Source: Candidatus Hydrogenedentota bacterium (GTDB lineage: Bacteria; Hydrogenedentota; Hydrogenedentia; Hydrogenedentales; CAITNO01). Taken from it: DNA of 38,875 bases. Numbering within the stretch: the stretch's first letter is position 1; each line of letters opens with the position of its first letter. Position numbers and translations under genes: made by a program. This document shows positions 1-38,875 of this stretch, piece by piece. The notes beneath the pieces were generated by a model, which had not been told where the DNA came from, did not search any database, and saw only the letters and a program-made list of their open reading frames with translations. The stretch lies in NCBI GenBank assembly GCA_012730105.1, contig JAAYBJ010000233.1:1-38875 (forward strand), read 5' to 3'.

Positions 1-270
1 AAAAACCGGAATGACGGTGCTTAAGGTTGTTTATAATGAAACGAAAAATACGTTGATACGGGTGTATTTCATGTGTTTCTTTCTGACTGAGATACTGCGT
101 TTCGGTTGCGCCGAAGGCGCCCCTTCTTCCGGGCGAAGTCCCGGACGAAGCGTAGTAACTTATCGGCCCATAAGGTCCACAAAAAAAGAAATGAAACATA
201 GCAAAAACCAAACATCTCGTCATTGCGAGCAGCGCCCGCGTTGGCATGTATTAACCGGGGATTATTCGTT
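1..270. other. Leading intergenic region with two small hairpins
   Basis: No convincing gene is present. Two adjacent inverted repeats are visible. One has a 5-bp stem at 108-112/116-120 with a GAA loop. The other has an 11-bp stem with one mismatch at 123-133/140-150 and a 6-nt loop. Neither is followed by a T-run, so they are not canonical intrinsic terminators. A short ORF across 11-274 and its antisense look like chance reading frames. The promoter of the downstream glycosidase presumably lies here, but I could not find a well spaced -35/-10 pair. Confidence 0.5.
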
Positions 271-3200
271 ATGAGCACACTTCTATTGATTACCATGGGT
301 GTCGTTTCGGTTACCGGAGCAACGGGCGAACCGCAGTTCTGTGACCCAGACCGACTGGCGCCGCCGCCGCCGGGCTCCCCGGGATTTCCGGGAACGGTCG
401 TCGCGGGAGACTTGAAGGAGGCCTTCAAGAATCCGCCGGCAGGTTATGGCGAAGTGCCGTTCTGGTGGTGGACGGGTGATCCCCTGGACCGGGAACGGCT
501 GTTGTGGCAGATAGAACAACTGCACGCCATGGGCATTCCCGGCGTGCAGATCAATTACGCCCATGACGTGGCCATGGCGACCTATCCTGCGGAACCGCCC
601 ATCTTCTCTCGGGAGTGGTGGGATATCTGGACCTGGCTGGCCGGGGAATGCCGGAAACGCGGCATGGGCATCGGCATGAGCGGCTATACCATCGACTGGC
701 CCGGCCACGACAACCTGTTTTACGAGATAGGCATCACAGACGGGTCCCTGCGAGGCGCGGATCTTAAGCATCAGGAAAAACGCGTGAAAGGGGGAGAAGA
801 CATAGAGTGGACCCTGCCTGAAAATACGGTCGCGTTGCGGGCGTATCGCCTCATCGGCGATGCTGTTCAACCCGATGCCGATCTGGACCTCCTGCTCCGT
901 GTGAAAGAAGGCCGCCTGGAATGGACTCCCCCGGAAGGAGAATGGCTGCTTGTGGCGGTACATGTGCGTTCTCCCGAGCGTTCGGTGGACCCCATGAATC
1001 CCGCATCGGGCCGGAAAGTCATTGAACGTTTCTTTCAGCCCTTCGCGGAACACAGCCCGGGCGACATTGCCGGGGCGCTCAATTACTTTTTTCAGGACGA
1101 ACTGACCTTTGGTGTTGACGGGTGGCTGTGGAATGACCGGTTCTTGGAAGCGTTCAAGGAGCGCAAGGGCTATGATGCGCTTCCGCTGCTGCCGGGCCTG
1201 TTCGTGGACATCGGCCTGCAAACGCCCAAACTCCGGCTCGATTATTCGGATGTGATGGTGGCCCTGTCAGAGGAGAACTACTTCAGGCCCATATTCGACT
1301 GGCATTGGGAGCGGGGCCTGATCTACGCCTGTGACCCGGGCAGCCGCGGCCTCAACCCGCTGGAATTCGGCGACTATTTTCGCTGTACCCGCTGGTACAC
1401 CGCCCCGGGCCACGATACGCCCGGGGGCAAGGCGGACCTGCGCAAGGACAAGGTGTCCAGTTCGATCGCCCATCTGTACAAGCGGCCCCGCGTCTGGCTG
1501 GAAGGCTACCACAGCCTCGGCTGGGGCGCTAAACCGGCCACCATTTTCGACTCCTCCTGCCGGAATTTTCTCTACGGCGCAAGCCTGCTCAATCTGCACG
1601 GGCTCTATTACACGACCCACGGCAGTTTTTGGGAATGGGCGCCGCCCTGCTTCCATTTCCGGATGCCCTACTGGGAGCATATGGCCGTTTTCTTTAAGTA
1701 TTTCGAGCGGATCAGTTACCTGCTCACACAGGGCACGCATGTCTGTGATGTGGCCATTATGTATCCGGTGGCCGCGCTTGAAGCGGGCATGGACGGCAAG
1801 GAATCGCTGGAAAACGCGTTTCGCATCGGCACCGAAATGTACTTGGAACGGGGCATCGATTTTGATTTCATGGACTTTGAATCGTTGGAGCGTGCCGAGG
1901 TGCAGGACCGCCAATTGCAGGTGTCCGGAGAGGCGTACCGGGTGCTGATCCTGCCGGCCATGCGTGCCGTGCGCCATTCTACCCTGATGAAGGCGCTGGA
2001 ATTTTATAAGGGCGGTGGCGTGGTTATTTGTGTCGGCGCCCTGCCGGAAGCAAGTGACCGTGTGGGCCGGGAGGGCCCGGAATTGAACGCCGCGGTCAGT
2101 ACGCTCTTCGGACTGACCGCCGCGGAAGCGCAGGCTGGAGGGACCGCCGTTACGCAAGGGAACGAAGCTGGCGGCGCGGGCCGTTTTTTTTCTGACGCCG
2201 GACAGTCGCAACCGGTTGCCGATTTCATCACCGAAACAGTGCAACGCGACTTTGTCCCGGAGGGCGCTGTACAAGTGCTTCATCGGCGCATCGGGGACAC
2301 CGATGTCTATATGACCATGGGTGCGCGGCAAAATGAGGCCTGTTTCTTCCGCGCCTCCGGCAAGGTGGAATTGTGGGATCCCTGGAACGGATCTTCGACG
2401 CCCGTATACACCTTCACTTCGGTGGAGGGCGGCACCGTCGTGCGCATGCCCAAGGAAACCGGTCAGCCCCAGTTTCTTGTATTTCAACCCAGCGACGGCG
2501 GCATGTCTGTGGAACAGACCGATCTGGACGAGGTGCTTGACGTCAGGATGGAAAATGAGGGCGTTGTTGTTTCGGGGATCGCGAAAGCAGCGGGGGAGAA
2601 GACGGCCGCCGTTCGTGTCGGCGAAACGGCCGTTGCCGTGCGTGGTGTTGCGGCTGATCCGGCCGCGCCCATTGCCCTCGACGGACCTTGGGAATTTGAA
2701 CTCAAGCCGACCATGGACAACCGCTGGGGAGATTTCAGGCTCCCGGCCGAACAGGCCATGATCGGCGCCGAGGCGCGGCGTTTCCGCTACCGCGAGGAAA
2801 GCGAATCCGGGTGCGCCTGGCAGACGCCGGAACTGGATGAATCGGGCTGGAACGAAGCGGGGACCTCTTTTGGTCTTCGATTCTGGAAACTCGGTCCCCT
2901 GCCCGAAGACACGGATTCCGGTCAGGTTGACACGTTGCTGGGCGCCTTGGAATCGGTGGATCCCGAAGCGCCGGTAACGGTGGGGGGCCGGGAGTATTCC
3001 TGGAATCCCTACGCGTTCTCGATGCGCTGGGGTAATGAGCAGGACCCTGGGCCCCAGGGCTGGCATGGGCTGAAAGAAAACGTCTCGGATGATTTCATCT
3101 GCCTTGGTAAGGCGGAATACAAGACCGTAAAATATGTGTATGAAAAGGAGGACGGCGGGTCGCGGTATTACTTGTGGACTTCGGCATGGTCATCACGCAA

Positions 3201-4113
3201 GGCTCAGGCAACGCTGTTGCTGGGAGAATTGAAACCGTCGGCCGTATGGCTTAATGGAACGCGTGTAGAAGATCTGTCCGCGCCCGTCCAACTGGAAGAG
3301 GGCGGTAATCCGCTGTTGTTGCGGTATGACGGTGTGGGCAGGACCCACGCGGTGCTTCGATATGCCGATATGCCCGCGAATGGGACGGAGCATCCCCTTG
3401 CCATGTCCTGGTACGCTGATGAGAGCATTGTGCCCTTCGATGCCCAGCCGGAGAAATTGCGAACCGCAGGTTGGTACCGGTTCCTTTCGCCGCCGGGACT
3501 CCGCGCGATGACGCTGTGGGCCCACGGCGCCGTGCAGGCCTGGGCGGACGGCAAGCCTATGAGTGTTCAGGCGGGGGAGAGCCGCGCCGACGGCGCGACC
3601 CGGTATACCGCCCAGGTTCCTGAACCAGCGTTACCGGCGGTCAAGGTGGCTCTACGCGTGGAACAGGACCGTGGCTATTATGGCGGGGCGGTGATTCCCG
3701 AAGCGATCGAACTGGACTGCGGTCCCGGGCAAATGATGGCCGGGGACTGGTCCAAAAAAGGCGTTCTCGCCCAGTATTCCGGCGGGGCTTGGTATCGCCA
3801 AACGGTCACGCTGCCGGAGCGTAACGATGCGGCCCGGGTAGTGCTCGACTTGGGCGCTGTTTGCGCCACGGCGGAGGTGCGGGTGAACGGGCAAACCGCC
3901 GGGGTGCTGGTTACACCTCCTTGGAGCATGGATATTACCCGGCACGTGAAGCCGGGTGAAAACCGGCTGGAAATACTGGTGTATAACACCCTCGCCAATC
4001 ATTACACCACCATCCCCACCCGGTATGGCGGCGAGCCTGAATCCGGGCTGATAGGGCCGGTAACCATCAGCATTGTGGAACCGGTGTTGTTGTCGGAATC
4101 GGCAGGCACATAG
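271..4113 (+). CDS. Secreted GH106-like glycoside hydrolase (alpha-L-rhamnosidase family)
   Basis: A 1280-residue exported protein. The first ~22 residues (MSTLLLITMGVVSVTGATG) look like a signal peptide. The region from about residue 60 (EVPFWWWTGDPLDRERLLWQ, then GIPGVQINYAHD) has the look of the GH106 family, which removes alpha-L-rhamnose from plant or algal polysaccharides. The C-terminus (about 1160-1265) contains a jelly-roll, galactose-binding-like segment (AEVRVNGQTAGVLVTPPWSMDIT, then YNTLANHYTTIPTRYGG), as found at the end of GH106 and GH2-like proteins. The frame is open from 223, but the ATG at 271 directly starts the hydrophobic signal and has GGGG about 12 nt upstream, so 271 is preferred. 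The family call is by pattern only; I cannot point to the catalytic acids, and a related uncharacterised glycosidase family is possible. Confidence 0.8.
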   Translation: MSTLLLITMGVVSVTGATGEPQFCDPDRLAPPPPGSPGFPGTVVAGDLKEAFKNPPAGYGEVPFWWWTGDPLDRERLLWQIEQLHAMGIPGVQINYAHDVAMATYPAEPPIFSREWWDIWTWLAGECRKRGMGIGMSGYTIDWPGHDNLFYEIGITDGSLRGADLKHQEKRVKGGEDIEWTLPENTVALRAYRLIGDAVQPDADLDLLLRVKEGRLEWTPPEGEWLLVAVHVRSPERSVDPMNPASGRKVIERFFQPFAEHSPGDIAGALNYFFQDELTFGVDGWLWNDRFLEAFKERKGYDALPLLPGLFVDIGLQTPKLRLDYSDVMVALSEENYFRPIFDWHWERGLIYACDPGSRGLNPLEFGDYFRCTRWYTAPGHDTPGGKADLRKDKVSSSIAHLYKRPRVWLEGYHSLGWGAKPATIFDSSCRNFLYGASLLNLHGLYYTTHGSFWEWAPPCFHFRMPYWEHMAVFFKYFERISYLLTQGTHVCDVAIMYPVAALEAGMDGKESLENAFRIGTEMYLERGIDFDFMDFESLERAEVQDRQLQVSGEAYRVLILPAMRAVRHSTLMKALEFYKGGGVVICVGALPEASDRVGREGPELNAAVSTLFGLTAAEAQAGGTAVTQGNEAGGAGRFFSDAGQSQPVADFITETVQRDFVPEGAVQVLHRRIGDTDVYMTMGARQNEACFFRASGKVELWDPWNGSSTPVYTFTSVEGGTVVRMPKETGQPQFLVFQPSDGGMSVEQTDLDEVLDVRMENEGVVVSGIAKAAGEKTAAVRVGETAVAVRGVAADPAAPIALDGPWEFELKPTMDNRWGDFRLPAEQAMIGAEARRFRYREESESGCAWQTPELDESGWNEAGTSFGLRFWKLGPLPEDTDSGQVDTLLGALESVDPEAPVTVGGREYSWNPYAFSMRWGNEQDPGPQGWHGLKENVSDDFICLGKAEYKTVKYVYEKEDGGSRYYLWTSAWSSRKAQATLLLGELKPSAVWLNGTRVEDLSAPVQLEEGGNPLLLRYDGVGRTHAVLRYADMPANGTEHPLAMSWYADESIVPFDAQPEKLRTAGWYRFLSPPGLRAMTLWAHGAVQAWADGKPMSVQAGESRADGATRYTAQVPEPALPAVKVALRVEQDRGYYGGAVIPEAIELDCGPGQMMAGDWSKKGVLAQYSGGAWYRQTVTLPERNDAARVVLDLGAVCATAEVRVNGQTAGVLVTPPWSMDITRHVKPGENRLEILVYNTLANHYTTIPTRYGGEPESGLIGPVTISIVEPVLLSESAGT

Positions 4114-4118
4114 GAAAT

Positions 4119-4192
4119 ATGGGATGTATAGGACGAATGGGACCTATGGGACCGATGGCTTTTATCGGTCCTATCGGTCCTATAAGTCCTAT
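4119..4192. repeat. 9-nt-periodic inverted repeat (long imperfect hairpin)
   Basis: Four direct 9-mers (ATGGGATGT, ATAGGACGA, ATGGGACCT, ATGGGACCG; 4119-4154) are followed by a 7-nt loop (GGCTTTT, 4157-4163) and three inverted 9-mers (ATCGGTCCT, ATCGGTCCT, ATAAGTCCT). Arms 4128-4156 and 4164-4192 form a 29-bp imperfect stem with two G-U pairs and three mismatches. It lies between the convergent ends of the glycosidase (4113) and the Fe-S gene (4249). It may stop transcription from both sides, although no T-run follows it, so a different repeat-element origin is equally possible. Confidence 0.85.
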
Positions 4193-4248
4193 CAGCAGAT
4201 GGATATTCAACCGGTGAGATCGGGCTGCAGGCCTGTCCGTATGTTCTT

Positions 4249-4974
4249 CTACCCGATGAACAGTCCTTCCAGCCGCAGCTGGTAACCGTCCGGCACACGG
4301 TTAAGATAATTCAGAAGACCGCTGTGACGCCACTGCAGCATGCACATACGAGGTTGGAAAAAATACCGCATGCCGATGCGAAGTTCCACGCCCGTCTCGC
4401 GCACCAGCCCCTCATAGGCTTCGGCGATGTAATAGCCGATATCCTTGAAGCCTCTTCGGCGCGGGTCCAGCGGCCCGGTAACACACCAGGTGATCACGCC
4501 GGTGCGAGTGTCCACCGCGGTCGCCACGCCGCAATGGGTGATGGGGCAGCCGCAGGACATGCCCAGGGGCCGCCCAATCAGGATGTCGCCCACGGCAATG
4601 TCCAGTTCCCGGGTGAGCATCGGGTTGTGGGGAAGGATAATTTCGCGTGGGCCGGGATCCTCGGGGAAATGTTCAAGATAGAAATCGAATTCGCGCCCCA
4701 GGCTGTCCGTCCAGGCGCCGGCGGACGGGTTGTCGGGCGCCGCGCAACGGTTGGCGGAATGGGGGGGGCATTTCCCGCAGTGCGGGGACACCGGGGCGCT
4801 TTCGTGTGCCGCCGGCGGCGCGGTATCTTCGGACAGGTGAATACAGCGCTTGAGTAGTTCCGGATCTTTTTCCATCCGGGCCGCCAGTGCATCGCACGTG
4901 CGGAAGCCGCACGCGCCGCAGTCCAGCCCCGGGAGTTCGATTCGGTTCTCGTTCTGGTTCTTCGTGGTAGCCAT
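4249..4974 (-). CDS. 4Fe-4S protein of the Rrf2/ABC/GTPase cassette
   Basis: A 241-residue soluble protein. Residues 19-44 carry C-x2-C-x4-C-x16-C (DCGACGFRTC...C), the pattern of the small 4Fe-4S domain (PF04060) seen in the corrinoid Fe-S protein and RnfB. A second Cys set follows at about residues 70-85 (HCGKC...C) and a third near 150 (MSCGCPITHCG), inside a C-terminal domain of unknown function (about 120-240). I chose ATG 4974 because GAGGAG lies 7-8 nt upstream; the frame is open to 5064 but that part overlaps the upstream GTPase. The gene starts 2 nt after the GTPase stop codon (TAA), so the two are translationally coupled. The role is probably electron transfer or metallocentre handling with the GTPase and ATPase; this is inference from motifs and operon. 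Confidence 0.75.
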   Translation of the reverse strand: MATTKNQNENRIELPGLDCGACGFRTCDALAARMEKDPELLKRCIHLSEDTAPPAAHESAPVSPHCGKCPPHSANRCAAPDNPSAGAWTDSLGREFDFYLEHFPEDPGPREIILPHNPMLTRELDIAVGDILIGRPLGMSCGCPITHCGVATAVDTRTGVITWCVTGPLDPRRRGFKDIGYYIAEAYEGLVRETGVELRIGMRYFFQPRMCMLQWRHSGLLNYLNRVPDGYQLRLEGLFIG

Positions 4975-4976
4975 GG

Positions 4977-5678
4977 TTATTCTCCTCGGTAGAAGTTCTG
5001 GTTGTCCAGGGCGCGCACAACACCGAAATGGGACTGCCAGCCGATTTCTTTTTTGCCCACGCATATTGTGCAGGTGCCGACTGGGGGATTGCCGCGTAGC
5101 AGCAGGCGCTCCGGTGCGTCGGGCGCCTCGACGACAAGGTCAACGAGCGGGTCTATGCCGATACCGTACAGGGCGTTCACTTCCCTGACGCGCACATTCG
5201 GCGCGGCTTCCAGGATGCGTGCACGGAACACCTCGCGCTCCGCTTGGGATACCAGATCTATCTTGGTTACCACCGCAATGTCGGCCAATGAAAGCATCGG
5301 TCCAACTTTCCTGGGCAGGTTCATGCCGCTGGTGGCCTCCATGACCATGATCCCAAGGCCGCCATCAACATAGGGCGCGCAACGCAGGCATAGGCCGGCG
5401 GTCTCGACAATCAGGATGTCAGCGCCGGAATTCCCCGCCCATTTCATGGCATCGCCCAGCACAAGCACGCTGCAGTGATCAGGGCATAACTCGCCGGAAT
5501 AAACCTTGCGTGTCGGCATCGAAAATTCACGCGCGAAAACTTCGTCTTCATCCGCATATTGGACATCTATTTTTAGAAAGGCCAACTTGTTGCCGGCGGC
5601 GACAAGTTTTCGCGTCATTTGCCGCAGTACGGAGGTTTTGCCCGTGGTGGCGGATCCCGCGCAAATTACAAGTTTCAT
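4977..5678 (-). CDS. HypB/CobW-like P-loop GTPase with three Cys pairs
   Basis: A 233-residue SIMIBI-type NTPase. The Walker A motif is at residues 8-16 (GSATTGKTS), a switch-like ETAG lies in the middle, and VVTKID (about 134-139) supplies the guanine-specificity NKxD-type motif. Family relatives deliver nickel, cobalt or other metal cofactors to enzymes. Three cysteine pairs are visible: CPDHC, CLRC and a late CTIC, which would suit transient metal or Fe-S binding. The start ATG (5678) overlaps the TGA of the ABC ATPase by 4 nt (ATGA), and its own stop is 2 nt before the Fe-S protein. It may act as a metallochaperone or activation GTPase for an enzyme encoded elsewhere; the client is unknown. 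It is not a complete HypB: the N-terminal His-rich stretch is absent. Confidence 0.8.
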   Translation of the reverse strand: MKLVICAGSATTGKTSVLRQMTRKLVAAGNKLAFLKIDVQYADEDEVFAREFSMPTRKVYSGELCPDHCSVLVLGDAMKWAGNSGADILIVETAGLCLRCAPYVDGGLGIMVMEATSGMNLPRKVGPMLSLADIAVVTKIDLVSQAEREVFRARILEAAPNVRVREVNALYGIGIDPLVDLVVEAPDAPERLLLRGNPPVGTCTICVGKKEIGWQSHFGVVRALDNQNFYRGE

Positions 5679-6493
5679 TGATATGCCGCCTCCCCTTCGG
5701 TTGTGAAAGACACCAGGTCCTTGAAATCAGCTTTTCCTAAACGGCCGCCAAGACGAATCGTTTCGCGCAACCGGGAAAGTGCGTCATCCAGACTGCTGAC
5801 CGTTGCGGCAAATTTGTGTTCGGCCGCGTCGGTATGAATGACCTTGGTAATGCCGCCTCCCTGCATTACAATGCGGAAGTCGGACAAGAGGGCGATGCGT
5901 GGATCGTGTGTTACAAAAATAAATATCTTCCGGTGCCGCCGCAGCAATTCCAGCGCGCGGGTCCTGTGAATGCCCGCGTTTTCCACTTCATCCAGGAGCA
6001 CAATGGGTGTGTCACATACGATGGTGGCGTCCGCAATGAGCAGCGCACGGGTCTGGCCGCCGGAAAGTTCTGTCATGCGGCTCTCGGGAATGATGGGCTC
6101 GCCCGTCAATTGGTTGGCGAAGGCCAGGGTGCGCGCTACAAGAGAATCCACTTGAGAACCATCCATGCTCCGGATATGGGCATGGGTGCTTAAGAAAACG
6201 CACACTGGCAAGTCTGAAAGAAAATTCGTGTGTTGCGTGATTAGCGCAATCGGATTTCGCGCGGGATCTTCCCTGTATACAGCGGGAGGTCGCTCGCCAT
6301 TGATTAGTATGCGCCGCCCCGTGGGGGTGTCGCCGTCCGCGAAAAGTTCTATGTCGTTGATGAGCGTTGTCTTTCCAGAACCCGTCGGGCCGACAATGCT
6401 GACGACATCGCCCATCTGCAGGTCGATCCTGCGCACTTCCTCCTCGGCGTTTGCCTTTCCCCGCCCCCCGAGAATCGTAATGGTCTTGATCAT
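5675..6493 (-). CDS. Soluble ABC-type ATPase
   Basis: A 272-residue ABC ATPase without membrane segments. Walker A is at 35-43 (GPTGSGKTT), Q-loop Gln at about 87, signature LSGGQ at 143-147, Walker B at 163-169 (PIVLLDE) and the H-loop in FVTHD near 196. No permease gene is adjacent, which argues against a transporter and for a soluble ATP-driven remodelling or activation role, as in ABC-fold accessory proteins. The Walker B is followed by VENAGI rather than the usual PTSALD. The ATG has AAAGGAC about 7 nt upstream. The end overlaps the GTPase start by 4 nt, so ATPase and GTPase are made together. The substrate or partner is not evident. Confidence 0.85.
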   Translation of the reverse strand: MIKTITILGGRGKANAEEEVRRIDLQMGDVVSIVGPTGSGKTTLINDIELFADGDTPTGRRILINGERPPAVYREDPARNPIALITQHTNFLSDLPVCVFLSTHAHIRSMDGSQVDSLVARTLAFANQLTGEPIIPESRMTELSGGQTRALLIADATIVCDTPIVLLDEVENAGIHRTRALELLRRHRKIFIFVTHDPRIALLSDFRIVMQGGGITKVIHTDAAEHKFAATVSSLDDALSRLRETIRLGGRLGKADFKDLVSFTTEGEAAYQ

Positions 6494-6515
6494 AGTTGTC
6501 CTTTCTGATTAGATA

Positions 6516-6528
6516 GATTTACCAAATC
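6516..6528. promoter_or_regulatory. Possible Rrf2 operator (palindrome GATTT-ACC-AAATC)
   Basis: A perfect 5-bp inverted repeat with a 3-nt spacer lies in the 67-nt AT-rich gap between the rrf2-like gene and the ABC ATPase. Rrf2 proteins bind short palindromes close to their own operon, so this is a plausible but unproven site. The length is short enough to arise by chance. Confidence 0.3.
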
Positions 6529-6560
6529 ATTTAAGTCTGTTATGCTCACAAAAAAAATAC

Positions 6561-6962
6561 TTACATTACATCGGCCAAAGTGGTGTCTTCCAGTTTGTAC
6601 GCCACATAATCCCGGATTTCACGAAATACATCCAACAGTTTCTCTTCCCGCTCGATAGGGGTGGATTCATAGAAATAGGTGCTGACGGATTCGGTGGGGG
6701 CGAGGGCGCCGTCCAGGAGGCGCACAATTTCGGCCAGTGAAATTTCGTCCGGCTTTTTGGCGAGCAGGTAACCGCCGCGCTGGCCTTTCGCGCTGTGAAC
6801 GTAACGGGCCCGTTTCAAGGCCAGGAGAATTTGCTGAAGAAATTTTGGCGGTATTCCCTGTTCCTGGGCGATTACCTCGCCGCTGACCGGTTCATCGCCC
6901 TCATGCCTGGCCAGGAACAGGAGGGCGAGTAGGGCATATTCACTTCTTGTAGTTAATTTCAT
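6561..6962 (-). CDS. Rrf2-family transcriptional regulator lacking Fe-S cysteines
   Basis: A 133-residue winged-helix regulator. The N-terminus MKLTTRSEYALLALLFLA, the IPPKFLQQIL recognition segment and the KGQRGGYLL wing (residues 1-75) are typical of Rrf2. IscR and NsrR members use three cysteines in the 90-105 region to hold an Fe-S cluster; this protein has no cysteine at all, with FYESTPIEREEKLLDVF occupying that stretch. It therefore probably senses something else or works through protein contact. It lies first in the operon, 67 nt ahead of the ABC ATPase, on the same strand, and is the obvious candidate regulator of the cassette. The Shine-Dalgarno is weak. Confidence 0.85.
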   Translation of the reverse strand: MKLTTRSEYALLALLFLARHEGDEPVSGEVIAQEQGIPPKFLQQILLALKRARYVHSAKGQRGGYLLAKKPDEISLAEIVRLLDGALAPTESVSTYFYESTPIEREEKLLDVFREIRDYVAYKLEDTTLADVM

Positions 6963-7099
6963 CGGGCGTCATTCCAGACTTATACTATCGACAAAGTAGC
7001 ATAGACGCGCAGGAAAATGCAACTTTACGCACCACACAAATGTCACTCACGGTGTCAAAGACAGCGTGCTTATCTTCAAAATCTGTTTATGTTCATTAC

Positions 7100-10000
7100 C
7101 TAACGCTGTCGGTTGGTGGACATTGATGCGGTCAGCACCAGCAATGCCGCCCCCAAAACCAGCAGGTCGCCCAGGCGCCGACGGATGCCCTCGGGAGTCA
7201 GAAGATCCTTGTTATTTTCCGCGGTGCCACAACAGCATTCGGGTTCTTCTTCGCCTTCGGGGGCTTCGCCTTCCCCTTCTTCGGGTTCTCCGTCGGTCTG
7301 TTCTCCTTCCTGCTCCCCTTCAGAAGGTTCTTCGCCCTCGCCCTCGGTGATTTCTCCCTCGACCGAATTGTCTTCAACGACGATCAGCCCGGCTGTCCAG
7401 TCGTCGTCCTTCAGTTCATCGGCGGATAAGGGAATGGTGTCTTTGAAATCCTGCACGGCATCAGCATTGTTCACCGTTGCCGTATTGTGGACCCAGACGG
7501 TATAGGTTCCCGCTTCTGTCGGCGCTGTAAGCGTGGCGCTGCCTGTCCATGTGATCATTGCTGTTCCCGGCGTGCCGCTCTTGACTACCACCGGTTCGCC
7601 GCCGGTCCAAGCGCCCGATGCATCCCGCAGGCCTATGGTAATCTTGACCGTTTCACCGGCGGCTGATCCATGGTATTTTCCGCTTAATCCGCTTAACTTT
7701 ATCTCGCTCCCCGGCTGGAGGGGATTGGGCGGTGTTGTACAGGCATCCAGCCTTATCCCGTAAATTCGGGCCACGGTCAGCACCGTATCCCACAGGGCAT
7801 CCCGTGTCCCATCCACCGGGATGGCCTTTTGAAAATCCTGTCTGGCGTCGTTATCAATAGTCGTCTGGGTAGCCCGCGCCCAGACATGGTAGTCGCCTTC
7901 CACTGTTGGGGCGTTGACAGTAGTATTTCCGGACCAGGGTTGCCAGGCGGTGCCCGGCTTGCCGGTGTAGACTACTTTCGGATCTCCGCCGGTCCAGATG
8001 CCTTCCGTGTTCCGGAACCCAACGGCTATTTTTACCGTTTCATTTATGGCCCCCGCGTGATACTGGCCTTTCAGTGCGCCCAGTTCCACCGGTTGGCCGG
8101 GATTTACCGGATTGGGAGCGAGGGCGCACGAGCCCAGGGTTACCCCGCAGTCTGAACCTTCCCCTTCTTCGGTTTCCCCTTCAACCTCTTCCCCTTCTAT
8201 CGGGTCTCCTTCTACAAAGATCGGGGCGTCCCATCTGGCATCCGTTCTCTCATTGCTGGTTGAAGGATGCGCATTCTTAAAGTCTTGGATAACTAGATCC
8301 CGGCTGCCCACGTTCAGGGTGCTGCGCACCCAGACATAATAGGTGCCTGTTTCTGACGGCGCTGTGATCTGGGCATTCCCGGACCAGGGCTGCCAGGTCA
8401 CGCCGGGGATGCTGCTTATGACTATTTGCGGCTCACCTCCAGCCCAGTTGCCGGAAGCATCCCTGAAGCCCACGGAGAGCTTAATCAGATCATCCGGGGC
8501 TTTACCATGAAATTCGCCGCCTAGATCGCTCAAGATAATGCGCTGATTGGGCCTTGCCGGATTCGGCGTGGGTGCGCAGGTTTTTATGTTGACTCCGGGA
8601 TACTCCGATATAGGCACTTGCAGCAGATGTTCCGATACAATGCCGAAATCGGGAAGAGACGCCATATTGACAATGTCGCCAGTGGCAGCCACTTTCACCT
8701 TGTAGGTGAACACCATCGTTTCACCGCGCCCAAGCAGGGGGACGATGTATCCGGCATCATCCAGAGGGAATGCCGTTTCGCCGTCGTTATCCGTGATTGG
8801 AATACCGTTTACCGCCGTGCTGTTTTCCTGGTAGGTGAGTTCCGACGGCAAGGCGTCGTTTACCTTGAGGTTCGGAAATTCGATGAGTCCGTTATTGTAA
8901 AGGGCAATGCTGTATTCCATGATGTCATCCACGCTCAATCCCGTATCGCTATAGTCTTCACTGAGCGTGCTGCTTTTCTGGATGGTGGCGAGGGGGGAGG
9001 GCAGCACGGTTGTCCCCATGTCCAGGTAGGGATTGTCGGTTCCGGCAACTGCGGGATCCTGTCCCCATGCCGCCGCAAACAAGGTTGTATCAAGAGTGTA
9101 CACGCGCATGGCCGTCTGATCCTTGTCCGGGTCATACAGGGTCTTGGATTCATAGGCGGATACCTGGTATTCAACATCGTAGCGGTCTCCCCGTGTGTCG
9201 ATATGCGCTCCCGCGCCGTCGCCGTTGTAGTCCACGTAAAGTGTGGTGTCTTCTATCGGGGACACAAACACCGGACTTCCGTTTACGGTCAGATCGCTGC
9301 TGCCAGGTCCCCAGCCTACGGCAGCCTCTGTGGTCAGGGCGTTTTCCGGCACCAACGTGAATCCCCAGTCATACCCGTTATTATGATCTGCTCGTGCGCC
9401 GACCGTACTCAGGGCGGTAAAGACCTCTTCGCCGGCGCTTTCAAGGCGCGCGCCTGAGGTGACAGGCACCAGCCATGGATAAACGGAATTGCCGTTTACG
9501 GGAAAACTACCTGTGCCGAGGCGGGTGGTTGTATTTATTGTAATGGTGAAAGAGTTCGGATTATAGACGAACACATAGCAATCAGAGCCGTTGGAGGACG
9601 TCCCCACAGGCGTTAAATAACTGCTATGCCATTGTTCAAAGGGGAACAGGGTATACCACCGGGATTCGAAGTTGGCGTTGATGTCTCCCGTTATCAGGTG
9701 TGCCTGCACCGGCAGTGACGCGCGGACGGTGGCGCCCTTGAGGATCCCCCCGTTGACATGGTAGGAGTCTCCCCGATTAAGCACGACGGTAACCGGGTCG
9801 TTCGGGCCGTTCCCGTCCCTGTCGATTGTCACTGCGGTGTTATTATTTCCGGCCATGACAAAGAGGCCGACATATTCGAACATATAATTCGCGCTGACGT
9901 TTTCACCCACGGGGCAGATGAAATAGGAGCCGTGGTCCATCTTGGGAGTTACTTCCACTGCCCCGGCCAGCATGGGTCCCGGATCCTGCGCCCACATGGC

Positions 10001-10474
10001 GCGTGTGACCGCAATCGCAGTGGTGGCGCCTACCCGGTCACGGCCGTCATAGAATAAATTTGTGTTGCGCGGGATTTGGATCAGGTTGCGCAAACTGATG
10101 ACGGCGCCCTTCGACAGGCCGGTGGGGTCGTTGGTAAAGCCGGGCGGCGTGCCGTTTGCGTTATTCCCGTCACCCCATATCTGGGTGCTGCCCTGGGTCG
10201 GGTTGTTGAGATCGGTCTCATAGCCGTCTTCCCAGTGATCGTAATGAATTACCGTGCCGCCGCCGTAAACTACAAGGGAAGTTACTGTATCCATAATTGA
10301 ACCGAGCATCGGCGCCAGGACGGATAAGGATGCGTGTACCTGGGCTTCAGGCAGAGGCATGTAAAACTCATGAACCATGAAAACGCCGTGTGCGGAAAAG
10401 GAAACCAACAACAGAATCACTACCCGCAATATACCCGAAAACAACCGAAACGTAGCAAGAGTTTTTACCTTCAT
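7100..10474 (-). CDS. Giant exported EGE-linker protein with DUF11-like domain and three tandem repeats
   Basis: A 1124-residue surface protein. Residues 1-30 form a signal peptide. About 35-480 resembles the IgGFc-binding-protein N-terminal domain (YFICPVGENVSANYMFEY..., SLPVQAHLITGD...). About 490-620 is a DUF11-like adhesin domain (YSIALYNNGLIEFPNLKVNDALPSEL). Three related ~120-residue units follow at about 633-755, 780-900 and 910-1033, each with PNPxxPxQxxxLxxLxGxxH, a V/IGxRDASGxWxGGEP-type core and a C-terminal DFK segment. An acidic EGE tract (about 1035-1078) leads to ECCCG, a short spacer and a hydrophobic segment (LGDLLVLGAALLVLTASM) ending in basic residues, which looks like a C-terminal sorting signal. 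The ATG has GGGAG about 7 nt upstream. Function is unknown; adhesion or cell-surface display is inferred. Confidence 0.75.
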   Translation of the reverse strand: MKVKTLATFRLFSGILRVVILLLVSFSAHGVFMVHEFYMPLPEAQVHASLSVLAPMLGSIMDTVTSLVVYGGGTVIHYDHWEDGYETDLNNPTQGSTQIWGDGNNANGTPPGFTNDPTGLSKGAVISLRNLIQIPRNTNLFYDGRDRVGATTAIAVTRAMWAQDPGPMLAGAVEVTPKMDHGSYFICPVGENVSANYMFEYVGLFVMAGNNNTAVTIDRDGNGPNDPVTVVLNRGDSYHVNGGILKGATVRASLPVQAHLITGDINANFESRWYTLFPFEQWHSSYLTPVGTSSNGSDCYVFVYNPNSFTITINTTTRLGTGSFPVNGNSVYPWLVPVTSGARLESAGEEVFTALSTVGARADHNNGYDWGFTLVPENALTTEAAVGWGPGSSDLTVNGSPVFVSPIEDTTLYVDYNGDGAGAHIDTRGDRYDVEYQVSAYESKTLYDPDKDQTAMRVYTLDTTLFAAAWGQDPAVAGTDNPYLDMGTTVLPSPLATIQKSSTLSEDYSDTGLSVDDIMEYSIALYNNGLIEFPNLKVNDALPSELTYQENSTAVNGIPITDNDGETAFPLDDAGYIVPLLGRGETMVFTYKVKVAATGDIVNMASLPDFGIVSEHLLQVPISEYPGVNIKTCAPTPNPARPNQRIILSDLGGEFHGKAPDDLIKLSVGFRDASGNWAGGEPQIVISSIPGVTWQPWSGNAQITAPSETGTYYVWVRSTLNVGSRDLVIQDFKNAHPSTSNERTDARWDAPIFVEGDPIEGEEVEGETEEGEGSDCGVTLGSCALAPNPVNPGQPVELGALKGQYHAGAINETVKIAVGFRNTEGIWTGGDPKVVYTGKPGTAWQPWSGNTTVNAPTVEGDYHVWARATQTTIDNDARQDFQKAIPVDGTRDALWDTVLTVARIYGIRLDACTTPPNPLQPGSEIKLSGLSGKYHGSAAGETVKITIGLRDASGAWTGGEPVVVKSGTPGTAMITWTGSATLTAPTEAGTYTVWVHNTATVNNADAVQDFKDTIPLSADELKDDDWTAGLIVVEDNSVEGEITEGEGEEPSEGEQEGEQTDGEPEEGEGEAPEGEEEPECCCGTAENNKDLLTPEGIRRRLGDLLVLGAALLVLTASMSTNRQR

Positions 10475-10754
10475 TGCTCTCCCTTTTCAACCAGTTTTCC
10501 TCGACAAACTGCCGTAATATAATTCTATACAGTATCAACGGGTACCGTCCCCGCTTCGTGGCAAGATAAATTTATACACCTTTCCGCTTCGCTGCGGAGT
10601 TCCGGGAAACCTGCAGTTATTTATTCTTGTCGGCTCAGCAGCCAGTTTCTATCTTTATGATGCTATAGTCAATTATAAACTATGCGCCTTATCCGTGCAA
10701 GCCTTTTTTAGCGTCTTGTTGGGACACGTCGATCTGTTGCGGCAAAAATAACAC
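10475..10754. other. Intergenic region upstream of the giant EGE gene
   Basis: No ORF of interest is present. The stretch is AT-rich around 10515-10570 and 10610-10700 and should hold the promoter of the minus-strand EGE gene. TATA-like sequences (TATAGA, TATATT on the minus strand near 10520-10535) are visible, but no -35 at standard spacing was found. Confidence 0.4.
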
Positions 10755-10782
10755 GCCCGTGGAGTCTTGAAGATCCACGGGC
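10741..10782 (-). terminator. Rho-independent terminator of guaA-like gene
   Basis: Perfect 9-bp stem 10755-10763/10774-10782 (GCCCGTGGA with TCCACGGGC), 10-nt loop. Read on the minus strand it is followed by a T-rich run (TTATTTTT). It lies 38 nt beyond the stop codon of the minus-strand GMP synthase subunit. Confidence 0.85.
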
Positions 10783-10819
10783 TGAAGTTCGTTTTCGTGA
10801 TTAGGCTTATGGATATGTG

Positions 10820-11782
10820 TCAGACAACTTCCAACGTGGAGGGTGGTTTGGAGGCGATATTGTAAGTGACGCTGACTACCCCGGGCACCTTTCCGGTGAT
10901 TTCATTTGCCATGGCCGTGAGTAGGTCGAAGGATAGCGGTGTGGGTGACGCGGTGCGCGCGTCGACGCTTTCCCAGCACCGCACTTCAATCTGTAACCCG
11001 AAATCCCGCTTGCCGTCGCGCATGCCAGTTACCCGGTCTTCGTGCAGGATCGCCATGTACTGAAAAGCGCCGCTGTCTTTCAGGAAGCGCTCCGTGATGA
11101 CGGTTGCCTTCCTGACGGTTTCCACCCGTTCCGGCGTCACTTCGCCGATGATGCGTGCCGCAAGCGCTGGACCAGGGAAGGGGATGCGGTCAAACAGTTC
11201 CGCCGGAAGCCCCAGCGCTTTGCCCAGTTTCCGTACACCGTCCTTGCGCAGCTGAATCAGCGGTTCCAGGATGCGATACCCGAAGGCCTGCTGGGGATCA
11301 ATGCCTAGTTGTTCAAAAACGTTGTGCTGGCGTTTCACCCCGGCCACCGTTTCATCCACGTCGGTCAATATGGTCCCCTGCAGCAGGGTTTTTGCGCCGC
11401 TCTCTCTTACGATTTTGCCGAACACACTTTTGTAAAAGGTTTGTGTGATAGCCTCGCGCTTTTCTTCCGGATCCGTGATCCCTTTGAGGGCCGCGAAGAA
11501 TTCAGCCCGCGCGTCGATAATTTCCACCGTGACGCCCAAGGCTTTGAAAAATCCCACCACCTGCTCCGGCTCGCCTTCACGCATGATGCCGTTGTCGATG
11601 AACACCGTCCTGAGATGGTCGCCCAGGGCGCGATGGCCGAGCATGGTAACTGTCGAGGAATCCACGCCTCCCGATAACGCGTTGATGGTGGTGCCGTCCC
11701 CGACGATTTCTTTTATCTCACGGACCTTTTCTTCGATAAACTGACTGGTGTTCAAGTCCTGTGCCGTTATTTCTTGTATCAT
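10820..11782 (-). CDS. guaA: GMP synthase ATP-pyrophosphatase subunit, stand-alone
   Basis: A 320-residue protein matching the ATP-pyrophosphatase plus dimerisation portion of GMP synthetase, which aminates XMP to GMP. The PP-loop SGGVDSS is at residues 37-43; QGTILTDVDE, PFPGPALAARIIGEV and the terminal SKPPSTLEV correspond to conserved GuaA blocks. The class I glutamine amidotransferase domain that precedes this in most bacterial GuaA proteins is missing, as in the two-subunit archaeal enzyme. It is rather divergent: the usual SHHN near the XMP site reads RQHN and the terminal IEWE is LEVV. ATG 11782 was chosen because GAGGAG lies upstream; the frame continues to 11938 without family similarity. 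A separate glutaminase subunit would have to be encoded elsewhere. An alternative is a GuaA-like paralogue. Confidence 0.8.
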   Translation of the reverse strand: MIQEITAQDLNTSQFIEEKVREIKEIVGDGTTINALSGGVDSSTVTMLGHRALGDHLRTVFIDNGIMREGEPEQVVGFFKALGVTVEIIDARAEFFAALKGITDPEEKREAITQTFYKSVFGKIVRESGAKTLLQGTILTDVDETVAGVKRQHNVFEQLGIDPQQAFGYRILEPLIQLRKDGVRKLGKALGLPAELFDRIPFPGPALAARIIGEVTPERVETVRKATVITERFLKDSGAFQYMAILHEDRVTGMRDGKRDFGLQIEVRCWESVDARTASPTPLSFDLLTAMANEITGKVPGVVSVTYNIASKPPSTLEVV

Positions 11783-12076
11783 CCTTTTGCTCCTCTTTTG
11801 ATACCGTGCGCGGATTGCGTACTTTTTACGGCGTCCTGGTACCGTTGCCCGACCCGCCGGAACGGCAATAGTATCATACCCGCAAGTTCCACTGGAAATG
11901 ACCATAGCGGTTCGCCTGCGACGACGCTCAATTCTCACCGTTCCCGGGACTGGCCCGACATTCGCAGGTCGTATTACTCCCCGTTAGCGGAATTTGTTGC
12001 CCCGTTGAAACTGTTACTATTTTGCGTTGAGTCCGCATCCTTTAATCTGCACCAAGTAAAAAGTAAGGAGATGAAT
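11783..12076. other. Divergent intergenic region between guaA-like and rhodanese genes
   Basis: The frames of both neighbours run open into this 294-nt stretch, but neither part shows family similarity. It should hold both promoters. I saw only partial matches to -35/-10 pairs (for example TACTAT near 12018) and do not assign one. Confidence 0.4.
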
Positions 12077-12949
12077 ATGAGCATCGTGGCGATGGTAATG
12101 AGCGGCGTACTGACTGCGGTCGCCCCTTTGCTGGTGTCAACCGGAGATCTGGCCGAACTGAAAGAGGTATGTATTGTGGATGCCGGAAGTCCGGAAGACT
12201 TCGCGGCGGGTCACATTCCCAACGCGATCCATCTGCATGCGGATGTATTGTCGGAAACGCGTGGGAGCGTCAAGGGGCTGCTGAAGTCTCTTGAGCAACT
12301 CTATCAAATCGTGGGAGACGCGGGCGTGGATCCGCAAAAGCATGTTGTCGTATACGGCGACATGGCCAATCCTGAGAAACGGGTGCAGGCGACGCGGCTT
12401 TTCCTGGTCTTCCAGTACATAGGTTTCCCAAGGGTGTCCTTGTTGGACGGAGGCATTGGCAAATGGAAGAATGAGGGGCGTGAAATAGCGTCTGGTGAAG
12501 CGAAGGCCAATAAGGTGGCCATTCAGGGCCTTCAAGCGCGCCCCGAATTAATTGTCGGCCACGCGGAGGTGGCGGAGACACTGAAGGGTGACGAGAAAGT
12601 GGTGCTCGATATGCGTCCCGCAGCCTTTTATACCGGCGAGAAAATCAAGGACTATGTTACCCGGAAGGGCCATATCGTGGGCGCCGGCAACCTGCCCAAT
12701 GATGACTTGTTCACCGGACCTGATTTTGTGTTTAAATCCGTGGAGGAACTGGGCGAGGTTTATGGGCGGAAAGGTATCGACAAAGATACACCGCTTATCA
12801 CCTACTGTAACAGTGGCCAGGCCGCCACGGTGGGCTATTTTGGGGCTTTGCTGCTGGGTAACGATAGCACTGCCGTTTACGACGGGTCCATGGCGGAATG
12901 GTCCCAACTGAAAGATGCCCCCATATCCACAAAACCCGAACAGCCCTGA
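12077..12949 (+). CDS. Two-domain rhodanese-type sulfurtransferase
   Basis: A 290-residue tandem rhodanese (thiosulfate or 3-mercaptopyruvate sulfurtransferase type), transferring sulfane sulfur to a thiol acceptor. The first domain (about 17-140; LLVSTGDLAEL, VDAGSPEDFAAGHIPNAIHL, LLDGGIGKWKNEGR) is non-catalytic. The second (about 155-280) carries the active-site loop CNSGQAA with Cys at residue 244. Usual loops are CGSGVTA or CRKGVTA, so substrate preference cannot be read off. ATG 12077 has AAGGAG at 12065-12070, 6 nt upstream; an ATG at 12071 sits directly on that site. The first 15 residues are hydrophobic without basic residues; a weak membrane or export segment is possible. It is divergent from the guaA-like gene across a 294-nt gap. 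Confidence 0.9.
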   Translation: MSIVAMVMSGVLTAVAPLLVSTGDLAELKEVCIVDAGSPEDFAAGHIPNAIHLHADVLSETRGSVKGLLKSLEQLYQIVGDAGVDPQKHVVVYGDMANPEKRVQATRLFLVFQYIGFPRVSLLDGGIGKWKNEGREIASGEAKANKVAIQGLQARPELIVGHAEVAETLKGDEKVVLDMRPAAFYTGEKIKDYVTRKGHIVGAGNLPNDDLFTGPDFVFKSVEELGEVYGRKGIDKDTPLITYCNSGQAATVGYFGALLLGNDSTAVYDGSMAEWSQLKDAPISTKPEQP

Positions 12950-13099
12950 GCAGGCAGATTAACGATGCCGAAAGTGTTACGCGACCCGTAAAGCAGGTTA
13001 ATGATGTTGCCGGGGACCGGTTTAAGTAACTCCGGCGCTCATCTGTGTCTGCATTTACGGAGCACGTATGTTTTTTATACTGACCGCATTGCGTCAGCG

Positions 13100-15445
13100 T
13101 TATAACTTTATCCTGCTTGTGATGGACACTACTGTCAGCAGGGTCAGGCCGATCAGAAGCCAATCCCCCAGCAAGGTTCCGCTTCCCTTGGTCGGCCGGC
13201 TGCAGCAGCCGCAGGTTTCTTCTTCGCCTTCCCCTTCAGAGGGTGTTTCTCCTTCTCCTTCAACGAGGTTCTCCCCTTCACCTTCAGCCGGGTTCTCGCC
13301 TTCGACGGGATTCTCGCCTTCGACGGGGCTTTCCCCTTCACCCTCAACTGGGTTCTCCCCTTCGACGGGATTTTCTCCTTCGACGGGGCTTTCCCCTTCA
13401 CCTTCAACTGGGCTTTCACCTTCCACAGGGCTTTCTCCCTCGCCTTCACCTTCAACGACCGTGCAGTCCAACTGACCCCTGATATCCCCATCGGGATAGT
13501 CGCTTGACGTCAGTTCGATATATAAACCGCCATCCAATAAAAGTTCAGCCTCGTGTAGGGACAGAATCAGTGTTGAAGTCACGGGGCTTGACGGGTTGCC
13601 AAGGTCAATAAGAACCGGGCCGTTTTCACCCGAAACCCCCTGATGGATCCGTGCAGATAGCGGGTTTTGAATGGTATGCGACACCGTAATAACCGCTTCA
13701 CGGGTTAAAGGATCCGCCTGTATCTCTACGGTGCCTGTACTTTGGGAAAGAGAGCCGGCCACCACTTCGCTCGCGTCCAATAGGCTGTTGCAGGCAAAGG
13801 GCGTATCATCGAGCATTTCTCCCGAGAGTCCGTAAAGTCCCTGTTTGTTAATCGTTAGGAGTACCAGTCCTTCGCGGTCAAGCACGGCAAAGTCCGGGAT
13901 ATCCTCCCACAGCCTGGTCGCGGGGTTGAAGAGCACGGGACGTACACAACCGGGGGTGAGCAGGGGCGATGCGGATACGGGCAGTTCCAATAAGGCTGGG
14001 GGGACGATATCAAGAGGCGCCTGCACATGAACGGCATGATAGACGGTATTCGCATCCACGCATGCTGTGCCCTGAGGCGCGGCGGCGATCTGGCTCGCAT
14101 CCGGAATGATTGGCACGTCAACGGCTTGAGGCAGCAAGAGCGCCAATGCGTCCGGCTCAATCACATCATTAAGGTTCAGGAAGGCCGTTATGCTTCCGCC
14201 GCCTTGAAGCTGCAACTGCGCGGGGACGGGATAGGAGGCGGGGTCAATCGTTTCTTCAAAATCCATCTCATCCAGAATCCACAGTTTTTCATCCATCTTG
14301 TCGGAGACAATTTTCACCTTTGGGCGATAGCGGCCCAGGCGTCCGCCGACGGGTTCCTGGTCCTGCCAGGACGCGGTAAAACATATCCAGACGCACTCTC
14401 CGGCGGGAATCGGTGCGGGGTCGGGGGCCTGTGTGTTGTTTACATTGTTGCCCTGGACTTTCTCAAACTCTATGGTGACTTCGACATCGTTGGGGCAGCG
14501 ATTGCAGACTCGCATGCAGAAACGCGCGCCTTCCTGGCCCAGCGGCACAACGCGGGGGAACCAGACAATCTCCACGTCATCACAGGGCTCTTCCCCTTCG
14601 GTCGTTTCTCCTTCGGTGCCTCCCTCGCCCTCCCCTTCGCCTTCCTCTTCCCCTTCACTTTCCCCCTCGCCTTCATCCGGTCCATTGCCGCCCCCTGGGG
14701 CGACACCTTTGCCGTAGCCCCTCCAGAAGTAATCTTCCGTTTCCCCTGTGGGAAAGCCGGGCGCCGGACCACTGCCGTCCCACCCATCCAGGCCAAAGTC
14801 TGACAGACTTAACGGCGCTTCTGCAACCGTTATGCGGAACCAGGTTTGATAAGCGAAGAGCAGTCCGTTACCCCAGCCGAAGGCCGGCAGCACGAACGCT
14901 TTCGTCTCACCCGGCAGGATATCGCCGGGCACCTGGATTGGATAATTTCTGACAACCCATTCCGGTACCTGCTGGCCGATAATGTCGGTGTATCGCTGCC
15001 ACTTGCCGTCCTGATTAAAGTCGGCAGCCAGATTGACGTATCTTGTTCCGCCTGCCGCACCAGAGGGAATGGTCACCTCAACGGTGACGTATGTCGGGAC
15101 GGGAATCTGGACCAAAAGAAAGAAAAAATTTCGGAACCCGTCATCAAAGGGATCGCGATTGATAACGCGTGCGGCGGATTCATCATCCACCCGGTTCCCG
15201 AGTAATTCCTGTGACAAATCCAGATGATAGGGTCCGCTACGACCTGGAAAGACAGTATTGACTGTCGGATTCAGGGTGGGATAATGGCCCGTTCCCTGGC
15301 CGAATTGGTTGATACCCGGAATGTCCGGTGCATCACCGTAATCACCTGTCTGTGCCAGCCCTGATGCCGTAACAAGAACGGTGACTGTAATCCAGGCACC
15401 TGCCAGGCATGGAGTGGCGACGCATGTTTTACTTTGGATTTTCAT
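13100..15445 (-). CDS. Exported EGE-linker protein with GEVED-like and CHRD domains
   Basis: A 781-residue surface protein. It has a signal peptide (about 1-33, ending ...SGLAQ). GDYGDAPD starts a GEVED-like beta domain (about 33-245, ending TEDYFW). A first acidic EGE tract (about 255-290) precedes a Cys-containing domain of unknown type. About 570-655 matches CHRD (TGTVEIQ..., ISARIHQG-like segment, SDYPDGDIRGQL). The C-terminus is a repetitive EGENPV/EGEGESPV tract (about 658-737), then CGCC, a spacer, LLGDWLLIGLTLLTVVSI and a basic end. ATG 15445 has GGAGG about 9 nt upstream; an upstream ATG at 15472 lacks a site. Architecture parallels the giant EGE gene at 7100, including the LGD motif before the membrane segment. 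Role: probably surface-anchored adhesin or matrix protein; substrate unknown. Confidence 0.8.
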   Translation of the reverse strand: MKIQSKTCVATPCLAGAWITVTVLVTASGLAQTGDYGDAPDIPGINQFGQGTGHYPTLNPTVNTVFPGRSGPYHLDLSQELLGNRVDDESAARVINRDPFDDGFRNFFFLLVQIPVPTYVTVEVTIPSGAAGGTRYVNLAADFNQDGKWQRYTDIIGQQVPEWVVRNYPIQVPGDILPGETKAFVLPAFGWGNGLLFAYQTWFRITVAEAPLSLSDFGLDGWDGSGPAPGFPTGETEDYFWRGYGKGVAPGGGNGPDEGEGESEGEEEGEGEGEGGTEGETTEGEEPCDDVEIVWFPRVVPLGQEGARFCMRVCNRCPNDVEVTIEFEKVQGNNVNNTQAPDPAPIPAGECVWICFTASWQDQEPVGGRLGRYRPKVKIVSDKMDEKLWILDEMDFEETIDPASYPVPAQLQLQGGGSITAFLNLNDVIEPDALALLLPQAVDVPIIPDASQIAAAPQGTACVDANTVYHAVHVQAPLDIVPPALLELPVSASPLLTPGCVRPVLFNPATRLWEDIPDFAVLDREGLVLLTINKQGLYGLSGEMLDDTPFACNSLLDASEVVAGSLSQSTGTVEIQADPLTREAVITVSHTIQNPLSARIHQGVSGENGPVLIDLGNPSSPVTSTLILSLHEAELLLDGGLYIELTSSDYPDGDIRGQLDCTVVEGEGEGESPVEGESPVEGEGESPVEGENPVEGENPVEGEGESPVEGENPVEGENPAEGEGENLVEGEGETPSEGEGEEETCGCCSRPTKGSGTLLGDWLLIGLTLLTVVSITSRIKL
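13235..13470 (-). repeat. Higher-order coding repeat (EGENPV / EGEGESPV units)
   Basis: The C-terminal linker is encoded by 18-nt and 24-nt units. The order EGEGESPV-EGENPV-EGENP(V/A), 60 nt, occurs twice in tandem, which suggests recent duplication by slippage or unequal crossing-over. It is in frame throughout. It is not a CRISPR array: no unique spacers separate the units. Confidence 0.85.
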
Positions 15446-15496
15446 TGTTTCGGCCTCCGTGGTTGGATTCAAGTGCGTTTATTGTAAACAAAATAA

Positions 15497-15525
15497 AGTA
15501 TATCAGAAAACTTTTAAATATGCAA
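15497..15525 (-). promoter_or_regulatory. Sigma-70-type promoter of the CHRD/EGE gene
   Basis: On the minus strand, TTGCAT (15520-15525) and TATACT (15497-15502) are separated by exactly 17 nt. The predicted start of transcription is about 15490, giving a ~45-nt leader that includes GGAGG. Confidence 0.7.
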
Positions 15526-15649
15526 GACCTCGAATAAAATTTTTATATCGCGTTTAATGTTTAAAAAACTACATAGAAGCGAGGCATTTATCCTAAATGT
15601 GCTTTTATATTGATGTTTTTGGGGTCGGGAAATTGTGTTTTAATTCTTC

Positions 15650-15678
15650 TTGATATTTATTACTTGTTAAATTATAAT
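15650..15678 (+). promoter_or_regulatory. Sigma-70-type promoter of the GAF gene
   Basis: TTGATA (15650-15655) and a perfect TATAAT (15673-15678) are separated by 17 nt, about 65 nt upstream of the GAF start codon. The whole 15480-15700 stretch is unusually AT-rich for this window. Confidence 0.75.
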
Positions 15679-15743
15679 ACTTGTATTTTAGGTTCTGATA
15701 GATATCTGCCACCGATAAAACACCGATAATGAGGAAAATTAGT

Positions 15744-16292
15744 ATGGTAATCAGGGATCTTGATCCAATATCACAAAGAGAATGCCTTGCGCGCGATTTG
15801 GAAATGCTGGCAAAAAAACCTCAGTCCTTTGTCGGGATGCTATATGATGTGACAGTCTTTCTGAATCGCCATTTGAGGCATAATCTGGAATGTCGAGCTG
15901 TGTTGTTTCTTACGGACAGAAAAGCCGTTGGTTTGCGTCTTACCGAGACGCAAGGACATTTCAGCCGCGATTTTCTGGCGGAAGAGGCGTTTGTCCCTTT
16001 TGGGCGGTGCCTATGCGGAAAAGCCGCGCAGACAGGCCAGGTACTTATATGTAAAAACTGCATGGAAGATCCGCGGCATGAAACCCGCTGGTATGGAATG
16101 GATGCGCACGGTCATTATGTCATTCCACTCCTACTTAACGGGGCCGTATTGGGTGTAATGACGTTTTATACACATGAAGGAGTCGAGGATGATGAACAAG
16201 ACAGATCCTTGTTGGCCTGTGTTGGACTGCAGGCTGGCAAAGGGCTGTATGAATTTCTGCAGGAACGATATTCCAATCATGCATCCTTATAG
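15744..16292 (+). CDS. Single-domain GAF protein with CLCG and HGHY motifs
   Basis: A 182-residue protein that is essentially one GAF domain, with no output domain. The core has VPFGRCLCGKAAQTGQVLICKNC, DPRHETR and HGHYVIPLLLNGAVLGVMTFYT. Four cysteines and several histidines cluster in the usual ligand pocket region (about 90-135), so a metal, haem or redox ligand is possible; many sensor-kinase GAF domains share this CLCG/HGHY pattern. It may act in trans on a kinase or regulator encoded elsewhere. ATG 15744 has GAGGA 8 nt upstream; an in-frame ATG at 15729 has no site. Divergent from the CHRD/EGE gene with its own strong promoter. Confidence 0.75.
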   Translation: MVIRDLDPISQRECLARDLEMLAKKPQSFVGMLYDVTVFLNRHLRHNLECRAVLFLTDRKAVGLRLTETQGHFSRDFLAEEAFVPFGRCLCGKAAQTGQVLICKNCMEDPRHETRWYGMDAHGHYVIPLLLNGAVLGVMTFYTHEGVEDDEQDRSLLACVGLQAGKGLYEFLQERYSNHASL

Positions 16293-16611
16293 GGAACGCG
16301 TTTCTATCGTTTTGATATCGGCTGTGCGTTGCGCCCCCCCCTTTACTTATTGGATGTCTTGAACGAATGACACCATTTTGAAAGTTTTTAGACTTCGTAT
16401 CATTGATATTGGGCGTTTTTTTATGTAATTCTAAATGCTCCAGGCCAATAGCCTTTTTGGCTCCACGTTTGTTGAAGATTTATACTACCCACTACGCTGG
16501 CAGGACGGAACTCTATGTTTCCAGGCCCTGACCTGGTATTTCCTGATTCATGTATCATCTCGTGCCTGCAGCGTTTTTCTATCAACAAGCACCAGGGGAG
16601 ACCCGGAACCC
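16293..16611. other. Intergenic region before the symporter gene
   Basis: The symporter frame is open back to 16435, but the upstream part has no transporter similarity. No gene, terminator or confident promoter was found; a weak AT-rich segment lies at 16375-16430. Confidence 0.4.
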
Positions 16612-18123
16612 ATGCAGGGATTTACGTGGATTGACATCGTTGTGCTCGGGGGCTATCTGGCCGGGATTGCCGTTTTGGGTGCCTTTCTCGGGCGGGGACA
16701 GAAAAATGTGGACGACTACTTTCTCGGGGGCCGTTCGTTCCACTGGCTGCCGATAGCGTTGTCGATTATTGCAACGGACCTGAGCGCGATTACCTACATG
16801 GGCAGCCCCGCACTGGCGTTTCAAAAAGACCTTCGCTACATGCCCGTCATTTTTACCCTGCCGGTGGCCGTACTGATTACCGTGCCCATTGTCGTTTCGG
16901 TTTTCTACCGCATGGGAATCTTTACGATTTACGAGTACCTGGAACGGCGCTACAGCATCGTGTTGCGTGTTTTGGCCAGCATTTTGTTTATGGTCATGCG
17001 CGGCGGGTGGCTGGCCACGGCCATATTCGTGCCCGCCCTGGCGCTGTCCGTGGTGGCGGACGCGAACATGACGGCCTGCATTCTGGCTATGGGGCTGTTT
17101 GCGACCTTTTATGCGGCGGTGGGCGGCTTCAAGGGTGTGATCTGGTGCGACGTGGTGCAGTTCTTCATTCTGGTCGGCGGCGTGATCGTGGTGATTCTCG
17201 CCGTACTTCTTGACTTTCACGGCGATATCGCCGGGATCTGGTCGGTGGCCGCGGACCAGGGGCATACGCGCATTTTTGATTTTGACTACCGGCTTGTCTC
17301 CGAATACACCCTTTGGAGCGTGCTGGCCGGCGGTCTCATAACAAACATGTCTTCCGCCGGCGCGGACCAGGTCACCGTGCAGCGATACCTGAGCGCGCGT
17401 TCGTTGAAAACGGCCATTAAAAGCGCGCTGGCCCAGTCTATCATTGTCATACCCGTTGTCGTGCCTATGTTTCTAGTGGGCATCTTTTTTGCCGCCTACT
17501 ACGCGAGGCATCCCGAAATGATGCAGTCCCTGCTGGCCCTCGATCCCACGGACCCGGTCAAGGCCATGGACCGGGTGTTGCCGCATTTTGTGATACATGC
17601 TTTGCCGAAGGGTATCGGCGGGCTGGTGATCGCCGGCATTCTTGCTGCGACCATGTCGAGCCTGGATGCAGGCATGAACTCTCTGGCGACGGTGGCTGTG
17701 ATGGATTACTACCGGCGCTTCTTCCATCGTGACTGGAAAGGCGAGCGCCATTATTTGCGGGTGGGCCGCGCCGCCACGGTCTTCTTCGGTGTGTCCGCCA
17801 CGATCGCGGCGCTTTATGTGGACCGGCTGGGTACCATCATGGAGATCATCGGAAAGATCAGCAGCCTGATCGTCGGTCCGCTGGTGGCCATGTTTTTCCT
17901 GGGCGTGCTGACCAGGCGGGCCAATACCGTCGGGGTGTTCCTGGGCACCCTGATCGGCCTCGCGTGTACGGCCTGGGTGGCCGGGTTTACCGACGTGTTC
18001 TGGTCCTGGTATGGCCTGGTCGGTTTTGTAACCGGAGGGGGTTCCGGGTATATCATCAGCATTATTTGGAATCGTCTTACCCGGGGGGTGTTGTTCAATC
18101 CGGAACGTTTGTCTGAGCCTTGA
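16612..18123 (+). CDS. Sodium/solute symporter (SSS family)
   Basis: A 503-residue inner-membrane transporter with about 13 hydrophobic segments. The opening (IDIVVLGGYLAGIAVLGAFLGRGQKNVDDYFLGGRSFHWLPIALSIIATDLSAITYMGSPA as a pattern: DYFLGGR then SxxATxxSAxTYxGxP) is characteristic of SSS proteins, which couple uptake of sugars, sialic acid, amino acids or carboxylates to sodium entry. ISSLIVGPLVAMFFLGVLTRRAN near the C-terminus is also typical. ATG 16612 has GGGGAG about 11 nt upstream and starts the first helix. The next gene, a sialidase-fold protein, begins 26 nt after the stop, so the two form an operon. This hints at sialic acid or a related sugar as substrate, but the ligand cannot be read from sequence. 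Confidence 0.9.
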   Translation: MQGFTWIDIVVLGGYLAGIAVLGAFLGRGQKNVDDYFLGGRSFHWLPIALSIIATDLSAITYMGSPALAFQKDLRYMPVIFTLPVAVLITVPIVVSVFYRMGIFTIYEYLERRYSIVLRVLASILFMVMRGGWLATAIFVPALALSVVADANMTACILAMGLFATFYAAVGGFKGVIWCDVVQFFILVGGVIVVILAVLLDFHGDIAGIWSVAADQGHTRIFDFDYRLVSEYTLWSVLAGGLITNMSSAGADQVTVQRYLSARSLKTAIKSALAQSIIVIPVVVPMFLVGIFFAAYYARHPEMMQSLLALDPTDPVKAMDRVLPHFVIHALPKGIGGLVIAGILAATMSSLDAGMNSLATVAVMDYYRRFFHRDWKGERHYLRVGRAATVFFGVSATIAALYVDRLGTIMEIIGKISSLIVGPLVAMFFLGVLTRRANTVGVFLGTLIGLACTAWVAGFTDVFWSWYGLVGFVTGGGSGYIISIIWNRLTRGVLFNPERLSEP

Positions 18124-18149
18124 GCGCCGCCGGGCGAGGAGAGTCGATT

Positions 18150-19259
18150 ATGGAAATTCTTAACACAGGCCTCATATACCGCAATCCTATACCGCATGTC
18201 CACAGTGTACAGGCTTATTTCCCTTCGGTGGTCGCCATGGACAACGGCGAGATGCTGGCGACCGCAGTGCTGGGTGAGGCCTTTGAAGCGCCCAATCTCC
18301 GGACGCATCTGTTCCGTTCCCAAGATTTTGGGGAAACTTGGGTGCATGAGGGGCCCCTCTATCCGGGGGTGACGGATCGGCTACTGTCCGACGCTTCGCG
18401 CCTGACGGCGCTGGATGACGGTGGCCTGGTTGCCTTTACTGTGCGGCATGACCGGACGGAACATCCCGACGAGGGTCTGACCAATCCTGAGACCCTCGGT
18501 TTCGTTCCCACCGAATTGCTCCTGTTCCGTTCCGCCGATTACGGCCGTACCTGGTCCGGTCCCGTTACGATGGACCCGCCTCTGGAAGGACCATCGTTCG
18601 AACTGTGTTGTCCCGTTACCGTGCTGCGGGATGGGCGGTGGATAGTACCCACATCCACTTGGCAATCCTGGGAGGGATACTGCCCGAAAGGTATCCGCAC
18701 CATCGCCCTCGTATCGCGGGATGGGGGCGCGACATGGCCTGAATATTGGAATGTAATGGCCGAGCCAGGCGCGAAAACTTATTTCTGGGAGTCAAAGATT
18801 ACCGAGCTGCCGGACGACAGGCTATTGGCATTGGCCTGGGCCTACGATGCCGTGGCCGGGAAAGATCGGCCCAATCAGTATACCCTGAGCGAAGATGGGG
18901 GGAAGACGTGGTCGTCTCCGGCGAGCACGGGGCTTCAGGGGCAAACGCTGACGCCGATGGCGCTGGAGGACGGCCGCATCCTTTGCGTGTACCGGCGCAT
19001 GGATATTCCAGGCTTGTGGGCGTGCCGCTGCCGCATCGAAGGCGCACGGTGGGTGACAGAGGACCATGTTCCCCTGTGGGGCGCGGAAGCGAGCGGGTTG
19101 ACGGGAAGTTCAGGCAATATGTCCCAAAACTTCACTGTGCTGCGGTTCGGGGCTCCTTGTCTTACCCGATGTCCCGACGGCACGGTATTTTTGGCTTTCT
19201 GGTGCTACGAAGACAACGTCAGCGTAATACGGTGGTTCAAACTTTCCGTGGATCGGTAA
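18150..19259 (+). CDS. Sialidase-fold (BNR/Asp-box) protein, apparently cytoplasmic
   Basis: A 369-residue six-bladed-propeller protein with four Asp boxes: SQDFGETW, SADYGRTW, SRDGGATW and SEDGGKTW, spaced along the length as in exo-sialidases. Sialidases (GH33 and relatives) release terminal sialic acids. No signal peptide is visible: the protein starts MEILNTGLIYRNP. This suggests action on imported oligosaccharides, consistent with the symporter gene directly upstream, although the GH33 arginine triad was not verified and non-catalytic or other propeller hydrolases are possible. ATG 18150 follows GAGGAGAG by 7 nt; a TTG start at 18120 would overlap the symporter and is less likely. Confidence 0.8.
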   Translation: MEILNTGLIYRNPIPHVHSVQAYFPSVVAMDNGEMLATAVLGEAFEAPNLRTHLFRSQDFGETWVHEGPLYPGVTDRLLSDASRLTALDDGGLVAFTVRHDRTEHPDEGLTNPETLGFVPTELLLFRSADYGRTWSGPVTMDPPLEGPSFELCCPVTVLRDGRWIVPTSTWQSWEGYCPKGIRTIALVSRDGGATWPEYWNVMAEPGAKTYFWESKITELPDDRLLALAWAYDAVAGKDRPNQYTLSEDGGKTWSSPASTGLQGQTLTPMALEDGRILCVYRRMDIPGLWACRCRIEGARWVTEDHVPLWGAEASGLTGSSGNMSQNFTVLRFGAPCLTRCPDGTVFLAFWCYEDNVSVIRWFKLSVDR

Positions 19260-19331
19260 ATCACGGAGAATCCATGGGGTAAAGAACAAGGAAGGCGCGA
19301 GTAGATCACGGCGCCATCCATGGGAGGATCT

Positions 19332-19916
19332 ATGAAGATTGTTTCGCTGCTTGGAAGTCCGCGGTTGAAAGGCAACAGCGCCGCCCTTGCGGAATGCTTT
19401 CTTGAAACCGCGAAAGGCCTCGGTGCCGCGACGCAGTCCTTCGTCCTGAACCGACTGAACTATCAGGGGTGCCAGGCCTGCAGGGCGTGCAAAAAATCTT
19501 CGGAAATCTGCGTTCTGAAAGACGACCTTGCGGCGGTGTTGGATGCGGTACGGCAGGCGGATATCATTGTGTTCGCTTCGCCGGTCTATTTTGGCGACGT
19601 GACGGGACAGATGAAGACCTTTATTGACCGCACGTATTCCTATTTGACGCCTGATTTTCACCATAACCCCGACAACACTTCCCGCCTTTTACCGGGGAAA
19701 ACAGCCGTCTGGATTCTGACTCAGGGCATGCCGAAGGCTGCATTCGCGGATGTCTTCCCGCGCTATGAATGGGTGATGAATATTATCGGCATCCAAAAGG
19801 TGCATCTCATACGCGGCTGCGGCCTTGCGAAGCCGGATGATATCCGAAATCACCCTGAACTGCTGAAAGAGACCGGCGAACTTGCCCGTTCTGTCATGAG
19901 CGGATCCGGCGCCTGA
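19332..19916 (+). CDS. Flavodoxin-like NAD(P)H-dependent FMN reductase / iron-sulfur flavoprotein
   Basis: A 194-residue flavodoxin-fold protein. MKIVSLLGSPRLKGNSAAL is the FMN phosphate-binding loop (GSPRxxGNS), and FASPVYFGDVTGQMKTFIDR is the usual second FMN motif. The stretch GCQACRACKKSSEIC has four cysteines in the compact pattern of iron-sulfur flavoproteins, so a 4Fe-4S cluster is possible, or it may be one of the Cys-containing NADPH-dependent FMN reductases that lack it. Likely a soluble electron-transfer protein. GGAGG lies 4-5 nt before ATG 19332; an ATG at 19320 is in frame but without a site. It is 72 nt downstream of the sialidase-like gene, probably the end of that operon. Confidence 0.85.
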   Translation: MKIVSLLGSPRLKGNSAALAECFLETAKGLGAATQSFVLNRLNYQGCQACRACKKSSEICVLKDDLAAVLDAVRQADIIVFASPVYFGDVTGQMKTFIDRTYSYLTPDFHHNPDNTSRLLPGKTAVWILTQGMPKAAFADVFPRYEWVMNIIGIQKVHLIRGCGLAKPDDIRNHPELLKETGELARSVMSGSGA

Positions 19917-19964
19917 TAAATCTTTCCTGTTTCCTGATCGTCACGATTTCCGCAACGGCAACGG

Positions 19965-20798
19965 TTACGGCTTTTCGCCACGGGCAAGGCGCGCATTGAT
20001 TGCGTCTAGCAGCGGCGGCACATCCCAGATGCCATCCACGACATAGTGGGCGCCGGCCTGCGCCAGGCGCGTATAGGCGCGCGCGCGTTTGCGTTCGCGA
20101 ACGTCGGGTTCCAGCGCGGCGATCTCCGGCGCGTTCAAACCCACTTCATTGCCGGTCATGGCAAGACCGATGGTCCACATGCTCGCGTTGAGCCCTTCCA
20201 GGATGTCCGGGATGGTGTCGCCTATTTTCACATAGGCTTCCATGGGGTAAATCCCGAGGTTGATGGCGTTTTTCAGGCACATCCACGGGGCGGGTCGGCC
20301 TGCCGGCACTTCGGCCGCGCAGACGCTGGAATCCGGCACATACCCCCGGTCCGCCGCTTCCTTGTACAACAGGTCCATCATTTCCTGCGTGTAGCCCGTT
20401 GTGGAACCGATTTTCAGGCCCCGCTCGCGGAAATTGCCGCAGGCCTCCAGCGTGCCGGGGATCAGGTCGGCGTACTTGGCAAGCACCTTGAGCTGCGCGG
20501 GAACAAACTCAGCGAACATGCGGTCCACATCCTCTTCCGTGGGCGGCTTGCCGTGGACGGCGGTCCACCGCTCACGGACGCCGTCCTGCTGCGATATCTG
20601 GAGGATATGCACCCTCTTGTGCGCGCCCATGGGTTCACGGGCTTCCCCCATGGAAATCTCCACACCGAAGCGTTTATAAATCTCCACAAAAACTACCGCC
20701 GGGGCGTAGCAGCCGTAATCCATGGTCGTGCCCGCCCAGTCAAGCAATACCGCCTTGAGGGGACCGCGGTAACTGCGCTGAAAGTAGAACTCCATCAT
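19965..20798 (-). CDS. phnX: Phosphonoacetaldehyde hydrolase (phosphonatase)
   Basis: A 277-residue HAD-superfamily enzyme cleaving phosphonoacetaldehyde to acetaldehyde and phosphate. The nucleophile is Asp20 in DWAGTT, and Lys61 (EPMGAHKR) is the Schiff-base lysine; the 41-residue spacing equals that between the known Asp12 and Lys53 of the Bacillus enzyme. CAAEVPAGRPAPWM and VKIGDTIPDI are further family signatures. ATG 20798 has AGGAG 6 nt upstream. It starts 15 nt after phnW, so phnW-phnX form an operon for 2-aminoethylphosphonate use as phosphorus, carbon and nitrogen source. It converges on the flavoprotein gene. Confidence 0.96.
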   Translation of the reverse strand: MMEFYFQRSYRGPLKAVLLDWAGTTMDYGCYAPAVVFVEIYKRFGVEISMGEAREPMGAHKRVHILQISQQDGVRERWTAVHGKPPTEEDVDRMFAEFVPAQLKVLAKYADLIPGTLEACGNFRERGLKIGSTTGYTQEMMDLLYKEAADRGYVPDSSVCAAEVPAGRPAPWMCLKNAINLGIYPMEAYVKIGDTIPDILEGLNASMWTIGLAMTGNEVGLNAPEIAALEPDVRERKRARAYTRLAQAGAHYVVDGIWDVPPLLDAINARLARGEKP

Positions 20799-20813
20799 GA
20801 ACGTCTCCTTTGG

Positions 20814-21935
20814 TTAAAGTTCAATATGCATCTCATCAAGCGTATCCCGAATCGCCGACAGCAGGGCCTGCATGTCCGGCTCAAAAATGCGTCCGATCGT
20901 GCCGATCCGGAAGCAGTCGGCGTTGCTTACCTTGCCCGGATAGATCACATATCCTTTATCATTCAGAAGTCTATAGAAGGCCTCGAAATCGAAGTTCGGA
21001 TGCTCGGGATACCGGAAGGAAGTAATGATGTAGCCCTGTTTATCCTCGTCCAGATAGGTCTGGAAGCCCAGTTTTTTCATGCCCTTGATCATCACGTCAT
21101 AGTTCGCGCGATAGCGGGTGGCGCGCCCTTCGACGCCGCCTTCCTCCTCGAGTTCTTTGAGCGCCTGCCGGAACGCAAGCAGGGCGTGCGTGGGTGGCGT
21201 GAATCTGAACTGGCCGTTCGATTCCAGACCCTCCCATTGCGCGTACAGGTCCAGGCTCATGCTCCGCGCAAGGCCTTTCGTCTTCATGAAAGGCTCCTTT
21301 CGCGCGATCGCGTAGGCGAAACCGGGCACACCCTCCACGCACTTGTTGGAGGAGGAGACAATGTAGTCAATCCGGCATTCCGTGACATTGACCGGCACCG
21401 CCCCGAAACTGCTCATGGCGTCCACAAAGAAGAGGCGCCCCTTTTCGTGCACCATAAGGCCGAGTTCGCGGATGGGATTGACAATGCCTGTGGTCGTTTC
21501 GCAATGGACCACGGCCACATGCGTTATCGACGGGTCCGCGTCCAGCGCCTCCGCAACGCAGCCGACTTGGGGGCATGCGTCCTCGGGAAACTCCAACGCG
21601 GCGCAGGCAACGCCCGCCGTCTTGCAGAGTTTTACCATACGGTGGCCGTAGGCCCCGTTGATGACGATGAGCACCTTACCGTCGCGCGGGATGGTCGACG
21701 TGAGCACCGCCTCCACGGCGAAGGTGCCGCTGCCCTGCATGGGAACGGCCACGTATTCCCCATTGGTCGCCCCGGCCAGCGCCAGGAGGCCGTCGCGAAT
21801 CTCCTGTATTACCTGAATGAACGCGAAATCGCGCGAACCCAGGTCCTTGAGCATGGCCTGTTTTACGGTTCTGCTGGTTGTGAGGGGGCCGGGGGTGAAC
21901 AGCGGTTTGTCTTTGGATTCCGGAACACTGCGCAT
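20814..21935 (-). CDS. phnW: 2-aminoethylphosphonate-pyruvate transaminase
   Basis: A 373-residue PLP enzyme (class V, subgroup IV fold) transferring the amino group of 2-aminoethylphosphonate to pyruvate, giving phosphonoacetaldehyde and alanine. LFTPGPLTTS at the start, HCETTTGIVNP and the PLP-binding Lys198 in SSSNKCVEGVPGF are diagnostic. ATG 21935 is preceded by GAGGA; the frame is open further to 22202 but overlaps the propeller gene and lacks similarity. Directly upstream of phnX and co-transcribed. No regulator (such as a GntR or LysR gene) sits next to it, and no clear promoter was found in the ~175 nt upstream. Confidence 0.96.
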   Translation of the reverse strand: MRSVPESKDKPLFTPGPLTTSRTVKQAMLKDLGSRDFAFIQVIQEIRDGLLALAGATNGEYVAVPMQGSGTFAVEAVLTSTIPRDGKVLIVINGAYGHRMVKLCKTAGVACAALEFPEDACPQVGCVAEALDADPSITHVAVVHCETTTGIVNPIRELGLMVHEKGRLFFVDAMSSFGAVPVNVTECRIDYIVSSSNKCVEGVPGFAYAIARKEPFMKTKGLARSMSLDLYAQWEGLESNGQFRFTPPTHALLAFRQALKELEEEGGVEGRATRYRANYDVMIKGMKKLGFQTYLDEDKQGYIITSFRYPEHPNFDFEAFYRLLNDKGYVIYPGKVSNADCFRIGTIGRIFEPDMQALLSAIRDTLDEMHIEL

Positions 21936-22110
21936 AGCACTTTCCTCTTTTTTGGTGCGGAAACGATCCCACTTATAAAAGGCTTCCTTCGGTGCAGGAT
22001 TATGGCACAGGAGGCCTTTGTAATGCGAAAGGACCAGGAGGCTGTCATCCTTGCCCAAGGAAGTGGCAGGTATCTTGCCGGAATTGCGGCGTGGGAAGGG
22101 TGCGCCGCCG

Positions 22111-23373
22111 CTACGTGTTGTCTTCGATTCTGTAAAGATGGGTCTTGGTGCGTAGGAGCAGAGCGTTGCCCGCCACCGCGGGAGAGGCCCATAGTTCACC
22201 ATCGAGTTGATTCACCGCCAATTCATGGTATTCTGGTCCCGCTTCTATTATGGTCGTCGTGCCCCGCATATTCGAGAGGTATATCCTGCCGGCGGCGGTC
22301 AAAAGGGACGCCCCGAAATTGCCTTTCAGGCGCGCTGACCATACCTGTTTCCCTGTTGTAGCCTCCATACAGATCAGGACGCCTTTGTCGCTTATAGAAT
22401 AAAGCAGGTCGTCGATCAGCACGGGCGATGACTGATGCGGGGCGTCTTCGATCATCTTCCAGACTGCGTGCGTCTCAGTCACGTCACCGGCGCCGCCCTC
22501 GCGAATCGCCCAGAGCTGGCTGCCGCCGGGATTGCCGCCTGTGTTTACGAACAGCAGTCCATGGCCTCGGATGATGCTCGATATTGTGCTGTCATCGCGG
22601 TACAAGACCCGCCACAATTCTTTTCCAGGCCGCGGCTCGTGCCCTGTTACCATCAGGGCTCCGTTGCTGATGAGTTGCGGCGCGCCGTCAATGTCCAGAA
22701 TTACGGGCGTTTGGTAGGATTTGAGGTATACGGGCTTGGTGTTTTTGTAGGACTCATAGGGGCGGTTGTGTAGCCACACCGTCTCGCCGGTTTTCTTATC
22801 CAATGCCGCCATAAACTGTTTGTCCGTACCCTCCAGGGTGACAATCAGCAGGTTTTCAAAAAGTAAGGGCGACGATGCGGGGCCTTGCATGTGGTCGCAA
22901 TTCAAATCCGAACGCCGCCAAAGGATTTCACCCGAGTTGGTATCGATGCAGGCCGTGCCAAAAGTGCCGTAATGCACATAAACGCGGCCTGCTTCTATGG
23001 CCGCGGAGGGCGTCGCATAGGAATTGAGCGCATTGATGGCCTGCGGTTCCTCGGCATGGAATACTTCAATGTCGTGGATAACTGCCCCAGATCTCAGGTT
23101 GATGGCGACCGCGTAAAAGGCCGTGCCGTCTTCCTTGGCCGTGGTAAGCCAGACCTGATCCTCCCATACCACAGGCGTCGAATGGCCGAGATCATGCATG
23201 GCTGTTTTCCAGGTGATGTTCTCCGTTTCCGACCACTGGAGCGGCAGCCCCGTGGCCTCACTGTGGCCGTCAGCCGTCGGACCGCGCCACGCAGGCCAGT
23301 TCCCGGAGGCGGGTACGGCACAAATGCAAAACACTGCGGTTAAGAAAAAAGTATATGCGCGCAAACTTGTCAT
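22111..23373 (-). CDS. Secreted PQQ-type beta-propeller protein
   Basis: A 420-residue exported propeller. A signal peptide (1-24, ending CAVPASG) is followed by NWPAWRGPTADGHSEATGLPLQWSETENITWK, the usual opening of PQQ-like/BamB-like propeller proteins in planctomycete-type bacteria. Repeated blades are visible: SGAVIHDIE, SGEILWRR, TGETVWLHN, GKELWRV and TGKQVWSA. No catalytic residues of PQQ dehydrogenases were found, so it is likely a structural or binding protein in the periplasm. Its position between phnW and the phosphonate-associated dehydrogenase, on the phnW strand, may be coincidental; no known phosphonate role. Confidence 0.85.
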   Translation of the reverse strand: MTSLRAYTFFLTAVFCICAVPASGNWPAWRGPTADGHSEATGLPLQWSETENITWKTAMHDLGHSTPVVWEDQVWLTTAKEDGTAFYAVAINLRSGAVIHDIEVFHAEEPQAINALNSYATPSAAIEAGRVYVHYGTFGTACIDTNSGEILWRRSDLNCDHMQGPASSPLLFENLLIVTLEGTDKQFMAALDKKTGETVWLHNRPYESYKNTKPVYLKSYQTPVILDIDGAPQLISNGALMVTGHEPRPGKELWRVLYRDDSTISSIIRGHGLLFVNTGGNPGGSQLWAIREGGAGDVTETHAVWKMIEDAPHQSSPVLIDDLLYSISDKGVLICMEATTGKQVWSARLKGNFGASLLTAAGRIYLSNMRGTTTIIEAGPEYHELAVNQLDGELWASPAVAGNALLLRTKTHLYRIEDNT

Positions 23374-23590
23374 TTCCCTTTTTTTTGATCAGCCGTTTCA
23401 AATGGCTGTTAGCCCGGCCTGATGCTTTCTTGATTGAATTGTCTGGGTAGGCGGTGTGCCCTAGTTCCCGTATGTGGATAGGAATCGGGACCCAGTTTAT
23501 CAAAGTATTGAACTTCACCGTTATTTTCTTTCTTTTTTGCCGTTGCGGATTGTCCCAGGGTTGTTGTTTTGTATCTATCGTGCGGTGCAG

Positions 23591-23603
23591 TATACTTGCT
23601 CCA
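23591..23603 (+). promoter_or_regulatory. Possible -10 element of a leaderless transcript
   Basis: TATACT at 23591-23596 ends 6 nt before the ATG of the alcohol dehydrogenase. If used, transcription would begin at or next to the start codon. No Shine-Dalgarno is visible there, which fits a leaderless message, but no -35 at 16-18 nt spacing was found. Confidence 0.35.
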
Positions 23604-24730
23604 TGTATTCAAAACGATCAATAGAATTGCCGGAAACGTGCAAGGCTGCCGTCTTCGAGGCGCCGAACAGGCCGATGCAGTTTACTCAATTTGCGTTACC
23701 GCAAGAGATGCCGCCCGGGGCAGCCCTTTGCCGTATACGCCTGAGCACCATTTGCGGCTCCGACCTGCACACGACTTCCGGGCGACGCATAGAACCTGCG
23801 CCCAGTATCCTGGGGCATGAGTCGGTGGGCGAGGTCGTTGCCCTTGGCGAGGGAGCACAGTATTGGAACGGCGAACCGCTTCAACTCGGCGACCGGGTTT
23901 CATGGACCATCATGGCTTCCTGCGGAAGGTGTGCGTTTTGCGGTCGGGGATTGCCGCAGAAGTGCGTCCACTTGAAGAAATATGGCCATATGCCAATGGA
24001 AGTATGGCCGGGGTTGACGGGCGGATACGCGGAATACATCTACCTGTATCCCGGCACGGGGATTTTCGCCGCCCCGCCGGTTCTTGAAGACGCCGTGGTT
24101 GCACCGGCCAATTGCGCCCTGGCCACCGTGGTATGCGCGATGGAAACGATTGGCGGCGTGGCGCCCGGTGAAAGTGTTTTGATCTGCGGCGCCGGGTTGC
24201 TGGGAACCTATCTTGCCGCGTTGGTCAAAGAGGCAGGCGCGCGCAGGGTAATGGTCGCTGACGCCGACGCGGTCCGCGCTGAGAATACCCTGCGTTTTGG
24301 CGCGGATGCAGTCTTTTCAACAAGTGTGGAACCGGACGCGGTCGCGCACTGGGCGCGGGAGGTATGTGGTGGCGACGGCGTGGATGTGGCCTTTGAGGTA
24401 TGCGGTGATCCTTGCGCCGCGTCCGCCGCCCTGGATGCGCTCCGTATCGGGGGCCGTCTTCTCGTTGCCGGGCTGGTGGCTCCGGGAAGCGTTTTTCCCT
24501 TGGATGGAAACCAGTTAACGCGGCGTTACCTGACCGTCAAAGGCATTCACAACTATCACCCGGCCCACTTGGGGAAGGGACTGGAGTTCCTGGCCGCTAC
24601 AGTCGGAAAATATCCCTATCCCTCCCTCGTTTCGCCCATACTGGATTTTGATGACATCCAACATGCCTTCGACCTTGCCCGGCAAAGGGTTTCCGCCCGG
24701 GTGGCCCTGCGCTGCGGCGGTATTGCGTAG
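23603..24730 (+). CDS. Zinc alcohol dehydrogenase, phosphonate-catabolism-associated type
   Basis: A 375-residue medium-chain dehydrogenase. Catalytic zinc ligands are Cys51 (STICGSDLH) and His72-Glu73 (GHE). Structural zinc ligands are Cys107, 110, 113 and 121. The NAD-binding motif is GAGLLG in the second half. The layout resembles the putative phosphonate-catabolism-associated alcohol dehydrogenases (TIGR03366, HpnZ), often found near phnW/phnX-type genes, and phnWX lie 1.7 kb away. Oxidation of a phosphonate-derived alcohol such as hydroxyethylphosphonate, or a reaction on the acetaldehyde product, would fit, but this is inference. The frame opens at 23474; ATG 23603 best matches family length. 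It converges on the next gene with a 17-nt gap. Confidence 0.82.
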   Translation: MYSKRSIELPETCKAAVFEAPNRPMQFTQFALPQEMPPGAALCRIRLSTICGSDLHTTSGRRIEPAPSILGHESVGEVVALGEGAQYWNGEPLQLGDRVSWTIMASCGRCAFCGRGLPQKCVHLKKYGHMPMEVWPGLTGGYAEYIYLYPGTGIFAAPPVLEDAVVAPANCALATVVCAMETIGGVAPGESVLICGAGLLGTYLAALVKEAGARRVMVADADAVRAENTLRFGADAVFSTSVEPDAVAHWAREVCGGDGVDVAFEVCGDPCAASAALDALRIGGRLLVAGLVAPGSVFPLDGNQLTRRYLTVKGIHNYHPAHLGKGLEFLAATVGKYPYPSLVSPILDFDDIQHAFDLARQRVSARVALRCGGIA

Positions 24731-24747
24731 CACCTGTGCGTCTGCGT

Positions 24748-26508
24748 TTAGTGTTCTCCGCCACGGGAGGCGGCTTCTTTCAGCGGCGGGCGGACACGAT
24801 GGTGATAGGGGTCGTCCGTTTCCATCTGACAATGGTAAAGTTCGATCAAGCGCCGCAGGGCGCTTTCAGCCTCGGGGCTTTCGAGGCCGGCCCCGATGAA
24901 ACGCTCCCGGTCGAGGAGCGCCCGGAGATGCACGATTTCCCATCGCCAATTGTTTTTGCCCCAATCGGGTAACTGCGCATTTACGGATTCCGTCAGGTCG
25001 TAGGCCCGTTGAACGGCCGCCTTGTCCACGGGTTCTTTCCGATAGGAAGAACTGGCGGCGGATTCAAGGGCGTCGATAATGTTCAGCACATCGCCCGCAA
25101 CATTCGGGCCGAATTCATACCCGATGTATTCCTCCAGCGTTGCGCGGGCGGAATGGTCGCGGTTCCAATAGAACTGTGCCACCACCACCTTGTTCATGTC
25201 TTCGTAGATGCCTTCGCTGTAAGGAAAGCCACCGGCCACGGTGGTTTTGACCTGGTCCCAGAGCCTCTGAAATCGGGCGGGAAGCGGATTCGCGCCGAAC
25301 CCGCCCCAGGGCCAGTTCCCCCACATGCTGATTTCCGGGAAATTCAGCAGGGGCAATCCCCCGGGAACTCCGTTTTCAAGCGGATACCGGGGGAAGTCTT
25401 CATGGGAATCGGCCAGGATGTAGTCCACCCAGCCCGGATCCTTGGCAAGCGCGTCGGCCAGGCCCTGCCATTCCCCTTCCGGCGGCGTGTCGAACATCCA
25501 GGTGCTCAGGACACTCTTCAGATTCGGGAAATATTCACGCCCGAGCCGGGTAAGGTCGCGCGAGAGTTTGAGATAACCATTACTGCCCCAGGGCGCGCAT
25601 TTCTCGCAGGCGCAGCCGCCTTCGTCATAGGGCCAGAAACACACGATATCCAGGCCCACATCCGCGAGCTTCTCGAAAAAAAGACGCGTATTGTCCATGA
25701 GGTACGCATGCCCCTCCGGATGGCTGGGACAGATGGGGTGACCGCTGTTCCCGCGCCGACGGGTCGGATCCGGCAACGGGACCGCCCGGATGTGCTGCGG
25801 GGCTCCAATAAACATGGTATTTCCCGCGCCAGTGGTGAATTGAAGGCCGAGTTCATGGGCGGCTTTTGCGTATTGGCGCATCATGGCTACGGCCGCTTCC
25901 GTTTGGGGATCGTTCCAGTCCTGCAGGTTGATCATTGGGAAAGCGACCATGACGGCATTGATGCCCCAGAGCGCAAGGTCTTCCATGTATCTGGAAATCT
26001 CAGGTTCCGAGGCCTGGTGATACCAGTTGTGGAAATGGGTGGCAAAATACATGCCGCGCAGGGTACCCTGCGGCCCTGAAACGCCGCGCCAGCGAGAAGG
26101 TGAAAACCCGCCGGCATAGCCGCTGGTCCGCAAGAACTTTCCAACGCCATAGAGCAAGCCGCGGGGCGAAGCCCCGGCGATTACCAATGTGCTGTCTTGT
26201 TCTTCGATGCGGAAAGCGTCATCGGAAAGGGTGTCATCAATGGCAAGAACGATCTGAGCGTTCCCCGTGACCCGGGTTATTCCCACAGGGTAACGCTGCT
26301 GAATCCGGTCTTTGAGAATCGCTACGGTTCTTTCGATCAACGGGTCTTCAGGTGCGTCGACCCGGATCGTGAGTTCCTGAGACCCCCGTTTCAGCATGGC
26401 CGGGCTATTACCGGCAGCCTGCGCTTCAAACGCAGGCGCCATGGCGCCGAGGCTCGGAAGAGCGGCGGCGGTATACTTGAGAAATGTTCTTCGATTATGA
26501 GGCTTCAC
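24748..26508 (-). CDS. Tat-exported glycoside-hydrolase-like protein
   Basis: A 586-residue protein. The twin-arginine motif NRRTFLKYT (residues 5-13) followed by a hydrophobic stretch predicts Tat export in folded form. The N-terminal ~40-125 resembles the alpha/beta domain that precedes the barrel in GH20/GH67/GH115-type enzymes (VLAIDDTLSDDAFRIEEQDSTLVIAGASPRGLLYGVGKFL). A barrel region follows with LRGMYFATHFHNWY, GINAVMVAFPM and the Cys motif DEGGCACEKCAPWG. The substrate is unknown; a hexosaminidase- or glucuronidase-like activity is possible. The start is GTG 26508 with AAGGAG 8 nt upstream. The gene converges on the alcohol dehydrogenase and stands alone. Confidence 0.75.
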   Translation of the reverse strand: MKPHNRRTFLKYTAAALPSLGAMAPAFEAQAAGNSPAMLKRGSQELTIRVDAPEDPLIERTVAILKDRIQQRYPVGITRVTGNAQIVLAIDDTLSDDAFRIEEQDSTLVIAGASPRGLLYGVGKFLRTSGYAGGFSPSRWRGVSGPQGTLRGMYFATHFHNWYHQASEPEISRYMEDLALWGINAVMVAFPMINLQDWNDPQTEAAVAMMRQYAKAAHELGLQFTTGAGNTMFIGAPQHIRAVPLPDPTRRRGNSGHPICPSHPEGHAYLMDNTRLFFEKLADVGLDIVCFWPYDEGGCACEKCAPWGSNGYLKLSRDLTRLGREYFPNLKSVLSTWMFDTPPEGEWQGLADALAKDPGWVDYILADSHEDFPRYPLENGVPGGLPLLNFPEISMWGNWPWGGFGANPLPARFQRLWDQVKTTVAGGFPYSEGIYEDMNKVVVAQFYWNRDHSARATLEEYIGYEFGPNVAGDVLNIIDALESAASSSYRKEPVDKAAVQRAYDLTESVNAQLPDWGKNNWRWEIVHLRALLDRERFIGAGLESPEAESALRRLIELYHCQMETDDPYHHRVRPPLKEAASRGGEH

Positions 26509-26569
26509 GTCTCACTCTCCTTGCGGTACGAACGATTTCAAGGATCACTGTGCGAAAGCGAATGATTTT

Positions 26570-27262
26570 TTAATGGGCTTCAGAAAAAGTGAGGCCATTA
26601 AAACAGAATTTATCCGGTGAATGCTTTTCCCTGGGTATGTTAAGAAACTCGTAACGCTTGGCCATGCTTTCCAACGTGTGCGCGGCGTTGTGCGGGCTTG
26701 AATAGGCGTACACGCCGAGGCGTTCCATTTCGCGGATCGCGGCATTCGGGGTGGCGCCGTAGGCCAGCAGCACGGTGTCCGAAGCGACAATGACGGGTTT
26801 GCCATAGAGATCGATCAGGCTGTTGATCTTGCGGACTTCATGCAACTCAACGTCACAGGCGGCATTGATCAGCTTGCCCATACCCATCTCCACCAGTTCA
26901 GGCACACGGTGCATCTCGGCGGCGCGGCTGGACATGTAGCCGACGCCGAGCACAAGCACCGCATCCACCTCCGGACATTTCAGTACGCACTCTATGGCGC
27001 GCGTCATCATGGTACGGTCGTTCCCGGCCACGAGGTCGATGGGATTGCCCCGACTCCACCAGCCCGGTAGGATCGTATCGAGTTCCTGCAGCACACTCTC
27101 CGGCAGCGGGATCACATCGAGACCGGCAGCGGCGCAGGCATCGGCGCCGATGACGCCCCAGCCGCCCCCCTCCGACACGATGACCACACGGCGTCCGCGC
27201 GGAAGCGGCTGGTTTACAAAGGCCGAGGTCAGCTCCATGGCCTGATAGAAATCCTCCGCGAC
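26570..27262 (-). pseudogene. C-terminal fragment of ADP-forming acyl-CoA synthetase alpha subunit (5'-truncated)
   Basis: Only about the last 230 residues remain. They carry the second and third parts of the succinyl-CoA-ligase-like fold: RRVVIVSEGGGWGVIGADACAAAGL, NPIDLVAG, then LYGKPVIVAS and an ending at FLNIPREKH. Full alpha subunits are about 450 residues or more and begin with a CoA-binding Rossmann domain, which is absent here. Upstream of about 27262 the same frame reads antisense to hflK and has no similarity. An internal ATG at 27238 could start a 222-residue product, unlikely to be active alone. The intact enzyme makes ATP and acid from acyl-CoA in anaerobes. The loss coincides with the hflK truncation. 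Confidence 0.85.
27245..27262. other. Junction of two 5'-truncated divergent genes
   Basis: Here the minus-strand acyl-CoA synthetase similarity (V-A-E-D-F-Y-Q) and the plus-strand HflK similarity (I-L-R-D-I-S-E) meet. The shared ~12 nt ATCCTCCGCGAC can be read plausibly as part of either gene, consistent with a microhomology join. Confidence 0.7.
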
Positions 27263-27277
27263 ATTTCGGAGGCCGTC

Positions 27278-27829
27278 ATGCGGCGCATTGTGGGGAATAA
27301 TCTCGGCTCGGACGTGCTCACGGAAAAACGCGTGCAGGTGGCGCAGGCGGCCCGGGAGGAAATTCAGGAAATTCTGACCGGGTTCGACATGGGGGTGCAT
27401 ATTCAAACCGTGGAACTTCAGGATGTGACGCCGCCAGAACCGGTGAAACCCGCGTTCAATGAGGTCAATGAAGCGGAACAGGAGCGGGAGCGCGTGATCA
27501 ATGAAGCGGAAAAACAACGCAATCAAGTTATTCCCCGCGCCCAGGGTGAAGCACAGCAAATGATTGAAGAAGCCGAGGCCTACCGTGCCACCCGTGTTAA
27601 CGGTGCCCTGGGCGAAGTGGAACGCTTCAAATCTATTTATGAAGAGTACCGGAACGCCCCGGAGGTCACCCGGCGCAGAATGTACCTGGAAATGATAGAC
27701 CAGGTACTGCCCGCGCTTGGCAAAATTTACGTTGTTGAAGAAGGGGGAACCCAACCGATACCGCTGCTTAACCTCGGGGAGCGTCCGTTGCCGTTGCGGG
27801 TCCTCCAGCAGGCGGAGGAAGTACAATGA
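27278..27829 (+). CDS. hflK: HflK, C-terminal fragment (5'-truncated)
   Basis: A 183-residue remainder of HflK, the SPFH-family partner of HflC in the membrane complex that modulates FtsH protease. LRDISEAVMRRIVGNNLGSDVLTEKR, LQDVTPPEPVKPAFNEV, INEAEKQRNQVIPRAQGEAQQMI and the following helical region match the second half of HflK (usual length about 330-420). The membrane segment and first half of the SPFH domain are missing. Similarity extends upstream to about 27254, where it stops at the junction with the synthetase fragment. GGAGG (27268-27272) lies 5 nt before ATG 27278, so this fragment could be translated, but it would not be membrane-inserted. The last 4 nt overlap hflC. Confidence 0.85.
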   Translation: MRRIVGNNLGSDVLTEKRVQVAQAAREEIQEILTGFDMGVHIQTVELQDVTPPEPVKPAFNEVNEAEQERERVINEAEKQRNQVIPRAQGEAQQMIEEAEAYRATRVNGALGEVERFKSIYEEYRNAPEVTRRRMYLEMIDQVLPALGKIYVVEEGGTQPIPLLNLGERPLPLRVLQQAEEVQ

Positions 27830-28920
27830 ATGACAAAGCAACCACGCGGAATTCTTCAGGCATCGCGGCGCCGGGTTTGGCCGCGGCGGGTACGTCGGTC
27901 GCGGTCGCTTTGGCGCTTCTCGCCTGTCTGCTCCTGTTCGCAAGCGCCTACACCCTCGACGAAGCGGAACAGGCCATCGTGATACAGTTTGGTCGGCCCG
28001 TTGGTGGACCGGTCGTCACGCCCGGCATTCATTTTAAACTGCCTTTCGTGCAGGAGGTGCGCCGTTTTGATAAGCGGCTGCTTTCCTGGGACGGCGACCC
28101 GGAGCAGATTCCCACAAGAGGGGAGCAATTCATCTCGGTTGACACCACGGCGCGGTGGCGCATCGTGGATCCGCTGACCTTCATGCAGCGCGTTCGCGAC
28201 GAAGAGGGCGCCATCAACCGACTGAACGATATTTTGGATTCCGTGCTGCGCGATTACATCTCCGCAAGCGATTTGTCCGAGATCGTCCGCTCCCACGATT
28301 GGGCCGTGACGGAAGAGGACCTGAAGCGGGCCCTTGCCGCGGAAGAAGAGGAGGATGAACTGCTCCAGAAGGTTCGTATCGGGCGCGAACAGCTGGTGGC
28401 TGCGGTGCTTGCCACGGCCAAAGAACAAATGTATGAGTACGGCATCGAAGTGGAGGATATTCGCATCAAGCGTATCGATTATGTGCAGGAGGTGCAGGAG
28501 CGCGTCTTCGAACGCATGATTGCCGAAAGACAGCGCATGGCCGAAGAGTTCCGGTCGGAAGGCAGCGGTCGCGCCGCCGAAATCCAGGGCGAGACCGAGC
28601 GCATGCTGGCCGAAACCATCTCGGAGGCAAAACGCAAGGCTGAAATTACCCGGGGAAGCGCCGATGCCGAGGCCACCCGCATTTACAATGAGGCCTTTAG
28701 CGTGGACCCTGAATTTTACACCTTCTTCCGAACCTTGGAGAGTTATGCCGAATCCTTGGGCGAGGAGGTTACCTTGATGATTTCCTCTGATTCCGAGTAT
28801 TTCCGTTTTCTACGGGATGCAAGCCTTACGGATGCGAACACCCCGGTGATACCCGTGCCGGGGGTTCAATCTCCGGCACCGACGTCTCCGGGCTCTGGAG
28901 AGGAAACATCACCCCAATAG
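27826..28920 (+). CDS. hflC: HflC, SPFH-domain membrane protein
   Basis: A 364-residue protein with one N-terminal membrane segment (about 20-42) and an SPFH domain (YTLDEAEQAIVIQFGRPVG, TPGIHFKLPFVQEVRRFDKRLLSWDG). A coiled-coil region (FERMIAERQRMAEEFRSEG...ETERMLAETISEAKRKAEITRGSADAEATRIYNEAF as its pattern) and a Pro/Ser-rich tail follow. HflC and HflK form a cage around FtsH in the inner membrane. The start overlaps the hflK stop by 4 nt (ATGA), the normal arrangement. An internal acidic insert (AAEEEEDELL) sits in the middle. The gene itself looks intact; its promoter would be lost with the 5' part of hflK. Confidence 0.93.
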   Translation: MNDKATTRNSSGIAAPGLAAAGTSVAVALALLACLLLFASAYTLDEAEQAIVIQFGRPVGGPVVTPGIHFKLPFVQEVRRFDKRLLSWDGDPEQIPTRGEQFISVDTTARWRIVDPLTFMQRVRDEEGAINRLNDILDSVLRDYISASDLSEIVRSHDWAVTEEDLKRALAAEEEEDELLQKVRIGREQLVAAVLATAKEQMYEYGIEVEDIRIKRIDYVQEVQERVFERMIAERQRMAEEFRSEGSGRAAEIQGETERMLAETISEAKRKAEITRGSADAEATRIYNEAFSVDPEFYTFFRTLESYAESLGEEVTLMISSDSEYFRFLRDASLTDANTPVIPVPGVQSPAPTSPGSGEETSPQ

Positions 28921-29023
28921 ACAGAAGACATGCAGTCGTCTATACCCCGGGAACGCCGCTCTCCCGAACGCTCCACGGTGTGCCGAAGCCGAATCATCGC
29001 AGTCCCTGCCGATGGATAGAAAC

Positions 29024-29401
29024 CTAACCTGCCCCCTTGTCTTGTTTCTTCACTACGGCCAAATAAACGGCCAGCATGAAAATCCCGACAAAGGCCGCCA
29101 TTGTCACCACGTCCACCAGCGTGTCGTTCAACTCTCGACCCGTTACCGTTAAAATCAGCAAGTTGATGTAGGACCGAGGCATATCGACATAGCCGAGCCG
29201 ATAACGGACGTTCCAATGCCAATCCGTGCAGAAACAGTACCCCAAACCGTAGAAGATACCGAGGCCGAACCACGAAATCGCGGTGAGAAAAAGCGCCGCG
29301 AGATGGATTTTTCGAGCCTTTTTCCAAATCCAGCCAAATAGAACGAATAGGATAAAGGCAGTGTGGAACATAAAAAAGAATATGTTCAGGAATGGATCCA
29401 T
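29024..29401 (-). CDS. Small membrane protein resembling DUF2784
   Basis: A 125-residue protein with four predicted membrane helices. HTAFILFVLFGWIWKKARKIHLAALFL, GLGYCFCTDWHWNVR and the following SYINLL segment resemble DUF2784 proteins (their motif is CPLT followed by a short hydrophilic loop). Function is unknown. ATG 29401 has AAGGA about 9 nt upstream; a GTG at 29407 is an alternative. It is alone on the minus strand, 103 nt beyond hflC and convergent with it. Confidence 0.6.
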   Translation of the reverse strand: MDPFLNIFFFMFHTAFILFVLFGWIWKKARKIHLAALFLTAISWFGLGIFYGLGYCFCTDWHWNVRYRLGYVDMPRSYINLLILTVTGRELNDTLVDVVTMAAFVGIFMLAVYLAVVKKQDKGAG

Positions 29402-29793
29402 CAGCACTATTCCTTTTTCCCGTCAGAAAGATCCAAAACTTCCTGTTGTCGTTTATTCCGAGACCAAGGCCTCATTGACGAACGGTGAACAGGAACTGTA
29501 GCGCGACACATCCGGCGTCTGTATTTTTTAGTCTTCCGGCCGATAACCACCAACAGTCTACAAGGATAAGGGGCCCGAATAAAAACGCAGGCCTGAAAGT
29601 CTTCGTTAGCACTACTCTTGCTCGGTGTTGGCTGTAGCGTATATCGGGAATGGAGCTGGGCAATGGTTGGATAAGATATGATTTCCGGTTGGAATGATCA
29701 GATGAACGAAAATATCTGTCGTGAAATATAATAAATAAAAGGTGCATTGTTCGATAGATAGGTTATAAAATTTTGGAACGCACTTTTTTTTAC
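29402..29793. other. Intergenic region upstream of the orphan lipoprotein
   Basis: About 490 nt separate the DUF2784-like gene from the lipoprotein start. Short ORFs here (for example 29472-29747 minus) have no signal or conserved-looking composition and are rejected. The stretch becomes AT-rich from about 29640 and ends in the promoter at 29794. Confidence 0.45.
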
Positions 29794-29822
29794 TTGACAA
29801 GAGATAAAATATGGGCTATTAT
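29794..29822 (+). promoter_or_regulatory. Consensus sigma-70-type promoter
   Basis: TTGACA (29794-29799, perfect -35) and TATTAT (29817-29822) are separated by exactly 17 nt. Transcription should start near 29829, giving a leader of about 72 nt to the lipoprotein start codon. This is the best promoter match in the window. Confidence 0.85.
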
Positions 29823-29900
29823 TGCTTTGTTAGGTTTTAATTAGTAAGAGTGTGTACCAAGAGTGAGAGATGGACTAGTTACAGACGAGGAGAATACTCA

Positions 29901-31046
29901 ATGAATCGTTTTATGGTGACTTCTGTTATGTTGGCGCTATGCTCCCTAATGCTGATGGGGTGTCCGGTCGAGGACGGTGACGTCAAGGTAATTGACGATA
30001 TCGGTCTGGAAGTCGAGCGAATCGGACAGAACATGGTCAATTTCTTTAATGATTTGGGTGACAAGGTGGTCATTCAAGTTGACGATATTATCGCCAGCGC
30101 CCAAGATGGCGGTTTTCTGCGCAAGGTTGTGGGCGTCGATCAGTCCGGGGATGTGATCACAGCGATCACCGAGGCAGTGTCACTGGCTGAGGCGATTAAA
30201 GAGGGCGTCCTTTCGGGCCAGATATCATGGACAAACACAGACTTTGAGAATAGCGGTGTCCCGATGGCGGCCGGCGGAACGCTTACCATAGACCTAAGCG
30301 GGATTACGATTTTCAGCAAAGACGGCGTGACGTTAAGCCTGACCGAGGGAAGCACGGTGACTTATGCGCCGAGTATTGCGCTGCATGCCTCTTTTTACGA
30401 TCACAAATTAGAGACGTTCAGCTTGGACAGCAACGGTTTGCTTTCCACGAATTTGAATTTCAAACTGGCTGCGTATCAGGCCGCTACTCTGAACTATGAA
30501 ACGACCATCATTCCCCCGATCACAAAGCCCTTTGTATTTTACATCGGTGCGGTGCCGGTTGCCGGCGTCGCCTCCCTGACCTTCCCCTTCGGCGTTGTCG
30601 GGACGGTGGGCGCGGGGACGTCTCTTGAATCCGGGTTCTCCGCTTTGACGGAACTGAACGTGGGCGCTTCTTATTTAGATGATCAGTGGACCAATAATAC
30701 GACCTATGCGCCCTTTAGCCCGGTTGCCAATCCCCTGGTGGTCACCCTGTCAAGTTCCGGAAGCCTGTCCGTGTACATGAAGGTTCAGCCCAGTATTTCG
30801 TTATACGAGTCCTCGACCTTGACCGGTTGGGCGCAGCCGTACATTACGGCTGATGCCCAGTTCATCCCCTCGCCGCTGACTTTTGACCTCTATGCGGGGC
30901 TGAACGGCGGCATCAATTACAATCTGAAGATTTTCGATTTTACGCTGGTCAACAAGACGTGGAATTTCCCGGGACCTCAATGGCAGCTGTATCAATACAC
31001 GTACCCCTACGACATTCCAACGACATTCACGTTCAATCTACCCTGA
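29901..31046 (+). CDS. Orphan lipoprotein of unknown function
   Basis: A 381-residue lipoprotein. The signal ends in LMLMGC, a good lipobox, with Cys at about residue 21 as the lipidated position. An amphipathic segment (about 30-75) precedes a beta-rich body with many Ser/Thr/Tyr-Asn strands (SISLYESSTLTGWAQPYITADAQFIPSPLTFDLYA pattern), suggesting a membrane-associated beta protein, perhaps outer-membrane inner leaflet. No family was recognised. GAGGAGA about 9 nt upstream decides ATG 29901. It is flanked by its own consensus promoter and an intrinsic terminator, so it is transcribed alone and probably strongly. Confidence 0.8.
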   Translation: MNRFMVTSVMLALCSLMLMGCPVEDGDVKVIDDIGLEVERIGQNMVNFFNDLGDKVVIQVDDIIASAQDGGFLRKVVGVDQSGDVITAITEAVSLAEAIKEGVLSGQISWTNTDFENSGVPMAAGGTLTIDLSGITIFSKDGVTLSLTEGSTVTYAPSIALHASFYDHKLETFSLDSNGLLSTNLNFKLAAYQAATLNYETTIIPPITKPFVFYIGAVPVAGVASLTFPFGVVGTVGAGTSLESGFSALTELNVGASYLDDQWTNNTTYAPFSPVANPLVVTLSSSGSLSVYMKVQPSISLYESSTLTGWAQPYITADAQFIPSPLTFDLYAGLNGGINYNLKIFDFTLVNKTWNFPGPQWQLYQYTYPYDIPTTFTFNLP

Positions 31047-31082
31047 TCAGATTTGCTGACGGGGCTTGGTTTTGAAATAGTC

Positions 31083-31131
31083 CACCATCCTTGCGGGTGC
31101 GGGTTGCGCCGGCAAGGGTGGTGTTTTCTTT
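31083..31131 (+). terminator. Rho-independent terminator of the lipoprotein gene
   Basis: Stem 31083-31094/31112-31123 (CACCATCCTTGC with GCAAGGGTGGTG, one T-G pair), 17-nt loop, then TTTTCTTT. It starts 37 nt past the stop codon. Confidence 0.85.
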
Positions 31132-31179
31132 ACAAGAATGCTTTTTTTAAATGCATGAGAAACAGGTTGAAAACTTACT

Positions 31180-32742
31180 ATGATGAAGTACGACAACACA
31201 GTTCTTCCTTTGTTGCCTTGGAATCTGGATGCCGTGCGGGATGCCCAGGCCATAAGTGGTATCGGATGCTTAGGCGTTGTCCTATTAACGCTCGGCGTGT
31301 TAGGCGCGGTGACGGGAATTCTGCTGGACGGATGTCAGGATAACGGAATTGAAGCGTCCTTTCTTTTTGATCCCGCAAGCGGTCCCGCACCGCTGACTGT
31401 GTCTTTTGTGGATACCTCCACATCTGAGAATTCGCCGATTACGGAGTGGGCATGGACTTTCGGCGATGGCGGCACCAGCGACAAGTCGCGACCGTCGCAT
31501 ACCTATGTCGAACCCGGCGAGTATACCGTGTCACTTGCCGTGACGACAGTGGATGGCAGCGACACTTTCACCGTTCCGAACTGTATTACGGTCATAGGCG
31601 GTGTTGAAGGCGAGATTGAGGGCGAAAACGTCCCCGATGAAGAGGGCGAGACTGAGGGTGAGCGCGAGGGGGAGCAGGAAGGGGAGTGTGAGGGGGAGAG
31701 TGAGCGTGAGGGTGAGGATGAGGGGGAGGGGGAGGGGGAGAGTAATCCCAACGGCGCGCTGAAGGTAACCATACTCCCTGCCGAGGTGGTGGAGGACGGT
31801 GCGATATGGACGCTTGATCACGGATTTCATTATGTTAGCGGCGCCACAGTCCAGGGGGTCGCGTCGGGTAGGCATACGGTTTCGTTCAAGGACATGGGCG
31901 CCGGTTGGATTACCCCCGCTGAACAGAACGTCGAGGTGCTTGGAGGCCAGACAACGGAGGTGACCGGAAGGTACACCGTGGTCCGTAATATCGGCGATGA
32001 AAAAACGTTCGCCGGTATTGTGTTCAAGTGGATTCCACCGGGCACTTATTACATGGGAAGTGCGAAGACCTCCGCCGAGCTCAGCGCCATCTATGGCGAC
32101 CGGGAATCCTTTTTCGATCCCGAACACCCACAACATCAGGTTACGATCACGCGCGGATTCTGGCTCGGCAAGTATGAAGTGACGCAGGCGCAATGGTCGG
32201 CGCGCATGGCCGGCAATCCTTCGGGGAATGTCGGCTCTAATCTCCCGGTGGAGCAAGTCTCGTGGGACGACTGTCAGGTATTCATCGCCCAACTCAACCT
32301 GCTTGGAGAAGGGGTGTTTCGTTTGCCCACGGAAGCGGAATGGGAGTATGCGTGCCGTGCGGGAACCGATACCGAGTTCTATTGGGGTGATGATGTGAGT
32401 GTGGCCGACAACTATGCATGGCGCTGTCTGAATGTGTACTGCACGACGCAGCCTGTAGGAAAACTCATCCCCAATGCCTGGGGGCTGTATGATATGAGCG
32501 GCAACGTGAGGGAATGGTGCAGCGACTGTTATGATCCGGAATACTATACCGAGGCGGCCGTTATAGATCCGCAGGGCCCGGAACCGCCTGTTTCCGATTA
32601 TATCAGGCGTGTCCGCCGGGGTGGAGGCACCGTCAGTTCGCATGACATCGCATTCTGTCGCTCGGCCATGCGCTACAGCAACATACAGCAGTTCGCCCAG
32701 CCGGACACCGGCTTTCGCCTGGTGCGTGAAAGCGGGGATTGA
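31180..32742 (+). CDS. PKD-EGE-linker-SUMF1-domain surface protein
   Basis: A 520-residue protein. A long hydrophobic segment (about 27-50) ends in LLDGC, possibly a non-canonical lipobox or a membrane anchor. A PKD domain (about 58-140; FVDTSTSENSPITEWAWTFGDGG...HTY) precedes the EGE tract (about 142-188), a PEGA-like beta domain (about 190-268) and a SUMF1/formylglycine-generating-enzyme fold (about 270-515; GTYYMGS, RLPTEAEWEYACRAG, WGLYDMSGNVREWCSDCYD, GFRLVR). True formylglycine enzymes have a CxxxxC pair (CHRSYC) before YRYRCAAR; here the corresponding stretch is HDIAFCRSAMRYSN with a single Cys, so catalytic activity is doubtful. It probably displays a binding fold. ATG 31180 has only a weak ribosome-binding site; 31183 is equally possible. 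Confidence 0.8.
   Translation: MMKYDNTVLPLLPWNLDAVRDAQAISGIGCLGVVLLTLGVLGAVTGILLDGCQDNGIEASFLFDPASGPAPLTVSFVDTSTSENSPITEWAWTFGDGGTSDKSRPSHTYVEPGEYTVSLAVTTVDGSDTFTVPNCITVIGGVEGEIEGENVPDEEGETEGEREGEQEGECEGESEREGEDEGEGEGESNPNGALKVTILPAEVVEDGAIWTLDHGFHYVSGATVQGVASGRHTVSFKDMGAGWITPAEQNVEVLGGQTTEVTGRYTVVRNIGDEKTFAGIVFKWIPPGTYYMGSAKTSAELSAIYGDRESFFDPEHPQHQVTITRGFWLGKYEVTQAQWSARMAGNPSGNVGSNLPVEQVSWDDCQVFIAQLNLLGEGVFRLPTEAEWEYACRAGTDTEFYWGDDVSVADNYAWRCLNVYCTTQPVGKLIPNAWGLYDMSGNVREWCSDCYDPEYYTEAAVIDPQGPEPPVSDYIRRVRRGGGTVSSHDIAFCRSAMRYSNIQQFAQPDTGFRLVRESGD
31604..31750 (+). repeat. Purine-only-rich EGE coding tract with G-runs
   Basis: The EGE linker of the SUMF1 protein is encoded by an almost all-purine + strand. 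It ends in three runs of five G separated by single A (31722-31738), with further G-runs just upstream, a pattern able to form G-quadruplex or triplex DNA. Codon phase is GAG-GGN-GAG as in the other EGE genes. Confidence 0.7.
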
Positions 32743-33084
32743 GTCACTGACTTCTCCGGCCAGGGTTGCCATGCAGAGGATCACGGCCGCAGAGCGGTGC
32801 GGATGTATTGGGCGGGTAGAGAGAGCGGATAAGGAAGCGCGGGGATTAGCAATGGGTAGTGGGGAGGCTGGACACGCATGTCGTACTCTGTATGATACCA
32901 ATGTTTCGAGGAGCGCAGGGTCTTAAGTCCAATTTGCCTGACGTTTACTCTTATGGGTTATGTCCTTGATCTGTGTCCGCTTTGTGGCCAGGTGTTGTTA
33001 TGGAAGTGTCTGCAGCCAGTGGGGACAGGCGCGACATAGTAGTGTTATACTTTTCGTCTTACCGAACTTGGGAAAGATCCTTAT
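32743..33084. other. Intergenic region before the DUF6259 gene
   Basis: No gene was found in this 342-nt stretch. The only notable signal is a weak promoter pair, GGGACA (33022-33027) and TATACT (33046-33051) with an 18-nt spacer, which would start transcription about 27 nt before the DUF6259 gene. Confidence 0.4.
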
Positions 33085-35298
33085 ATGAACAAACAGTCTA
33101 AAATGAAAGTTATCATTGTCTTGGCAGCTTTTTCATGGGTATGTGCCTCCTGCTTCGCGGGTGCGGATACGAGAACCGAAAAGGCCCGGACCGTTGCGGC
33201 GGGCAGTCTGGAGATGACCCTGCAGGCGGGGGACGGCGGTATACAGGTAACAAGCCTGGTTAATCTTGAAGACAAGGCGGAACTGCTGGCGCAGGAGCGG
33301 GCGCCTCTGTTTGAACTGGTGGTGCGTAACAGCAAAGGCGAGGAAGTGCGGGTCTCTTCGGAAAAAGGCTGGACGCGCACCGCCATGAATGAATCCGAAG
33401 GGGGCGTCGTACTGATATGGGAGAATTGTCCGGACGCGGGTCTGGAGGCCTTTCGGGTTACCGTGAAGGCCGTTCCCAATTCCGCCGTGCATTCCTGGGA
33501 ATGGCACCTGGAAACGGAGGGCACGGTCGGGGAAACGCGTCTCGAGGATGTGGTGTTCCCGCAGATTGCCCTGAACGAAATCGCCTCCGGGGGCGGCGTC
33601 TTGTACCCGGACGGACCGGGCGTCCTGATTCACGACTTGTGGACCCAGGATCTCCAGAAGTGGCAACGCTATGGCGGTGGCTGGTGCAGCATGCAGTTTA
33701 TGACGGCCTTTGCGGCCCCGCGCGAGAACCGGCCCGCCCCAGGCGTTTACTATGCCATGCACGACCCGATGGGCTCCACCAAGGAAATCGTCCTGCAATC
33801 CAAGGCTGCCACGCGGACGGTGAAGTTTTTCTTTGAACATCCCATCCCGAACCAGGTTCCGCCCACGAACGCCTATGTCCTGCCCGGAAAAGCGGTGTGG
33901 GGACTGTTCCAGGGCGACTGGTTTGACGCCGCGCAGCGGTATAAGGCCTGGGTGAAATCGGAGGCGAAATGGTGGCCCCAACTGGGCGAAGGCGGCCGTG
34001 CCGACACACCCCTCTGGATGCGGGAACTGTGCGCGTGGGCGCAGACCGGCGGCGCCCCGCAGGAGGTGGTGGCCCAGGTGAAGGCCTTCGCGGAGTTCCT
34101 GGACCTCCCCGTCGGGTTCCATTGGTACAACTGGCACCAGATCCCCTTCGACAATGACTATCCCCACTACTTCCCGGTGAAGGAAGGCTTTGCTGAGGCC
34201 GTTCGCGAACTGCAAGATGCCAACGTTTTCGTGATGCCCTATATCAATGGTCGGCTTTGGGACACCCGCGACAAGGGCGCGGAGGATGGCGAATTTACAC
34301 GCGTGGCTTTGCCTGCCGTCGCCAAAATGGAGGACGGTGCTCCTTTCGTCGAAAGCTACGGCAGCAAGGAAAGCGACGGCTCCCCGGTCAAACTGGGTGT
34401 GATGTGCCCGACGACGGCGCTGTGGCAAAACAAGGTGAAAGAGATCGTGTTGCGGTTGCAGAACGAATACGGCGTGAAGGGCGTCTACATCGATCAGGTC
34501 GCCGCGGCCACGCCCGTATTGTGTATGGACCCCGCCCACGGCCATCCCCTGGCAGGCGGGTCCTGGTGGAACACCGGCTACTGGACCCTGCTCGACGCGC
34601 TGCGCCGGGATATGGCGGAAGACCGCATGATTACCACCGAATGCAACGGCGAGCCTTTTGTCAACCGCTTTGATGGCTACCTGACCTGGCACTGGCAGAC
34701 GGACGGCCAGGTGCCCGCGTTCCCCGCCGTATACGGTGGCGCTATCCAGATGTTCGGCCGCAGCTATGGCGGCGGCGACACCCGCGACCTTGCCCTGCGC
34801 ATGAAGGCCGCGCAGCAGCTTGTCTACGGCGAACAAATCGGCTGGCTGGCGCCCTCGATCGCCATGACCCCTGAAAACGGGCCTTTCTTCAAACAGATGG
34901 TGCAACTCCGCTGGCTGCTGCGCCGCTACTTCTACGAAGGTGAAATGCTGCGCCCGCCCCGGCTTGTTGGTGACATACCCCGCGTCAAAGCGGACTGGCA
35001 ATGGAACGGCGAGCACTGGGTTACCACGGACGCCGTGCTGACCGGCGCATGGACGCTCCCGCACGAAGGGAAGTCAGTCTTGATCTTCGCCAACGTTTCC
35101 GATGCGCCCCTGACCGCCACCCTCGACCTGCACCTGGCAGGCGGCGCAGAAGGCAAGACGATGGCGGTAACGGTCCTGCGGGACAAGACCACGCCGCCGG
35201 AAATCTTCACGATTGAAAACGGTGTACTGTCCCCGCTGACCCTTCCCGCCCGCGCTGCCGTCGCTTGGGAGTTTTCCGGAACTGTGCGTTCACGTTAA
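33085..35298 (+). CDS. Secreted DUF6259-like glycoside hydrolase-type protein
   Basis: A 737-residue exported protein. Its signal peptide (MNKQSKMKVIIVLAAFSWVCASCFAG) is cleaved near residue 26, or lipidated at one of its cysteines. An N-terminal beta-sandwich (about 35-290) precedes a barrel-like region (about 310-640) with FHWYNWHQIPFDNDYPHYFPVKEGF, VFVMPYINGRLWD, GVKGVYIDQVAAATP and ITTECNGEPF, features recalled for DUF6259 proteins and related retaining glycosidases. A C-terminal beta domain closes the protein. Asp in YIDQ and Glu in TECNGE are plausible catalytic acids, not proven. The substrate is unknown. It stands alone, followed by a 464-nt gap. Confidence 0.75.
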   Translation: MNKQSKMKVIIVLAAFSWVCASCFAGADTRTEKARTVAAGSLEMTLQAGDGGIQVTSLVNLEDKAELLAQERAPLFELVVRNSKGEEVRVSSEKGWTRTAMNESEGGVVLIWENCPDAGLEAFRVTVKAVPNSAVHSWEWHLETEGTVGETRLEDVVFPQIALNEIASGGGVLYPDGPGVLIHDLWTQDLQKWQRYGGGWCSMQFMTAFAAPRENRPAPGVYYAMHDPMGSTKEIVLQSKAATRTVKFFFEHPIPNQVPPTNAYVLPGKAVWGLFQGDWFDAAQRYKAWVKSEAKWWPQLGEGGRADTPLWMRELCAWAQTGGAPQEVVAQVKAFAEFLDLPVGFHWYNWHQIPFDNDYPHYFPVKEGFAEAVRELQDANVFVMPYINGRLWDTRDKGAEDGEFTRVALPAVAKMEDGAPFVESYGSKESDGSPVKLGVMCPTTALWQNKVKEIVLRLQNEYGVKGVYIDQVAAATPVLCMDPAHGHPLAGGSWWNTGYWTLLDALRRDMAEDRMITTECNGEPFVNRFDGYLTWHWQTDGQVPAFPAVYGGAIQMFGRSYGGGDTRDLALRMKAAQQLVYGEQIGWLAPSIAMTPENGPFFKQMVQLRWLLRRYFYEGEMLRPPRLVGDIPRVKADWQWNGEHWVTTDAVLTGAWTLPHEGKSVLIFANVSDAPLTATLDLHLAGGAEGKTMAVTVLRDKTTPPEIFTIENGVLSPLTLPARAAVAWEFSGTVRSR

Positions 35299-35762
35299 TG
35301 CCCGTTGGGTAACGCTAAACAACGAGTTCCGACAAGCCTGCCTCCACTCCCAAAATAGGACCGGCAGTCCGCAATGTGGGGCTGTCATTCCTGTCTGACC
35401 CTCGTCGGTTAGGGAAACAGCAATGTCTGCTTATCCTCTCCTTTGAATTTTCCGTCTATTGTCCAACCAGTCGCAACTCTCCCGCCGCAAAGATTTTTTT
35501 CTCTTTTTTAGGGGCGCTATCGGGGTCAAGCCAGTATTCGCAAGCCCATGATTGCCAATGATAGGGGAAGTTCGGACTTGTACCGAAGCTGAAACACTGA
35601 ACGAATCGTTACTGATCGGAATAAGAAAATACCGTTAACTGTTAAAATGAAAGGTTTATTTGAAGTAAAAAGATCGTGTTTATTGTATTTTTTTTGAAAA
35701 ACGCCAGTGTATAGAAGCATTTTGCTTGAAGCGCAAGTGACAACATGAAAGGAGGTTCCGTT
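35299..35762. other. Intergenic region between DUF6259 and C25 genes
   Basis: No gene, tRNA or clear terminator is visible. The last 130 nt (35630-35760) are strongly AT-rich and likely contain the C25 promoter; TATAGA at 35710-35715 is a possible -10, but its -35 is not convincing. Confidence 0.45.
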
Positions 35763-38645
35763 ATGGAACAGACAGCCGACACAGAAAACAAACGAAGAGT
35801 GTTTACCGTATTTAGAAAGGCACCGACGTTGGTCTTACCGGCGTTGGTGCTCCTGCTTTTTGCGGGGTGCGACAGGACACCCCCGGGTCCTGTTACGGCA
35901 TTAACGGCCACGCCCGGCGACGGACAGGTGGCTCTTGCATGGACGAACCCCACCGATGGCGATCTCGTTGGCGTTCGTGTTCAACGCAATACGGGCACCT
36001 ACCCGACTTCACACACGGACGGTGCGACCGTGTTTGAAGGCGCGGGAACCACCCACACAGATACTACGGCCGCCAACGGCACGCAGTATTTTTACGCGCT
36101 CTATGCGTATGATGGCAACAGCAACTATTCGACTACGGCGGCACAGGCGACGGCCACGCCCACTTCGGCAGACGCCCACGTGGAAATCCTTGAGGGCTTC
36201 TCCGTTCTGAACGAAGAAATCGCCGGCGTTCCGGAAGAGATACTTGCCTTGGCCCAACGTGAAGAATTGCGTGAACTGTTGACGGAAGCGGAAGGTCTCT
36301 ACCGGGCCGGAGATCCATGCGGTTCCGGGGAAGTCCTCATCGCCCTGCTGCTTCCCGCCGTCCAGAAAGTAAGGGCCGCCGCGGCTCTTGAGACGGCCGA
36401 GGACCTGTACAACAGCGGGCGTATGTTGCGCTATGACATACTGAGCAGTATTCCCGACAAGGGTGACTGCCCTGAAGCGGAGCGCATCGGCATAGAAACG
36501 GCAGCGGAGCCTGAGGAAGAGACAAATGCTCTCGTGATCGCCGGCGCCGTGTTCAGCGAACCCCTGCTGCACACTGCCAAAGTGGAACACGATTTGGGTA
36601 GCGCGAAGATTTTGGAAACCTTTACCCAGGTTGAAATTCCCGGTGCGGATGCCAGGCTCGGCGATCCGGGCAAGCCCGCGGTACCGATTTATCGCACGCT
36701 GGTAGCGGCGCCGCGCGGATCCAAGGTTGAATTAGTGATCAACCCGGAGGACTTCGAGGTTGCCGAAACCATTGCCATGAACCTGTATCCGACCCAGGAA
36801 GAACCGGTGGACCAAAACGGCATCGACCCCGTGTACGGTGACAAACCCTTCTCCCTGGATGCGGCGGTATATGACAGTGACGCCCCGTATCCGCCCGAAC
36901 CCGCCACGGTGCAGTATCTCGGCGATGCCCGGGACCTGCAGATTTACCTGTTGGAAGTGTCGTCGGGACAATATTATCCGATGAGCAACCGGTTGGACCT
37001 GTTTAAGAACATGCGTGCTTCCCTGAACTTCGCCGGCGGTAATGGGGCCTTCGTGACGGAAGCCGCACTAAACCCCTTCGATAGCGGCATGCCGAACGTC
37101 CTGAATGCCGTGCTTAACAAAAACAGCCTCCTTAATTACATTGAATACCTGGCGCCCCCCCGAGTTTTCGGTGAGGAGTTCATGATCATGACCCATCCGG
37201 ATTTTCTGGACGCGGCCATGGCGTTACGCGACCATAAGCGGGATAACGGCCTCTGGACGAATGTATTTCAATGCGGTACCGGCTCGGGCATAACGGGCCG
37301 GCAGACAGCGGCGGAGATCGATAATTTCATCCAGACGCACTATTCGTCCGTACTCACAAAACCCAGTTACATCCTCTTCCTGGGTGATGCGGAGTACATC
37401 CCGACGTTTTATGTGAACGCCATCGGCACGGATTGGCCCTATGCGATTCTCGGCGCCGTGGGCGTAGATAAGTGTCCTGATTTCGCCATCGGGCGAATCC
37501 CGGTGGACACCTTGGAGCAGGCCAACGTCGTGACGGGAAAAATCATGGCTTACGAAAACGCGCCGCCGTTCAATGCGGCCTTCTACAACAACGCTGCCAT
37601 TGCAGCGCAGTTCCAATGCTGCCGCAGCGACACCGGCGCGGGCCGTGATCAGCGCACCTTCATACAGGTCTCCGAGTTCGGGCGCAACGTGATGGCGAAT
37701 GCCGGAAAGACGGTGCAGCGCATTTACATGAAGACTTCGGACGGCCCGTACGGCGGCAGCACGCCGACCGCCTACTACGACGGCACGGACTTGCCGGATG
37801 CCCTTGACGCGGGTAGCGGCTTCCCCTGGGACGGCGACACGGCGGATATCATTGCCGCATACAACGCCGGCCGGTTTCTGTTCATGCACCGTGACCACGG
37901 CTGGGCAGGCGGCTGGGCACATCCGGAGTTCGACTCAGGCGACATCGACAGCCTTGCAAACGGGGCGCTGCAGCCGGTGGTTTTCAGTGTCAACTGCGCG
38001 AGCGGCTTCTTCGACAATGAAACCGCCGGCGGCGCATACGGGACCACAGTCGGCGGCGTCTACTGGGCCGAGAAACTGTTACGCAAACCCAATGCCGGCG
38101 CTGTCGGTATCCTCGGCGATACCCGCAACAGTCCCAGTTGGGCCAATTCCACCCTTACCCAGGGTTTCTTTGACGCCATCTGGCCCAACGCGATCCCGAC
38201 CTTCGGGGGCGCCACGTCGAAGAAACGTCTCGGGGATATACTCAATCACGGGAAACTCTACCTGATGTCCAAGGTAGGCTTCGAAGTGATGGGTGGAAAT
38301 ATTGACAGCGCAAGCGCCAACAACGAGCTGTATTTGTGGCATGTGCTTGGCGACCCGACGATGAAGATTCGCACGAACAACCCGATACTCATATCCCCGA
38401 TAATTCTGTACCGGGAGCTGACTTTCGGGATCAATCTCCAGTATCCTCAAGAGGGCGCCGAGGTCACGGTATTCCAGCGGCCTCCCACCGGCGGTGATCC
38501 GGAACCGATAGCACGCGGGTTCATTGCCGGCGGCACGGCAACCGCTGAGTTCATTGGCGACCGCAATCCCCAGTATCCGCTGGAATTTGTCGCATCGCTG
38601 GATGATTCGGTTGTGGTTCCACTGGAGGCCAAGTCCATAAATTAA
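35763..38645 (+). CDS. Gingipain-type C25 cysteine peptidase lipoprotein
   Basis: A 960-residue exported protein. The lipobox LLLFAGC puts the lipidated Cys at residue 36, after a long basic N-region. A fibronectin type III-like domain (about 40-130; PGPVTALTATPGDGQVALAWTNP) precedes a linker and a C25 N-terminal propeptide-like region (about 250-400). The catalytic part (about 440-860) has the family dyad: His712 in MHRDHGW and Cys745 in FSVNCASG, with YILFLGDAEYIP and FAIGRIPV upstream. C25 peptidases (gingipain relatives) are secreted endopeptidases, often exported by type IX secretion; no type IX-like C-terminal domain was recognised here. AAAGGAGGT ends 7 nt before ATG 35763, which decides the start over 35745. 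It is followed by an intrinsic terminator. Confidence 0.88.
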   Translation: MEQTADTENKRRVFTVFRKAPTLVLPALVLLLFAGCDRTPPGPVTALTATPGDGQVALAWTNPTDGDLVGVRVQRNTGTYPTSHTDGATVFEGAGTTHTDTTAANGTQYFYALYAYDGNSNYSTTAAQATATPTSADAHVEILEGFSVLNEEIAGVPEEILALAQREELRELLTEAEGLYRAGDPCGSGEVLIALLLPAVQKVRAAAALETAEDLYNSGRMLRYDILSSIPDKGDCPEAERIGIETAAEPEEETNALVIAGAVFSEPLLHTAKVEHDLGSAKILETFTQVEIPGADARLGDPGKPAVPIYRTLVAAPRGSKVELVINPEDFEVAETIAMNLYPTQEEPVDQNGIDPVYGDKPFSLDAAVYDSDAPYPPEPATVQYLGDARDLQIYLLEVSSGQYYPMSNRLDLFKNMRASLNFAGGNGAFVTEAALNPFDSGMPNVLNAVLNKNSLLNYIEYLAPPRVFGEEFMIMTHPDFLDAAMALRDHKRDNGLWTNVFQCGTGSGITGRQTAAEIDNFIQTHYSSVLTKPSYILFLGDAEYIPTFYVNAIGTDWPYAILGAVGVDKCPDFAIGRIPVDTLEQANVVTGKIMAYENAPPFNAAFYNNAAIAAQFQCCRSDTGAGRDQRTFIQVSEFGRNVMANAGKTVQRIYMKTSDGPYGGSTPTAYYDGTDLPDALDAGSGFPWDGDTADIIAAYNAGRFLFMHRDHGWAGGWAHPEFDSGDIDSLANGALQPVVFSVNCASGFFDNETAGGAYGTTVGGVYWAEKLLRKPNAGAVGILGDTRNSPSWANSTLTQGFFDAIWPNAIPTFGGATSKKRLGDILNHGKLYLMSKVGFEVMGGNIDSASANNELYLWHVLGDPTMKIRTNNPILISPIILYRELTFGINLQYPQEGAEVTVFQRPPTGGDPEPIARGFIAGGTATAEFIGDRNPQYPLEFVASLDDSVVVPLEAKSIN

Positions 38646-38679
38646 ACGAAGATGCACTGAAAATCCGTGTTTGACTTTT

Positions 38680-38723
38680 CGGCCCGTGTATGTCTATAGG
38701 CGTGCACGGGCCGCGTTTCTTTT
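38680..38723 (+). terminator. Rho-independent terminator of the C25 peptidase gene
   Basis: Perfect 9-bp stem 38680-38688/38705-38713 (CGGCCCGTG with CACGGGCCG), 16-nt loop, then a T-rich run (TTTCTTTT) from 38716. It lies 35 nt past the stop codon. Confidence 0.85.
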
Positions 38724-38875
38724 ATGCGGTGCATGAATTCGTAATCTGTTTTCACAGTCATCCCACAGGAATTTGAATAAGGGCTGAATCAAGCGCAAGA
38801 CTTTCCTCATGAAAACACAACAAAGCGGCGGAACACCCGCAGCCTGGAGAGCCTTGCCATGAAATCAGCCCGGTC
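38724..38875. other. Window end, no complete gene
   Basis: No ORF or motif can be supported in the last ~150 nt. An ATG at 38860 might begin a gene that continues beyond the window. Confidence 0.35.

Follow-up and report, generated by a model that had tools for sequence, protein, structure and literature searches.

The window, a stretch of 38,875 nucleotides of a Candidatus Hydrogenedentota contig, carries four genes on the minus strand that code for an Rrf2 regulator (6561..6962), a lone ABC-type ATPase (5675..6493), a G3E-type GTPase (4977..5678) and a 4Fe-4S protein (4249..4974). The spacings given in an earlier note on this DNA are exact: the ATPase and GTPase genes overlap by 4 nt (ATGA), the GTPase and Fe-S genes are 2 nt apart, and the Rrf2 gene ends 67 nt ahead of the ATPase gene on the same strand.

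Protein components of the block

The ATPase (272 aa; ABC_tran PF00005, 52.7 bits) has a complete set of motifs (Walker A GPTGSGKT, signature LSGGQ, Walker B LLDE and the H-loop His), and its catalytic residues are invariant in 55 orthologues. It was described as having no permease, and indeed a permease gene is found neither in the window operon nor as a recurrent neighbor in 71 loci. Its best 25 NCBIfam matches are all transporter ATPases, far below cut-off, and SufC is not among these 25. These scores are what could be said for the block being the leftover of an ordinary ABC importer operon next to unrelated genes; given the missing permease and an order with the GTPase and Fe-S genes that is fixed across phyla, this is hardly credible.

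The GTPase (233 aa; cobW PF02492, 41.9 bits for a cut-off of 20.7) has invariant ETAG and TKxD residues, and its best Foldseek matches are UreG (2.6e-12) and HypB (1.2e-10). A CPDHC motif at residues 65-69 (5472..5486, minus strand) aligns in HMMER with the CPH metal site of UreG and the CH site of HypB; C65, P66, D67 and H68 are invariant and C69 nearly so in an alignment of 59 rows. The likeness to metal-delivering GTPases put forward earlier is thus seen in sequence, in fold and in the metal site. The window protein shares with these nickel metallochaperones the fold and the position of the Cys/His site, but is only ~20% identical to them, and it falls far below the NCBIfam equivalog cut-offs (hypB 42.4/121.2 bits, ureG 29.7/204.2 bits), so that it is neither HypB nor UreG proper. 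The three cysteine pairs reported previously are present (C65/C69, C97/C100 and C203/C206), and the invariant C97-x2-C100 and C203-x2-C206 are additions with respect to UreG and HypB. The last pair lies in a C-terminal tail (residues 200-233; 4980..5081, minus strand) that is likely to bind a partner or a metal, because it is highly conserved although unfolded in the monomer model (pLDDT <50).

The Fe-S protein has 241 aa; its start at 4974 fits the orthologues, whereas a longer ORF does not. An N-terminal 4Fe-4S domain (4840..4935, minus strand; PF04060, 36.4 bits) contains the expected cluster motif, C19-x2-C22-x4-C27-x16-C44, and shows weak matches to corrinoid iron-sulfur protein and RnfB chains, with which it has this domain in common. 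In contrast to the corrinoid iron-sulfur protein, it lacks the corrinoid-binding part and has a C-terminal beta-barrel domain of its own (4252..4707, minus strand) with a CGCPxTHC motif. Two more cysteine groups had been claimed for this protein: the C-terminal one is invariant in 54 orthologues (C141-G-C143-P-x2-H147-C148, plus C211), but the CxxC of the linker (66/69) is not conserved. The AlphaFold2 model of the C-terminal domain has a pLDDT mostly >80, and a PDB fold search with it gave nothing at E<0.001. MobB/FeS-domain proteins (PRK14494 models), which both the GTPase and the Fe-S protein match weakly, likewise pair a P-loop NTPase with PF04060, but do so in a single fused protein with a MobB-type NTPase and without an ABC ATPase or NifS.

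Conservation, cysteine desulfurase and regulation

The ATPase, GTPase and Fe-S genes had been proposed to belong together, and lack of joint conservation was looked for and not seen. The sample comprises 71 loci of many phyla, among them archaeal ones, with counts restricted to testable loci. The ATPase gene adjoins the GTPase gene in all 66 of these, upstream in 65 and in reversed order in one (L080), the Fe-S gene follows in 56/56, and an Rrf2 gene lies upstream in 33/65. Over a dozen phyla of bacteria and archaea have the block, and its gene order is the same across them at roughly 50-92% protein identity; because the order recurs in this way, the association is not due to chance and the block is a real conserved unit. 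Its occurrence is patchy, with 6/60 relatives and 4/150 genomes of the Chloroflexota class harboring it, and a plasmid search found none. As the earlier note had it, the block is uncharacterized: it has no specific curated family, and literature searches returned no description of the module.

Two features escaped the earlier note, namely a cysteine desulfurase partner and a sulfur-metabolism context. A NifS-type desulfurase is encoded between the GTPase and Fe-S genes in 37/56 loci, and immediately after the Fe-S gene in one further genome (G016). In the genome of the window, the module-type NifS gene is on a different contig, where cysteine synthase and MnmA are encoded nearby; its product scores 673 bits, versus 456 for the IscS-like paralogue, and is 64-69% identical to the closest module NifS proteins. 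No desulfurase above 466 bits was found by the module-NifS search in 11 related genomes devoid of the block. The best match of the module desulfurase is the NifS model TIGR03402, with 462-495 bits, short of the equivalog cut-off of 530.75, and judging from sequence it is a NifS-like clade of its own.

Among 417 clustered flanking genes, the families that occur in at least three loci are CysK (10 loci), OAHS/cystathionine synthase (7), generic ABC ATPases (7), MetX (3), MetW (3) and a family-2 encapsulin shell (3). Gene clusters of the methylthio-alkane-reductase type lie beside the block in Pararhodospirillum oryzae (L071), where a complete NifB/NifH/DK-like cluster adjoins it, and in Heliobacterium mobile (L069), where two DK-like pairs do. 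There is good support for the conserved module and for its link to sulfur.

The regulator (133 aa; PF02082 117.6 bits; TIGR00738 119.4 bits, above cut-off) contains no cysteine, and none is conserved in 22 orthologues. The cluster-ligating cysteines of an IscR-type Fe-S sensor, whose lack had previously gone unremarked, are therefore absent. By its sequence, the protein is CymR-like rather than IscR-like: the CymR model NF047409 is its second-best NCBIfam match after the superfamily model, with 81.7 bits and so below the cut-off of 195. CymR works together with CysK in sensing sulfur or cysteine; CysK is encoded beside the block in 10 loci. A predicted operator, TGCTACTTTGTCGATAGTATAA, is present upstream of the Rrf2 gene (6980..7001, minus strand); it scores 13.7 bits against a palindromic matrix whose training set of 71 upstream regions includes that of the window. 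The exact operator pattern, searched in ten genomes, matches almost only at the block, with two further sites in or near unrelated genes, and a wider Rrf2 regulon was rejected on this ground.

A candidate metal-sulfur module and its alternatives

To our knowledge, the machines known to build metal-sulfur centers are few. We give about an even chance to the view that the module makes or delivers such a center and is wired to the sulfur economy of the cell, as a self-contained and horizontally mobile unit. The conserved unit, its desulfurase link, its sulfur neighborhood, the dedicated operator and the intact nucleotide and metal motifs are read from sequence, and we infer the direction of sulfur flow, the identity of the metal, the scaffold role, the effector and the recipient. 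The NifS-type desulfurase, in-operon in most relatives, would supply persulfide sulfur, and the UreG/HypB-like GTPase would carry in a metal via its CPxHC site. The scaffold or carrier may be the Fe-S protein with its two domains: the nascent center would sit in the new C-terminal domain, and electrons would be handled by the 4Fe-4S domain. A dimer of the soluble ABC ATPase might drive a conformational step that assembles or releases the center, much as SufC does in the SUF system, or component A2 when methyl-coenzyme M reductase is activated. The Rrf2 repressor, which has no cysteine and probably responds to the status of sulfur or cysteine, would govern this operon alone. Against this scheme stand the absence of the desulfurase from a third of loci, a C-terminal domain that has no structural relative from which a scaffold fold could be recognized, and CysK neighbors that could reflect mere co-regulation by sulfur supply.

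Known assembly systems show both likenesses and differences. SUF (SufBCD with SufS) has a soluble ABC ATPase, a cysteine desulfurase and an Rrf2-type regulator in one operon, as the module does, and the two are alike in their logic of passing sulfur to metal-sulfur centers. However, the module lacks SufB and SufD, having the G3E GTPase and the two-domain Fe-S protein instead, and its desulfurase is NifS-type whereas that of SUF is SufS-type. No SufBD-like gene is among the recurrent neighbors in the 71 loci, and no U-type scaffold (IscU/NifU) recurs among the clustered flanking genes. Replacement of SUF by the module was rejected: four block-bearing Hydrogenedentota keep a full SufBD elsewhere in the genome, genus g1 is without it whether the block is present or absent, and PF01458 is independent of the block. 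Since the block is patchy and co-exists with SUF, it is not part of core Fe-S biogenesis. In the methyl-coenzyme M reductase activation complex, the A2 component offers a precedent for a permease-free ABC ATPase acting on a metallocenter, as proposed for the module, but it has two ABC domains per chain, its partners are McrC and Mmp proteins, and no GTPase takes part (PMC12176620).

The A2 precedent (PMC12176620), the UreG/HypB-like GTPase with its metal site and the CFeSP-like 4Fe-4S domain would also suit a block that activates or inserts the metal center of one specific metalloenzyme encoded elsewhere, such as a corrinoid protein, CO dehydrogenase or hydrogenase. The earlier note saw no client nearby, and no client gene recurs at the block in the 71 loci. 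Its suggestions of CO dehydrogenase and hydrogenase as clients were not supported: among seven block-bearing Hydrogenedentota, none has a CODH-sized Prismane protein (the matches are only hybrid-cluster-sized or split forms) and four lack NiFe hydrogenase. Nitrogenase-like (PF00148) proteins are missing from all seven, and these absences exclude all three enzymes as obligate clients in the Hydrogenedentota. As this explanation also leaves the CysK, OAHS and encapsulin neighbors unaccounted for, we consider it improbable. Maturation of nitrogenase-like enzymes of the methylthio-alkane-reductase type, suggested by the adjoining clusters at L071 and L069, is very unlikely given the absence of PF00148, and two related genomes that do have PF00148 proteins are without the block; it is refuted as a general role, while a local use could hold. 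A MtaA/CmuA-like gene lies near L069, which is why mlp gene clusters were considered; the text of the paper on these (PMC10418091) does not mention GTPase, ATPase or Rrf2.

A rather unlikely but more substantial alternative is a sulfur-acquisition enzyme system, in which the Fe-S protein, powered by both NTPases, would provide CysK and OAHS with sulfide or sulfane sulfur, freed reductively from a source that is either organic or stored, with NifS acting in the same sulfur traffic. The sulfide-consuming neighbors (CysK, OAHS) speak for it, as do those that store or scavenge sulfur: encapsulin with desulfurase cargo, methylthio-alkane-reductase-type clusters, and sulfonate/taurine-type binding proteins. 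A NIR_SIR protein is also absent from 39/57 block-bearing genomes, but it is not significantly rarer with the block than among relatives, in either the Hydrogenedentota (3/7 versus 37/53) or the Chloroflexota class (1/9 versus 29/150), and replacement of sulfite reductase was dropped for this reason. Moreover, the single 4Fe-4S site is the only oxidoreductase cofactor domain, and a metal-chaperone-type GTPase with a cysteine desulfurase suits assembly better.

Returning to assembly or delivery of a metal-sulfur center, a bolder and tentative form of this reading is that the module is a new cluster biogenesis system, apart from ISC, SUF, NIF and the minimal SMS/MIS, that spreads horizontally through bacteria and archaea. 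In such a system, a GTPase acting as metal chaperone, an ABC ATPase dimer and an Fe-S scaffold that has two domains and a new fold might build a cluster from the sulfur of cysteine, under control by sulfur status. A compact and conserved set of five genes, whose products include a lone ABC ATPase, a cysteine desulfurase, a GTPase of the metal-chaperone kind and a protein with a new fold, would open a new branch of the biology of sulfur and metal cofactors to direct tests, and would give a role and names to genes that have domain-level annotation only in many environmental genomes. The gene set is present in the cultured organisms Heliobacterium mobile, Rhodoblastus sphagnicola, Pararhodospirillum oryzae and Geotalea toluenoxydans.

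The operon and its conservation

The window, contig 193, comes from a 98%-complete genome of 5.6 Mb whose relatives are Candidatus Hydrogenedentota MAGs. Four minus-strand genes code for an Rrf2 regulator (6962-6561), a lone ABC ATPase (6493-5675), a GTPase (5678-4977) and a 4Fe-4S protein (4974-4249), and these coordinates bear out the gene spacing claimed in the earlier note. Neither Pfam nor NCBIfam provided names beyond domain level for any of the four. The ATPase, GTPase and Fe-S protein block is present in 6/60 related genomes, always in this order (6/6). A GTPase alignment scan of 84,980 species genomes, which sees only genomes sharing one of two exact peptide patterns and whose distribution counts are lower bounds, returned at least 71 loci, most of them from metagenome-assembled genomes. 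These belong to Hydrogenedentota, Chloroflexota, Acidobacteriota, Planctomycetota, Pseudomonadota, Actinomycetota, Omnitrophota, Verrucomicrobiota, Myxococcota, Bacillota, Bdellovibrionota, Lentisphaerota, Delongbacteria, Melainabacteria, Thermodesulfobacteriota and two archaeal groups. Wherever the contig permits the test, the ATPase gene is next to that of the GTPase (66/66 loci; upstream in 65, reversed in L080) and the Fe-S gene lies downstream (56/56), and a 4-nt overlap of the ATPase and GTPase genes is common to many loci. The block is rare inside any single group, for example in 4/150 Chloroflexota-class genomes. The GTPase, ATPase, Fe-S protein and NifS have correlated distance matrices and phyla are intermingled in the GTPase tree, so the block is inherited as a unit and has probably moved between lineages.

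Core proteins and the cysteine desulfurase

The Walker A, Q-loop, LSGGQ, Walker B and H-loop residues of the ATPase are invariant (55 sequences); as the nucleotide-sandwich dimer is the established working form of ABC proteins, the ATPase should operate in this way. The GTPase leads to UreG and HypB by sequence and by model alike, its CPDHC motif being aligned with their metal sites (CPH and CH, respectively). Its C-terminal tail is conserved, yet disordered in the monomer model, as expected for a segment that would fold upon a partner or metal. The Fe-S protein consists of a CFeSP/RnfB-type 4Fe-4S domain, a variable linker and a confidently modelled beta-barrel, which has no PDB relative at E <0.001 and harbors invariant C141, C143, H147, C148 and C211.

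In 37/56 loci, a gene coding for a NifS-type cysteine desulfurase (best model TIGR03402, slightly below its cut-off) lies between the GTPase and Fe-S genes. It is absent from the window's operon, but a desulfurase of the module clade is encoded on contig 245 of this genome (338-1501, minus strand). Its score with the module NifS profile is 673 bits, compared with 456 bits for the genome's other NifS/IscS-like protein, and it is 64-69% identical to the nearest module members. A cysteine synthase gene of the CysK/CysM family (3347-4252, plus strand) is 1.8 kb away and mnmA (4729-5880, plus strand) 3.2 kb away; a BioF/Kbl-family gene is also found between these genes. In another genome (G016), two contigs with a 141-bp overlap place the desulfurase gene immediately downstream of that for the Fe-S protein, and none of 11 related genomes lacking the block encodes a desulfurase above 466 bits with this profile. 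The co-occurrence of block and module-type desulfurase (2/7 positives) is suggestive and not significant.

Regulation and sulfur-gene neighbourhood

No conserved cysteines are present in the Rrf2 protein and its orthologues, which rules out an IscR-type cluster sensor. The putative operator is a palindrome, T-N2-(T/G)(A/C)CTA(A/T)-N4-(A/T)TAG(T/G)-N3-A, whose matrix was trained on 71 upstream regions, 53 of them contributing a site; the predicted site in the window is at 6980-7001. Scanning all loci, on which the matrix was partly trained, gave 64 sites above 11.5 bits, mostly just upstream of the Rrf2 or ATPase gene, and a shuffled-sequence control gave nine above 12 bits. Matches to the exact pattern in ten whole genomes are almost confined to the block, so Rrf2 is predicted to be its dedicated regulator. 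Several loci without Rrf2 (L042, L053, L054, L060, L066, L079 and L087) carry a different, ACTC-N6-GAGT-like palindrome upstream of the ATPase gene, ACTC(C/T)NATN(G/A)GAGT, which another regulator probably recognises.

We clustered 417 flanking genes, called by a simple codon-usage method, without preselection. Families found in at least three loci, as raw counts, were CysK (10), OAHS/cystathionine synthase (7), generic ABC ATPases (7), MetX (3), MetW (3) and family-2 encapsulin shells (3); encapsulin, MetX and serine acetyltransferase were confirmed with NCBIfam and other neighbours were read from sequence. The shell genes adjoin the block in L071, L089 (3-3073) and L086 (17991-18689); in L071 and L089 the cargo, a cysteine desulfurase, is encoded with them. 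The "major membrane protein I" of a Rhodobacter capsulatus locus is the old name for a family-2 encapsulin. L071 also harbors a complete NifB/NifH/NifDK-like cluster of the methylthio-alkane-reductase type; this cluster and the encapsulin genes occupy 96-2685 and 3068-7805 of the locus. Two DK-like pairs and one OAHS gene are found in L069, and a sulfite-oxidase-type protein and a rhodanese are encoded in L086. Substrate-binding proteins in L028 and L037 are nearest to taurine and sulfonate models, with scores below cut-offs. These cases come from separate lineages (Chloroflexota, Omnitrophota, Actinomycetota, Pseudomonadota and Bacillota). In Synechococcus, family-2 encapsulins with desulfurase cargo are part of the sulfur-starvation response (PMC8049743). 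In a similar sulfonate locus of R. capsulatus, induction of a nitrogenase-like enzyme is accompanied by that of a desulfurase, serine acetyltransferase and "major membrane protein I" (PMC11423573), which shows neighbourhoods of this type to be sulfur-nutrition islands. The window itself encodes a further sulfur-transfer protein with two rhodanese-domain matches (11777-12949, plus strand), about 5 kb from the operon.

Candidate functions and other genes

That the module is real and linked to sulfur is very likely. It combines donors for sulfur and for metal with a Cys/His-rich Fe-S protein and a motor that runs on ATP, and its regulator is tied to sulfur genes; the simplest machine built from these parts would assemble or deliver a metal-sulfur centre, a reading that we consider about evenly balanced between right and wrong. 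The unit, partner, context, motifs and operator can be read in the sequences; sulfur transfer, the identity of the metal, a scaffold function, ATP-driven release and a recipient are inferred. The main rival, in which the block is a sulfur-acquisition enzyme system, would draw on the same neighbours and appears rather unlikely. Replacement of sulfite reductase by the block is unsupported by NIR_SIR counts, both in the related set (3/7 genomes with the block vs 37/53 without) and in Chloroflexota (1/9 block-bearing genomes vs 29/150 in their class).

Service to one specific client is less probable still. Clients were sought in the window's genome and 59 related genomes, a sample with the block in 7/60. 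Two candidates proposed in the earlier note did not hold as obligate clients: the Prismane matches of the seven block-bearing genomes are hybrid-cluster-protein-sized or split, none being CO dehydrogenase-sized, and NiFe hydrogenase is missing from 4/7. PF00148 nitrogenase-like proteins occur in 0/7, and full SufBD is present in 4/7, independently of the block. Assembly or delivery of a metal-sulfur centre remains our preferred reading. Four adjacent PF00148 proteins on contig 37 of G009 and contig 740 of G014, two other genomes searched (L090, L091, L093-L098), possibly represent nitrogenase-type gene clusters within Hydrogenedentota.

Elsewhere in the window, a protein with a GMP synthase C-terminal domain lacks the amidotransferase part (10823-11938, minus strand). 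(EGE)n-rich stretches are present in the proteins at 7100-10474 and 13100-15472 (minus strand) and 31180-32742 (plus strand); in the first two they lie just ahead of a Cys-rich motif (CCCG, CGCC) and a hydrophobic C-terminus, an arrangement like that of sorting tails. Finally, Pfam domains identify a HAD-type hydrolase (19965-20798) adjoining a class-V aminotransferase (20814-22202), both on the minus strand, which resemble the PhnX/PhnW pair and may serve aminoethylphosphonate breakdown.
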